This document shows, piece after piece, positions 1 through 64,000 of a stretch of 64,000 bases of DNA. Each line of letters opens with the position of its first letter. Position 1 is the stretch's first letter. Source of the stretch: Cladocopium goreaui (lineage: Eukaryota; Sar; Dinophyceae; Suessiales; Symbiodiniaceae); assembly GCA_947184155.2 (NCBI GenBank), contig CAMXCT020006647.1:310001-374000 (forward strand), in the 5' to 3' direction. The notes below the pieces were generated by a model. That model did not search any database. It saw only the letters and a list, made by a program, of their open reading frames with translations, and had not been told where the DNA came from. The position numbers were made by a program, and so were the translations under genes.

Positions 1-679
1 GTAGAGGTCAAATCATGCGCAGAAAATTATGTTAGGCCATGATGTGGGCCCCCATTTTCAGACGAACTCCTATAGATTTGCTTGATCATTAGAACAAGAC
101 AGCAATCAACTCAGGATTTTCTGACTTTTCCAGTTCGATTATTTGATTGCCAAAGCCTAATGGAACCGTAGTCCAAATACAGTATATATATAATTATATA
201 ATGATGTTTGGGATTTAACTTAAAGTCATAGTCCAATAACGATCATAGTCCAAATAATAACGATTCCAATTTAACTTCAATAACTTTAATATATAGCAAT
301 ATCATAGTATCATTAACGATCCAATTATTGTACTATAGTTAATCATTGGATTATTCCAAATAATAATAGCACACTATTTATAGATGTGTTTCCCTTCAAA
401 AAAACTGATAGTCATTGTTTTTTCCCACCAAATCCATTATACAATATGTCCCTTAGTATGTCCATTCATCTTCCATTAGAAAAAAAAACACAATGTTCTA
501 TACATATCGCAACTTAAAACATGTTTTAATGCCTGTCAGGGTAACAAAGTCTCTATGACTATATGTTCCCCCATCTTTATCCAATATATTATCATCATCT
601 ATCATTATATAATACATTATATATATATGTGATATCTATCATACATTGTCATTATATATCATAGGTTAGGTCTTTCAAG
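1..679. other. AT-rich non-coding, probable intron
   Basis: The stretch is strongly AT-rich with runs of TATATA and degenerate ATAATAAT words. I see no exon-like frame with matching splice signals. It is probably intronic sequence of the gene whose last exons lie at 680-1574, but the upstream exons are outside the window. Confidence 0.5.
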
Positions 680-735
680 GCCTATGCACTGGCGTGGTGG
701 CAGCAACAGTTGGCCACTTTGGACACCATGGAGAC
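680..735 (+). CDS. Internal exon of unidentified gene (gene 1)
   Basis: The exon follows a CAAG acceptor and starts with G. The open frame reads AYALAWWQQQLATLDTME. A GT donor (AC|GTCTGG) leaves phase 2, which fits the next exon at 1095. The frame stays open past the donor, so the 3' edge is inferred from phase. No known family was recognised. Confidence 0.45.
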
Positions 736-1094
736 GTCTGGCGTCACAGTTGGCGGACCATCTCCAGGGATTTTTGTTGGGAAAGTCCTCCATAGATTGA
801 GGTTTGATAAGGTAAGATCCACAGAAAAATGTGGTAAAATCCTCCATTTTTTGGAAAAATCCTCGGAAAATCCTCCATAGAAATGTGGTAGAAATGTGGT
901 CTTGTGCATTGCTATGATTACTGGCAAAATGAGTTGAACACATGGTTAGCCATGATTAGCTGTTAGATTAGACAGATTAGACAAAGTAAAGAACATTTAG
1001 GGAAAAAAAATAGTTCTCAAGATATTTCTCATTCCACAAGTCTGGGATCTTTACAAACATGCCATGGTTTTTTTGTCGCAGAACTCCTCCCCAG

Positions 1095-1169
1095 GTGCCT
1101 CCTCCATTCCATGGCCATTGTCTTCGCGTTGCTGTTCCAGCCCCAGCGAAACGTCATGCGAAACGCCAT
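1095..1169 (+). CDS. Internal exon of unidentified gene (gene 1)
   Basis: The exon follows CCCCAG and begins with G, the AG|G acceptor used throughout this window. The frame reads CLLHSMAIVFALLFQPQ then RNVMRNAM, with a hydrophobic start. The only end that fits both frames is a GC donor (CCAT|GCCGCC), giving phase 2 for the exon at 1475. Reading through would hit TAG within three codons. Function unknown. Confidence 0.5.
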
Positions 1170-1474
1170 GCCGCCATAGTATGTATATGTAAATCACATA
1201 TTGTTGGTGAAGTTCAAGATTCCCATCATACCCATAATATATCGTAAAATCCCATGAAATCACCATTATTCCCATGAATTGTTCTATCATTCTTCAGGGT
1301 TAAGTCACCATTTGAGATGATTTATGTCCCATTGCATCCGTTTTTAATGGGCAAATCAATGTAAATCACCATAAATTCCGATACTTCCCATGATATCCAT
1401 AGTAAATCACCATGAATTCCGGTACTTCCCATGACATCCATATGTTTTCACCACATATGTCACGATCTCCTCAG

Positions 1475-1574
1475 GAACTATGCGTATCTCAGCATTTTGG
1501 ATGCTTGGAGTCGGCAGGATGCTGCTGCAGCAGTCTTGCCCGAGCTTGAGGAGGAGCTGAAATCTGCGCCGTGA
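1475..1574 (+). CDS. Terminal exon of unidentified gene (gene 1)
   Basis: After a TCAG acceptor the exon begins with G and reads NYAYLSILDAWSRQD, then an Ala-rich acidic helix (AAAAVLPELEEELKSAP), and ends in TGA at 1572-1574. Phase agrees with the exon at 1095-1169. The short amphipathic tail gives no family. This is the 3' end of a gene that starts outside the window. Confidence 0.6.
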
Positions 1575-2220
1575 GAATGACATGAATGGCCATAGGTGAC
1601 ATATTATAAATGGCTGGTTGGTGGTTAATAGTGATGTTTAATAGTGGTTAATAGGCTATAAACCAACAACAATGGGAATATTATGGTGATCTGATGATCG
1701 ATCTGAGTAAATTTGATCACGACCTCACTGTTCTCCCGAGCCCTGGAATCATGGTTTATGGTAGGAAAATCATCCCCAAATGGCCGCAAGATTCAGGTTA
1801 GTGAAATATTATAATTTGCCCAGATATTATAAATGGAATGTTAATCTACCATGTGAATAATAATGAAAAATCATAATCGGCATTAATAGATACAAATTAT
1901 AAATGAATGATAGCAGTTATGATATAAGACATAAGTAGATAATTGATATAGTTGGATGGGAATTAATGGAATATCAATGGAATATTAACAAAAAATGACA
2001 TTCCCTGATGATAATAATGAGAAGATGTTGAGATATGCGAAAAAAGAAAAAATGTATTATATCCGCAAGGCGGGGGGTGTTGTCAGACGGGATGGCGCTG
2101 GGTGCTACGCTGACGTCTTTTGTTGATGCTACGGTCACAGGGAACTGGATCCCAGATCCAAGCATCCAACAACTTGCAGATCATCCATTTAACTATTTGA
2201 GTATCTAATATATAATGGAT
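1575..2220. other. Intergenic/3' flank, nothing recognised
   Basis: This is AT-rich DNA after the stop of gene 1. I see no polyadenylation signal that I would trust and no exon-like frame. It runs into the microsatellite at 2221. Confidence 0.4.
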
Positions 2221-2306
2221 ATTATATATATGTATATATATGTGTGTATGTGTGTATGTATGTATGTATGTATGTATGTATGCATGCATGCATGCATGCA
2301 TGCATA
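2221..2306. repeat. TA/GTAT/GCAT microsatellite
   Basis: A run of TATATG grades into (TATG)n and then (CATG)n. It lies directly upstream of the retroelement body. A similar TA/TG-rich microsatellite (8496-8636) lies directly downstream, so the element may sit inside a TA-rich microsatellite. Confidence 0.9.
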
Positions 2307-2394
2307 TAGGTTCCCAACTGATCTAAATCTTGAGTCATGGTACATGCCCGTGACACTTAATCTCAAGTCTTCTTTCTTTGGGGTAGCTTCCTTG

Positions 2395-2874
2395 ATGCAT
2401 GTGCGGATTGCGTTTGTGGCTGGGTTTCTGACCCACTATCTATCCCAGAGAGAGAGAGAGCGCTTGCCCTTGGAGACCATTGCCGTGGAAACTGCAGCTC
2501 TCCGGGCCGAGATCAAGACTGCTCGTGAATCAGTGCAAGAGCTGCAACTAGGCCAAGATAGCTGCGCGTGGCGATTGTGGGTTCAACAGTGGTTGCTTCG
2601 TCTGAGTTTGGTTTTTGACATCTTGTTGGTGGTTTGGATTATCTGGAAATATCGAATTTACCCGGCACTCCGATCACCAGATTCTGTGGGGATCGTAGAC
2701 ATTTGTTCTGAACAGAGGGTCTTCCGGAAAGGGATCAGGGGTGAGAGGCCGACCTTCGAGACCTTCGGATTTCAAGGGAGGCAAATAGGAATTTTCCACA
2801 GGACACAGATGGGTTCTATTGGCACCATCGCCTCTTGCTACATCGTGTGGCTGGGGGGGTGTGGCTTTGTCTGA
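2395..2874 (+). CDS. Retroelement 5' ORF with coiled coil and membrane-like helix
   Basis: An open frame runs from the microsatellite to TGA at 2874; the first ATG after the microsatellite within a coding-like stretch is at 2395. It has a Glu/Arg-rich coiled-coil-like part (LPLETIAVETAALRAEIKTA) followed by a hydrophobic helix (LVFDILLVVWIIW). The next ORF overlaps it in another frame, and coding character moves to that frame near 2780 (DTDGFYWHHRLLLHR). The two are therefore probably one ancestral reading frame split by a frameshift. Function unknown; gag N-terminal region by position. Confidence 0.5.
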   Translation: MHVRIAFVAGFLTHYLSQRERERLPLETIAVETAALRAEIKTARESVQELQLGQDSCAWRLWVQQWLLRLSLVFDILLVVWIIWKYRIYPALRSPDSVGIVDICSEQRVFRKGIRGERPTFETFGFQGRQIGIFHRTQMGSIGTIASCYIVWLGGCGFV

Positions 2875-3902
2875 GCCCGGACCATGAGATTGTCAGAGAT
2901 GATCTTGGTGCAATTCTTCATAGGAACATAGAGAGACGCAGTCCTTTTCCTGCTGACATCGCGGATGAGATCTATGCCCACGACCCAATAGGTAAGTCCA
3001 CATTGTCTGCCTTCAAACGTCAAGCCAAAGTTCAAGCTGCTATCCTGGGTGACGGAGACATTGATGACTCCGAGGCCTATGAATGGGTTATCAGTGAGCC
3101 TCAGCATCCAAAGTTTGGGGTAGGAGTTGATGTTGGTTTGATCAACAATGGTGCAACTGGACTGGCTTTTTCGACCAAAAGGGTCATCATTAATCAAAAA
3201 GAAGAGATCTATGTGGAGCGGGTGTTGGTGAATGACCTGGAAGATTGGAGGAAAAGGAAGGCCCTTGAGGGCGGTGATGATGGGCTCTTAGGTGAGCACA
3301 GGGATGCAAGCGGCAAGAGACGGCTGGACTTGGAAAGCGCGGTTGAGCTCATGTTTCCCATCGCTGGTGTCAGAGCAGCGCGTGAATATCACGAAACTGT
3401 AGCCGGTGGTCCGGGCAATTTCCTGAGCTACCACGCTGAATGGCTCCGTCAGTCTGGTGTTGCAAAGCGTGCCAGTGCAGCTCACATCCGATCCTTGTGT
3501 GAGGCCTTGCGACTTCTTCATACACATGATCAAATCGACGCCAGCACCACAGCTGTCGGTGAATTCCTTTCTAGGTGGGCGGTGCAGACAGAACTTGCCG
3601 TTGAGAGAAATCCCGCTCAGCCTGATTATAGTGGGCTCGACGTAGTCAGTGGGGCAGCGATCCAATCAGATGGAAGAGCCTCGACGGCGAAGTTCACAGA
3701 ATGGGTCACCTCCCGTTTGAAAGTACGGGCTCAGGTGTGGAAGCAGGAGCGCCTCTACAGTCAAGAGAGACGGAATCTTCGCGGCAAAGGGTCAGGGGGC
3801 AAAGGAGGAGGTGATGACTCCGACGATGATGAGGCCGGAAAGAAGAAAAAGAAGAAGAAATCCAAGGGGGGTGGCAAGGGCGACCCCCCGGTGGCGACAT
3901 GA
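2781..3902 (+). CDS. Gag-like ORF of the DIRS-like element
   Basis: The frame is coding-like from about 2780 and stops at 3902. The body is mixed alpha/beta without a recognised domain. The C-terminus is a long basic/acidic low-complexity tail (GKGSGGKGGGDDSDDDEAGKKKKKKK), which could bind nucleic acid. The stop overlaps the ATG of the next ORF (ATGA), an arrangement that permits coupled reinitiation or a frameshift. Gag is assigned from position and the basic tail only. Confidence 0.55.
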   Translation, partial: ANRNFPQDTDGFYWHHRLLLHRVAGGVWLCLSPDHEIVRDDLGAILHRNIERRSPFPADIADEIYAHDPIGKSTLSAFKRQAKVQAAILGDGDIDDSEAYEWVISEPQHPKFGVGVDVGLINNGATGLAFSTKRVIINQKEEIYVERVLVNDLEDWRKRKALEGGDDGLLGEHRDASGKRRLDLESAVELMFPIAGVRAAREYHETVAGGPGNFLSYHAEWLRQSGVAKRASAAHIRSLCEALRLLHTHDQIDASTTAVGEFLSRWAVQTELAVERNPAQPDYSGLDVVSGAAIQSDGRASTAKFTEWVTSRLKVRAQVWKQERLYSQERRNLRGKGSGGKGGGDDSDDDEAGKKKKKKKSKGGGKGDPPVAT

Positions 3903-4420
3903 GTTCCGGTCCTGGAGGTGGGTCTGCCGGGATGAATTCCTCCACCTCTGACAAGGCAGATTGTGCATGTTCTTTTCCAGAATTTGATTTGAGATGGCAG
4001 TCGGTCCACCGACGGCGCGGTGATCCTTTCCCTTTGCGGAGATTAGGTCGACCTGATGCTGCTTCTATGCTGACACGGCAGGTAAACTCTGCGTTTGGAG
4101 CGTTGAATCAACTTGCTGCAGCTGTTTTTGATAGGGCCAACACAGAGAAGCTCGATCTGACAGCCGTACAGACCTGGATGATGCGAGATCTTCAACGAAA
4201 GGTCAAAGCGTATGGAGCATGTCCAGCTGACCTCAATGAAGTCAGGGCGATGTCCGACCTGACTAGCAATGCCAACCTGTACAATCAGGAGGCCTTGAAT
4301 GTTGCCGACTATGACATTAATGAGATCAAGATCTTGCAGCGAAAGCTGACTCCCTTTGAGGCCAAGGATTTGGCACCCCCTGAGGCCTGTGCATTCCTGA
4401 ACCACTTGACTTGCTGGTAG
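3899..4420 (+). CDS. Linker ORF upstream of reverse transcriptase
   Basis: The ORF starts at an ATG that overlaps the previous stop by four bases and ends at TAG 4418-4420. It reads as the N-terminal part of a pol protein (FGALNQLAAAVFDRANTEKL, DLTAVQTWMMRDLQRKVKAY). The next ORF continues the same protein in another frame. No catalytic motif is visible. It was probably joined to the RT frame in an intact element. Confidence 0.5.
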   Translation: MSSGPGGGSAGMNSSTSDKADCACSFPEFDLRWQSVHRRRGDPFPLRRLGRPDAASMLTRQVNSAFGALNQLAAAVFDRANTEKLDLTAVQTWMMRDLQRKVKAYGACPADLNEVRAMSDLTSNANLYNQEALNVADYDINEIKILQRKLTPFEAKDLAPPEACAFLNHLTCW

Positions 4421-5475
4421 AACGACCTAATCATGAGCTGGAGGGGTTACGTAATAATGGGGACATAGTAAAGCCACATTGGGACGAAAAGTTAAGGGCA
4501 TCTAGGAAACTCCGTTTAGAGCTCTATCAACGATTGCATCAATGTGGACTGTTGACCTTCAGACGCAGACAGAAGGCCAAGGTCGGGATGTTCACGGTGA
4601 AGAAGAAGGGCAACAGACCAGGTAACACCCAACGCCTCATAGTGGACTGTCGTCAGGCGAACTACTTGCAGCGACGACCTGCCACTACACGACTGGCGAC
4701 ACCAGCAGGCTTAGCGGCTTTGGATTTTGATTGGGAGACTCTTTCAGCTGCAGGGTTTAGTGGAATTCGAGGTGAACCCAATTTTGCAAACCCCGGGTTG
4801 GAGACTGGAGATGCAGGTGACTGTTTTTGCAACTTTGTCATCAAAGAAGCATGTTCTTGGTTCAGCACTGGTGACACCCTGAGCACGTCCGAGATGAAAC
4901 AACTAGGGATCTTCCAAGACACCATCTATGACGATGATGCTGGAGTTGAGACACCGGTTGTAGAGGGTGAGACTCTTTTTGTCTGCTTCGGCGGCATGCC
5001 AATTGGATGGTCGTGGGCTCTATACTTTGCTCAGGAAATAATCAGTGAACAATGTCGAATAGCATGTGGGGCCACAACAACTGAACTTGTCAGGGACAAG
5101 ACGGCTGCTCCGATGCTGTCACCGGGAAAGGCTGTGATTGGGGTACACGTTGACAATGTGCACACCTTTGGTGGGACCATACAGGATGCTTCAGACAACA
5201 TGACCAAGATCCAGCACCACTTTGAATCTCTAGGTATTCCTTTTGAAGTTGATCATGTTTCTGGACAAACCTCAGTTGACACAATGGGACTGACCTTCAA
5301 CTTTGAGAAAGAGAGAGTCGTCGTCAGGGCGAAGCGTGAGAGGGCGTGGAAGCTCTGGCTGACCACTCGAGCACTGCTGAGGCCGCGACGGATTAGTGGG
5401 GAACTGTTGAGGGTCTGGATTGGACATGTGAACTTCCACTTCCTGCTGGCGAGGCCCTTGCTATCCTGCTTATAA
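4411..5475 (+). CDS. Reverse transcriptase domain
   Basis: The frame contains the fingers/palm motifs of a reverse transcriptase: QRLIVDCRQANYL, then GDAGDCFCNFVI at the motif A position (Asp followed by Cys-Phe), FVCFGGMPIGWSWALYFAQ as motif B, and VIGVHVDNVHTFGG as motif C. Motif C reads HVDN, not the usual Y-x-D-D. The Asn may be a lineage feature or a lesion; one copy cannot decide. The reaction would be RNA-templated cDNA synthesis for DIRS replication. The frame stops at 5475 and coding continues in a different frame. Confidence 0.8.
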   Translation: MLVERPNHELEGLRNNGDIVKPHWDEKLRASRKLRLELYQRLHQCGLLTFRRRQKAKVGMFTVKKKGNRPGNTQRLIVDCRQANYLQRRPATTRLATPAGLAALDFDWETLSAAGFSGIRGEPNFANPGLETGDAGDCFCNFVIKEACSWFSTGDTLSTSEMKQLGIFQDTIYDDDAGVETPVVEGETLFVCFGGMPIGWSWALYFAQEIISEQCRIACGATTTELVRDKTAAPMLSPGKAVIGVHVDNVHTFGGTIQDASDNMTKIQHHFESLGIPFEVDHVSGQTSVDTMGLTFNFEKERVVVRAKRERAWKLWLTTRALLRPRRISGELLRVWIGHVNFHFLLARPLLSCL

Positions 5476-5479
5476 GTGC

Positions 5480-6265
5480 ATGCTATGCCTTCGCGGCCAA
5501 GCACAGGCACCATCGTTATCCCATGTGGCCTGCAGTTCGCAAAGAATTAAAAATCATCTTGGGGCTCAGAGCGGTTCTTCTCCTGCCAATCCTGAAGTTC
5601 ATGTTGGGGATTCATCAGATCGCGGTTATGGCCTGATGAGCATGTTTGCAGAATCTTCACACGTGAAAGCAGAACTGAGAGTGAGAGAGAAGTGGCGGTT
5701 CATTGTCAGCAATGAAGCTGTGCTCAATCCGAATGGGGGTGGGCCTCCGGAGGTCTTTGAGGATGTGGATGATGACGTCTTCAAGGGCAGCTTTGCGGCA
5801 GCAGGCGTGGGAGCGAGAACAGAGTATGGCAAGCAACTACAAAACAAAGCAGATGGGGGCTCCATTTTTGGGGAGAATTCAAGCCGATTACAACGCTTGA
5901 AAGGGCCAGTTGAGGACTCCTCAAGCACGTTATTGGAAGTTCATGCAATCCCTGAAGTGTCAAGCAGATGGACCAATCCCACCAGGTGGAAGCTCTTGGC
6001 GCCGGGAGCGTGGCGGGATGTTGAGGAGCATATCAACGTGAAAGAGGCCAGGGTTGCATTGATGAGCTTGAGAAGATTGGGGAGAAGTGTAACCAACATG
6101 GGCACCACTTGTTTGACCCTTTGTGACAACCTATGCCCAGTCCTCATGTTTGAGAAGGGGAGAAGTGGCCTTGAACAACTTGTGCGAGAGAGCAGCTGCA
6201 TATCAAATTGGATGCTCCATCGAGTGGAGACTTCGCCATGTCAGGTCAGAGGACAACGTTGCTGA
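5480..6265 (+). CDS. RT connection and RNase H-like region
   Basis: This continues the pol protein after a frame change. VHVGDSSDRGYGLMS carries the Asp expected in RNase H motif 1, HINVKEARVALMSL carries the Glu, and LTLCDN carries a second Asp. The frame then loses coding character near 6150; the last RNase H block is in the next frame. A C-terminal half-domain split over two frames indicates decay. RNase H would degrade the RNA of the hybrid. Confidence 0.65.
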   Translation: MLCLRGQAQAPSLSHVACSSQRIKNHLGAQSGSSPANPEVHVGDSSDRGYGLMSMFAESSHVKAELRVREKWRFIVSNEAVLNPNGGGPPEVFEDVDDDVFKGSFAAAGVGARTEYGKQLQNKADGGSIFGENSSRLQRLKGPVEDSSSTLLEVHAIPEVSSRWTNPTRWKLLAPGAWRDVEEHINVKEARVALMSLRRLGRSVTNMGTTCLTLCDNLCPVLMFEKGRSGLEQLVRESSCISNWMLHRVETSPCQVRGQRC

Positions 6266-6884
6266 CGCGCCATCACGGCGATGGGGCCCCGATTTTGAGC
6301 GACCTTTGAAATCTAGGAGGTTGGATAGAAACTCTCTGGGTGAACATTTTTTCATCGACTCATTTGAGCAGGGCAGTATTCCTTCCAAACCATCCAAGTT
6401 GAAAAAGGTCGAGAATCACAAGGTCGGACCCACAGCGTTTTTAGAACTTTTTGCGGGCACAGCACGGTTGAGTGAGGCGATTGAAAAGTCTGGCAGCAGA
6501 ACACTTCCAGCATTCGATGTGGCGAAGGGGCAGCACTATAATCTACTGGACGGAGGGGTTCAGGAAGTAGTTTTGGGCCTGATCCGTGGTGGACATGTGT
6601 GGTACATACATTTGGGTACTCCTTGCACAGCATGGTCAAGAGCTAGGCATGGAATTGTCAATCACAAGAGGGCCAGGCAGAAGGAGAGATTTGCAGTTGG
6701 TACAGCACTTTTCACAGTCAAGGTCATCAGAGAATGCATTAAGCATAAGTTCACTTTGGAAAATCCCAGCAGCAGTCGGCTATGGCAGTTCAAACCGATT
6801 GAGGACCTTTTCCAAAACAAATCCATTTGCTTTTTCACATTCGATCACTGTAGGTTTGGCATGCCTTTTAGGAAGCGATCATGA
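6123..6884 (+). CDS. RNase H end plus C5-DNA-methyltransferase-like domain
   Basis: The frame opens with the last RNase H block (HVRSEDNVADAPSRRW). After a linker it has PTAFLELFAGTARLSEAI, resembling the SAM-binding motif I of C5-cytosine methyltransferases, and then HLGTPCTAWSRARHG with Pro-Cys at the catalytic PC position. FTLENPSSSRLW resembles the ENV-type motif. The domain is compact, and the target-recognition region is short or missing. It could methylate element DNA or be a remnant. The stop overlaps the next ATG by four bases. Confidence 0.65.
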   Translation: MTTYAQSSCLRRGEVALNNLCERAAAYQIGCSIEWRLRHVRSEDNVADAPSRRWGPDFERPLKSRRLDRNSLGEHFFIDSFEQGSIPSKPSKLKKVENHKVGPTAFLELFAGTARLSEAIEKSGSRTLPAFDVAKGQHYNLLDGGVQEVVLGLIRGGHVWYIHLGTPCTAWSRARHGIVNHKRARQKERFAVGTALFTVKVIRECIKHKFTLENPSSSRLWQFKPIEDLFQNKSICFFTFDHCRFGMPFRKRS

Positions 6885-7288
6885 CCAATGAGAAGGCTTT
6901 CCTTTCACTGGCTATGTCATGCGAGGGAGGACACACCCACCAACACCTGAAAGGTTCAGATAAGGTTGAGATTGGCGGCAAGTTAGTTTATAGAAATCTC
7001 ACTAGATTGGCGGGCGCGTATCCCTCGAGACTGTGTCGGAAGTGGGCTCAAAGCAGAAATAGCAAAGTGACGGATGTAGAGATTCATGAGTTTGACAAAC
7101 TCCTCAAAGAGGCGAGACGTACAACTGACAGAGAAACTTCGCAAGCTGCCGATGCACCTGATCACCCAAATTGGGAAGGTGAGGCAAACTGCGACGCCCG
7201 GGTGCTCCAAGAGGCACGTGACTTCATCCACAAGCACCCGGTCATCTTTGGTCAGTTCAAAAGGTCCGACATCGATGCAGAGGAATAG
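6881..7288 (+). CDS. Linker between methyltransferase and recombinase
   Basis: The ATG overlaps the stop of the previous frame. The block EGGHTHQHLKG...LTRLAGAYPSRLCRKWA keeps a regular pattern of His, Gly and aromatic residues, suggesting the C-terminal part of the methyltransferase-like module. The rest is charged linker. Coding character passes to another frame near 7290. Confidence 0.45.
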   Translation: MTNEKAFLSLAMSCEGGHTHQHLKGSDKVEIGGKLVYRNLTRLAGAYPSRLCRKWAQSRNSKVTDVEIHEFDKLLKEARRTTDRETSQAADAPDHPNWEGEANCDARVLQEARDFIHKHPVIFGQFKRSDIDAEE

Positions 7289-7289
7289 G

Positions 7290-7793
7290 AGATCAGTGAG
7301 AACCGGGCTCAATGGCGAGAACCTACCTCCTGCCACCAGGCTTAGAGCTCTGAAGGTTGGTCAGAAGACTCTCAACAGATATCTGACATGCATTAAGGAG
7401 TTTGAAGCGTGGTGCAGGGGGCAGGGCAGAAAAGTTACGGATGCTCAGCTAGACAGACACGTCACAGCATATATTACTCACCTATATGATCATGACTTTG
7501 ACCTATCTGCTGCGACATATACTATTTATGGACTTCAACTTTTGCGGTGCAATGTGGCCAAAGAGGCCTTTCTGGTTGGAGCCAAGCAAAGCTTAGCGGG
7601 GTGGCGCAAGATGAATCCTGGGAAGATGAGGATGCCAGTCCCAGAAGAGTTCCTATGGGATTTGGGGACCTTGGCGGTGGAGGAAGGCCGTTTGGATGCT
7701 GCCATGAACCTCACCTTACAGTATGATGGTTATATGCGTCCTTCGGAATGCCTCTCCCTACATTCTTCACAAATTTGCCCCCCCTGCAGGTAA
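7290..7793 (+). CDS. Tyrosine recombinase, N-terminal and first catalytic part
   Basis: From about 7290 the frame resembles the SAM-like core-binding domain (QKTLNRYLTCIKEFEAWC, VTAYITHLYDHDFDLSAATY). It then enters the catalytic domain at LTLQYDGYMRPSECLSL, where the Arg in YMRPSE matches the first catalytic Arg. It ends in a frameshift at a C-rich run (CCCCCCTGCAGG), with TAA at 7791. Tyrosine recombinases join the circular DIRS cDNA to the genome. Confidence 0.75.
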   Translation, partial: RSVRTGLNGENLPPATRLRALKVGQKTLNRYLTCIKEFEAWCRGQGRKVTDAQLDRHVTAYITHLYDHDFDLSAATYTIYGLQLLRCNVAKEAFLVGAKQSLAGWRKMNPGKMRMPVPEEFLWDLGTLAVEEGRLDAAMNLTLQYDGYMRPSECLSLHSSQICPPCR

Positions 7794-8283
7794 ACGGTAT
7801 CCACACTGGGCTATAGCTATTGCTCCCTCTGAGTTGGATGAGACGACCAAAACTGGGACTAGCGATGACTCCATTTTGATAGGAGATCTTTCACACAATT
7901 GCTGGGATAGGGACTGTTTGCGACTCTGGATGAAGAGAATTCCGAAAGCCGGAGGACCACTTTTTCCAGACCTTAGCTTATCCCTGTTTGAACATTGGTG
8001 TCGACATGCATGTAGCAAACTTCAGTACAAGACAGCTTGTATGACACCACACGTCATACAACACTCAGCAGCGAGCAACGACAGTTACCACCGCAGAGGC
8101 AACCTTGCAGAAGTTCAAAAACGAGGCAGGTGGGAAAGCAAACAGAGTGTTGGTAGATACTCAAAACATGCTCTCCTTCTGCATCAATGGAAGCAAGCGC
8201 ATCCCTCTCGTGTTTCAACGATCGGGAAACGATCTCAGCATTTTCAGACTGCGTTCCTGACCTCGCTGCGACAGAGCGGTTAG
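7723..8283 (+). pseudogene. Tyrosine recombinase, C-terminal catalytic part (damaged)
   Basis: This continues the recombinase in another frame. The catalytic block reads TPHVIQHSAASNDSYHR, where related elements have an H-x-x-R-H box; here Gln (IQH) stands at the Arg position. NLAEVQKRGRWESKQSVGRY follows, then SKHA, with Tyr in SVGRYSKHA as the likely nucleophile. The frameshift and the lost Arg argue against activity. TAG is at 8281-8283. Confidence 0.75.
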
Positions 8284-8495
8284 ACCACAACATGAAATGA
8301 GAATGGGTGAGCAGAAGCTGTAGACTGACTATCAGTTGAAGCTGCATGACACCTGAAACAACAGCTAAAATGATGGCAAGTTCCGAACCTTTTTCAGTTG
8401 GCATAAATCTTTAACAAATTTCAGGCACAGCAACCTTTGCACCAGGCCAAAACCGCAGCAGTGCAACTGGGCATGGGTGAGTGGTGAAGGGATTT

Positions 8496-8636
8496 GTATA
8501 TATATGTATATATATATATGTATGTATATACATATATATGTATATATACACATATATATATAATTTATATATATATATATATTATATATATATTAATATA
8601 TTAATATATATATATATTAATATATTAATATATATC
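8496..8636. repeat. TATATG/TATATTAA microsatellite
   Basis: An almost pure TA-rich tract with TATG and ATATTAAT variants follows the recombinase frame by about 210 bp. It matches in type the microsatellite upstream of the element. Confidence 0.9.
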
Positions 8637-9822
8637 CAGATGATCTATACTAACTTTAATACTGGATATATTAAGCTTCCCGGGGCGCGGATTCTCCACG
8701 GCGGACGCCGGGTGCGGAGCAGCTTCCCGGGGGGGAGCATCCATCTTCGCACGTGCAGGGACAAATGCTTAGTCTAGGAAGTTCAAAATCGTCCCCAAAT
8801 TATCCTGGCAAGAGACTCCAAACAGTTTGGGGGAGTGGGAGGATTATGTATGATAATGTTGTTGATGGCGATGATGATGATATGATGATGATGTTGATGA
8901 TGATGATGATGACGATGATGATGTTGAGGATGAGGTGCAGGAGGATGAGGTGCAGGAGGATGACCTTGCAACTGTTTCAAGCCAACCACACCTGGGCACT
9001 AGAGCCCTGAGCTGCCATGGGGACCTGCGTCATTCACTTTTACGAACGATTGTCGTTCTGAATTCGATGGCGAACGTCCTGCCTTGTGTGGCGCATATAT
9101 ATATATATGTGCGTGTGTGTGTGTATATGTATATATATATATATTATATTTGAATATGTGTGTATATATATATAAAATCAATATTATCGATATAAATATG
9201 TTCCGAACATATAATTTCTCACTGCGGTGTGTGTGTGTGGTAATTAGTTTGGATTCATGGGATATTTTCATGGGTGTTTCATAGGAAATTGTAATCATCG
9301 ATATGTGATATGATCAAAGTATGTGAATAGGTTAAAACGACCTTACCATAATGTCACTGTAAATGATGATTTTTATAAGGGTTAAGTGTGCTGAAATTGC
9401 CTTTGAGTATCTTTTGAACTAGCAAAAATTATCCAGGTTTTCCTTGAAACTGCATTTTTTTGTCAAAGTGTGCTTTGCGCGTGTGGAAAAAAAACCGAAC
9501 AGGATTTGTTGAACCAAATGATTGGCCCTTGTGAACGTATCGGTCAGTGGGATGGCGTCATCAGAACGATCAAACAAGAATGAACCCCAAAATCCACCCA
9601 GAAAATCTCTGACATTGCAGCATGCGTCATCAGAACCAGATTTTTTTGGGAATGATATCAGCAATGAGACTCGCTTCGTGGTTCAATTGAGGCATATGTT
9701 TTGAGACATGAGATCTGTGTGGCAAAATCATGAACCTCCGCAACATCTAGTTGATGTTAATATTAGGTACAATTAATATCAACTAATAACCTCTGACTGA
9801 TAATTTTTGTCACATTTTTCAG
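8637..9822. other. Non-coding stretch with GAT and TA/TG microsatellites
   Basis: The stretch includes a GATGATGAT microsatellite (about 8868-8930), two GAGGATGAGGTGCAG-type direct repeats (about 8929-8959) and a TA/GTGT tract (about 9096-9172). No exon with convincing splice signals was seen. Confidence 0.5.
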
Positions 9823-9937
9823 GATTTCCTCACCGATGATCTCATCCCAATGTGTTTTTTTGACCTTTCTTCCGTTGCGTGCGAGTTGCGAAACGCAGGA
9901 GGATTTCGAGAATCTGGACATCGGGATCCATCCAGAG
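9823..9937 (+). CDS. Exon of unidentified gene (gene 2)
   Basis: The acceptor is TTTTTCAG|G and the donor is GAG|GTGAAC. The frame reads ISSPMISSQCVFLTFLPL, then RASCETQEDFENLDIGIHPE. It ends in phase 0, which fits the exon at 10316. Two other frames are also open for part of the exon; this one was chosen for phase agreement. No family recognised. Confidence 0.5.
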
Positions 9938-10315
9938 GTGAACCATGAATAGCATGGTGATTTGTTTCCATAGTTTTTGTTGTATGTTTACCAGAGGCTA
10001 GAGGGTATCATGTATCATACACTCAAGCGCAAAAAAACATGATACACCAAAAAAAACACGTCATATTGCATCAAATCAAAAATCATTATTCATAGCATAT
10101 CATATAATATCATGTCAGATCATATTTCGTATATCATATGTAATGTTTGATATATTTCATATGCAATATAGTAGTTCCGAATGGATAACCTTTCATATTT
10201 CATATTTCAATATATTTCATACATCATATTCCAGATTTGATATGTCATATCTCATAAGCCATGATTAACACCATCCGCTCAAGACTCCATATATTTTTGT
10301 GGCTGGAAGAGACAG

Positions 10316-10388
10316 GCGCCGATCCTGCGTGAGGTCGATATGGAGGAGAAATCGGATGTCGAACGGCTGTTCCAACATGTTTTGCTTT
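10316..10388 (+). CDS. Exon of unidentified gene (gene 2)
   Basis: After an AGACAG|G acceptor the frame reads APILREVDMEEKSDVERLFQ, then HVLL, a charged helix. The donor is either GT at 10389, overlapping the first base of the adjacent inverted-repeat element, or GC at 10384. An introner-like element lies directly against this exon. Function unknown. Confidence 0.5.
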
Positions 10389-10389
10389 G

Positions 10390-10500
10390 TACCCGGCCTG
10401 GTAAACAAAAAAACTGATGGGAAAATCACCAATTTTAATGGGTAAATCCACTATTTCGACTGGGCCATGTTCAATAGCTATGTTTGTTTACCAGAGGGTA
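10390..10500. mobile_element. Family B short inverted-repeat (introner-like) element
   Basis: The ends are TACCCGGCCTGGTAAAC and GTTTACCAGAGGGTA, imperfect inverted repeats. The inside has GGGTAAATCCACTATTTCGA and TTCAATAGCTATGTTTG, shared in inverse orientation with the copies at 22108 and 32659. The left end holds CTG|GTAAAC and the right end TTTACCAG|AGG, possible splice sites. It abuts the exon end at 10388. Confidence 0.75.
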
Positions 10501-10784
10501 TATCGAATATCAATTTTGAGTTTTTTTATGAGTAATCGACACAATGTTATAACATGTTTATATTCCAAGTTTCAGGTGTCTATGAAATTTTATCATGGAA
10601 TTTCATGGGGAGTTGATATTAGATGATGTTAGGGTATACAAAAAAATGATCTTTTAATGGACAAGATTTGGAATTAGCCATCCAAGACACAGATATCGCC
10701 ATGATGAAGCACCAGCACCACCATCCAATGGAATGAGATATGTCAATCAACACCATGGTTGGCCACTCAAACTACTTCGAGTAT

Positions 10785-10889
10785 TACCCTCCAGTAAATT
10801 AACATAGACCCTGGCAGATAGGAATTGGAAGATTAGTTTCCTCTAACAATTGGTGATTTTCAGGGTCTATGTTTATTTACCAGAGGGTA
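10785..10889. mobile_element. Family B short inverted-repeat element
   Basis: The ends are TACCCTCCAGTAAATTAAC and TTTATTTACCAGAGGGTA. It has a diverged interior but the same terminal design and length (about 105 bp) as the neighbouring copy. No clean target duplication was seen. Confidence 0.65.
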
Positions 10890-13417
10890 CATATCAATAT
10901 CACCAAGAACTTTTGGGATGAAGTCTTGCATATGATGGGATGGGTAAAAAAAAACTCTTTTTTTCGGCCTGTCGATGAAATGCGTATTTGCTGAGTATAT
11001 TTGATCAACACCGGTTGGGACACATTTAAATTATTTTAAATTTATGTTGTACAACAATTAATGATGAATATAAGCAGCAATGACAGGTATGGTTCACATT
11101 TCACAAGGATCACAGATGTATACAAATGAAATGATATGAATTTGTCATTTTTGGACCAAAACACTATCCTAATATATCCGAAATTCGGAGGTCCCTCAGG
11201 CCCAAAGTTATGTTTTTTTGCACCACGGCCAGGTCTTTTGCGGAGGGGCTGCCCCAGTTAGCCAAATGATCAGGTTTCTCTTTCGCGTTTGGAAGTTGGC
11301 CAACTATCAAGAATCATCACGCTATCAGCATTTTTCAACCCCTTCATCCCAAAACTGGATGAGAATTTTTAGGAGAAACCCCTTCAATCACAGGTCTTTT
11401 CAACCGTGGTTTTGAAATGTTCCTCAACGAATCCATTGAGTTTAGACTTGGCCAAGTGGTCCCAGGAATTGGCTTCCAAAGAAGGTCTTTGGCTGCTCGG
11501 TCACGGAAAATCCGGAGTGGTTGGCCGATGAATTTCCGCGTTTTTTGGGTCATGATGAAACATCGGAGGGTCCGGACGCATGGAACGCGGCTGAGGCTGG
11601 CCATTGATGGTATTGTTTACGACCTCACGTGCCTTGGAGAAATCCCACCAGCTCCCAGCTCCAGAGTGGTGAACCGATTGTGGAAATCCCAAGAAGGACA
11701 TGTGACCAGGCGGGATCAACAACGCAAAAGACGGGATTGAGATGAAACAAACACAAGTTATATAATATTGTTGGTTCCTGTTTTCTCTGTGATGTTCCTC
11801 CTATGGATATAACACGATATAGCCAAGAAAACATTGGAAATACTGCCAATACATTTGGATGTCATCGAATTCTAGGTCATATGTACTCTATGATGTCTGA
11901 TGTCAGAAAAATGCTGAAAAATCATCATGATAGTACTGTACTAAATTATATCATTGGTAAATCCCATTGAATTCCCCAAAAAAAAATGTCCTTGGTAAAT
12001 CCCAATCTCTCGCTGATCCAGAAATCTTCCGAGGTTATTCCAGAAACAGCATCCAGGAGGTGTGGGCAAGTTGGCCAAAATAGGGTACCCCCAAAATCTG
12101 TTGGTTAATCTGCATTTTCCCCATCAAATGGCCATAATTGGAGAGGAAAACGGGGTATGATTTGAAGACTTGGGTTTTCGTTCTTTTTCATGGAAAGAGC
12201 AATGTTTTTCCCAGTATGGTCCAATGGTATTCCCACATGTCCCATGATTTTCTCGTATTTGTCCATAAAAAATAATGGTTTCCCTTCCTTACCTGGCTAT
12301 TTGGCCCTGTTTTTGGACAAACTTCGACATCACTCTGGAGATTTTTTCCAGGCGTAGATGTGCTCCGCAGTTGTGCTGGTTGGTCACTGAGTTTTCCAGC
12401 GGTTTTAACTGTGTCGGGGGTGTGGCTAATAGATTACTAACTGGTACTTTGTTACATAGCTATGGAAAATCACAAGTAAATCATCTATCCATGGGCAATT
12501 TTTTTTCATCCATTTTCCACAGTTTTCTCAAATACCCGGAGGATACCGGAACATACCGGAACCATTTCCGCGTCAGACACGTTTTGACACAGGGCGAGAG
12601 TTTAATTCCTCCAAGTGGCTGTCTCCGGTGACTTAGAAGTTGCGGAACACTCTTTTTACTGGTAAACCACAGTCTTAAAAACCTAGAATTGATGATAAAA
12701 AATAACATGTGACACTCTTTGTAGCTGGTAAAACACAGTTTTAAAAATCATACCTTTCACTAATTCACTAAGAGTCGAGATTTTAATGATCATTATAGAG
12801 GGATACCCTTTAACCAAATCTAATCAAAAACATACCATGTGATGGTCAAATCCCCTAGATTTGATCCCCAAATCCCTCGTGTCAAAGGTCGAGACGCGAC
12901 GGCTGAATTCCAGTCGTGTCCCGCATCCAAGTTGCCTCTGGTTGGGGGCTGAGGGTCGCATACCTGGGGAAACCTTCGAGAGAGATCAGTGGGAGTTGAT
13001 GCTGGGATGGATTTATGATGATTTATGATGATTTATGGATGTGAATATGTCCAAATTTCATATCAATGAGCTTTTGATCCCCAAAATACCTGGATTTTTG
13101 TTGGGCTCAAAGATTTGGAACGGTCGTCTTTGCCATGTCGCGCTGAGGCTTCGATTTGCAGATACCAGGCGCCCAGCAGCGTTTTTCGACCCCTTTTTCA
13201 TCCTTTTTTGGGGTCTCGGCTTACCAGATAATGCGGTAAATCCAATAATCAAACCCTATTAATTTGGATAAAACAATAGTAAACCACCCATTTGGGAATT
13301 GTTTATACCTCCTACAAAAATGATGATTTTCCTGGGGGATGGTGGGTTTATGGCATTGTTTTGCCCACATGGGGATGGTTCCAATATTTCCCATCTCTAA
13401 TCGGAGATTGTTGCCAG
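10890..13417. other. Intron-like sequence with several unresolved exon candidates
   Basis: Short coding-like stretches occur, for example SFAEGLPQLAK (about 11233-11265), VFGCSVTENPEWLADEFPRF (about 11483-11545) and EIFRGYSRNSIQEVWASWPK (about 12023-12083). Each competes with another open frame, or its splice phase does not connect. They probably belong to gene 2 but are not modelled. The rest is AT-rich intron. Confidence 0.4.
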
Positions 13418-13475
13418 GTCGGTCCTTTGCGGCTACAACCCAAAGAGTATCGCAACTCGGGTCGCAGCAGTTTTA
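13418..13475 (+). CDS. Exon of unidentified gene (gene 2)
   Basis: The acceptor is TTGCCAG|G and the donor is A|GTGAGA. The frame reads VGPLRLQPKEYRNSGRSSF. Phase 1 at the end is completed by the exon at 13651. A second frame is also open, but it does not join the next exon as naturally. Confidence 0.5.
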
Positions 13476-13650
13476 GTGAGATCAAAAATGGAATGGTAAC
13501 AGTTCGATACATCAAATGTTTTGGTTTGTTGATGGGTGCCTGTCTTATTTCCCAATTTGAATCATCAGCATATCTCCATCAACATCTATGCCCCATGCGC
13601 CAAACAATGTTCGTATTTGTTGCAACAAGTTTGGATCCCTGGCTCTCTAG

Positions 13651-13724
13651 GTATCTTTGAACACAAGGAAGAGGAACAACGGATGCAGAGGCCGCCACGT
13701 AGCAACTGTGGGTTGCAATGCCCA
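13651..13724 (+). CDS. Exon of unidentified gene (gene 2)
   Basis: The acceptor is CTCTCTAG|G and the donor CCA|GTTTGA. The frame reads IFEHKEEEQRMQRPPRSNCG, then LQCP. The basic, Cys-containing tail has no recognised family. It joins the exon at 13418 in phase. Confidence 0.5.
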
Positions 13725-13763
13725 GTTTGAAGTCCAACTTTGTTCAAGGCAATCTGATATAAT

Positions 13764-13866
13764 CTGGTTGGTGGTTTCAAACAGTTATTCTTTTCCATTT
13801 CATATATGGGATAATCCTTCCCATTGACTAAAATGTTTTCAAGATGGTTAAGTCACCACCAACCAG
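13764..13866. mobile_element. Family A short inverted-repeat (introner-like) element
   Basis: The ends are CTGGTTGGTGGTTTC and CACCACCAACCAG, near-perfect inverted repeats. The interior differs from other family A members but has a similar TGGGATAATCCTTCCCA block. It lies 39 bp after the donor of the exon at 13651. Confidence 0.7.
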
Positions 13867-15105
13867 TACAGATCAGAAATGTTTTGGACATGGATTAAGT
13901 AAGTAATGGTTGATCGTTTTTGGCGCTCAACATCCAAGAAATCCAACCCTACATTTTTCCAAACTGATTCAAACATCTACTTTCCAGATTTGATAAGATC
14001 AGCATAAACCTAGCAATTCCATCAGATTTTTTTCGTTTTTTTTTTGGATCCAGAAATAGGATCCACCATCCCCAATGGATGGTACCACCAGCATCAAAAT
14101 GATGGGTTGACCGTTAGCCTGTCAGGTTATTGGTAGCATTGATCTCCAGCTTAGTCCTTGCGGCAGTGGTCATGATGGTCAGACCCTCAGGAAGTTTTCT
14201 CCAAAAAACATGGGAACTGAAACAGTTGGGCTATGTTTCCGACATCTTTCCTGAAGCTTTTGGTCGTCAATTTTGGCGAAGAATATGCCTCAACGAAACC
14301 ACCATGAACCATTATTAACCAGCATTAACCATTATTAACCAGCTCGAGTTTGGCCAAGTTTTTGTTAGGCCTTTGCCAATCAAGCAGTGGAGACGAGACT
14401 GATCAAGGACGACGGAACTAGTGGTGCCAGGGTACAAAATGTTGAGATGTTGATTATTTGATCTGGCATCAAATGGTCCATTTGGTAATATTAGTGTAAA
14501 AACATGTTTGAAGCCACCATGTATTGCCATTTTTTGAATAGATACAAAAGATATCAAAAGATAATGTGTGTTAAATTACAGTAAATTACCCCACTGTGCA
14601 GAGAATCATCCAGTGCTTGGGTCTATATACCCATGGTTCGTCCCCAAAAACGTGGCCTTGCCACCGAAGTGTTTGAGTTCTCCATCTTTCGGCGTTAAAA
14701 GCTGCTGCAAGAACAACCGCGCTCCTGATTTCTTTACAAGGCGGCGCCCCCCAAGATAGCTAAGTTGGTTAAACAAACTCCAATAATTTGTGTGTCATTG
14801 TGACTGACAGATATATCGAACTAGTAACATCTAGTCACCAACATTATTCTGGGTTTATAAACCAACATTCACATTTCTGGAGGGGCCCAACTGGGTCTCT
14901 CCTATCGCCAGGAAAGCGCCAGCTATGGAGAACTTCTCCTGCCGGGGTCGCTGTTGTCGACTTTGGTGGGTGTGCTCTCAGTGCTGCTGCCCATGAGGCA
15001 TCGAGAGGGACCGAAGGGAGCGACATGGTGCCGTGGTGATTGGGATATGAATGATATGTTAATATGGATGTTATGGATATTATCCTGTATATTATAGTAA
15101 TATCT

Positions 15106-15213
15106 GCTTGGTGGTTTGGAACATTTTTTCCCCATATATTGGGAATGGAATAATCATCCCAACTGACGACGTCCATCATTTTTCGAGGGGTAGGTGGCTC
15201 AACCACCAACCAG
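15106..15213. mobile_element. Family A short inverted-repeat element
   Basis: It runs from GCTTGGTGGTTTGGAA to CTCAACCACCAACCAG. It shares the internal block TTGGGAATGGAATAATCATC with the copies at 15620, 16891 and 40915. Confidence 0.75.
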
Positions 15214-15619
15214 TTATATATATAATTAGCTGGGAAAATTCTCATCGAACTAAATGGTGGCAAGCCAGGTGACTGACACAAAGGAGGGTTTTTTTGATGA
15301 CGGACATCCCATGAAAAAATCCCATGAGTATCAGCAATGGTGGATGTTCCAGCTTGCCACGTCAGAAAACTTTCACGTCACGGATGGGATTTGTTTACTC
15401 CAAAACTTGGGATGATCCCAAGGCAGATTTCATGGATGGTTTTTCTGAATGTAGAAAAAATATCTCACAGAGATTGTGAAAAAAGAAGTAACCACCCAGC
15501 AGTTATCACCAGTTACTCATAGTTACTCTATTGGATTATTGGTAGATATCAAGATAGTTGAGATAGAGGATACCCAGAAAATGAGCGAATTATCACACGT
15601 ACTATGGCCATATCAGATG

Positions 15620-15735
15620 CTGGTTGGTGGTTTGGAACCATGGAATTTTATGACCTTCCATAATATTGGGAATGGAATAATCATCCCAACTGACGAAGTC
15701 ATATTTTTCAGAGGGGTAGGTATACCACCAACCAG
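15620..15735. mobile_element. Family A short inverted-repeat element
   Basis: The ends are CTGGTTGGTGGTTTGGAA and GTATACCACCAACCAG. Internally it has TCCATAATATTGGGAATGGA and the acceptor-like TCATATTTTTCAGAGGGG. At 116 bp it is one of the best-preserved copies. Confidence 0.8.
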
Positions 15736-16890
15736 TATGAGTTTGTTCAAATACTGGACCTGAAATTTCCACCAAAATTGGGAGCTGCCACCTTGAACTC
15801 AGGCAGAAGTTAGGTGGTTCTCAATGCAGGGCTGCGGGTGGCTGGCTTGGGAACTCAGATAAGCAATGGTTGCAATACCCACGTTGCTTGATGACTCTAA
15901 TAGCTGGTAAAAGGGGAGTGAACCATGATTTATAGGTGGAAAATATGTGTAACTTATACTTTTTAATTCTTATAACTTATAATCATGAAACAGATGGAAA
16001 TACAATTGATAAATCCCACTTGAATTAGTTGCTGGTTTGTTTCAGAAATGACTTGGATATCCCAAGCTGTGGCACTTTTTCGGAAGATAACCTGTTTCCC
16101 TGTGGCTTGGATCATTTGATCAACAGAGGCGGTAGTTTCCCCATGGGAGAACTGTGGCGGCATTGGCGATTTACACCATATTGCAAATGTCGAAATTTCG
16201 GATAGGTGTTTTGTCGACTTGAGTTTGAGACAGAAATTTTCACCTCACCCAACTGGTCAATGTTTATCCGGATGGATAGGTGTCAAATTTCTTCCACTTC
16301 CGTTCAGATCAACTTCTGACTGTTTTTTTTTGTCCGGCTCCACCTGGTATGGTGACTGGCGGCACTTGTAAAATCCACCATCATTTGACGATTTGATCAT
16401 ATTTGACCATATTTGACCCATAAACAATTGGGAAATGTTTTCGGGTGCATGCGCCTTTGCTACCAAGGAAAGCACACGCCATCGTGCAAAACTCAGTGGA
16501 TGTTTTACGGGTCTCAAAGTTGTGGATGAAATCCCAATTGTGCGCTGAAATTCCATAGATATTCCTACTTATGGAGATTCAAAACCCATAGTTCTATCCA
16601 TTTCTATCCATATAAATCCCAGTCATAGATATATGAAGCCCATAAATCCCATAGTTAGTGTTGCCTTTTCAAATAAGCTATCCCTAAATAGGTGAAAAAC
16701 CACCATTTGCTCTATGAAAAAGCAGCATTTTTTCGGGGGTCCCAGGCGCTGCTGCTTTTGGTGAACCACCTGCTCCTACCGGCCGCCTTGCAAAGCTCCT
16801 GGCCGACCGATGCGGCACCACATGGCCGCTCGCAGTGGATTTCATGGGGGTTAGAGCCTGATTAAGATGGGGAAGATAAGATGAATTATA

Positions 16891-17004
16891 CTGGTTGGTG
16901 GTTTGGAACCATAGAATTTGGATTGATTTTCCATAATATTGGGAATGGAATAATCATCCCAACTGACTCATATTTTTCAGAGGGGTAGGTATACCACCAA
17001 CCAG
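16891..17004. mobile_element. Family A short inverted-repeat element
   Basis: The ends are CTGGTTGGTGGTTTGGAA and GTATACCACCAACCAG, with the same interior as the copy at 15620 and only scattered differences. It is 114 bp long. Confidence 0.8.
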
Positions 17005-17228
17005 CTATTGTAGATTATATCCACCCATTAAGATTAAGGGGTGAGCATTTTTCATTCTAGTTCATGGCCTTGGGTGGTAGTCAAAGATGGTTAGAATTAC
17101 ATCCCATGCAATTACTATAACCTATCAACCATGGAGAGAATCATCGTTAATTGGTATAAACAATTATCAGATTATTGGCAAATATGGTGCCCATTCTTTT
17201 GTTGACAAGTTGATTGGGTTTTTTCCCA

Positions 17229-17345
17229 CTAGTAACTAGTACAACTATTTGTTCATCTATGAACTATTAAAACTATTAAGAAATATTAACAGTATCTGTT
17301 TCATAGATTAAAAAAATAGTTGAAAAAATAGTTGTACAAGTTACT
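17229..17345. mobile_element. Short inverted-repeat element (hairpin)
   Basis: AGTAACTAGTACAACTATT at the left pairs with AATAGTTGTACAAGTTACT at the right, with AT-rich sequence between. The size is like the family A/B elements but the ends are unrelated. It may be another small MITE. Confidence 0.55.
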
Positions 17346-17412
17346 ACAGTAGTTACTGTAGGTGATTATCACTGAAAATTACTCTCCAAATCTATCACCG
17401 GAACGGATCGAG

Positions 17413-17488
17413 GCCTGGAATTGTCCTCCGTGGCGCTGTTGTTGCTGGAGATCATCTTGGCACCGGTGGCGAAACCGGTTGCGGTTCA
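17413..17488 (+). CDS. Exon with membrane-like helix (gene 3 chain)
   Basis: The acceptor is TCGAG|G and the donor CA|GTTTGA. The frame reads LELSSVALLLLEIILAPVAK then PVAVQ, hydrophobic with a Glu in the middle. It joins the exon at 19246 in phase 2. Whether it belongs to the same gene as the methyltransferase exons far downstream is inferred only from unbroken strand and phase. Confidence 0.5.
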
Positions 17489-18977
17489 GTTTGAATGGGG
17501 AGAAAAATGTGGAAAATCACAGGGGAAATTCACAAGTGTGTTTTTTCACTTGGAAAATGTCATGTTTGTTCACATGTTGTGAAATTTTCACGGAAATTCA
17601 CCACAAGAAACATGTTGAAAAAACATGAAAACATGGTGGGTTCCATGGTGGGTTTCATGGAAAAAAATCACCGTTTCGGGAGAAATAAAAAGGTGGAATC
17701 TCCACGGAATCCCCAATGAAAACATGTTTGATTTCTTCAGCACCTCCTTGTCAAAAATGTTTGATAAACGTGATGTAAATGTTTATGGCTTTAAGACATT
17801 TTAAGATGTCGCAAAAGCCCAAAAAAAAAGTCACAGTTGATGCTGCCAGTTGATTTTCTGCCATGCGTTGGCGTTTTTTCGCCAGGCAATGACCCCTCCG
17901 GTACTTCCCATCCTGCTATGCCTTGGGAGCTGGTACTATCGAGGTGCGAAATGCCGGTGATTTCTAGAGTTGAAGCAGTAACCATGGAGGTTCCTAGGTC
18001 CTATGGGTACCCCAAAAATTGTCAATTTTTAGTACTGAAAGCCAAGGGATTTAAAGGGTATCCCCATTTTATAGGAAACATCCATGTAATTATGTATATA
18101 TATATATGGTTATAATTATAATCATCCATAAATATTGAAATGATGATTGGTTGATGGTTGATGTATTGTAGGGGATAATATACCAAGGTCTTATACCAAT
18201 TACAGAGAATTGTTCACCATCAACAATGAAGGTTTTAACCATGGATGCCATGATGAAACGCAAAAATTTGACCAGTGATACCTCCAGGAATGGTGAGTTT
18301 TCTCAAGAAAACTGGCTGGTGATTTTTGCGTTGATAGAAGTAATAGAAAAAAATATGGCGTTATAGAAGATAGCAGAATATCAATGAATAGAAGACCATC
18401 TTCTGTCAGAATCAACTCCAATCATGGAACGATGAATATATGCAAGACTTCGTCTGGAGTGTTTGACGGTTTATTCATCAGGGGAAGGGATTTTTATGTT
18501 TTCTGGGGAGGGGTCACCAATGACAGGTTTTTCTGGGAAACCTATGACATATGAGTAGGCGGATCTGGTTCGGTATGTTCATAGTTTTGGATAAAACACC
18601 ACATGATTTTTGGGTGACGGCCAACCTATTCCCCTCTTTTGTAGACATGACAACTGACTAACCCAAGTGTCGAGCAGCTGCTCTAGGATGGTGATGTCCA
18701 AGAGTCCAATGACTGAAATATGCCATAATATGACTGGATACCATGCCCTTCATGCCCATGAGAAAAAGACATGGAATGTTTTCAAGAATGTGCAAAATGA
18801 AGGTTAAGTTAGTTCCCGATGTTTGTTGGATGTTCATTTTGTTTTGATGAATGTACATCCAGAACTAGCCTCCACTTTTCTCAACTCTTCATGATAGTTG
18901 GTTAGTTGGTCATGTATTTCATGACAATTCCACTCCATCAAAAACATCGTATGTTTCATTCAAACAAGGGGGGGTCC

Positions 18978-19018
18978 ATACATCGGGGTTAGCCCTATTT
19001 TGTTGGAAACCCCGATGT
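18978..19018. repeat. Small perfect hairpin
   Basis: CATCGGGGTT and AACCCCGATG form a 10-bp stem around a short loop. Its role is unknown; it lies in intron-like DNA. Confidence 0.6.
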
Positions 19019-19117
19019 GGCATAGATATGACCAATTACTGTTCAATGTTGCTTATCCCATGAGTTCTCATGAATGACCCACTAACTAATATTAGTATAT
19101 ATTAGTGTTATAGGTGT

Positions 19118-19226
19118 GGGATGATTGAGGGATGATGGTTTATGATGGTTATGGAAAATCCTAATTAAAATCATCCCTCAATCATCCATATTTTAGATTG
19201 GGATTTTCCATCATAAACCATCCATT
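19118..19226. repeat. Large imperfect inverted repeat
   Basis: GATGATGGTTTATGATGG...ATGGAAAATCC at the left is matched by GGGATTTTCCATCATAAACC at the right, with a second inner pair (GATTGAGGGATGAT and ATCATCCCTCAATC). It ends about 20 bp before the exon acceptor at 19246. It could fold in the pre-mRNA or be a nested MITE. Confidence 0.6.
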
Positions 19227-19245
19227 ATTGCTGTGTCGATTCCAG

Positions 19246-19318
19246 GTGTGACGGCTTCAGATTGCATCACGCCCGGCGCCAGGCTCAGATGCGATCTGAG
19301 GGAAAAAATGCCGGCAAG
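19246..19318 (+). CDS. Exon (gene 3 chain)
   Basis: The acceptor is TTCCAG|G and the donor AAG|GTAATT. The frame reads CDGFRLHHARRQAQMRSEGK, then NAGK, strongly basic. Phase fits 17413-17488 before it and 19686 after it. Confidence 0.55.
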
Positions 19319-19685
19319 GTAATTGTCGGCTATGAAAATGTGAAATTTATGGATGTTTTATGTGGTTTTTCCATTTGTTTCACTGGAATTGATTTATTGG
19401 ATTGTCTGGTTTCTTTGTTGAGTATGTGGTTTCGAAGTGTAAATGGCTGTTTAGCGGATGTGTCGTTGGTGTCTCTGTGCGTTTTATGTTTTTTTAATGC
19501 ATAAGACATGAGTTCATTTGTATAATCATGGGCCCCTAGCATAACCTCCAGTGACTTCCCACTTTCAGCTCTCTGATGTATGTTACTATAATTTGGCCGC
19601 ATCTAACTAGGAAGTGATTGTTGGGGCTATCCCTATCAACAAATATGCAGCTGGCTTGAACCTAAAGTCTGATTCTTGACTTCAG

Positions 19686-19778
19686 AAATTGCAGTTGTCC
19701 TTTAGTTTCAAGAGTCTTCACAACAAGTTGCCCATAGCACCAGAGCAGCAGTTTATGTACAATACTGAATTTCTGCAT
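19686..19778 (+). CDS. Exon (gene 3 chain)
   Basis: The acceptor is CTTCAG and the donor a good CAT|GTAAGT. The frame reads KLQLSFSFKSLHNKLPIAPE then QQFMYNTEFLH. Phase 0 at both ends agrees with its neighbours. No domain recognised. Confidence 0.6.
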
Positions 19779-19886
19779 GTAAGTTTTGATCATAGGAATT
19801 GTTTGACTTCCAGATCACAATGCCAGCTGAGTTTTGCCAATGCAAAACACAATATTTTGGATCTTGAGCCGTCACCCTTCCCAGAG

Positions 19887-19938
19887 GTCTTGGGATACAG
19901 CCCCAATTTCCTCAGAGTTCGCGCAGGATCATCATCAG
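19887..19938 (+). CDS. Exon (gene 3 chain)
   Basis: The acceptor is CCAGAG|G and the donor G|GTTATG. The frame reads VLGYSPNFLRVRAGSSSG. An alternative acceptor two bases upstream opens another frame, but only this one leaves phase 1, as the exon at 20354 requires. Confidence 0.55.
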
Positions 19939-20353
19939 GTTATGTTTTTTGTGGTGAACCAGTCATGTGGATGTGTACGATTGGGGACACCAACGCCCCC
20001 TCCAAAAAAATGCGGTAGAGCCAACAGCCAACACTCAACCGCCTTTTTATTTTTTGGAGGTACATGTTACACAATATGTGTTTTCTTTTTGCGTTTTTCT
20101 GGTACACCCAAAAAGGTGGTAGAATTGCCGTGGAAAAACACCGTTTTAAAACGATACATCTAGAAATGGGCCGTGTTCCTGATCTCATCATCTCCGATTG
20201 GAATGATCTCCTCATGATCTTCCCAAATCACCAGGACATCCATTAAACCACCATGAAAAGTCCCATGAAATAACCAGCATGAAATCTGAAAAATCCCCAT
20301 GAAATCCCCATGAAAAGTCCGTGAAATGACGAAAAATAACGAGCTTCGCCGAG

Positions 20354-20411
20354 GTGTCTACATTCCGTGGCGCAAGGCTATGGCTTTCGCCATGAACCTG
20401 GTGTTATTGAC
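20354..20411 (+). CDS. Exon (gene 3 chain), helical
   Basis: The acceptor is CCGAG|G and the donor AC|GTGCCT. The frame reads VYIPWRKAMAFAMNLVLLT. With the next exons it forms a run of Ala/Leu-rich helices that looks like a helical-repeat protein of the FASTK/OPR type often found in algal organelle RNA-binding proteins. That comparison is by general pattern only. Confidence 0.5.
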
Positions 20412-20940
20412 GTGCCTCGGTTGATTGGAGATGAAACATGGTGATTTAATGGGATAGTATGGGAAAAACATGGAAAATCATGTGTAAGTAAAACCTGGAG
20501 ATTTACCTCTTGATTTATTATACCATTGTTTATTGGTGATGATGTTTTTTGGAATTCTTACTACCTGGTGATTGGCAATTATGAACTAACCCGTGTTAGG
20601 GAAAGGGTTTTCAACCAAGTCGAATTTTATGAGATAGGATAGGATATAGGCTCACATATCCTGTAATATGTCATACCTTCCAGTTTTTTCAAACGTGGCA
20701 GCCAGAAACTCCATCATTAATGGATGATGTTCCCATGGAAAAAAACTCCGTTTAGAGGAGATATGTCGTACATATCTTCATAGACCCTCTGTTTGTACCT
20801 ATAAGAATTGTGTTTTACCTGCAATTTCAATACGTTTACCACTTCTTGGAGGGTATTTGGAGGATCTACGTTGATATGATATTATTCGAACACACATTCC
20901 ACAATATTCCATGAAGCATTTCGGAAAAAAAGTACATCTT

Positions 20941-21020
20941 GCATCATCTTGCATCATCTTGCATCATCTTGCATCATCTTGCATCATCTTGCATCATCTT
21001 GCATCATCTTGCATCATCTT
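20941..21020. repeat. 10-bp tandem repeat, eight perfect copies
   Basis: GCATCATCTT is repeated eight times without a mismatch. The purity suggests recent expansion. Confidence 0.98.
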
Positions 21021-21104
21021 GCCAGCTTCTTTATGGCTTAAATCATGTTAAATCCCCACTTTCTCTGGTAAAATCCCAATTTTTCGCCATTTTTGTTGCT
21101 CCAG

Positions 21105-21166
21105 GCGCTTGGCGCAGACGCGGCCGGCCGCCGCACGGCATGGTTTGGCACTGTCTGCGCTGTATG
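21105..21166 (+). CDS. Exon (gene 3 chain), helical repeat-like
   Basis: The acceptor is CTCCAG|G and the donor G|GTGGAG. The frame reads RLAQTRPAAARHGLALSALY. The local GC content is high, unlike the flanking intron. It joins 20354 in phase 2 and 22296 in phase 1. Confidence 0.55.
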
Positions 21167-22107
21167 GTGGAGCTGCAGGGAGCTGAAAATCATGGGAAAA
21201 TCCATGGGAAAAGCCACATTCTTTGGAGAAACTCTGAGAAACCCGGTTTTTGATGATCTCATAAAGTGAATGTTGAATGGAATCTAGAATGGGATCATAT
21301 GAATTTTGATAGGAGAAATTTTGAAAAATTGATAAGAACAATTCAACAAAAGCCTGAAAATTGACCAAAAAGCCTGAAACCACGTCACGTCTGATTTTGT
21401 CATATTTTCCTCAAGTTTTTTGGATCAGCAAAATCTTCATGGGGTAAATCTGGGTCATCCCCTGAGGTCACCGGCTGTTTGATCTTCACCTGGCCCCACG
21501 CGACTGGTTTGGTTGGGGCACCCGCCGTGGGGAAGCTGGGAGCTGGGAGTTGGCGAAATCAGAATGTCCTACCCAGCTTTTTTGGGAACATTGTTTCTTT
21601 GAATCAATGGTTTTCCCACATTGTTTTGGTAAAATGATTGTTTTTGAATCCGCAAGGGTTTTGTATGTTTTGAGGATTTGTTCAGTATGCCACCATCATC
21701 CCCCATGACCAACGTATTCTTCAGATCGGAACCACCTGTTTATGGGTGCTTGAGCCACAACCCATCGGATTGATTTATTTAAGGCTGGTTATGGATGGTT
21801 GGAAATATTGGAGTGTAACATCCATTCCACAACTACCTAAAATGTGTGGATTGTCCATGTATATGTATACATATATGTGCGCACATATATATATATATGT
21901 ACGTATTATACATAATATATATATATATATACATGCATGTGGATGTACATATATTAAATAGTTGTGGATATTTTGGATATTACAGCATCATCCAGCCAAA
22001 AAAGTGTGGCAAACCATGGCAACCCTCCCGACAAAGCAACTCTGGCGTGCTGTGCTGATCTGGAAATGAAAACGCTTAAAATGATGAACTTCAGGTTGAT
22101 TAAAACA

Positions 22108-22223
22108 TACCCTCTGGTAAACAAACATAGCTATTGAAAATGGCCATAGAAATAGTTGATTTACCCATTAATAACATGGTGGATCTTTCCATGGTTTTAT
22201 GTAAACGTTTACCAGGCCGGGTA
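22108..22223. mobile_element. Family B short inverted-repeat element
   Basis: The ends are TACCCTCTGGTAAAC and GTTTACCAGGCCGGGTA. The inside has AACATAGCTATTGAAAATGG and TTGATTTACCCATTAATAAC. It is 116 bp long, has a potential donor and acceptor in its ends, and shows no obvious target duplication. Confidence 0.8.
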
Positions 22224-22295
22224 ACCTTGGATTGAATCCATCAATAAATCTCATCAGAAAATCCCATAAATGGAAGCCTTCTGAGATCGCGCTAG

Positions 22296-22361
22296 GTCTC
22301 GCCTTGGCAGATTGCCGGCAGACACCTCAGCTCGAGTTTTTTGATGCCATTGCAGATGAGC
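22296..22361 (+). CDS. Exon (gene 3 chain), helical repeat-like
   Basis: The acceptor is GCGCTAG|G and the donor C|GTTAAT. The frame reads LALADCRQTPQLEFFDAIAD then E. Splicing at C|GT makes an Arg codon with the next exon and avoids the TAA one codon later. The Ala/Leu spacing resembles FASTK/OPR-like helical repeats. Confidence 0.6.
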
Positions 22362-22624
22362 GTTAATCAGATGCCATACGGGTATAACTGAAACAAAAAA
22401 TTGAATTAATGATTGATTAATGATAATCAATGATTAATTAATGAGAATTAGTGATTAATTAATGATAATTAATAATTAATCAATGATAATCAATGATGAT
22501 TAATGAAGACGTCCCTATTTAAAAGGTAGGATTTATCCCTGAAAAAAAACGTCAAAACGTGTGATTGCATGTCATAGTTATCATTTGCCCAGATTTCGGA
22601 GTTCGGAGTTTCCCGTTCTTCCAG

Positions 22625-22779
22625 GTCTTCTCGTGGCATCTGCTACATCGCTGCTGGTGCATTGTGCTGTCTTAGATGTTGCAAGATGGCCCAGTTTATT
22701 CTGTGAGGAACTGTCGAAAAACCTGGAAATTGGTGGAAAGATGTTGGAGAACTGCAGGAAGACTGTTGCTTCAGGGCTG
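22625..22779 (+). CDS. Exon (gene 3 chain), helical repeat-like; 3' edge uncertain
   Basis: The acceptor is CTTCCAG|G, in phase with 22361. The frame reads LLVASATSLLVHCAVLDVAR, WPSLFCEELSKNLEI, and stays open to TGA at 22780-22782. An internal GT (ATT G|GTGGAA, near 22733) may be the real donor. It continues the helical-repeat pattern. Confidence 0.55.
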
Positions 22780-22782
22780 TGA

Positions 22783-23761
22783 TGTGTTTGGCTGAATTGG
22801 CTTTATTTTTTGTTCATTTTGATGGCGGTGTAGTTTTGGTACCAAGCTTGAAAATGATAGTCTTCAGCAAGCCAGATATCTTCCAAATTCTTCCAACGTG
22901 TTTTTTTTGCAAATTTTTAATTGTTGATTTTGTTGGCCGGTTTTTTCAGTGCTGGAGTCGTGAACGAGGCAATACAATGTTCTTCCAGATTTGCCACGAG
23001 ATGTCGGGCACTTGGCAACTGCAGATCGAGTGAGGTGAAACGGTCAAGTTGACTCCCAATGTTTGGGAAGATTGTCGTAACCGGGGACACAAGAAGCCCA
23101 TCCCAGCGATGGCTAAGGGGTGGCATTCTTCATGGCCGTGTTGAGCTTTTGCACGGTAGGCCTGAGCAGGCCACTCACTTTTGGAGATTTGGACGCCGCT
23201 ATGCCCATGCCCAAAAATTTCCATTGCTATGGGTGGTAACCATCCCCAAATGACTGTTTATCGTGGTTTGTTTTGTTTTATTTATGTCTGTTGATCATTA
23301 GGTTTCCCACATTAGTTGAGTTGTATAAAAATAGGGGGCCATTGTGTCCAAATGTGGAAGATCACTGGCTGAAGAACTCATTTCTGGTTCTGTGATGTAG
23401 CTGCAGGCCCAGCTTTTTTACTTACCTTTCAGCTTCAGAGTATTAACTTTGATTCTTTGACTAAACGGCACAGATAGTCATTCCATGTCATTCCATGTCA
23501 TTCCATATCTCTTCCGAAAGCGAAGAGAAATGTGTGGCCTGAAAGCTTCCATATTAGACTTCCAACAAAAAAATGAGGGGAAATTCCACCCAATTCCAAT
23601 GGATCCTGATCGAAAAAAATGGTGATTTCGGAGCTAACCAAAGCCTTCAATATCCTTCATTTTCAGGTACAGAATTTACTGAGTTACTGTAATTTTCGAC
23701 ATCATAAAACTACAGAAAGTCACCAGCCAGTGGGGCTCCATGAGACGCCCAGCGCCCGCAG
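22783..23761. other. Intron-like, exon candidates unresolved
   Basis: A coding-like block on the + strand at about 23126-23215 (GGILHGRVELLHGRPEQATH) competes with a minus-strand frame over the same bases. It may be an exon of the gene 3 chain. Otherwise no supported feature was found. Confidence 0.35.
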
Positions 23762-23824
23762 TTTCCGTTGGTTGGCGCTGCTGGGCCTCTTTCATCATTT
23801 GCTGGACCTGGCGAGGCCGATGGT
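23762..23824 (+). CDS. Exon candidate (gene 3 chain)
   Basis: The frame reads FRWLALLGLFHHLLDLARPM then V, an amphipathic Leu-rich helix. The donor GT|GTGCCG gives phase 2, matching the exon at 25198. The acceptor CCGCAG at 23761 is one of several; the frame is open upstream to about 23667, so the 5' edge is unsure. Confidence 0.5.
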
Positions 23825-23879
23825 GTGCCGATGGTTTGACGTGACCACATCGCTATGGCTATGGCAATAGACATCCAGG

Positions 23880-25190
23880 ATCTAACAGAAATATAGATGG
23901 ATAGATGATCTAATATATGATACTAATAAGGATCTAATAAATATAATAGAAATTTAGATAGTTAGATTCATTACTATTAATATTATATATATATTACCAT
24001 TATCATGATCCAATGATGTTATATTACTATCATTATCTGATGGTAATGATAATGATAATGACAAGTAAAAATACTACTAGAATGATAGTAATGATAGTAA
24101 TGATATTATCAATGATAGTAATGATAGTAACGGATCTTCAGTAATTGTAATATGAATGATAGTAATGATAGTAACAATCACCTACTAGTAATGATAATAA
24201 TACTATGGCCAGTAATCGTATCTAAAATCAACTAATTAATAACCACATACTATTATTTGTTCTTAATGGCTGGTAACATTTGGTAACTATTATTAATGAT
24301 AGCAATGATAATAGTAGTAATAGTAACAATATGGATCTAACAGTAATAGTAGTCATAGTCGGTAATAGTAATAGTATCTAATAGTTGTTTGGGATTAGTA
24401 TGAAATATTACTATATTACTACTACAATCAATCATTACCAATAATTAATTCTTGTCAATCATTATATACAGCTACTTTAACTGATTGACGATGATATAGT
24501 TTACTATGAATGATTGGAGTATATTAGAGTAGTAATGATTGTAGTAGGGGGTTTATACCACCATACTTAATTACCCCTTCTATTCTTAATCTTGAACCCA
24601 TCTGATTTTAGTAGATATAATAGGGATGACATAGTACCAGATGGTGATTCTTATATAGTAGTGTTATATATACTAATATCTATAGTAGTGGTATAAACTG
24701 ATATTTTATTTCGTAACCTTTGGTAATCAAACATGGCTAGCTGAGAAATCAGTTTCAAACATGACGGAAATGGTGGATTTTCCGGCAGACCATTTTGAAA
24801 ATATGTCAGAGGGTAATCCCCATTATCTATGATGATCAGAAGGTGATTTAAGTGTGATTGTTGGTTGATAATTGGTGATTGAATGAGAATAACCAGCTGA
24901 TTATTGGTGATACGTTGGTTTACTTGCTGTTTGTATAATAATTTGATTGAAACCTTATCACTTTAGATGATTGAAATGTGAGTGTGTATGATTCGATTCT
25001 CAAAGATGGTATTGCTATATGTTTTCCTGGTGTTTTTTTTTCGATGTGATTGAACCTGGTCGCTTATGATTACATATATATATATATAATATTCATTTCA
25101 TTGATGTTGAAACTTGAAAACCGTTGAATGTCCACTGATGTTTTTGGTTGATCAAGTTGAGCCTTGATGTTTTTCAACCCAACATCCCTG
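23880..25190. repeat. AT-rich stretch with degenerate ATGATAGTA repeats
   Basis: Words such as AATGATAGTAATGATAGTAA recur irregularly from about 23990 to 24370, followed by AT-rich DNA. I see no exon. It is probably one long intron. Confidence 0.7.
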
Positions 25191-25197
25191 GGCCTAG

Positions 25198-25234
25198 GCA
25201 CAACCGCGTTCGCATGGACCAGGCCCAACTCGGC
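25198..25234 (+). CDS. Exon candidate (gene 3 chain)
   Basis: The acceptor is GCCTAG|G and the donor is GC (GGC|GCTCGC). The frame reads HNRVRMDQAQLG. It joins 23824 in phase 2 and 25871 in phase 0. At 37 bp it is supported mainly by phase. Confidence 0.4.
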
Positions 25235-25326
25235 GCTCGCAACTCCACATGAGTCAATAAAAACGCCCAACTGCTGATTGGCGTCATGAAATAAGGAGTA
25301 GTAATGAGTTATACTGAGTTATGGGA

Positions 25327-25408
25327 TTATGAACTAACCCATGAATGGGAAACCGTGTTTAACCAACCAGTATTTCATGAGATAGGGGTATTTTTTATGG
25401 CTCACATG
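25327..25408. repeat. Dispersed repeat (family C), copy 2
   Basis: It shares TATGAACTAACCC, TTTAACCAA-type and TTTATGAGATAGG-type blocks, then TATGGCTCACAT, in the same order as 20579-20665. The two diverged copies indicate a third dispersed element family. Confidence 0.55.
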
Positions 25409-25719
25409 GGGGTTCAAGTATGCTCTCTGTCTTGCGGGAGCAAGTTCATCAATTTGTGAGCCAAGAAGTCGCAAAAAGTTGGTGACAGTGTCCTAGTTTT
25501 TCCACATCTATGCGGGTTCTCAAAATGCGGAACCCATGGGAATATCATCCAAGTTATTTAAGGTCATTTTTCATGGGGCAACAGCAATGGTTTTTAGAGA
25601 GGTTGCCCATTCTTGAGAAAACAAGAATTTGACTGTGATTCTCAAATTTCATCAGTCATTACTAAGTGACTACCTAATAACAACTACCACGTTGATTACG
25701 AAGTTCCTACCATTATTAA

Positions 25720-25732
25720 CCCTAAACCCTAA
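25720..25732. repeat. Short interstitial telomere-like motif
   Basis: CCCTAAACCCTAA is almost two units of the plant/dinoflagellate-type telomere repeat. So short a run may be chance. Confidence 0.4.
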
Positions 25733-25870
25733 GTTACTACCTGACATAATTACTAAATCTATTCAATGACTAGTTGAACTTTGAAGGCTAGTAACTTATA
25801 TTTCGTTAAGGTAACCTTTCAATGACAGTTCTACTAAGTTACCCATCACCCAGCCCCCAGGGGTCCCCAG

Positions 25871-25924
25871 GTAGCGGCCGCCCAGCGCTTTCAACACCTG
25901 GACTGGCATGTCATTGGAGCACAG
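25871..25924 (+). CDS. Exon (gene 3 chain)
   Basis: The acceptor is TCCCCAG|G and the donor CAG|GTGGGA. Eighteen codons read VAAAQRFQHLDWHVIGAQ, phase 0 at both ends. High GC content in AT-rich surroundings supports it. Its connection to the exon at 28538 needs at least one unseen exon. Confidence 0.6.
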
Positions 25925-26159
25925 GTGGGACCCGGGACGACTGGGAGCCATAAGTCAGTGATATTTTGATGTATATACATACAATTACATACATATCACT
26001 GCATACACTGACTTATGTATATATATATACAATTATATACATATTATTGCCATAGTTATTGGCATTAATGTACATACATATCATGGTTAGCATATAAAAA
26101 AAGAATCGATTTAAGAGTAATAATCATGATTAGTACATTATTATTATGGCCATCATCAT

Positions 26160-26268
26160 CTTACTGGTGCTAAACGCAGGGAATGAGGGAATGATGAATA
26201 ATCACTAGTAATAATCATCCCAGCAACCCCCAGCAACCCATCCATTCCCTACGTTTAGCACCAGTAAG
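26160..26268. mobile_element. Short inverted-repeat element with CTGGT/ACCAG ends
   Basis: CTTACTGGTGCTAAACG at the left is perfectly inverted at the right (CGTTTAGCACCAGTAAG), continuing as an imperfect AGGGAATG/CATTCCCT pair. The length is 109 bp. Its ends again contain CTG|GT and ACCAG|, like families A and B, but the sequence is otherwise unrelated. Confidence 0.75.
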
Positions 26269-26715
26269 CCATTCGAGAGAATGATAAATATGATCTCTTT
26301 CTGGACTTTGGACGGAATGAATGTGTGGAAAATAGAAAGATAACATGAATATGGAATGATACTGATACTAACACCAATCATATTGTACCAGTAATAAAAC
26401 ATTAATCCATGATGCTTGCTAGCATTATTGACAATGGAAAAATATTCCATCGAATGCAGCGGGTCATGAGAAATAGTCAACAATACGATCTATTGTGGTG
26501 TTTATCCAAAAATGGTATCTCAAAATGGCCATCAGCCGCAATGGTAAAATGATAATCGAAGGAAGTTTAGAAGTCAAACTTCCGACAACATGGACAGATG
26601 AAAAGCAGAGATGGGAAGAGTCAGAGAGAAGAGAAGAGTAAAAGAGAGAAGATCAGAGAAGAGAAAGAGTCAGAAGAAAGAAGATGCAGATGCACGAAAA
26701 GGTAAATGTAGTATT

Positions 26716-27208
26716 GTTGTAGTTGTAGTTGTAGTTGTAGTGTAGTGTAGTGGAATGTAGTGTAGTGTAGTGTAATGTAGTGTAATTGAGTGTAGTGTAA
26801 TGGAGTGTAGTGGAATGTAGTGTAGTGTAGTGTAGTGTATTGTAGTGTAGTGTAGTGTAGTGTAATTGAGTGTAGCGGAGTGTAGTGGAGTGTAGCGTAC
26901 TGTAGTGGAATGTAGTGTAGTTGTAGTGTAGTGTAGTGGAATGTATTGTAGTGTAATGTAGTTTAGTGTAGTGGAAGGTAGTGCAGTGTAGTGTAATGTA
27001 GTGTAGTGGAGTGTAGTGTAATTGAGTGTAGCGGAGTGTAGTGGAGTGTAGTGCAGTGTAGTGTAGTGTAGTGTAACTGAGTGTAATTGAGTGTAATTAA
27101 GTGTAGTGTAGTGTACTGGAGTGTACTGTAGTGGAACGTAGTGAAGGTGTAGTTGTAGTTTAGTTTAGTGTATTGGAGTGTAGTGTGGTGTAGTGGTGGT
27201 TGTAGTTG
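26716..27208. repeat. TGTAG-type minisatellite
   Basis: The pentamer GTGTA/GTGTAGTGTA is repeated with frequent GGA, AATT and ACT variants over nearly 500 bp. Confidence 0.95.
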
Positions 27209-27245
27209 AAAATGCTACAAAACCCTCACGTTTTGCTCACTTTTG

Positions 27246-27765
27246 ACAAGGTGCACAATCCCTTGCACCTGCCACGCGAAACGACATCTGAACCTCCAAG
27301 AGTGGTCCGAACCCCTGGTGTTTTTAACGTTTTGACTTCGAAATGTGCTTCGCGCCGCAACGGCGTGCACTTTTTCGACATCTCAACTTCCAAAAGTGGT
27401 CCGTACATGGTGTGTTTTGTACATTTTGACTTCGAAATGTGTTTCGCGCCACAACGGCGTGCACTCTTTCAACATCTGAACCTCCCAAAGTGGCGCGAGC
27501 ATGTGGTGTTTTGTACATTTTGACTTCGAAATGTGCTTCGCGCCACAACGGCGTGCACTTTTTCGACATCTCAACTTCCAAAAGTGGTCCGACACTGGTG
27601 TGTTTTGTGCATTTTGACTTCGAAATGTGCTTTGCGCCACAACGGCGTGCACTTTTTCGACATCTTATCTTCCAAAAGTGGTCCGACACTGGTGTGTTTT
27701 GTACATGTTGACTTCAAAATGTGCTTCGTGCCACAACGGCGTGCAATTTTTCATCTCTCATCTGG
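27246..27765. repeat. 94-bp tandem satellite, 5-6 copies
   Basis: The word GACTTCGAAATGTG recurs at 27334, 27428, 27522 and 27616, and as GACTTCAAAATGTG at 27710, exactly 94 bp apart each time. Each unit also has CAACGGCGTGCACTTTTTCG. Long frames on both strands over the array come from the repeat and are not genes. Confidence 0.95.
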
Positions 27766-27927
27766 CCAGATGGCTCCGCACCCGCCGCTTTAGCGAGCCT
27801 ACTTTTCGACCCTCTGGAGCTCCAAATCATTGGAAAAACACAGTGTTTCGCGACTTCACTACACTACACTAATTACACTACACTACACTACACTCCACCA
27901 CACTACACTGAATTACACTGCACCACA

Positions 27928-28134
27928 GATAGACAGGTAGACAGATAGATAGATAGATAGATAGACAGATAGACAGGTAGACAGGTAGACAGACAGATAG
28001 ATAGATAGATCGATCGATCGATAGATAGATAATAGATAGGTAATTAGATGAAAGAACGAGAGAGAGAGAGAGAGAGATCGATAGATAGATAGATAGATAG
28101 GTAGGTAGGCAGGTAGGTAGGTAGGTAGGTAGTC
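27928..28134. repeat. GATA/GACA/GAGA microsatellite
   Basis: Tetranucleotide repeats of GATA, GACA, GTAG and GA run continuously; they are the last internal repeat of island 1. Confidence 0.95.
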
Positions 28135-28537
28135 AGAGCAAGAGAGAGAAAGAGAGGAGACCTCAAGCACCTTTCGGTCCATCAGTGGATTCGCTCTGCC
28201 ATCCGTGATTCACAACAACCAATATCTCCTATAGGTTTCCTATTTTGAAACTTCCGCCACCGCCTTGTGCAGTACTACTGGTATCATCTCCAAGAGATAA
28301 TAGCAGTATAACCCTTGCGCAAGCGATTCAGCAGAAGTCAAAAATTTAAGTGACCCCCATTCGACCGAAAACCATCGGTGATGGTAACAGAAAACCCAGA
28401 TAGAATGGTGGATTTAGATGGATTTTGCCATCATATCATCATTTACAGGGGGAAAAACAAAAAAACTCACAAGCAACAAAACGGGAGATGCAACTGATCC
28501 TCTTTGGGACAAGAAAAACTTGGCCAGTTGACTGCAG

Positions 28538-28614
28538 GCTTTGTGGGATTCCAGCAAAGTCTCGATTCTGGGTTTCATCTGGAGGTCTGCGCTGCGATGG
28601 TCGGGGCTTTTGTT
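28538..28614 (+). CDS. Exon (methyltransferase gene, 5' part of chain)
   Basis: The acceptor is ACTGCAG|G and the donor GTT|GTAAGA. The frame reads FVGFQQSLDSGFHLEVCAAM, VGAFV. Phase 0 at the end fits 29109. Domain not recognised. Confidence 0.6.
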
Positions 28615-28661
28615 GTAAGAACCAGTAAAACAGGTGTAGAATCAGCCAGAAATATATTATA

Positions 28662-28762
28662 ACCCTAGCTACATGATGCCACATATTTTTCATAATCACA
28701 TTCCATGTAGCTAGGGTTTTAATAATCTGGAATAAGATGGAGTAGAACCCTAGCTACATGTT
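28662..28762. repeat. Inverted/direct triplet of AACCCTAGCTACATG
   Basis: AACCCTAGCTACATG occurs at about 28662, inverted at about 28705 (CATGTAGCTAGGGTT), and again direct at about 28746. It can form a stem-loop in intron sequence. Confidence 0.7.
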
Positions 28763-29108
28763 TTGAGAATGATATTCCATCCATTTCCATCCAATGGAAG
28801 GGAGGATATATGTGTTCATAATGATGTGGGACGTCAGTCGTGATCTGTTGGACATGTAACATGTCTTTTTGAATGGTTGGTAGACCACCGGCTTGTCTGG
28901 AGCGGAAGCCCAGCTATAATTGAAATGATTCAATGATCACCAAATATGTAGATATTGTCTATATACATATATTCGCATGTGTACCATATTAATCCATATC
29001 ATTATTATTATATACATGCCTATATATATATATAGATAGATATAGATATAGATATGATAATGTTGTATCGTAATATTATGTGTATGTGTGTTTGTATTGC
29101 CATTCTAG

Positions 29109-29198
29109 GGGGACATCTGGGCACGATTTCGACAGGACGACGGTTTGCTCCCTGCAGCATGCGGGGAGCCGAGTTTCCAAAATGCCGTGACGGTCATT
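29109..29198 (+). CDS. Exon (methyltransferase gene chain)
   Basis: The acceptor is TTCTAG|G and the donor ATT|GTAATG. Thirty codons read GDIWARFRQDDGLLPAACGE then PSFQNAVTVI, phase 0 at both ends. Confidence 0.65.
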
Positions 29199-29758
29199 GT
29201 AATGCCATCCTTGGTGGTGCAGTTGGGGTTTTAACTCTAAAAAATTGGTCTAACCATGGGGTTTAAAAGCTCCATAGGTTGGCATCTTACCCCATAGTTA
29301 TGGAACATTATCCATCATTAACCTCCAGCTATAACCAGAATTTTCACTACTGTTTTATATCCACTTATAGCTGCATCCCAGAGTCGCGGAATGGGATCAA
29401 GAGTTCAATCTCCAATGACCTCGTTTTTGGGAGACAGAGCATATAATGCTTCATTATGGACAACTAAAAAGCAAAAGACAAATAGCTAAAATTAGTGATT
29501 AGCCATTCACACCAAGCAGAATTCCACCAGCAGAAATCCATTAGTCCAACATAAGTCATATATATATAATCAAACATGTTCTGGGATTATCCATTCAAAT
29601 TCAAACATCATTCAACCAATTAATGGAAATGGATTTGAAAGGGATATGATGTTTGAAAGATTCAACCATCATCAAGTAGGGGTCATATCCCAACTGATTC
29701 AGGTTATCACCACATATCACCTTTCCCAAGTCGTGACCGCTTCGCCATGCTTCGCCAG

Positions 29759-29872
29759 GTAATCACTGCGTTGATTCCCAACGGCCTGCAAGTCTACGCC
29801 TGCGAGGTGCCAGTGCCCAACTTTGGAGAGAAAGTCGCAATGGGACTGGCCGCGCAATACGTTCCCCCTGAG
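29759..29872 (+). CDS. Exon (methyltransferase gene chain)
   Basis: The acceptor is TCGCCAG|G and the donor GAG|GTGCGA. It reads VITALIPNGLQVYACEVPVP then NFGEKVAMGLAAQYVPPE, phase 0. The GC-rich coding block stands out from its surroundings. No family recognised. Confidence 0.65.
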
Positions 29873-30853
29873 GTGCGATCCGTGGGAGATCGGGAGATCA
29901 GTTGGGGCATGTTGGAATCACCATTTAGAGACTGAAGAGGAGGCTGATTTTTGGGGTGATTTATGGTGATTTATGGTGATTTATGATGGGAATCGCCATT
30001 TTTTTGGGAACCAAAAAAATGGGAATATGTATGATTTATAATATGAAATGGATGTGAATCTTTGGGATATCCCCGAACGAAATCCTGTTCAAAAAGCTGG
30101 GGAAATCATCGAAGTATCGCTGGCTGATTTTCAAGCCATGATTACCAGAGGCTAATGCGATATATCACCAACTTTGAATATCACCAGTAATAGCTATCCA
30201 TAGCACTAATATAGCACTGTTATAGCACTAATATAGCACTAATATAGAACTGAATATAGCACTAATATAGCATTGAATATGACCAGAGGGTAATACGATA
30301 ATATATTACCAACTTTGTTTTCTATCCAACTGCTGAGCAGTTGGGGGTATCCCAGTTTTCCCGACAACTGCTAATAAGGGGAATCATGGGGAGATACTGC
30401 ATGAGTCACATGGAAAATGTGGTAATTTATTTCATGGGATATACCAACTATAATGGTAATATAGCTATTAAATATCATGAAATATAATGGGATATACACA
30501 TTAAATGGGTTTTGTCTTTCTCCGGATTTTTTTCCAACTTAAATTTGGATGTTTTCGGTGTCTGAAAATGGGGGATTGACACCCTGCTTCATCAAACAAT
30601 GGGGTACTAACGAACCAGCTAAGGCAGAGATTTTACCTGGATGGAAGCCGTAAAAGTAGATGTTTTCGAGAGATGGTTATATTATGTTATATTAACAAGT
30701 TGAACAACAATATTCTTCATCCAAAACTGAATTTGTGAATTGAATATTGTTATATTATGTTATATTTGACGAATTGAATAACCATCTTCTAAATCCAAAT
30801 GGTATTTAAACACTTCGCGGCCTGATATCTCCATCGCCGTGATCCCGTCCCAG

Positions 30854-30917
30854 GCACGAGGCAAAGCAAAGAAACCCAACTTCTTCGTGTGCAACGTGGG
30901 CCCGACCCTCGGTCATG
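30854..30917 (+). CDS. Exon (methyltransferase gene chain)
   Basis: The acceptor is GTCCCAG|G and the donor G|GTGGGA. It reads ARGKAKKPNFFVCNVGPTLG then H. It ends in phase 1, completed by the GT that starts the next exon. Confidence 0.65.
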
Positions 30918-31185
30918 GTGGGAAATCCCCGAACTTAATGAGCATTGAAATCTATTGAAATCGTAAAATCATCGAAGCAAATGGTGATTCATGTCCATTG
31001 CCGTTTGATTTCCATGGATATTTTTTTGTTCGGATAATATTCTCACCAATTACTGTTCATATCAATGGCAAAACATATATAATATTATATCATATCAATT
31101 AGGACAATATTATCAATTATGTTTTGTTAGGATGATATCATGGAAATTTTACTGTTGATATCGGTAAAACATCCTGTTCACCAAG

Positions 31186-31234
31186 GTCAAATCTTGGAGT
31201 CGTGCCTGCCGGACATGCAGCCGATAACTCAGCG
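31186..31234 (+). CDS. Exon (methyltransferase gene chain)
   Basis: The acceptor is ACCAAG|G and the donor CG|GTAAGA. It reads QILESCLPDMQPITQ. Phases 1 and 2 agree with both neighbours. Confidence 0.65.
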
Positions 31235-31492
31235 GTAAGAAAAAAGGGGAGGATGTTCAAAACGAAGCAACCAGATTGAACGTGATACGATGAGATGGAA
31301 TATACTGTACGTGTATACATATATATATATTATATTTAATATTATTTATTATTAATTATTACTATTAACATATATATATATATTATTAATATATATATAT
31401 ATAATATAATATTATATATATATATGTGAGTGTGTGGGGTTGTGAGAATTGTGTCAGTGACCTCTTTAGCCTGTGAAGAATTGGGCACTGAG

Positions 31493-31523
31493 GCACACCA
31501 TGAACACGTTGGTTGACGTTGCC
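31493..31523 (+). CDS. Exon (methyltransferase gene chain); 3' edge uncertain
   Basis: The acceptor CACTGAG|G completes the Arg codon of the previous exon. It reads HTMNTLVDVA. The donor GCC|GTCTCA gives phase 0, as the exon at 32351 needs. The frame stays open beyond, so a later donor is possible. Confidence 0.5.
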
Positions 31524-31873
31524 GTCTCAGGGGACATGACGTTTATCCCGGGAAAATCCTGGTTTCAACGCCCTAAAAATGGGGGTTTCAACAGAAAAAT
31601 GCTGGAAATCCACAGCAAAAAATCTTCAGATGGGCTTGTTTCACCAAGAAAAAGATGAGAATAAAAAGAAATGTGGAGATATCAAACCCTTTCAGATTTG
31701 CGGCTTCAGTTGTTTCACTTGTTCTTGATTGATTCCCTAAATTTCGGGCGATGATTCCAATGACCAAGGTGTTTGAGTGGTTTTTCAATCCACCAATAAG
31801 CTGTATCCGGTATTCTTTGACTTAGGCAGCCACTAATTCAGTATCCGATTATCCTTTGTAGAAACAATAGCAT

Positions 31874-32044
31874 CTGATTGGTGGTTTGGAACATGAATTT
31901 TATGTTTCCATATGTTTGGTTTGGAATATTTGATGGGAAAGATCCACCATTTTTAATGGGTAAATCACCAATAATATTGGGAATGTCATGATCCCAACTG
32001 ACGAACCATATTTTTCAGAGGGGTAGGTTGAAACCACCAACCAG
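31874..32044. mobile_element. Family A element with inserted family B-like core
   Basis: The ends are CTGATTGGTGGTTTGGAA and TTGAAACCACCAACCAG. The middle carries GATGGGAAAGATCCACCATT and AATGGGTAAATCACC, words of family B, making it 171 bp instead of about 115. It appears to be a nested insertion or recombinant. Confidence 0.65.
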
Positions 32045-32350
32045 GCATTCTTGGATTTGACTTGAGGAAACCCAGCATGGGTGTTTGTATATCGCTTGGT
32101 GGAGACAACTAATCAGTAGAAATGGCCATGGATCAAAATCCATGACTAATCCATGACTCCCCTAGTTCTGAAATATCAATTTATATAGCTGTAGCTGCCT
32201 TGATTTTCTTAGATGTCCATTCATATATATATATACATACATACATACATCTATATATACATATATATATATATATGTGTCCATCTTTTCCTGTGAAAAT
32301 CATGACATGACCCATCCCCAATCCTCTCCGACTCGCCGGTCTCACAGCAG

Positions 32351-32398
32351 GTTTGGGACGAGTTTCATGAGCCGAAACTGCCTGGTCTTTGTGCCAAC
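32351..32398 (+). CDS. Exon (methyltransferase gene chain)
   Basis: The acceptor is CACAGCAG|G and the donor AAC|GTGCCT. Sixteen codons read VWDEFHEPKLPGLCAN, phase 0 at both ends. Confidence 0.6.
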
Positions 32399-32658
32399 GT
32401 GCCTTGAAAAAACATCGCCAGGTGAGCTTGTCAACGTGCGCTGTTGGTAGGTACGCATGTTTTAAAAACCCAGCCTGAACAATGGAAAGTACCATTAATT
32501 TGGTAAGAAAGATGGAAAGTACATCAGGAAATTACCAGTATATCAGTGCATCCTTGAGGAATATTGTTTACTCATCCTACACAATAGTGCATCCTCATCT
32601 ACATATGCTATTAAATAACATAAAATACTGGCAACATTTATCCAATCCCCAGATTGGT

Positions 32659-32769
32659 TACCCTCTGGTAATTTAACAGTTAGCTATTGAAAATCAGTCG
32701 AAATAGTGGATTTACCCATTAATAGCATGGTGGATCTTTCCATAGTTTTTGTATGTTTACCAGGGGGTG
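32659..32769. mobile_element. Family B short inverted-repeat element
   Basis: The left end is TACCCTCTGGTAATTTAAC and the right TGTTTACCAGGGGGTG. The interior is nearly identical to 22108-22223 (AGCTATTGAAAATCAGTCGA, ATGGTGGATCTTTCCATAG). Confidence 0.8.
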
Positions 32770-32882
32770 TAGAATTATGGACCATTAAATCACCTGATCC
32801 TATCAAATAACCACTAAGTAATCATCATTTCGAGAGGGTAAACGTTAAGTTCTCTTCCAAGTCCCCAGATTTTGTGGCTCAG

Positions 32883-32936
32883 GATCCCAAACAACACCCT
32901 GCCTTCGCCATCTTCGCCATATTTTTCGTCGCTGAG
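32883..32936 (+). CDS. Exon (methyltransferase gene chain)
   Basis: The acceptor is GGCTCAG|G and the donor GAG|GTGGTG. Eighteen codons read DPKQHPAFAIFAIFFVAE, phase 0 at both ends. Another frame is also open, but this one links both neighbours. Confidence 0.55.
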
Positions 32937-33632
32937 GTGGTGATGGTGATTCCCAGCTCAGATCAGGGGCTGGCAAAGGTCGGCTGGTTGAAACATGGCA
33001 GTGACAGAATTCTACTCATCATGATATTTGATGGGAAAGATCCACAATGTTTTAATGGGTAAATCAATTATAATACCTGGCCATTTTCAATAGCTATATT
33101 TCATATATTTGATGTGTGTCAGAAATTTCTTCTTGATGATATATCCAACCCAGTTTTCCACGATCACCATGCAAGACAATGAAATTTCACATGGAGATGT
33201 TTTTTCATGTTTTTTCATGGTATATCTCAATGGATTGGTTTTCCTGGGAAAATCGGAACCGTGAACCATAGGTATTTTCCCATTCAACCAATCCATTGAT
33301 ATATCATGGTAGACCAACAAAACCATGGAGATCAACCTGTCCGTAGGAGATCAACCTGTCCGTTTGGGAGACCGGCAAGGCGTTGTTTTTGCGTTCGGTT
33401 GAACGAGATGGGAAGAACCATGGGTTGGGTTGATCCGGTGACAATCTAAGAGATAACTTTGACATATGAGATAACCATGGTTGTTTTGTCCTTAGATTGT
33501 CCATTAAACAATCCATGAAACAATCCATAAATCATCATAAATCACAGTATTTTTGTCCGTAGTTGTGCCATGTAAAGAAGCCATAAATCATCAGAATTCA
33601 AGGCAAAAATCCTCAGGTTTTCCAGCTGCCAG

Positions 33633-33711
33633 GATGCCTTCGACTGGTACGTGAAGAGCAAAGGTCATAAGAAAGCCCTGCGCGGATGCCAATCATTGAT
33701 GCCAATCATTG
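33633..33711 (+). CDS. Exon (methyltransferase gene chain)
   Basis: The acceptor is CTGCCAG|G and the donor G|GTGTTT. It reads DAFDWYVKSKGHKKALRGCQ then SLMPII. The last part is over a direct repeat (CCAATCATTG twice); an earlier GA donor after CGCG is an alternative that keeps the same phase. Confidence 0.6.
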
Positions 33712-34045
33712 GTGTTTTCTTTGGGGTTTTATGGTGTTTAAAAAAGGATGGGTGATTCGGGTTTAGTGGAATTTAGTGGAATTTATATAATGGGGTTCAA
33801 TGGTGATTAATGGGATTTCATGGTGATTTCATGGGATCTGATGGTGTTTTCATGGGATTTAATGGTGTTTTCATGGGATTTGATGGTGATTTCATGGTGA
33901 CTGTTGGTAGTTACCCTCTGGTAAAGTCACAGTTTGCGAAGTTTTCAGGCTCGCCATGGCTTCCATAAAAACCATCATAATTCCCATGGTTTTTCCCCAT
34001 AATTCCCCGGGACACCTGGGCAGCTAAGGATGCAGCACACCTCAG

Positions 34046-34137
34046 GTGTCTTGAGGACCTTCGGCAACCTCTTGGCGTCTTTGGAGCCCAAGGAAGCGAT
34101 TTCCTATCAGGAGCGATATCAAGGGACGACCTGGGCT
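34046..34137 (+). CDS. Exon (methyltransferase gene chain)
   Basis: The acceptor is ACCTCAG|G and the donor GCT|GTATCA. It reads VLRTFGNLLASLEPKEAISY then QERYQGTTWA. Phase 1 at the start and 0 at the end agree with both neighbours. It runs directly into the Cys-rich exon. Confidence 0.65.
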
Positions 34138-34319
34138 GTATCATTTCCCCATCATGTTTCCATTTCTCATCCATTTGTCCATCATTTTTCCATCATGTTT
34201 CCATCATTTTCCCATCATTTTCCCCATCATCGTCCCATTTTTTCCATCATTTCCCCATCATTTTCACCATTGTTTGGGGTAAAAAAACCCTGCAATTCCG
34301 CCTTCGTTGCCGTTGCCAG

Positions 34320-34423
34320 GACCGCTGCAGCAGCTGCGCGCGTCCCATCGAGGCATCCCATGGTGAAGTGGCGCCGAACGTCTGCGGCGTCTGCGGACAG
34401 CGCGCCTTCCGTGGCCCGGTTCG
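34320..34423 (+). CDS. Exon with Cys4 zinc-finger-like motif
   Basis: The acceptor is GTTGCCAG|G. The frame reads DRCSSCARPIEASHGEVAPN then VCGVCGQRAFRGPV. The two CxxC pairs, 16 residues apart, are the arrangement of a treble-clef or ribbon-type zinc site. The end is a GA donor (CG|GATAAT) leaving phase 2, which fits the G that opens the next exon. A role in binding RNA or protein is inference. Confidence 0.7.
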
Positions 34424-34429
34424 GATAAT

Positions 34430-36120
34430 GATATGGTTAAGTAGTAATAAGTATGGTTATATACTATGATAATAACCATATGTATATACTATGATATGGT
34501 TATATACCTATAATACCTATGGTTAGATATACATATGGTTATATATATACATGGTTATATACCTATCATATGGTTAATATACCTATAATACTATCGTTAT
34601 ATACATATGGTTAACAATCCCATGAACAGTGGTTATTTATGGTTGTGAATGGTTAATGGTCATTTATATCCATAGTTTTACTTAACCATCAATTATAGTT
34701 ATACTTAACCATAAACCATCAACCATAGAATAGTTAACTTTGTGAATTGATCATGGTTAATGGTTACTATGCTTAGTAAGTTGTTTATATGGCTTATAAT
34801 ATGGCTTATAATATGATAATGCTTGCGAATGGCTATCGGTTGATGCTTTATGGTTAAGTATAACTATGGTTATGAAGTTTAGCTATGGTTAGTAGTCCCA
34901 TTAACTATAGTTGTGAATGGTTAATGGTTAATGTGGTTAAAACAATCATAAAGCATCCCCCAAATCACCATAAATAGGTGGTATGAACCATTCCCAAACG
35001 GATTGTTTATTATTGTTTTAACCACATGAATGGTTAAGTATAACTATGGTTACAACTATGGTTAGTAAGTTATTAATATGGCTTATAACTACTTATAACA
35101 TGATAATGGTTGTAACTATGGTCAATATGGGTTTGTATTGGTTACAAATATGGTTATATACATGTGGTTAATAGTCCCATTCACGATGGTTAATTATGAG
35201 TAGCCATTGTTATTAATTGTTAACTAAATATAATTAAATATGGTTGAATATTGGTTAATAATCATAAAATAACTATAGTAATGCCATTAATTATGGTTAC
35301 TAATCATGATTAACTATGGTTATCAATGGTTAATAGCCATGGCTCAATATGGCTCATATCTATGGTTATATAATCTAATGATGATGATTGATTCATGGTT
35401 ATTAATAGTTCTCGGAGCTAAGAACCAACTTAACCAACATGGCAGGAAGGATAATTATAACTATGGTCAATATGGGTTAGTATGGTCATACCTATAATTA
35501 AATATGATCAATAATCCCATGAACTATGTTTCCTGATGATGATTAACTTTGGTTATGAATGGGAATAGTGGCTATTAATATTTATACCTATGGTTGTGAA
35601 TGATACAAGCTATTAATGCTAATAATGATAATGAGAATGGTTGTGTTTGTTAACCATCGTTCATCATAAATGTTAATTCAAAAAAACATGATTAACTATG
35701 GTGATAACTATGGGAAAAGTCATGATCAACAATGATTACAACATGTTAAGGAAGTTCATAAGTTTATTTCCCATTAACCAATTACCACGATGATCATTTT
35801 CCCCATTCTTTCCCATGTCCTTTCCCAATAATCATCCATCCATCATATGAAAATATCCATCCATGTATCATATTATTGAACCAGAATATCATCATTATAT
35901 GGGTATGGATCAATACATATTAATACCATTTTTAGGGGAATGAACATCCATTTACCAGCTATTTTGATGTTCACCAGGGGTACAAGGTTTTGACACACTG
36001 CCATATCCATAATGGTTAATGCAGGTTAGTAGTGGTTATTAGCTCCGGGAAATGAAGGTCAACTATGGGGGTTTTCATGGGAAAAAATCATGATTCTTGA
36101 TTATTGAGCGATGATTATTT
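34430..36120. repeat. Degenerate TATGGTTA-rich AT region
   Basis: Imperfect words of the form TATGGTTA, GGTTATATA and TGGTTAATGG fill about 1.7 kb, grading into the perfect decamer array downstream. No exons were seen. Confidence 0.75.
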
Positions 36121-36128
36121 TTATGGCG

Positions 36129-36657
36129 GGTTATTAATGGTTATTAATGGTTATTAATGGTTATTAATGGTTATTAATGGTTATTAATGGTTATTACTGG
36201 TTATTAATGGTTATTAATGGTTATTAATGGTTATTAATGGTTATTAATGGTTATTAATGGTTATTAATGGTTATTAATGGTTATTAATGGTTATTAATGG
36301 TTATTAATGGTTATTAATGGTTATTACTGGTTATTAATGGTTATTAATGGTTATTAATGGTTATTAATGGTTATTACTGGTTATTACTGGTTATTAATGG
36401 TTATTACTGGTTATTAATGGTTATTAATGGTTATTAATGGTTATTAATGGTTATTACTGGTTATTAATGGTTATTAATGGTTATTAATGGTTATTACTGG
36501 TTATTAATGGTTATTAATGGTTATTACTGGTTATTAATGGTTATTAATGGTTATTAATGGTTATTAATGGTTATTACTGGTTATTAATGGTTATTAATGG
36601 TTATTAATGGTTATTAATGGTTATTACTGGTTATTAATGGTTATTAATGGTTATTAT
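36129..36657. repeat. 10-bp tandem array GGTTATTAAT, about 52 copies
   Basis: Units of GGTTATTAAT run without indels for about 530 bp. The only common variant is GGTTATTACT, in about ten units scattered through the array. It lies inside an intron of the methyltransferase gene. Confidence 0.98.
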
Positions 36658-37118
36658 GGCATTAACAATGGATACTGGCTATTCTTGGTCACTATGATTG
36701 CTAATGGTTCTTCACCATGGCACTGGTGGTCCAGTGGTGCCCCCCTTCCAAGTCCAGTGGTGATGTGAACGTTGCTTTATGACCCCCAACTAGCTCGATA
36801 TATGTATCGTAAACCTTGGTTGGGGTGAGAAACAATTGGCATAACTATGGAAAAAACACACTTATTGCCATATAACTATAGCTCTAACTATCATAACTTA
36901 TGGAAATAACTATGGGACGAATAGCTATAAGCCTAATTCGTATGTTCCAATCCAGTCAAGTGACATTATCCCATAAGTCAACTGGATTGTAGAGCATGTT
37001 TAACTGTTCTACTGGGTCTGTTTAGTGGGTGATTTCTTCTGTTTTTTTGGGAAATCTACGGGCTGTGGAATCAAAAAGGTTCCCTGCCAGCAAATCCAAG
37101 TGGTGGCTTGAGGATTTT

Positions 37119-37150
<32 letters not shown>

Positions 37151-37467
37151 CGTGGTGGTGGTGGTGATGATGATAATGACGCGTTTTCAAACTTGTGACT
37201 ACACTAGAATTTTGGGAGATGTGCCGTTCAATTTTTGTTGCACGTTTGCGTTTTTTTTGTGATGATGATTTTTGGGAATTGCAGATTTTAGTAGGGTCGG
37301 AGGGCTAATGAAAAGTTTGAAAAGCCATGGGTTCACATGGAAATGATCATGCTTAGCAAGTGGTTTCCCATGATTTTCCAGGAAAACCATGGGTTGTTGT
37401 GGGTTTTATCACCTAAAGCTGGTGGTTTCCCTGGGATTTCATAGGGTGTCCAGTCACTGTTTCCAAG
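36658..37467. other. Intron sequence
   Basis: No exon was supported here. A GATGATGAT microsatellite lies at about 37121-37175. Confidence 0.5.
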
Positions 37468-37639
37468 GCTACAACCTCTTCTGACGCCAAAAGTGCGGAA
37501 TCCAGCCGACAAAAAGTTGCTGAGCTTTATTTCTATTGAGTCTCTAATCAGCTCAGCTTCAGAGCAACAAAGGCGCCTCTTTGAGTTTTTAAAGGGGCAG
37601 CCTTTGTTCCTAGTTTCCAGCTACCTTTGGCATGTTACT
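37468..37639 (+). CDS. Exon (methyltransferase gene chain); 3' edge uncertain
   Basis: The acceptor TTCCAAG|G supplies the third base of the Arg codon left by the GA donor at 34423. It reads LQPLLTPKVRNPADKKLLSF, ISIESLISSASEQQRRLFEF, and stays open to ACT|GTAATT. The end phase (0) does not match the next exon at 38085 (needs 2), so either the donor is earlier or a small exon is missing. Confidence 0.6.
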
Positions 37640-38084
37640 GTAATTTGACTAAATTTACATGACTTTGTCATATATTTGCTACCAAAGATTGAATATTGGA
37701 CTTCACATTTCTATCTTTGTGGGTTTGCTTAATGTAGGATCTTTGCATCTTCAATTTTTGGACGTCCATATTGGGGACTTGAAGCATGAGCATCAGCTGC
37801 ACTGGCATAGAATCCGCAGCTGTTCAGCCACTTGGCTTAGTGAGATAGACAGAAGAAAAATTAAGACATGTATTGATGATTGTCCTACTGTAGAACTAAC
37901 CATGACCATCAATAGTGTTATTAATAGTTGAACCATTAATAGTGTTTATTCACCAATCAACTAGTATGCTTTACTCATGTGTATTCACAACGATAGTAAC
38001 CCCCACAAAAAATAGAAAAGTTAGTCATCACTAATTTGGTGGCATGAGAACTTTCTATCTGTTCGGGGATTTTTTGGTCATTAG

Positions 38085-38209
38085 AACCTATTCTTCCTCC
38101 ATTCTGCCGCGGGTTCGCGAACACTTTCCGATGACCTTTTTGCCATCGGATCGTTTCATGGGCGGCCGACCCGGCTATGTCTTCAAGCGTGGAGAGTTGG
38201 GAGTAGGCG
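38085..38209 (+). CDS. Exon (methyltransferase gene chain)
   Basis: The acceptor is ATTAG|A and the donor GC (GGCG|GCTGGC). The frame reads ILPRVREHFPMTFLPSDRFM, GGRPGYVFKRGELGVG. The GYVFKRGELGVG segment is a glycine/aromatic motif of a type I associate with short terminal motifs in other proteins. Using the GC donor joins it in phase to the methyltransferase exon at 39623. Confidence 0.65.
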
Positions 38210-38248
38210 GCTGGCGCTGAAAGCCATGGGGGCTGGGAACTGAGCATT

Positions 38249-38371
38249 TGACCCGAAAAAGTAACGTAGCTATTGAAAATAGGGACCATGTATAGATAAA
38301 TGATTCACCTAGTCATGCCAGTCATGGCCATGTTCATCCATTTTCCATAGTTATGTTGGTTTACTGGGGGT
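38249..38371. mobile_element. Degenerate family B element
   Basis: It contains GTAGCTATTGAAAAT, GATTCACC and TCCATAGTTATGTTGG, and ends with GGTTTACTGGGGGTA, so family B order is kept but both ends are worn. It starts 40 bp after the GC donor at 38210. Confidence 0.5.
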
Positions 38372-39622
38372 AAGGGCTGATAATATGACATGAGAAAGAC
38401 CTAAAATGTTCAAATGTCCATGCAAATGTCCATGCAGAAACCCTTCACTTGAGGTTTCGTTGTTGAAAATGTGTTGCAAACCATGGAGATAGCAATATAG
38501 AAATAGCAATCGTGTGAAGGCAATCATCTGATATGAGTTGGTACGCCATTTTTAAAAACTGTCATAGAGGAAAATGATGTGTCTGTTTGTTTATGTTGAC
38601 TAAACCTTGAATTTGTTGATCTAAATGTTGGTTTATCAACAAACATGGTGATTGAACTGGGTGCAGTGGGGATACATTGTAGACATGACCAGCTTATAAA
38701 ATTGTCTTGCCCAATGTCATTCATATGACCTCACGGGATATTATCAGCGATATGCAGTCCATATTGATCTGCACGTCTGCAGCAGCAGTGTCCCTAAGTT
38801 TTTGCTGTTTATGATTTTGGGTTTTATCTGAATGATCTGAAAATGGTGCTATTGAAGTCAAACTTGCCTTTTCCCTAGGAGAAAATGATGAACCCAGAGA
38901 TTGGGGGGGTGCACGACCAAGCAAGCTTCAATGAAAAACCTAGGAGTTACCCGGTACCCTACTTCGGATGATCCCACCAACTGACATATATTCCGACTCA
39001 TCACATATTCTGGTGATCTATCTGGTATATGTTTTCACATTTCAAGGCATATGCCAACAGAATTTCATGTGATATTCTGTTGAATGTTTTATCTGTCGTT
39101 CTAGCTGACATTTTTTCTGGCATTCTCTCAGACATCTTGAACATGTTGAAACATCCATATCGTTTTGTTTCCATATCAAGTTGGTGATTAAACCATTAGA
39201 CACTCAGTATGACATCATTCCTGTTGGTGAAATTCCCCTTGTTCGGACAAGATCCATCAACCAGGGTACTACGCTGACGAGTTACGTCAAGTCGTCAAAA
39301 CTTGGACGTTTGGCCCACATGAAGTGCGTGTGAAAGTGGATGAAAGCTGTGGCTTGTCCTGGTTGGTTTCAGCAAAAGTTTGTTTAATGGGTTGGACATG
39401 ATCAACAAAGAAAAAAAGTGGTAGAATGGTGGATAATGGCAATTAAATGGTGGTACGAAACTCGTTGTTGATTTCAATCCATATCTAACTTGATAGTTTT
39501 CCCCAATGATTTGTAATTCAAATCTTAGAAATGAAGAGATTCTCCCAATTCACTAGTTCATTTTGGGCCCCAGGTGGCCTAACCTGCGCTTGATTTTCTA
39601 TGAGGTGGCGTTTGCTACACAG

Positions 39623-39670
39623 GCCTTCGCATTTGGCCGGCGGCAGAGGCCCTTGCGAAATTGCTGGCGG
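39623..39670 (+). CDS. Methyltransferase family 16-like protein, pre-motif I exon
   Basis: The acceptor is CTACACAG|G and the donor G|GTGAAG. The frame reads LRIWPAAEALAKLLA. A G-x-x-x-W-x-A-A-x-x-L-A block just before the SAM-binding strand is typical of methyltransferase family 16 (METTL21-type lysine methyltransferases). The split Gly codon is completed by GT of the next exon. Confidence 0.8.
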
Positions 39671-40459
39671 GTGAAGGTGATAGACCGTGGCAACCCAGCG
39701 ATGCAATGGGTGACTGGGTCCTAAAATGAGGGGATCCCATTTCATCGGTTAACCTATGCTACAATGGTTTGATGACTTGGATGATTTGGGGCTACCCCCC
39801 CCCAATTCTAGGAAACCTTAGGAAACCCCAATTTGATCCAATTTGTTTGAAAGTAGGACCTTGTGTTCCCTACGTTTGTAGCTACATCATTGTTGCTCAT
39901 AGATCTACTCGCTGCAACCACCATCTTCACCACCTACCCTCAGCTTAGTTTCCGCCATCATTGGATGATAAATCTTTGACCGGTTTCTCTAATAGCTTCA
40001 ACTGACCCCCTCGGAGAAGGTGAAGGCGCCATCATGACCCCATTGTATCTATTTCTATCCCATGATGATAGTGAGAGTGTATCCCATAATGATATAACAC
40101 CATTTGTCCAATGATAATCAATAGGAAAATCCCAAAAATGGTCAGAAATAAGATATCTCCCCATAGTTTGTCTTTCAAATCCAACATCAATCGTGACAAT
40201 TTTCCAACACAAATGTTCAATAAATTACCCCAATCCACTTAGAGCTGCGAACATTCAAAAAAAAATGGTGTGTTCCAGGCCATGTTTCATGACAAATCGC
40301 TCGGAAAACCCGTGAAAATCCCATGACATTTCAAAACAAACACAAGAACATTTAAAAATCAGTGGAAAAATCCATGAAACACTTCAAAATCTGAAAGTCC
40401 AGCTGGTTTCCATATGAAAATCCCTATTTTTGGGGGGTTTCCCCTGACTTTTTCCCCAG

Positions 40460-40626
40460 GTGACGGTGCCTTCCGCGTCTTGGACCTGGGCGCCGGCTGC
40501 GGCCTGGTGGCCGCCGTGGCCTGCCGCGTCTTCGGCGCCGCGGCCACCACGACGGCCGCGGACGGCCCGGCGGCGGTGCGGCGGCGCCTGGCGGAGACGG
40601 CGGCGCTGAACGAGCGGCGCTTCGAG
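40460..40626 (+). CDS. Methyltransferase family 16-like protein, SAM-binding exon
   Basis: The acceptor is TCCCCAG|G and the donor GAG|GTGAGG. It reads DGAFRVLDLGAGCGLVAAVA, with motif I (DLGAGCG) for S-adenosylmethionine binding, then TTTAADGPAAVRRRLAETAA and LNERRFE, where ADG and the following helix are the motif II position. The exon is about 75 percent GC. The product is a class I SAM-dependent methyltransferase, probably acting on protein side chains; the substrate is unknown. Confidence 0.85.
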
Positions 40627-40685
40627 GTGAGGAAAATCACCTGGGGAAACTCGGTGGATTTATGGCTGAAATCCATGGGAAATAC

Positions 40686-40757
40686 CCTCTGGATTGACTT
40701 TCCATATATCGGGAATAGTAACCCCAACTGACGAACTCATATTTTTCAGAGGGGTTG
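40686..40757. mobile_element. Truncated family A element
   Basis: It has only the inner and right part of family A (GGATTGACTTTCCATATATC, AACCCCAACTGACGAACTCA, TTTTTCAGAGGGGTTG) without terminal CTGGTTGG or CCAACCAG. It begins 60 bp after the donor of the SAM exon. Confidence 0.65.
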
Positions 40758-40914
40758 CAACTTATAGGGTGGAAATGGCTGAAATGGCTGAAATCCATGG
40801 GAAATAGCCCTTTAACCCATGGTGAATTGATGGTTCATTGATGGTTAATGAAGCTGATATATGTTGATATGGGATTTACAAATTGAAAATATGTGGTGAA
40901 TTTATAGTGAACTA

Positions 40915-41026
40915 CTGGTTGGTGCTTTGGAACCATGGAATTTGGATTGACTTTCCAATAATATTGGGAATGGAATGTCATCATCCCAACTCATATTTAT
41001 CAGAGGGGTTGAAACCACCAACCACA
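40915..41026. mobile_element. Family A short inverted-repeat element
   Basis: The ends are CTGGTTGGTGCTTTGGAA and TTGAAACCACCAACCA. The interior (CCAATAATATTGGGAATGGA, TCATCATCCCAACTCATATT) matches the family. Confidence 0.75.
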
Positions 41027-42024
41027 TAATGAATATATGGTGAGCACAGTGTCAATGATGGTGATATATGTGGTGAGTGTTGATTTCTTGTGCATTGGAA
41101 ATGTGTGGTATTTAGATGGGAAATATATGGAAATATATGGTATATGGTTATGTGGTGAGTATATGGGGATATCCCAATAGCTGGATGGTTTATTTCATGG
41201 AAAATCTTATTAAAATTGATGATATGGGGGTACATTTTCGCAAAATCTCAATATGGCGATATATGTGGTGAATTGGTGAATTTATAGGTGAATACATGGT
41301 AAATGATGGTGAAATCCATGGTAAATACTGTGGATGGAGAAATCTTGAACCTGTTGGTAGGTAAACATCCCCTAATCTTCACACTATCTACAGTCTTACA
41401 GTGTTGAATCATGTTACCAAAAGTCACCAACTGGTGCAGAATTTCATCCTTCCATTCGGTGAGTACGTGGTGAATATACGGTGAGATACATCGTAAATGA
41501 TGGTGATTAATTTGGATGATAGAACCTGGTAGGAACCTATGACTTATGGTGACCAGTGCTGACTTTGTTGGTTGAAACGTGCTGGAAATGATGGGTTTTA
41601 GCTGGTGTTATCCCGTTTTGGGTGATGAAACATGTTGATATATATCTTATATGTTGATATAAGCCATAACTTGGTGATTTGTAGGGAGATGTATCACTAT
41701 TTTACACCATGGTAGGAGTTTCCAAAAGTTTTACGTGCTGATGTTTGATGATTTTTTGGGAACCTCGGCTGGTGAGTCATGGTGATTCTACCGGCAAAAT
41801 GCATGTTTCTACATGTTTCTATAGCGGCAAGAGCTTTGTTTTTCGGATGATATGTGTGTCACGTTTCTTAGCGATACATCTCCATTGATTGTTATGCTTG
41901 TTGGTGAAATCCGCCGAATCCATTTCTAGTCAATAGCTCATGTATTGGTCAAAACAAACAACCCAGGGAGTGTTGTTTCATGAGCTGACAATACTATACC
42001 AGCTATTTGGATCTGATCTCCAAG

Positions 42025-42437
42025 GTGACAACCCACCAATGGACTGTTCTCCAATGGGCCAAAACCTGGAGAACAGTCCAGTGGATGAGCATGGGAACTA
42101 TGACTTCTATGACCTGATTTTGGGTGCGGACATCACTTATGACTGCAGTTTTCCTATGATCTCCTCCCTGTTGGATCTCATCTCCAGTCTTTCGCATGAT
42201 GAGACCTGGACGTTGCTGGCGCACGGTGTGCGGAGCGCTGAAAAGGCCATGGATCTCTGGGCCGCGCTGCGGCAGCGCTGGCCAGAAGCCCAACTGCTGC
42301 GATCCGACGGCGGCGTCAGCGGCGTCAGCTGTGAGGTGATGGAAGTGATGGAAGGAAGGGAAACGGAGACGCCAGTGATGATTTTTGCCTTGAAGGGTGG
42401 TGGAAAGGTGGATGAAGCGATGTACAAAACCATATAA
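42025..42437 (+). CDS. Methyltransferase family 16-like protein, terminal exon
   Basis: The acceptor is CTCCAAG|G; TAA is at 42435-42437. It reads DNPPMDCSPMGQ, NYDFYDLILGADITYDCSFP (the D-x-x-x-x-D-x-x-Y block of family 16), then MISSLLDLISSL, ETWTLLAHGVRSAEKAMDLW and VMIFALKGG, the usual later strands and helices. The preceding exon ends in phase 0, but this frame needs phase 1, so one small exon between 40627 and 42024 is missing from the model. Confidence 0.85.
42040..42080. repeat. Perfect 14-bp inverted repeat inside the terminal exon
   Basis: TGGACTGTTCTCCA and TGGAGAACAGTCCA are separated by 13 bases. Perfect inversion in coding sequence is unusual; it lies in the variable segment before the YDLILGAD block. 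Confidence 0.8.
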
Positions 42438-44244
42438 ACCATGGATCAAAAGGGATCAAAAGGGATGAAAAGGGATGAAAATGATGGATCTCTCTCCAGC
42501 ACCCAAAGTTGGTGGCTGGAGTGCTGATTGAAAGTTTGGAAAAGGACAGCGAACAAAGGACGAGGTAATTCCAACGACCCTTTGGGCTTGCAAGTTTTAG
42601 TTTATTTAGTATCAATATAAATATATATATATATGTATATCTCTCTCAATTACAATATAGTCATGTTTCATCATTTGGAAATCGTGGGGCATAAAAAACA
42701 ATCCCATTTAGAAGTGTCGTATGGATTTCGACGGTGCTAGTATTTTCAAGTCACCCATGGCCTGCAAATGAGATGAATCATTGGAACTCTGAAGAAACCT
42801 CCTTCGATTAATCTGAGTATCTTAACAATGCTGTTTTTGTATTGGAATAGATCTTCCACTTCGATGGCTTGGCCCGAAACGAATCTATTGCCTACTGCCA
42901 TGTTGCAGCCATTGTTTGAGTGGTATATTCCAATCGCAGTACATGTCCAGGGGCTGATTTGGGAGCTGAAATGGTGCAATGTCCGCTTGAAATCCTGAAA
43001 TCTGGTGCTGCTCAAGCGATGGCCTAACAAAATGTGTACAATCGACTCAGACTGGCAGAGGTTTCTCAAAGCTCTCCTCCCGTTTTTTGTTGGGCGCACA
43101 TCATGCACTTCTTAGCTGGTGCATTCCAATCTGTGTGACGAGACGCCATGGCAAGGCTTTTTCAGGCTGGAAATTGTCCCGTGGATCCGCCATAATTGGG
43201 CCAGTCAACCCAGCCATACTATCGAACTATGTTGGGCACTAATTGGCAGCATTGTTGGAGACTCAATTTGCCTGTTGTCTCTGTTTAGGTTGGGCTGGGA
43301 TGGGAGACCCCAAATTCCACATTTGAAGGTTTGCGTTGGTAAGAAACTATGCATAGGGCTATATAAGATGACGATAGCAGGGCATCATGTTGATACTATC
43401 GCCGCTGCCGTGCTTGTGGCTTGTGGTGATCCCAATCTGAAACCAGATACCTTCTCCCAGTGACCCAAAGCGGCCTGGTTCAAAGGGTTTCACTCAGCAA
43501 AAATTGGAGTTTCTGAGGCAACACGGACACGAAATGGAGATATTCTCCCCCACTGAACAGAGTGTTTTTAGCAAGATGGGTAACCAACAACCATGTGAGA
43601 AGCGGCTGGGGACTGAAGACATTGGCCTCCTGACCAAAACTTCCAGCCTCAACAAGAGGTTTGATCGTGGTCACATATAAAAAGCTCATTAAAAGCTGAT
43701 GAAATTCACAAAGCGTAGCCAGATTTCAGCTGTCGAAAACGGTTTTACTCGGTTTTACTGCTTTGATTAGCCCTGGCCTTGGCCGCACGTAGCTATGGAT
43801 CCAAACTTGACTTCGAACAGCAACATCTCCCAACGCTGCCACGTTTTTGAGATTCACATTGAAGGAAAAATATGGAAACATGCTATTATTGCAACTGTTT
43901 GTCCCTTGCAAAATCCATAATGTCAACCCCGGATGAATAAACCCGGCTATTTATTGTGGTTGTTATCCCCAAATGCTGATACATGACAATGAAAATTAAC
44001 AATTGCTCATAACATTTCATGTCCGTATTTCATGTTTCAATTCAGAGCTCTAATCCAAGGTTGTCTCAGACCGGTCACTCGGATCGCTCGCATTCTGGCT
44101 TTGAGAGCAGGGCGTTTCGCAAGGACATCCGCCAACATCAACAAATTCTGTTGTTTCCCTGCACAGCACTTTCCCATCAGCTTGGGATGATGAATCCCCA
44201 ATGACAGAAACTATTGCTAGGACACAAAACTACAAGAACCGGCC
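42438..44244. other. Intergenic region with unclassified open frames
   Basis: A minus-strand frame at 42746-43108 (120 codons, e.g. SQISPWTCTAIGIYHSNNG) and a plus-strand frame at 43119-43463 (e.g. LFRLGWDGRPQIPHLKVCVG) are open and not low-complexity, but neither was recognised. At 44045-44170 a coding-like block follows TTCAG just before the next gene and could be a 5' untranslated part or a separate exon. Confidence 0.35.
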
Positions 44245-47200
44245 ATGGGGTGTGGCCTGTCACGTTTTTGGAAAGCAAGGCCGAGAAATGCCGCGGTGAG
44301 TGATGAAGAGGTGACCCCTTTGCTGCCAGCGAAGGAAAAGCCACCAGATCGACCAGATCGACCAGATCCATCAGCTCAGGAGGGACCTCCACCAGATCTC
44401 CATCCAGTCCTCGGCCATGGCTTCAGGGTGAAGTTCGCTTGTTTCGTTTGTGCTTTGCTTGGGGCAGCCATTGGCTTCGCCATATTGTTGCGAGAACCTC
44501 TCAAGCTACAGATCGGGAAAGATTCAGCTGTGCCGCACTGCTTCATTGGGCAGATGTTCATGAACATCCATTGGATGATCATTGCATGTGGTCAGCACTG
44601 GATGCAGCTGTTGCTGATTTGTATGCTGGTGCCAGCTCTGTATGTCTTCAAGACGTGCAGTACGCGCGTTGCTGACTGTTTGGTTTTGCGATTCGCACGT
44701 CAAGAGCATGTTGAAAGGTTCGTTGCAAAAGCAGAAGTGGCTCTGATGGTTTTGCTTTGGCTCGCCGACATGCTGTCCGATATGTATGTCGCATACACAT
44801 ACTGCAAGCAGAAGCTGTATGTTTTTGCTTTTTTAATGATCCTGATTTGGCTCGGCAGTGGATGCCTAGCTTTTAGCCACCGGTATGTGAGTTGGGAACG
44901 ATGCGACAGTGAAACCAATCTTGGCTATTTCGCTCAAGGCTTGAATGAACATGGGGAACCCAAGCCTGGCTACAAGACTTTTCTGCTGTACATACTACAG
45001 GTCCAACCATTGATCATGGCATTGAATTCCTGGCAGCATGGGATGACTCGTCGCTTGCAAGAGGAAAAGATGGTGGCTGCGTTGACCGAGGCTGCACCGT
45101 CGAGCTTGCTGCAATTGTATGCCCTGCGGTTGGATCCGCCCAAAGAAAACTCCTTGGATTTGCAACTTTTGTGGGGGTCAATTGCGCTGTCCATCCTGAC
45201 TGTTGCTATGGGAATCAACAAAGCCTATGAACTATGTGTTCCTGAGAGCTGCAAAATGGAGAAACACGTCTTGCCAGCAGGCGTCTTGGTTTGGTTCAGG
45301 TGGTGCGACACATTCTCGCGCATTGGTGTTTGGGCGCTGCTGGGCATATGTCTTCGGCCGATCGGTGCCAAACGGCATGGCATACAACAGCCATACTTGC
45401 CTGTGATACTGGCAGCAGAACTGCTGTTGATCGCCATGGTTTTCAAATCCCAAAGCTTTGGCTTAAACCTGGCTTGGTCTCAGTTCCTCAAGAAGGAAAA
45501 TTTTGTGGGTGTCATCAGCGGCTTCCTCAGCGTTTACTGGTGCTGCAATACGGCAGATTTGGTGGTGCAACACAAGCTCTTCAGATCCTTGCTGGGACTT
45601 CGGCTCCTCCAAACCTTGGGAATTTTGTGGCTATGTACCTTGATCTATTCTGCTTCAGTCGGAAGTCACTGCCTTGTGGCTGAACAGCCAGCTGTGGTGA
45701 TCGTCGCTCTGTTGGTGCTGCTCACATTTGCCTTGACATTCTTCACAGCACTGGCGCACGACGTCGCCATGTCGTTTTTTGCTTTGCCCTTCTTCCCCGT
45801 CATAGCAGGCAACCGGGGTGGACGTTTGGAGCTGGCGGCGCGGTTCGGTGTGGCGTCGCAGATTCCACGCTTGCTACAGGCAGCAGAGCCAGACGATGAT
45901 GGCGTGGCGGCGCTGTGCCAAGCTGCTGAGGCCGGGCAGGTCGCAGCGATCCACGCGTTGGTCGGTGCAGGAATTCCCCCCGCCGCTGAATGGAATGGAG
46001 CAACAGCACTGCATTGGGCTGCGGGGGGAGGCCACATCAGTGCCATCCAAGCATTGCAATTGCACGGGGGCACCGAGTTGGGAAGAGCAGACAAGAGTTT
46101 GTGTGCTCCAGTGTTCTATGCAGCAGGATCGGGCCATTTGGAAATGGTGAGATTTCTCCATCACTCGGGATGCAGCCTGGAAGGCAGCCTGGAAGGCTCA
46201 GCCGAACATCAATCTCGTCCAGCTGTAGTGAATGCAGCGGCGTGTGGCCATTTGAATGTGGTGCAATTCTTGCGCGACTCCGGATGCAGCATGGAAACAT
46301 TTGACTGCGATGGAATCACTCCTCTTGCCAGCGCCGCGGCCAATGGTCACTTGGAGATCGTGAGATTTCTACACGATTCAGGGTGCAGCATGGAAACACC
46401 CGATTTGGATGGATGGACTGCAGCTATCCTTGCCGCCCAAAGCGGCCATGCAGACGTGGTAAAATTTCTACACGAGTCAGCATGCAACTTGGCAACAGCA
46501 AACAACAGTGGATGCACCCCTATGACTCAGGCAGCCCAAAATGGCCACTTGGATGTCGTGAAATACCTCCACTGTGTGAGGTGCAGCTTGGAAACTCCAA
46601 GCCAGAATGCTGTCCAAGCTGCGGCCCAAAACGGTCATGTTGAGGTGCTGATGTTTTTCCTTCAGTCCGGATGCCTCGAAAAAGCAAGCAAATCTGAAGC
46701 CAACGCTATCCTGCAAGCAGCCCACTTTGGCCGACTAGATGTCCTGAAATCTCTCCACAAGTCCGGGTGCAGCTTGGAAAAGGCGAAGGATGATGGAGTG
46801 GCTGTCGCTGTTGAAAACGGCGATGTGGAGATGGTGAGATTTTTCCATACTTCAGGATGCGACATCGGGGTGCACAGCTTGCATGTGGCAGTAGCCGAAG
46901 GTCATTTGAAGGTTGTGGAGTTTCTTCTTGGGGTTGTGGATGTGAATGCTGCTGGCATCGGACATGTTCACGCCCTAGACATTGCGAGGGCAAACGATCC
47001 CAACAGCCCTGTGACCAAGGCTTTGCTGCGTGCAGGTGCCAGCCCTGGACCGGAGCCCCAGCTGGTTGGGCTCTCTGCTTTGAAACCAAGCAAAGCACCA
47101 CCACATGGCAACATTTGGTTCACCTGCGGCACGCCGAAGTTGGCCCGGAGCCGAGGCAAGTTTTATCATGAAATCCAGATCTTGAGCGAGTTCGACTGCC

Positions 47201-47484
47201 CTCAGCTGGGTTGGCTCAGTACAGATTTCGAGGGTGGAGATGATGACGATGGTAAAGGCGTCGGAGATGATGCAAATGGCTGGGCCTTTGATGGCCAACG
47301 ATGTTGCTGGTGGCACGGTAGCGCTTCGGAGCCATTGCAAATTGCACAGTGGAACGTCACCGAAGTCCTCGGGTTTGCCGCAGACCTGGACAAGGGGTGG
47401 ATGCAGCTGCGCACGGACAATGAGCAACAAGATGTGTTTATGCGGTTCGAAGCCAATGGAGCAGTGTACCTGGTCAAAGTTTAA
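44245..47484 (+). CDS. XK-related-like membrane domain / ankyrin repeat / SPRY protein
   Basis: An intact 1079-codon frame starts at ATG in CGGCCATGGGG. Residues about 60-520 have roughly ten hydrophobic segments (near 62-82, 117-134, 164-183, 192-210, 308-325, 347-370, 384-401, 422-443, 449-472, 483-520). DMLSDMYVAYTY and EAAPSSLLQLYALRL resemble the XK-related (XKR) scramblase family. Residues about 555-935 hold ten or so ankyrin repeats (GHLEIVRFLHDSGCSME type). Residues about 950-1075 form a SPRY-like domain (YHEIQIL, GWAFDGQR, VLGFAADLDKGWMQL). The protein is probably a plasma or vacuole membrane protein with cytoplasmic protein-binding domains. There are no introns, unlike every neighbour. 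The XKR part is the least certain. Confidence 0.85.
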   Translation: MGCGLSRFWKARPRNAAVSDEEVTPLLPAKEKPPDRPDRPDPSAQEGPPPDLHPVLGHGFRVKFACFVCALLGAAIGFAILLREPLKLQIGKDSAVPHCFIGQMFMNIHWMIIACGQHWMQLLLICMLVPALYVFKTCSTRVADCLVLRFARQEHVERFVAKAEVALMVLLWLADMLSDMYVAYTYCKQKLYVFAFLMILIWLGSGCLAFSHRYVSWERCDSETNLGYFAQGLNEHGEPKPGYKTFLLYILQVQPLIMALNSWQHGMTRRLQEEKMVAALTEAAPSSLLQLYALRLDPPKENSLDLQLLWGSIALSILTVAMGINKAYELCVPESCKMEKHVLPAGVLVWFRWCDTFSRIGVWALLGICLRPIGAKRHGIQQPYLPVILAAELLLIAMVFKSQSFGLNLAWSQFLKKENFVGVISGFLSVYWCCNTADLVVQHKLFRSLLGLRLLQTLGILWLCTLIYSASVGSHCLVAEQPAVVIVALLVLLTFALTFFTALAHDVAMSFFALPFFPVIAGNRGGRLELAARFGVASQIPRLLQAAEPDDDGVAALCQAAEAGQVAAIHALVGAGIPPAAEWNGATALHWAAGGGHISAIQALQLHGGTELGRADKSLCAPVFYAAGSGHLEMVRFLHHSGCSLEGSLEGSAEHQSRPAVVNAAACGHLNVVQFLRDSGCSMETFDCDGITPLASAAANGHLEIVRFLHDSGCSMETPDLDGWTAAILAAQSGHADVVKFLHESACNLATANNSGCTPMTQAAQNGHLDVVKYLHCVRCSLETPSQNAVQAAAQNGHVEVLMFFLQSGCLEKASKSEANAILQAAHFGRLDVLKSLHKSGCSLEKAKDDGVAVAVENGDVEMVRFFHTSGCDIGVHSLHVAVAEGHLKVVEFLLGVVDVNAAGIGHVHALDIARANDPNSPVTKALLRAGASPGPEPQLVGLSALKPSKAPPHGNIWFTCGTPKLARSRGKFYHEIQILSEFDCPQLGWLSTDFEGGDDDDGKGVGDDANGWAFDGQRCCWWHGSASEPLQIAQWNVTEVLGFAADLDKGWMQLRTDNEQQDVFMRFEANGAVYLVKV

Positions 47485-50146
47485 TGGAGCATTTCCTTCT
47501 TTCGTCATTGTTTTGCCATCACCCATGGCAGGCTTTTCAAAATGCAAAATCCGGCGTTGCATATCAAATTATAAAGTTTAACTGTTTAACTTTTTCCGCT
47601 TGTCATGTGGGAAGCTCTAGGCTAGAGTTTATGTCGGTCACGGGTCATTGTTGGATCAATGTCAACGCATGTGTCCGAAGACATGTCAGGCTATGCATCG
47701 GGATGACAGTCAACGTTTTTGCAAGAATTTATGGGGTTAGATGTCATATTTTAAAATTTCGATGTGAAACGTCAGAAGTCAGAAGCATTGTTAGATGAGA
47801 TGTCGGGCTAGGTGCCAAAATTTAGGTCAAGATAAATGTCAACCATTTAATATGTTATTTAATATGCGTCAGCATTTTTGTCAGATAATTTTGGTGAGGT
47901 CAACGTTCTTTGGGGTAAAACCACCAGGTACCCTGCAGCAAGCATCCGCGGCTTGTTTCGGATGCATTTGGCGAAGCAGAGCTGGAAGCTCCAGCCACCT
48001 GAGGGATACAAGGAATGGAGCCGTGGAGAGTTCGCATGGAGCGATTGAGATTGCGAGCATACCGACCGTGTGTCGAATGGTTTTAAAATGTTTTAAACAA
48101 CTGTTCTGCCATGTTGACCTGACTCTGACAAAATTGGCGCAGCGTGTTGCCATGCATCCGACTGTCCATGTAGCAACGCCGATGCCGTGTGCCATCAACG
48201 CGCTCCCTTTTCCCGCGTGGCATGGCACGCTTTCGCCAAGCACAATGAAGAATTATCGATTGAAGGGTCAGCTAAGGAGTGATCACACGCCAACAGCTAG
48301 TTTTGAAGCTCAAAAAAATGGTGTTGCCACCTTTACGTCCCCCCCAAACAAAGACTTTTGATGCAATTAGGCTAAGAGCTGACGTGATTTTTGCTGCTAT
48401 GTCTGACGTGCACCCCCTGCATCCCACGCCAATCAGTTTGAAATTCGTTGCTGTGCCAGGGAAACCCGAATGAAAAAGTTACAATGGCTTGGTGAACCGT
48501 TGCCTTCCAGGACGGGTTTGGTGGAGCGGTTTTACGGGTGACATTGGGGGGCCTTCATCAGCTGTGACAAGTCTGCAGTGTGGCTATGTGGTGTTCAATT
48601 TGGATATGGTGGCATTTCCATTGTGCTTTTGTCAGGTATTATGAACCACACATTGGTGCGAATCTTTGCGCTTGCGCACATTGTGGATTGCGCACCATTG
48701 TTTTAGAGTGAGTGTGTGTGTGTGTGAGTGTCCTTGTGCATTTGCTCTCATTGCGGGCTATGTCGCTATTCTGTTTCATTTTGCACGTCCACGTCCATGA
48801 TTTTTGTTCGGGGCCTCCGGTGCCCACGGCCCATGCCCGGAGGCAGTGAAGGTCTTGCAGGCCATTGCAAGCTCTTGGAGATCACTTGGAGGTCCAAATT
48901 GAGCCAAAAAAGGGCTGGGGCAGTCATTGCAAATCCCTCTGCCAGTCGATCTGTGGTGTCCCCAGCAATGTCCGTTTACTCGAGAATGGCTTAAGAATGA
49001 TTCAAGTCCAGAAAATCATAGACATGATGTGATATGATCATTTCAATGTCCTCTTACTTCTCATGCATAAATAAGCGTTAGAAAATCTTATGCACAAACC
49101 TTAAATGAAACTGAATAAACCCCAAACTAACCCTATGTTAACCCCAGTTGCAAACTAATGACCCTGCAACATAATAATTTTGAGCGCCAAAGTGTTGCAA
49201 ATATGATTGTGGAAAATGAGAGGTTCGAACTCCAAAATGTTGCAAGTACCGTTGAAATGGCAGCTTCCAGCTCCAAAATGCTGCAAATAACAAGGAAAAC
49301 GGACAGAACAGGAAGTCAAAAAAAACAAAATTGAAGAAAAAAAAGACACCCCAAACAATTCCGGATCCTTTTTTCTGCCACAAGGAGTTCAGAAAAGCCT
49401 TGAAGCCTGCAGAAGTTGTGGTTTTCGAAAATTTGTTTTGTTTTTTAAACGAACGAATCAAGACAAACCCACCTTAGGAGAAGAATCGGAGGACCTTTTG
49501 CATCGACTCAACACAGGGCGTTTGCAAATCCAGCAGGGCCAGTTTCAGAATTTGTGATCAGCCGGCCGTGGCCAAGAAGATGCAAGCACTGCAAGTTTGG
49601 TTGATCCTGAACGGATTACTGTGCTCACAGAAATCATGCTAGCCAAATGTTCATGACATAGTTGCGCCAAATGCTTGCTGAACTGGATTCCCTCTTTTAC
49701 GCCACGACACGCTGAGAGAACAGGGGGCGACCAGCTTGGCCCCGATTGATTGGCGGCTGCAACAAAGGCGTGGAATGGCACCGGGGACACCCTCTGGGAC
49801 AGACAGGTGTAAAGACTTGGACAATTTTATGATTTCCCCTGTCCGCCCATGTATCTTTTTAGATATACATCTCGTTCAGAAATGAAACATTTTTGCAACA
49901 GCATTTTCATGCCGTCGTCACACACTTCAATCTCGCTAAGTTTTTTCAAGTTTAACTAACAAAGAATTTCTTCCTACATCAGTAAGCTAGCTTGATGACC
50001 CCATGACTGATGTCTACATGATGTCTACATATGTCTACAAGATTGGCAGCTCAACCACCAACCCATCAAGTTGATGACCCAATTTCAAGGCCGATTCTTG
50101 AGACATCGTGGGACCAAGGGCTGAAGGAAAGAACAGAACACCTCAG
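47485..50146. other. Region between genes with unresolved exon candidates
   Basis: After the stop of the ankyrin gene there is coding-like sequence at about 47930-48049 (AG|G start, FRMHLAKQSWKLQPPEGYKE, ending in TGA), at about 48830-48890 (EAVKVLQAIASSWRSL) and at about 49559-49640 (GQEDASTASLVDPERITVLT, EIMLAKCS then TGA). Each lacks a confirmed join. The last could be an upstream PPDK exon. A GTGTGT tract lies at 48708-48730. Confidence 0.4.
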
Positions 50147-50285
50147 GTGCCGCAAAAATCGAAGCCGTTTTGGCCGAAAAAGCCACGGTCGTCAAGCTGC
50201 GGGACGGCGGGACCCGCGTGATGCGGTTGGGGTCCACAACGAAGCAACTGCGCAGCATTGAAGTGCTGGGAACCGGGACCCTGCA
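50147..50285 (+). CDS. ppdK: PPDK upstream exon (N-terminal extension)
   Basis: The acceptor is ACCTCAG|G and the donor CA|GTGATT. The frame reads AAKIEAVLAEKATVVKLRDG, GTRVMRLGSTTKQLRSIEVL, GTGTL. The split codon CA|G joins in frame to KWAYSFGDG of the next exon, the usual beginning of mature pyruvate phosphate dikinase. So this is an N-terminal extension (targeting or linker) or a fused domain; it is not part of the standard PPDK fold as I know it. The start codon is upstream and was not found. Confidence 0.7.
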
Positions 50286-50827
50286 GTGATTTGTTCTGGT
50301 AAACCAAGAACAATGGAAATGGACGACTTTTGAGTTGTGGGTGAAATGGTTCCATGCAGTCATGTAGATGGTGAGTTTTCCATTGCCATGTTAGATTGCA
50401 GCGAAGTATATGTATGTGCTGTCTCTATATATATAATTATATATATATATATACGTATATATAATCCATGTGTGTATGCACTAGCCATAAAGAAGAACCC
50501 TAGCTGTGGAGGTACTAGCCAAGATCATTAGTCACCCAGTATTTGGGATGAACACCCAAACACTTTTCATTGATTGAAATTGTCAGTTTCCACCTTTCCA
50601 GGTTCAATTTTATTCCTCCACGTATTTCAGAATATGTGGGTTTGTCGGTTACGCCAAATGTTGATATGATGGTTAATCATTAGTTTCCCCATTCAAACTG
50701 CCATGTGCTGGGTATATTCCGTTGTCAGGCACGCCCAGGTTAGATGTGGTTAGTGAACTATATCTCGTTCTATCCCCATATTCCCCGTGAAATCCCCATG
50801 TTCAATGGACTTTTAGACCCGCGACAG

Positions 50828-50887
50828 GAAATGGGCTTATAGCTTCGGAGACGGACAGGCCGATGGGAGAGCTGACATGAAGCATTT
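50828..50887 (+). CDS. ppdK: PPDK exon: N-terminal FGDG block
   Basis: The acceptor is GCGACAG|G and the donor TT|GTTGCT. It reads KWAYSFGDGQADGRADMKH. Standard PPDK starts with a very similar F-G-x-G block followed by the [12 protein letters not shown] motif, which the next exon supplies. PPDK interconverts pyruvate, ATP and phosphate with phosphoenolpyruvate, AMP and pyrophosphate. Confidence 0.9.
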
Positions 50888-51436
50888 GTTGCTTGGAGAC
50901 CCGAAGCCGATGGCACCTGGTTGGCTAAGAAAGGTACGCAGGCGTGATGCCACTAGGATTTTTAAACCCATGATGTCACTAGGATTCTGAAGCCCTCGAT
51001 GTTTTATGTATGTGTTTTTTATCGGGTGAGACCTATGTGTCGAAAAAATTGTTGCTATTTTGTGGTTCTGGAAGCAGTGGTTCTTTTATTTGCACTTGGA
51101 ATCAGATGGTATTGAGCGGTCTACGCCAAAGCCATTGGTTAATCATCAGTGTAGCCACTGGGCTACTTTAGGTGCATGCCCCGTCTTCAGACATGCATAT
51201 CTGGATATGGTTGAGCCAAGCTACCGGCGGTGGCACAAAGATACCTTCGGCTCTGAACCAAACAGCCAACCAGAAAATGGTCTGATTTGTTTGGACGTTC
51301 TCCCGCAGCTTGTGATGGGAGTCATTCTTGGGACGAATCCTGATACTGATTAAAAAGTGTTTGCACATGAACCAACAAAGCAATATCATATACCCGCCAT
51401 GAAGCCATGCGATCCCAAAGCGTCATCAGCCACCAG

Positions 51437-51528
51437 GTTGGGCGGCAAAGGTGCCAATTTGGCGGAGATGGCATCCATCGGTCTACCGGTGCCTGCAGGT
51501 TTCACCTTGACCACCGAGCTGTGCACTT
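51437..51528 (+). CDS. ppdK: PPDK exon: [10 protein letters not shown] nucleotide-binding start
   Basis: The acceptor is CACCAG|G; the donor is GC (ACTT|GCACCT). It reads [20 protein letters not shown] then [10 protein letters not shown], the conserved start of the PEP/pyruvate-binding (ATP-grasp) domain. Joining with GC at 51529 makes the Tyr codon that precedes FYENNGSYPPEL in the next exon. Confidence 0.95.
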
Positions 51529-51823
51529 GCACCTCGATCCGCCAAAGGGTCATGATGGAGGAGGTTGGAATGGTTGCGAGCTGGTGATAGATGATGTTGG
51601 ATGATTGGTCCCGGCCGAAATGCTGATGCGGATAGTCGACCTGGTATTTTCGCGAGAGTGTGCCAGTACATCCAAAATCATCCAAGTACAACATGCTGGG
51701 AAAACATGATCGCCATTCCAAAATATGTCCGGCCCCTAAAGCCACCCTGCATTCGATATTTTCCTTCGCACGCAAGCGAAAGACACATGGTGACCAGCAC
51801 CACTCCCATTTGGCCGTGCTAAG

Positions 51824-51870
51824 ATTTCTACGAGAACAATGGCAGCTACCCTCCCGAACTGAGGAAACAG
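51824..51870 (+). CDS. ppdK: PPDK exon: FYENNGSYPPEL
   Basis: This 47-bp exon has acceptor GTGCTAAG|A (no G after AG, an exception here) and a GC donor (CAG|GCAGGG). It reads FYENNGSYPPELRKQ, matching the segment that follows the T-E-x-C block in PPDK. Its phase matches both neighbours, which makes so small an exon credible. Confidence 0.9.
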
Positions 51871-52826
51871 GCAGGGCGTTCGTTAGCCTTGAGTTCTTGG
51901 AAATCGGCGCAGAACTAGCCTTGATAGAAATCATGGTTGGTAATTTTGCTTGCTTAGTTTAGATGCATTGTATGTCTGTCATCGACTTGAAATCCATCCT
52001 CACATGTCGTGGTAAAACATTGACTTTTGCAGACTTGAGTGACAAACATATGTTGTCACATAAAAAGTCAGATATTCAAATTTTGTGAGCCTGCAACAGA
52101 CACAGGGAGATACTTTGTTTTGCGGGTAAAGAATCAACAATGTTCATTAACCGTATGTTCCATTCTTAGAAAAGGTGTTATGTTCAGATGCCCTGCTTGC
52201 CCTCTCTTCACAACGGTACCCGGAAGACCTGATTCCAAGCCATGTTTTTAGATCCCAAACCAAACAGCTCTGGATCATGTTCCAGGTGCCCCAATGCTTC
52301 CTTATCGGCCCAACATGATCAAACGTGGTTGAAATTTAATGTTAGGTTTATTGATTGTAAGGCCTGGGCATGGCAAGGAGGCTCTCTGGACCTTCATCTC
52401 TCCAGTTTTTGCTGCTGCAACTAACCACTAGGCTGATTCTTGACTTCCATCAAATACGAGGCCCACGAATTTTCCAATCATGACTAAAGCCACTCAACCC
52501 TCCATGTCTTTTACCATCTGATGCCCTTTTTGTTCAACCTGAAATTCCACTGGTTGTTGCCAGCCATTGTTTCTGAAATTTTGTCGAAACCCCAGCAGAT
52601 CCACTCGAACGCAATGATTCCTCCCATTGTTTGCGGTGTGTATTTGGTAAAGTCCAAATTTCTATTGACTCATATTCCCAGTTGTTCAGCTGATCATTCA
52701 AATCCCCAATTTATCGATTAGTAAGGTTACCACTTTTTGCCTTCTTGATCCGAAAATCACACACATTTTTGAGGAGTAAGACTTAAGATGACCATTTTCC
52801 CAGATTTCTCACCCACCCATCAGCAG

Positions 52827-52970
52827 GCCGAGTCAGCCTTAGCCTTTGTCGAGTCGCGTAGCGGTCGTCGTTTCGGCGACGCGCGGAAGCCGCTGCTGCT
52901 GGCCGTGCGCTCCGGGGCGCGGGCGTCGATGCCGGGGATGATGGATACCGTGCTCAACCTGGGGCTCAAC
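52827..52970 (+). CDS. ppdK: PPDK exon: [14 protein letters not shown]
   Basis: The acceptor is CAGCAG|G. It reads [53 protein letters not shown] and S-M-P-G-M-M-D-T are signature blocks of the ATP-grasp domain; the Arg contacts nucleotide phosphate in this family. The donor is GA (AAC|GAAACT), the only choice that joins LN to DQTVEALA after the 6.6-kb intron. Confidence 0.95.
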
Positions 52971-53189
52971 GAAACTTGGAAAGCTGGGGAAGCTAGGGTA
53001 AACTTGGTAAACTGTTGAAGTTGGGAAGTAAGATGAAGTAAGGGTAGAATTTTTTGTTTACAATATTGCACAAGAATCTATAGGCTGTTCCCCGAACAGT
53101 GTGTCTACACTGAGGGGTGCACGGTGAGAGTTAAGGCCGTTTAAGGCCGGTGCTTGATCAGGGTGCTCCATCTGGCTTCCGTGCCCATG

Positions 53190-53420
53190 TGAATTTCGAC
53201 TGCGGCTTTGGGTGGCGGCGTTTCTCCCGAGAATTCTCACGTAAAATGGCTCTTGTGATATGTCCATGTCCATTTCGACTGCGCAGGCTCGTGCAAAGTG
53301 TGGGCCGTGGTCTTCTCATGGTCTTGGGCGGCGGCGTTTTTCCAGAGAATTTTCGCATAGAATGGCTCTTGTGATATGTCCACATGTCCATTTGGACCGC
53401 GCAGGCTCGCACAAAGTGTG
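53190..53420. repeat. ~118-bp tandem repeat, about two copies
   Basis: The block GGCGGCGTTTCTCCCGAGAA...AATGGCTCTTGTGATATGTC recurs about 118 bp later with changes (GGCGGCGTTTTTCCAGAGAA), and CAAAGTGTGGGCCG also occurs twice. A partial third copy lies at the left edge. Confidence 0.85.
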
Positions 53421-54480
53421 GGCCGCAGTCTCCCCATCCTGTTTTTTGTTTCACATATTAGATTTGCTTCTGTATCCCTTAATTTCGCATCTTGAATGTC
53501 AGCAGGTCCACAAGTTGTTCCCGCATGAACCCTTTCCCCACACTGTTTGGGGTCTCTTGCCGGTGTTTTTTTTTTTATATTGTTTATCATAACCCAGAAA
53601 ATGGAGAAATAACTTTTTGACAATAATTGGGAATTTGGTTGGTGAATTCATTGTAAGGTTTCGCGATGGCAATTTGAATTTGTAATGGTTTAGCCAATTT
53701 TTGCTGGTAAACTACCCATTGCAACATGTTACATTCCCCCTTTCGGGAAGTGGCGCAGGATATCTAATTTTGTTTCTAGCTGTGAAAAATCATGGTTAGC
53801 ATAGGTTTTTGCGATTTTCCCCAACAAACCAACGCATTGAAACCGTCAAAGCCATATGTACATGTTATGATTGCGTTTTAGTTGACATTGTCTGGCTTAT
53901 TTAACCATGCTCAATCATTCTCACATGTTAAATAAGCCCCTTCAGCCTACAATCGACCATTCCATAAATGGATACCGTACCCTCAACTTTAGTGGTAGAA
54001 CACATTGTTTCCCTTAATTTCCCCCAACAAACCAAGCATGATGGTTAACCCCATCATCCCCCTCAATTTTGGTAGTAGAGAAACATTTACCATAGTTTCC
54101 TCTAAACCAATAGCATCCCGTTAGTTAACATTACTGCGTTTTTTAACATGACCACACTTGGTGAATTAACACTACTTATCTCCATTGTTTGATTTGTTTG
54201 TTGGTCAAGTACCATCAATATACATTTATTCGCCATTCTATACAACGCGGCGCCCCTCCAGTTACAAACTGGTTTGCAAACTAGTTTGATGTATCTATCA
54301 TAAGTCCTACTTATTGACTAAACCAGTAGCTACCTTTAAAAAGTTATCAAAGGAAGTTGGGAAGCAATACTTCCGTGTTACGGACAAATAGAATTCTGAG
54401 ACTTGAAATGATGAAGGGCGGTAGATCGTATATGAATACATAACATAACAATACATAACAAAAGAATAAGGGTGCATACA

Positions 54481-54870
54481 ATGACGGGGTGGTGACGAAG
54501 GGAAGTGGTGACGAAGGGAAGTGGTGAAGAAGGGAAGTGGTGACGAAGGGAAGTGGTGACGAAGGGAAGCGGTGACGAAGGGAAGTGGTGACGAAGGGAA
54601 GTGGTGACGAACGGAAGTGGTGACGAAGGGAAGTGGTGACGAAGGGAAGCGGTGACGAAGGGAAGTGGTGACGAAGGGAAGTGGTGACGATGGGAAGTGG
54701 TGACGATGGGAAGCGGTGAGGAAGGGAGGTGGGGACGAAGGGAAGTGGTGAGGAAGGGAAGTAGTGAGGAAGGGAAGTGGTGATGACGGGAGGCGGTGAC
54801 GATGGGAAGTGGTGACGATGGGAAGTGGTGACGATGGGAAGTGGTGAGGAAGGGAAGGGGTGAGTTGGGG
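54481..54870. repeat. 16-bp minisatellite of island 2
   Basis: GTGGTGACGAAGGGAA is repeated about 24 times with GATG, GAGG and AGCGG variants. On the minus strand it reads as a Ser/Pro/His-rich frame in all three phases, which is an artefact. Confidence 0.95.
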
Positions 54871-56400
54871 AGGAAGCCGGAGCACGAAACCTTGTGTTTT
54901 TCCGTGTAAAGTGGCTGCAGCCGGCGATGAAAGGTACCTCGTCTGTGCGACGGGTGCGGCTGCGGTCGTTTTGTGCGCGAATTGTTCCTCCTATGTGTTT
55001 TGCAACGAGTCGTTGTGTCTGTGTGCGTAGTTCTATTCGGTTCTTGAATCTCTGGTTGCAAATTGCATTGGAATGGCTGCATGAATGTTGCATGGGCTAT
55101 GTTTTGGGGAGGAAGCCGGAGCACGTAACCTTGCGTTTTTCTGTGTAAAGTGGCTGCAGCCGGCGATGAAAGGTACCTCGTTTGTGCGACGGGTGCGGCT
55201 GCGGTCGTTTTGTGCGCGAATTGTTCCTCCTATGTGTTTTGCAACGAGGGGTTGTGTCTGTGTGCGTAGTTCTATGCGGTTCTTGAATCTCTGGTTGCAG
55301 ATTGCATTGGAATGGCTGCTTCATTGTCGTCATTTGATGTTGCCACGTGCGTAGATAGGTGCGGGTTTGCCACGGGATGTTGCGAAACGCATTGTAATGG
55401 CTGCATGCATGTTGCATAGGCTCTGTTTTGGGGAGGAAGCCGGAGCACCAAACCTTGCGTTTTTCCGTGTAAAGTGGCTGCAGGCGACGATGAAAGGTAC
55501 CTCGTGTGTGCGACGGGTGCGGCTGCGGTCGTTTTGTGCGCGAATTGTTCCTCCTATGTGTTTTGCAACGAGTGGTTGTGTCTGTGTGCGTAGTTCTATG
55601 TGGTTCTTGAATCTCTGGTTGCAGATTGCATTGGAATGGCTGCTTCATTGTCGTCATTTGATGTTGCCACGTGCGTAGATAGGTGCGGGTTTGCCACGGG
55701 ATGTTGCGAAACGCATTGTAATGGCTGCATGAATGTTGCATGGGCTATGTTTTGGGGAGGAAGCCGGAGCACCAAACCTTGCGTTTTTCGTGTAAAGTGG
55801 CAGCAGCCGACGATGAAAGGTACCTCGTCTGTGCGACGGGTGCGGCTGCGGTCGTTTTGTGCGCGAATTGTTCCTCCTATGTGTTTTGCAACGAGTGGTT
55901 GTGTCTGTGTGCGTAGTTCTATGCGAAGAGTGAATCTCTGGTTGCAGATTGCATTGGAATGGCTGCTTCATTGTCGTCATTTGATGTTGCCACGTGCGTA
56001 GATAGGTGCGGGTTTGCCACGGGATGCTGCGAAACGCATTGTAATGGCTGCATGAATGTTGCATGGGCTATGTTTTGGGGAGGAAGCCGGAGCACGAAAC
56101 CTTGTGTTTTTCCGTGTAAAGTGGCTGCAGCCGGCGATGAAAGGTACTTCGTCTGTGCGGCGGTTGCGGCTGGGGTCGTTGCATGCGCGAAGTGTTCCTC
56201 CTATGTGTTTTGCAACGAGTGGTTGTTCCTGTGTGCGTAGTTCTTTGCGGTTCTTGAAGGTCTGGTGGCAGATCGCATTGGAATGGCTGCTTCATTGTCG
56301 TCATTTGATGTTGCCACATTGTCGTCATTTGATGTTGCCACGTGCGTAGATAGGTTCAGGTTTGCTACGGGATGCTGCGAAACGCATTGTAGTGGCTGCG
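54867..56400. repeat. ~324-bp satellite, about 4.5 copies
   Basis: GGGGAGGAAGCCGGAGCAC recurs at about 54867, 55108, 55431, 55754 and 56079. Full spacing is 323-325 bp; the first unit lacks about 85 bp (TTCATTGTCGTCATTTGATG part). The last unit has an extra 18-bp direct repeat (TTGTCGTCATTTGATGTTG twice). Confidence 0.95.
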
Positions 56401-56429
56401 TCAAGGTTGCTCGGTGCAGCGGCTGCATG

Positions 56430-57575
56430 CGTAATACTATTGTCTTTTGCAGCTGAAGATCGTAAATCGTATTGGAATGGCTGCATCAAGGCTGCGGCAG
56501 CTGAAGATCGTAAATCGTATTGGAATGGTTGCATCAAAGCTGCGTTGAAAGTGAATTGTCAGCAGATTTTCTCAATTTTGGCGCTAATAATTTTCCTTTT
56601 AAAATTCCTTTTAAAAAGTGCTTCAAAATCGTCTTTTTGTCGCTTTGGCGTCGAGATACGGTTTTGGAGCTGCAATTTCCGACGCCATTGCACGTAGTTC
56701 TATTGTGTTTTGCAACTCAGTCTCTGCAGATCGCATTGTAGTGGCTGCGTTAAGGTTGCTTGGTGCAGCGGCTGCATGCGTAATACTATTGTCTTTTGCA
56801 GCTGAAGATCGTAAATCGTATTGGAGTGGCTGCATCCAGGTTGCGATAGTGATTTGTTAGCAGATTTTTTCAACTTTGGCGATAAGAATTTTCTTTTTAA
56901 ATTTCCTTCTAAAAAGTGAGTCAACATTGTCTTTTTGTCGCTTGGCGTCGAGATCCGGTTTTGGAGCTGCAATTTCCGACGCCATTGCACGTAGTTCTAT
57001 TGTGTTTTGCAACTCAGTCTCTGCAGATCGCATGGTAGTGGCTGCGTCAAGGTTGCTTGGTGCAGCGGCTGCATGCGTAATACTATTGTCTTTTGCAGCT
57101 GAACATCGTAAATCGTATTGGAATGGCTGCATCAAGGCTGCGAAAGTGATTTGTCAGCAGATTTTCTCAATTTTGGCGCTAATAATTTTCCTTTTAAAAT
57201 TCATTTTAAAAAGTGCTTCAAAATCGTCTTTTTGTCGCTTTGGCGTCGAGATCCGGTTTTGGAGCTGCAATTTCCGACGCCATTGCACGTAGTTCTATTG
57301 TGTTTTGCAACTCCGTCTCTGCAGATCGCATTGTAGTGGCTGCGTCAAGGTTGCTTGGTGCAGCGGCTGCATGCGTAATACTATTGTCTTTTGCAGCTGA
57401 AGATCGTAAATCGTATTGGAATGGCTGCATCAAGGCTGCGAAAGTGATTTGTCAGCAGATTTTCTCAATTTTGGCGCTAACAATTTTCCTTTTAAAATTC
57501 CTTTTAAAAAGTGCTTCAAAATCGTCTTTTTGTCGCTGTGGCGTCGAGATCCAGTTTTGGAGCTGCAATTCCTGT
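56430..57575. repeat. ~298-bp satellite, about 3.7 copies
   Basis: CACGTAGTTCTATTGTGTTT recurs at about 56689, 56985 and 57284 (296-299 bp). Units contain CTTTTAAAATTCCTTTTAAA and GCAGCTGAAGATCGTAAATC. It shares the TGTGTTTTGCAAC and GCATTG...AATGGCTGC words with the 324-bp satellite, so the two are related. Confidence 0.95.
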
Positions 57576-57589
57576 TGTGATTATGTACA

Positions 57590-58290
57590 AGAAAGCTTCT
57601 CTGTGCAAAAACTTTTTCTGTAAAAGCTTGCTGTGTGTAAAAGCGTCTCTGTGTAAAAGTTTCTGTGTGTGTAAACGCTTGCCATGTGTAAAAGCACTGT
57701 GCGTAAGTGTTCTGTGTGTAAACGCTTGCTGTGTGTGAAAGCTTGCTGTGTGTGTAAAAGCTTGTTGTGTGTAAACGCTTTTCTGTTTAAAAAGCTTGCT
57801 GTGTGTGTAAACGCTTGCCATGTGTAAAAGCACTGTGCGTAAGTGTTCTGTGTGTAAACGCCCGCTGTGTGTGAAAGCTTGCTGTGTAAAGCTTCTCTGT
57901 GTAAAAGCTTGTTGTGTGTAAAAGCTTCTCTGTTTAAAAAGCTTGCTGTGTGTGTAAACGCTTGCCATGTGTAAAAGCACTGTGTGTAAGTGTTCTGTGT
58001 GTAAACGCTTGCTGTGTGTGAAAGCTTGCTGTGTGAAAAAGATTTTGTGTGTAAAAGCTTGCTGTGTGTAAAAGCTTCTCTGTGTATAAAAGCGTCTCTG
58101 TGCAAAAGTTTCTGTGTGTAAACGCTTGCCATGTGTAAAAGCACTGTGTGTAAGTGTTCTGTGTGTAAACGCTTGCTGTGTGTGAAAGCTTCTCTGTGAA
58201 GAAGCTTGTTGTGTGTAAAAGAATCTGTGTGTAAAAGCTTCTCTGCTTGAAAAGCTTGCTGTGTGTAAAAGCTTCTCTGCGAAAGAACTT
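57590..58290. repeat. GTGTGTAAAAGCTTGCT-type repeat with higher-order period
   Basis: Words of 17-22 bp such as TGTGTGTAAACGCTTGCC alternate with AAGCTTCTCTGTGTAAAAGC. The block ACGCTTGCCATGTGTAAAAG recurs at about 57675, 57811, 57957 and 58119, indicating an irregular 136-160 bp higher-order unit. Confidence 0.9.
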
Positions 58291-58296
58291 GATGTG

Positions 58297-58617
58297 TGTA
58301 GAAGCTTTGTAGTACAAAGTAGTACTGGAACGTGTTTTGTGCAAGCTTTGTAGTACAAAGTAGTACTGGGAAGTAGTTTGTGCAAGCTTTGTAGTACAAA
58401 GTAGTACTGGGGAGTGCTTTGTGCAAGCTTTGTAGTGCAAAGTAGTACTGGGAAGTAGTTTGTGCAAGCTTTGTAGTACAAAGTAGTACTGGGAAGTAGT
58501 TTGTGCAAGCTTTGTAGTACAAAGTAGTACTGGGGAGTGTTTTGTGCAAGCTATGTAGTACAAAGTAGTACTGGGAAGTGGTTTTTGCAAGCTCTTGTAT
58601 TAGACATCAGTACTGGG
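58297..58617. repeat. 41-bp palindrome-bearing tandem repeat, 7-8 copies
   Basis: Each unit has GCTTTGTAGTACAAAGTAGT, containing the palindromic GTAGTACAAAGTAGTAC, then ACTGGGAAGTAGTTTGTGCA. Copies keep a nearly constant length. Confidence 0.95.
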
Positions 58618-58659
58618 AAGTACTTGACATAAAAATAGCCAAGAAGAACTTAGCTGACA

Positions 58660-59410
58660 TATGGGAAGGCATGGGATGAGATGAGAAGAGCTCAGATGAG
58701 ATGAGTTGAGACGAAGTGCAAGTGTGAAGTGTGGAGTGTGGGGTGTGAAGAGTGCAATGTGAAGTGTGAGGAAAGTGTTTGCATTGTACCGGGGACGCGT
58801 GCAGGTCATGTTCTTGGACAACAACATTGCAACAGCTTCGCACAAAGCACGCACGCACAGGCCTGGCTGGCGCACTGCGCATGCAAGTTCCTTTCTAGTA
58901 GTATTGGGAAGTCATTCATGAAAGCTTAGATGACATATGAGAAGAGATGAGATGAGAAGAGCTGAGCTGGGATAAGGTGCGAAGAGCTCAGATGAGATGA
59001 AGTGTGGGGTGTGAAGAGTGTAGTGTGAAGTGTGAAGTGTGAAGTTTGGAGTGTGAAGGAAGCAGTGAGAAGTGAGAAGTGTGAAGTGTGGACTGTGAAG
59101 TGTGAAGTTTGGAGTGCGAAGAGTGCAGTGTGAAGTGTGAAGTGTGGAGTGTGAAGTGTGAAGTGTGAAGTGTGGAGTCTTAAGAGTACAGTGTGAAGTG
59201 AAGTGTTGACTGCGAAGGGTGCAGTGTGAAGAGTGCAGTGTGAAGGGTGGAGTGTGAAGTGTGCAGTGTGGAGCGTGAAGACTGCAGTGAGAAGTGCGAA
59301 GTGCGAAGTGCGAAGTGGAGCTTCACATGTGACATGTGAAACAAGACACCACTTTCGCAGAGTGCACGCAAGCACGGGCTTGGCTGGCGCACGGCGCATG
59401 CAAGTTCTAT
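58660..59410. repeat. GAAGTGTGGAGTGT repeats in a two-copy larger unit
   Basis: Degenerate GTGAAGTGTGGAGTGT words form two blocks. Each block ends with a related segment: CTGGCTGGCGCACTGCGCAT at about 58862 and TTGGCTGGCGCACGGCGCAT at about 59381, followed by GCAAGTTC. Confidence 0.85.
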
Positions 59411-59594
59411 AGATGAGAAAGGTCTTATATATATCTTTAAGGCAACTTCCGCCCCGCCTCGTGCGGGTACTACTGGTAACATGTTATAACCCCCATGAAA
59501 TCCCAATTTTTCATGATGAAATCATATAAAATCACCATTTTCCCATGGTTGCGTTGACACCTTGGTACCCACCCAGCCCAGCCCAGCCACCCAG

Positions 59595-59759
59595 GACCAG
59601 ACCGTCGAGGCCTTGGCGCAGGAAACGGGCGACCGACGTTTCGCCTTCGACAGCTACCGTCGCTTCGTGCAGACCTACACCGTGACGGTGCTGACAAAGC
59701 GCCCGGAGCTGCGGCGGCGCTTCGAAAAAGTCATGGAACGCGCCAAGCAACGACGGGAG
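59595..59759 (+). CDS. ppdK: PPDK exon: TVEALAQETG...FDSYRRF
   Basis: The acceptor is CACCCAG|G. It reads DQTVEALAQETGDRRFAFDS, YRRFVQTYTVTVLTKRPELR, RRFEKVMERAKQ. The A-x-D-S-Y-R-R-F block follows the [11 protein letters not shown] block in PPDK. The 3' edge is placed at a GC donor (GAG|GCGGGA) leaving phase 0; the frame is open further, so it may be a few codons off. Confidence 0.9.
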
Positions 59760-59954
59760 GCGGGAGATGGATGGGAAAATGGATGGAAAATGGATGGAAA
59801 ACGGGGAAAATCTGTGGGTTTCGTATGGACATTTATGGAAAACATCTCATTAATAAAATTGCAGAGACTAGCGCTTGCACTTTTAGATAAATCTCAACTG
59901 TGCGGCATTCTCTCTGCGTTGCTGGGGTTGCCACTCCTGCCATCAACATCAAAG

Positions 59955-60084
59955 GTGACAGATGACCACGAGTTGCTTCCAGAAGATTTAGAGCAGTTGG
60001 TTTCTGACTACAAAACGGCAGTGCACTTGGAACTGGGCGTCCCCTTCCCTGAAGATCCTGAAGAGCAACTGTGGGGAGCCATCG
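59955..60084 (+). CDS. ppdK: PPDK exon: PEEQLWGAI
   Basis: The acceptor is ATCAAAG|G and the donor G|GTTTCC. It reads VTDDHELLPEDLEQLVSDYK, TAVHLELGVPFPEDPEEQLW, GAI. The F-P-x-D-P-x-E-Q-L-W-G-A-I block is conserved in PPDK. The rest of the enzyme (phosphohistidine swivel with catalytic His, and PEP-binding barrel) must lie after base 64000. Confidence 0.95.
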
Positions 60085-61030
60085 GTTTCCTGCCTGTTGT
60101 GGGATGGGGAGGGTCAATGTGGGGACCACAGATGGCCGGTGCTTTTTCAGGAGAAATTCTCCAACTCTCGTAAAATGACCAGACCAAAACTCACCCACCG
60201 CAGGGGTTGAATCATTCCAAGGCCGATCAGCAATGGCCAAAAAAGTCGCCCTCATGTGTGCTAGCTTTTGCACATATCAAAGAGTCATTTGTCCCATCAA
60301 CTGTTTGATAACTCCCCATTTTTATCTGGTAAGTATCGAACTTGTTGATCATCAGTTGATTTTTTATGTGACGTTCGTTGGACTATACCCCCAAATCACC
60401 ATATGTCATTATCCCTTATGTTGTGTCCCAGACTTGGTTTAAAGAGAAATTACAACATTTTTTGTATTTCCTGGCAAGAGTGTGGAAAATCAACGGCGCC
60501 TGCATTACAATGTTAATTTCCTGTTTATTAGCTAAAAAAGACGGTGCATCCACATGATAAGTATCCACCCATATTCTCCCCAGAATGATAACAATGATAA
60601 ACGGATAACCGATATCCGAGATTTGTCTTTATTCCCATATTGTTGGTTACATCCCCAATATTGGATGAGAACGGTAGCGGCTCATATCCCCCAAAATCGG
60701 CTCATCATCCCTCAATTTTGTCTATTTCTTCATTCTCAAAATATTGGAGTTCCTTATAGTATTCTTCTGTTATCCCTAGGCCCTAGGTATACAATCAATC
60801 TGATTGGAAATTTTGAATCAATTTGATTGATAGGCCCTGGTGGTATCTATGGTGTTTTATGAGCTTCCCACTAATAGAAGTTGGTGAACCACATCCCATT
60901 CCTCATCTTGGATGATTTATGATCCCCGCAAATCCCGAAAGATCATCTCCCAAGGTTGGGTCATTTGATTAATTTTATACGTTACCCTCTGGTAATTTAA
61001 TTTAACATAACTATGGAAAATCACCATTTA
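60085..61030. other. Start of next PPDK intron
   Basis: AT-rich intron without exon candidates in the PPDK frame. A left half of a family B element (TACCCTCTGGTAATTTAAT) lies at about 60984, just before island 3. Confidence 0.6.
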
Positions 61031-61063
61031 TCAAAGGAAGTTGGGAAGCAATACTTCCGAGTT

Positions 61064-61490
61064 ACGAATGACTTTTACTTGATGGAATTGACTATGATGA
61101 AGGGTGGTGCGCGAGTGAGACTTGATGGAATTGACTATGATGAAGGGTGGTGCGCGCGTGAGACTTGATGGAATTGACTATGATGAAGGGTGGTGCGCGA
61201 GTGAGACTTGACCTTGATGAAGGGTGGTGTGAGCCTTTGCATTACATGACAATACATCAGGAAAGAACTTACTTTGATGAAGGGTGGTTGTGAGACTTTA
61301 CAGTACATAACAATACATGAGTGAAGAACTGACTTTGATGAAGGGTGGTGTGAGACTTTACACTACATGACAATACAGCAGGAAAGAACTTACTTTGATG
61401 AAGGGTGGTAGATCACATAACAATACATAACATAACAATACATAACAAAAGAATAAGAAGCAGTGGAATTGACTTTGATGAAGGGTGGTG
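61064..61490. repeat. GACTATGATGAAGGGTGGTG repeat
   Basis: A unit containing TTGATGGAATTGACTATGAT and GAAGGGTGGTGCGCGAGTGA is repeated nearly perfectly twice, then in worn forms with ACATAACAATACATAA between. Island 2 has only one trace of it (GATGAAGGGCGGTAGATCGT at 54410). Confidence 0.85.
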
Positions 61491-61499
61491 ATAATGACG

Positions 61500-61780
61500 G
61501 GTGGTGACGAAGGGAAGTGGTGACGAAGGGAAGTGGTGACGAAGGGAAGTGGTGACGATGGGAAGTGGTGACGAAGGGAAGTGGTGACGAAGGGAAGTGG
61601 TGACGATGGGAAGTGGTGACGAAGGGAAGTGATGATGAAGGGGAATGGTGAGGAAGGGAGGTGGGGACGATAGGAAGTGGTGAGGAAGGGAAGTACTGAG
61701 GAAGGGAAGTGGACGAAGGGAGGTGGTGACGATGGGAAGTGGTGACGATGGGAAGCGGTGAGGAAGGGAAGTGGTGAGTT
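61500..61780. repeat. 16-bp minisatellite of island 3
   Basis: GTGGTGACGAAGGGAA is repeated about 17 times, the same unit as at 54481. Confidence 0.95.
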
Positions 61781-61782
61781 GG

Positions 61783-63300
61783 GGAGGAAGCCGGAGCACG
61801 AAACCTTGTGTTTTTCCGTGTAAAGTGGCTGCAGCCGGCGATGAAAGGTACCTCGTGTGTGCGGCGGTTGCGGCTGCGGTCGTTTGGTTCCTTCTATGTG
61901 TTTTGCAACAATGATGGTTCCTGTGTGTGTAGTTCTATGCGTTTCTTGAAGTTGTGGTTGCAGATCTTATTGGAGTGGCTGCATGAATGTTGCATGGGCT
62001 ATGTTGTGGGGAGGAAGCCGGAGCACGAAACCTTGCGTTTTTCCGTGTAAAGTGGCTGCAGCTGGCGATGAAAGGTACCTCGTTTGTGCGACGGGTGCGG
62101 CTGCGGTCGTTTTGTGCGCGAATTGTTCCTCCTATGTGTTTTGCAACGAGTGGTTGTGTCTGTGTGCGTAGTTCTATGCGGTTCTTGAATCTCATGGTTG
62201 CAGATTGCATTGGAATGGCTGCTTCATTGTCATCATTTGATGTTGCCCCGGGGACTTGCTGTATCACTCTTTGCGGGTTTGCCACGGGATGTTTTGCGAA
62301 ACGCATTTAATGGCTGCATGAATGTTGCATGGGCTATGTTGTGGGGAGGAAGCCGGAGCACGAAACCTTGCGTTTTTCCGTGTAAAGTGGCTGCAGCTGG
62401 CGATGAAAGGTACCTCGTTTGTGCGACGGGTGCGGCTGCGGTCGTTTTGTGCGCGAATTGTTCCTCCTATGTGTTTTGCAACGAGTGGTTGTGTCTGTGT
62501 GCGTAGTTCTATGCGGTTCTTGAATCTCATGGTTGCAGATTGCATTGGAATGGCTGCTTCATTGTCATCATTTGATGTTGCCACGTGCGTATATAGGTGC
62601 GGGTTTGCCACGGGATGTTGCGAAACGCATTGTAATGGCTGCATGAATGTTGCATGGGCTATGTTTTGGGGAGGAAGCCGGAGCACCAAACCTTGTGTTT
62701 TTCCGTGAAAAGTGGCTGCAGCCGACGATGAAAGGTACCTCGTCTGTGCGACGGGTGCGGCCGCGGTCGTTTTGTGCGCGAATTGTTCCTCCTATGTGTT
62801 TTGCAACGAGTGGTTGTGTCTGTGTGCGTAGTTCTATGCGGTTCTTGAATCTCTGGTTGCAGATTGCATTGGAATGGCTGCTTCATTGTCGTCATTTGAT
62901 GTTGCCACGTGCGTAGATAGGTGCGGATTTGCCACGGGATGTTGCGAAACTCATTGTAATGGCTGCATGAATGTTGCATGGGCTATGTTTTGGGGAGGAA
63001 GCCGGAGCACCAAACCTTGTGTTTTTCCGTGTAAAGTGGCTGCAGCCGACGATGAAAGGCACCTCGTCTGTGCGACGGGTGCGGCTGCGGTCGTTTTGTG
63101 CGCGAATTGTTCCTCCTATGTGTTTTGCAACAAGTGGTTGTATCTGTGTGCGTAGTTCTATGCGGTTCTTGAATCTCATGGTTGCAGATTGCATTGGAAT
63201 GGCTGCTTCATTGTCATCATTTGATGTTGCCACGTGCGTAGATAGGTGCGGGTTTGCCACGGGATGTTGCGAAACGCATTGTAATGGCTGCATGAATGTT
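61783..63300. repeat. ~324-bp satellite of island 3, about 4.6 copies
   Basis: GGGGAGGAAGCCGGAGCAC recurs at about 61783, 62008, 62344, 62669 and 62995. The first unit is again shortened, and the second carries a different middle (CCCCGGGGACTTGC). Monomers are very like those of island 2. Confidence 0.95.
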
Positions 63301-63420
63301 GCGCGTGGCACTTTTCTTCTTTGTTTTTGTGTATTTCTTGATATTGAAGTTTTTTCTTCATTACTATTCTTAGTAGTGGAATGCTTCTTGATTTATGTTT
63401 TGGGGGGGGGGGGGGGAAAG
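63300..63420. other. Insertion in the satellite with a 15-base G run
   Basis: Between two satellite units there is unrelated T-rich sequence (TTTCTTCTTTGTTTTTGTG) and a run of 15 G (63401-63415) followed by AAAGGAAAGC. A partial satellite unit resumes after it. It may be an insertion or a repair junction. Confidence 0.7.
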
Positions 63421-63689
63421 GAAAGCGGAGCACGAAACCTTGCGTTTTTCCGTGTAAAGTGGCTGCAGGCGACGATGAAAGGTACCTCGTGTGTGCGACG
63501 GGTGCGGCTGCGGTCGTTTTGTGCGCGAATTGTTCCTCCTATGTGTTTTGCAACGAGTGGTTGTGTCTGTGTGCGTAGTTCCATGCGGTTCTTGAATCTC
63601 TGGTTGCAGATTGCATTCGAATGGCTGCTTCATTGTCGTCATTTGATGTTGCCACGTCCGTCGATAGGTTCAGGTTTGCTACGGGATGC

Positions 63690-64000
63690 TGCGAAACGCA
63701 TTGTAGTGGCTGCGTCAAGGTTGCTCGGTGCTGCGGCTGCATGCGTGATACTATTGTCTTTTGCAGCTGAAGATCGTAAATCGTATTGGAATGGCTGCAT
63801 CAAGGCTTGAAAGTGATTTGTCAGCAGATTTTCTCAATTTTGGCGCTAATAATTTTCCTTTTAAAATTCCTTTTAAAAAGTGCTTCAAAATCGTCTTTTT
63901 GTCGCTTTGGCGTCGAGATCCGGTTGTGGAGCTGCAATTTCCGACGCCATTGCACGTAGTTCTATTGTGTTTTGCAACTCAGTCTCTGCAGATCGCATTG
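63690..64000. repeat. 298-bp satellite of island 3, first copy
   Basis: The change from the 324-bp to the 298-bp satellite happens at CGAAACGCATTGTAGTGGCT, the same words and point as at 56377 in island 2. The array runs off the window end. Confidence 0.95.

What the first reader, a model, noticed from the sequence alone, without database searches (positions are those of the whole stretch)
54341..64000. Two PPDK introns carry colinear composite satellite islands
Islands 2 and 3 share a near-identical head and then the same module order (16-bp minisatellite, 324-bp satellite with a shortened first unit, identical junction, 298-bp satellite). They lie in the introns before and after two small PPDK exons (59595-60084). 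Independent satellite growth would not reproduce the order and junction. Either one island was copied into both introns as a unit, or a segmental duplication occurred with later loss of the duplicated exon.
Basis: seen in the sequence. Interest (0 to 1): 0.75.

Follow-up and report, generated by a model that had tools for sequence, protein, structure and literature searches.

The report
Satellite-stuffed Helitron transposons in coral symbiont
The two look-alike repeat islands in this alga's gene are best read as two separate landings of one jumping-DNA family, whose start sequence occurs at hundreds of places in the genome and whose examined copies carry tandem repeats in a largely constant order.

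Summary
Islands 2 and 3 share a short head, 16-, 324- and 298-bp arrays and their junctions; beyond the window, island 3 ends in the same tail as island 2. They are not a private PPDK duplication. The head pattern occurs 668 times in the genome, reversed control 0. Of 25 examined copies with two or more modules (islands 2 and 3 included), 24 keep one order. Ends are sharp: 5' A|TC…, 3' hairpin + TACTA + CTGG|T. Island 3 interrupts a small inverted-repeat element whose uninterrupted copies show an A^T junction without target duplication, as in canonical Helitrons (PMC4067079, passages). The islands belong to two head subfamilies, each nearer to copies elsewhere than to the other. So they are independent insertions of a non-autonomous Helitron-like family in a Cladocopium dinoflagellate. 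A third element (26556-28281) has related ends around different arrays. Island 2's 41-bp unit has the layout of the element's own 3' end (noticed post hoc). A Rep/helicase partner was not tested: that search did not complete. Oyster Helentrons with satellite cores are known; this is a more composite form in a dinoflagellate.

The parts
54347..59476 (+). Island 2: complete Helitron-like element, 5130 bp, subfamily A, in the PPDK intron 52971-59594
   Evidence: sharp ends shared with other copies; exact head and tail pair; intron
61031..64000 (+). Island 3: Helitron-like element, subfamily B, 4140 bp in all; continues in L009 to extended coordinate 65170; in the PPDK intron from 60085 to about 65309
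26556..28281 (+). Island 1: third Helitron-like element, 1726 bp, related ends but different internal arrays (TGTAG, 94-bp, AGAT and others)
54347..54488 (+). Head of island 2 (TCAAAGGAAGTTGGGAAGCAATACTTCCG..., subfamily A)
   Evidence: first 75 bp identical to L021 and L039
54489..54863 (+). 16-bp array, island 2
   Evidence: TRF
54865..56410 (+). 324-bp satellite, first unit shortened, island 2
   Evidence: TRF and unit starts
56411..57570 (+). Junction and 298-bp satellite, island 2
57619..58307 (+). 17-bp array, island 2
   Evidence: TRF
58302..58621 (+). 41-bp array; the consensus unit has the hairpin + 5 nt + CTGG layout of the element's 3' end
58720..59476 (+). Tail of island 2, ending CCCGC-CTCGT-GCGGG-TACTA-CTGG
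   Evidence: same tail in island 3 and other copies
61031..61500 (+). Head of island 3 (subfamily B) with 43-bp and 60-bp arrays
   Evidence: first 75 bp identical to L028, L043 and L050; TRF
61501..61777 (+). 16-bp array, island 3
   Evidence: TRF
61779..63724 (+). 324-bp satellite, first unit shortened; at 63303-63418 it holds 116 bp where contig C5384 has 18 bp between the aligned blocks
63725..64000 (+). 298-bp satellite of island 3 (continues in L009)
60983..61030 (+). Left half of the small inverted-repeat element (TTACCCTCTGGTAA...) that island 3 interrupts; right half in L009
   Evidence: uninterrupted relatives in L051 and L008
59595..59759 (+). PPDK exon between the islands
59955..60084 (+). 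PPDK exon between the islands

Best explanation
Islands 2 and 3 are two independent insertions of one dispersed, non-autonomous Helitron-like (rolling-circle) transposon family of a Cladocopium dinoflagellate. A full copy starts with TC and ends with a GC hairpin, TACTA and CTGG, and goes between A and T without duplicating the target. Between the constant ends, copies carry tandem arrays in a constant order (16-bp, 324-bp, 298-bp, and in some copies 17-bp and 41-bp; some copies lack several of these), inherited as one cargo. This explains the equal order and the shared junctions. Shown: the ends, the dispersal of the head and the 324-bp unit, the order in the copies examined, one clean empty site, and separate ancestry of the two islands. 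Inferred: movement by rolling-circle replication by a Rep/helicase encoded elsewhere in the genome, and growth of the arrays by slippage or re-replication.
For: Head pattern at 668 places, reversed control 0. 324-bp unit: 1171 first-look candidates, 271 matches in the 40 scored. 24 of 25 copies with two or more modules in one order, islands 2 and 3 included; 10 of the 30 copies examined were seen from end to end and all 10 are in order. 26 distinct 5' flanks: base before TC is A in 23 and G in 3; leaving out the 11 picked from exact pattern matches that fix this base, A in 12 of 15. 13 distinct 3' flanks: end CTGG in 12, next base T in 12 (the search patterns themselves contained TC and CTGG, with up to 3 and 5 mismatches allowed). 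Empty site for island 3: ungapped A^T junction in three uninterrupted relatives of its host element, 81-84% identical. Head of island 2 identical over 75 bp to two copies elsewhere, island 3 to three others, 25 heads compared. First 324 unit: islands 2 and 3 at 90.4%, nearest elsewhere 98.7% and 97.3% among 148 units. Exactly three exact heads and three exact tails in the extended window, paired on one strand; an exact head appeared in 1 of 100 shuffles. The 8-bp subterminal inverted repeat GGAAGTTG/CAACTTCC of islands 2 and 3 is GGAAGTTT/AAACTTCC in island 1.
Against: No Rep/helicase partner was tested (the PF14214 search did not complete). A convincing empty site was found for only 1 of the 10 copies tried. 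The hairpin alone is not significant: 251 of 2000 shuffles have a stem as long. The base before TC is G in 3 of 26, and one 3' end reads CTGT and another CTGG|CCGGTA. T at -3 (26 of 26) and A at +2 (12 of 13) suggest a longer target preference than plain A^T. The copies were not a random sample, and copies without a head in the held stretch were not counted.
Confidence: 0.87

Rival explanations
1. Segmental duplication around the PPDK exons with later loss of a duplicated exon.
For: Same strand, same module order, same gene.
Against: Flanks outside the element ends are unrelated; homology stops at the family's own ends; each island is nearer to copies elsewhere.
Confidence: 0.02
2. One island was copied straight into the other intron (local transposition or conversion).
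For: They share ends and cargo.
Against: Different head subfamilies and different module sets; nearest relatives lie elsewhere.
Confidence: 0.03
3. Assembly artefact: a repeat placed twice.
For: Arrays are unevenly assembled; C5384 is a redundant contig of the locus with other unit arrangements.
Against: C5384 also holds the tail of island 2, the exons, island 3 and the next exon in the same order; flanks are distinct; the same structure occurs at other loci.
Confidence: 0.02
4. A TSD-less or short-TSD cut-and-paste transposon that only resembles a Helitron.
For: Partner untested; T at -3 and TA on the right are strongly preferred.
Against: A TA duplication is excluded at the island 3 site; only an 8-bp subterminal, no terminal, inverted repeat was found; TC and CTGG ends fit Helitrons.
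Confidence: 0.08
5. Introners: the elements created these introns.
For: Introners with TIRs are known in Symbiodinium (PMC9860276, passages).
Against: The element ends lie 118 to 1376 bp inside the introns; island 3 interrupts an older insertion in the intron.
Confidence: 0.02

Closest known systems
Cg_HINE non-autonomous Helentrons of the Pacific oyster (PMC7492417, abstract and passages seen)
   Same: Dispersed non-autonomous rolling-circle-type elements with constant flanks and satellite-like central repeats; no target duplication.
   Different: There the core holds one, exceptionally two repeat clusters; here up to five arrays in fixed order (island 2, L053), with canonical TC/CTGG ends and A^T insertion instead of the TT preference; host is a dinoflagellate.
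Canonical Helitrons (ends as given in PMC4067079, passages seen)
   Same: TC start, CTRR end, palindrome shortly before the 3' end, insertion between A and T, no target duplication at the one site tested.
   Different: Palindrome is 15 nt and 9 nt from the end (16-20 nt and about 11 bp there); an 8-bp subterminal inverted repeat; satellite core; partner not tested.
DINE-1 / HINE Helentrons (PMC4067079, passages seen)
   Same: Subterminal inverted repeats, 3' palindrome, tandem repeats inside some.
   Different: Mite HINE subTIRs are 12-15 bp and the elements prefer TT or T-rich sites; here 8 bp and A^T.

Membership tests
Helitron (canonical) | 5' end TC | tested here: met
   Sharp 5' boundary at TCAAAGG with 26 distinct flanks; pattern contained TC, up to 3 mismatches
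Helitron (canonical) | 3' end CTRR | tested here: met
   CTGG in 12 of 13 distinct 3' ends, CTGT in 1; pattern contained CTGG, up to 5 mismatches
Helitron (canonical) | insertion between A and T | tested here: met
   A before in 23 of 26 (G in 3), T after in 12 of 13; A^T at the empty site
Helitron (canonical) | no target-site duplication | tested here: met
   Island 3 empty site, ungapped junction in three uninterrupted relatives of the host element; no convincing empty site for the other 9 copies tried
Helitron (canonical) | palindrome about 11 bp from the 3' end | tested here: inconclusive
   CCCGC-CTCGT-GCGGG, 9 nt from the end; 251 of 2000 shuffles reach this stem length
Helitron (canonical) | Rep/helicase-encoding autonomous partner with the same ends | not tested
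   PF14214 search of the genome was asked for between and never answered
Helentron / HINE | insertion at TT | tested here: not met
   Insertion lies between A and T
Helentron / HINE | subterminal inverted repeats (12-15 bp in mite HINEs) | tested here: inconclusive
   8 bp, 5 nt from the 5' end and 26 nt from the 3' end; in island 1 both sides differ together
Introner | element supplies splice sites / makes the intron | tested here: not met
   Ends lie 118 to 1376 bp inside the introns
Segmental duplication | homology continues into the flanks | tested here: not met
   Only matches of 10 to 26 bp between flanks, best E 6e-4

The most novel reading that the evidence does not exclude
The family is a cargo system in which constant Helitron ends carry exchangeable satellites, and one of those satellites was made from the ends themselves. 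The 41-bp repeat is a tandem array of Helitron 3' terminators (5-bp stem, 5-nt loop, 5-nt spacer, CTGG), left by repeated termination and restart of rolling-circle replication, and island 1 shows the same kind of ends with wholly different arrays. If so, rolling-circle transposons are a source, not only a vehicle, of satellites in dinoflagellate genomes.
Probability: 0.3. Interest if true: 0.65.

Novelty: new variant of a known kind. Interest (0 to 1): 0.45.

Why it matters
It turns a puzzling intron duplication into a mobile family with defined ends and 668 head sites in a coral symbiont genome in which known repeat types make up 17.3% of bases out of 36.5% repeats (PMC9412976, passage). Fixed ends allow copies to be mapped, dated and used as presence/absence markers between strains. 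The family also gives a direct test case for how satellite arrays arise and spread through rolling-circle elements. In the rows and abstract openings listed by four library searches (20 of 146 papers; 44: 6 of 7; 50: 4 of 4; 75: 15 of 1258) I saw no description of such a family in a dinoflagellate; PMC9087856 mentions Helitrons in Symbiodinium genomes in one passage.

Tried and rejected
Segmental duplication, intron-to-intron copying, assembly duplication, introner origin and a TA target duplication were each tested (see rivals). Plasmid search with the 324 unit: no match. Protein search with a reverse-strand frame of the satellite: 1718 matches, 120 listed, 118 of them from ENA alone and none with a usable organism name, so the host range stays open. 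L058, a head without the other modules, was looked at as a possible autonomous copy: no ORF of 120 aa or more in the 5500 bases fetched. The terminator layout was sought in 7 other repeat units, both strands, and not found. No convincing empty site for island 2, L051, L052, L053, L057, L059, L060, L061 or L062 (L052, L053 and L057 gave only AT-rich simple matches; part of the L053 rows was cut from view). Rows dropped: L053 in the 3' flank count, because its first ten flank bases equal those of L052, repeats of the same locus, the window's own copies in other loci, and loci with no head in the held stretch. Of the 26 flanks, two are internal second heads (L017, L044), and eleven (L043-L050, L052-L054) were picked from exact matches to a pattern that fixes the bases at -2 and -1. 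The copies are those closest to the query unit and those have exact heads; neither is a random sample.
Full report
WHERE IT IS. The window is C6006:310001-374000 of a 1.17-Gb genome in 6202 contigs. The contig is 376,315 bases long, the same length as the contig of a named Cladocopium goreaui PPDK protein (P0003), 92% identical over 34% of the query. So the host is taken to be Cladocopium goreaui SCF055, a coral symbiont later called C. proliferum (PMC10522408, passage). Its published hybrid assembly used PacBio and Illumina reads and has 1.2 Gb in 6843 scaffolds (PMC9412976, passages); the contig count here differs. The exons between the islands are PPDK. The islands lie in introns 52971-59594 and from 60085 to about 65309.

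The arrays, the shortened first 324 unit and the 16/324 junction are as described; the 324/298 junction is near-identical. The 2315 bases after the window show that island 3 ends with the same tail as island 2. The elements are 54347-59476 (5130 bp) and 61031-65170 (4140 bp). A second contig, C5384, carries the tail of island 2, the exons, island 3 and the next exon, with unique stretches 99.2% and 100% identical. I read it as a redundant assembly of the same locus. Its arrays are arranged differently, so unit counts should not be trusted.

DISPERSED FAMILY. A 31-base head pattern with up to 3 mismatches occurs 346 + 322 = 668 times; the reversed control occurs 0 times. The 324 unit gave 1171 first-look candidates, of which 40 were scored with 271 matches on many contigs. 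Thirty distinct head-anchored copies were examined, islands 2 and 3 included; 10 were seen from end to end, the rest are cut by the stretch held. Of the 30, 25 have two or more modules, and 24 of these keep the order 16-324-298-17-41-tail; the exception, L047, repeats 16-324. Not every copy has every module: L061 has only the 16-bp array between its ends, and L058 shows a head alone in the stretch held. L053 has every module that island 2 has. The exact 16/324 junction GGTGAGTTGGGG is found at seven other loci: L023, L036, L041, L043, L046, L052 and L060.

ENDS. Across 26 distinct left flanks the homology stops before TC; the preceding base is A in 23 and G in 3, and the base at -3 is T in 26. 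Eleven of these were picked from exact matches to a pattern that fixes -2 and -1 but not -3; among the other 15 the preceding base is A in 12. Two of the 26 are internal second heads. Across 13 distinct right flanks the end is CTGG in 12 and CTGT in 1, and the next two bases are TA in 12; the exception, L051, has CTGG|CCGGTA. The search patterns contained TC and CTGG, so these two counts lean towards them. The 3' end is CCCGC-CTCGT-GCGGG-TACTA-CTGG. The hairpin alone is not unusual by shuffling (251 of 2000). Island 3 interrupts a small inverted-repeat element. Joining its two flanks gives CCATTTA^TAGTG, which matches uninterrupted relatives in L051 (twice) and L008, 81-84% identical, without a gap at the junction; further, more distant relatives align with gaps or differences nearby. 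A TA duplication would have left CCATTTAGTG. No convincing empty site was found for the other nine copies tried.

SEPARATE ANCESTRY. The heads fall into two groups after about 36 bases: 14 of type A, 10 of type B and 1 other among 25. Island 2 is identical over 75 bases to L021 and L039; island 3 is identical to L028, L043 and L050. In the first 324 unit, islands 2 and 3 are 90.4% identical, while island 2 has 98.7% relatives (L021, L055) and island 3 a 97.3% relative (L036) among 148 units. Flanks are unrelated; the best match between them is 26 bp at E 6e-4. The 160-bp tails discriminate less: islands 2 and 3 are 95% identical there, the nearest others 99% (island 2) and 96% (island 3) among 13 tails.

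A THIRD ELEMENT. In the extended window there are three exact heads TC[AG]AAGGAAGTT (26556, 54347, 61031) and three exact tails GTACTACTGG (ending 28281, 59476, 65170), all on the + strand; an exact head appeared in 1 of 100 shuffles. With one mismatch there are three more heads on the minus strand and ten more tail words, seven of them in the 41-bp array. The first exact pair bounds the window's other repeat island, whose arrays are different. Its subterminal inverted repeat is GGAAGTTT/AAACTTCC against GGAAGTTG/CAACTTCC, so both sides differ together. In the fetched loci there are one further head (L050) and two further tails (L061 ending CTGG, L042 ending CTTG) of this second type.

THE 41-BP UNIT. 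Its consensus CTTTG-TAGTA-CAAAG-TAGTA-CTGG has the same layout as the element's end. Of 61 units from 7 sources, found with up to 10 mismatches, 57 keep CTGG. The strict layout arose in 31 of 200,000 shuffles and a looser form in 158 of 20,000. The resemblance was noticed first and tested afterwards. One stem pair is broken in 15 of 61 units, and there is no covariation to prove the stem. In L059 such an array follows the element's 3' end directly.

MECHANISM. Most likely these are non-autonomous Helitrons, peeled and copied by a Rep/helicase made elsewhere, starting at TC and stopping after the 3' hairpin at CTGG, and placed between A and T. Ends, order in the copies examined, dispersal, one empty site and separate ancestry are shown; the enzyme, the rolling-circle step and the way the arrays grew are inferred. 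Some copies hold extra stretches between modules (L054, L056, L059; a 368-bp stretch shared at 97% by L052 and L062), so the interior seems open to gain and loss.

KNOWN OR NEW. The Helitron end rules used here are those quoted in PMC4067079 (passages). [quoted passage not shown] Here the ends are of the canonical type and the core is more composite. The rows listed by the searches, part of the papers found, showed no dinoflagellate Helitron family of this kind; one paper mentions Helitrons among repeats of Symbiodinium (PMC9087856, one passage). Subscription journals and repeat databases were not searched.

LIMITS. The partner search did not complete; the tail was not counted genome-wide; copies were chosen by similarity or exact head; other species were not searchable by name.

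Noticed in passing
26556-28281: The window's other repeat island is itself an element with related ends (TCGAAGGAAGTT...GTACTACTGG) around different arrays (TGTAG, 94-bp, AGAT).
   Followed up: partly
58302-58621: The 41-bp unit has the hairpin, spacer and CTGG layout of the element's own 3' end.
   Followed up: partly
60983-61030 and L009: A small inverted-repeat element (TTACCCTCTGGTAA...TTACCAGAGGGTA, about 110 bp) with relatives in several fetched loci; island 3 sits inside one.
   Followed up: partly
63303-63418: 116 bp with a long G run interrupt the 324 array of island 3; contig C5384 has 18 bp there. Insertion or assembly error.
   Followed up: no
2209-8283: Run of ORFs, two of them with weak, sub-threshold matches to phage-integrase domains; possibly a decayed tyrosine-recombinase retroelement.
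   Followed up: no
44242-47484: Single long ORF of 1080 aa with ankyrin repeats.
   Followed up: no
L017 and L044: Two copies carry a second head a few hundred bases inside the first.
   Followed up: no
L059:3541-3772: A 41-bp array follows directly after the element's CTGG end.
   Followed up: no
L052:3378-3745 and L062: A 368-bp stretch shared at 97% between two copies, ahead of the tail: possibly a further optional module.
   Followed up: no
C5384 (L011, L012): Redundant contig of the PPDK locus that continues beyond the end of C6006.
   Followed up: partly
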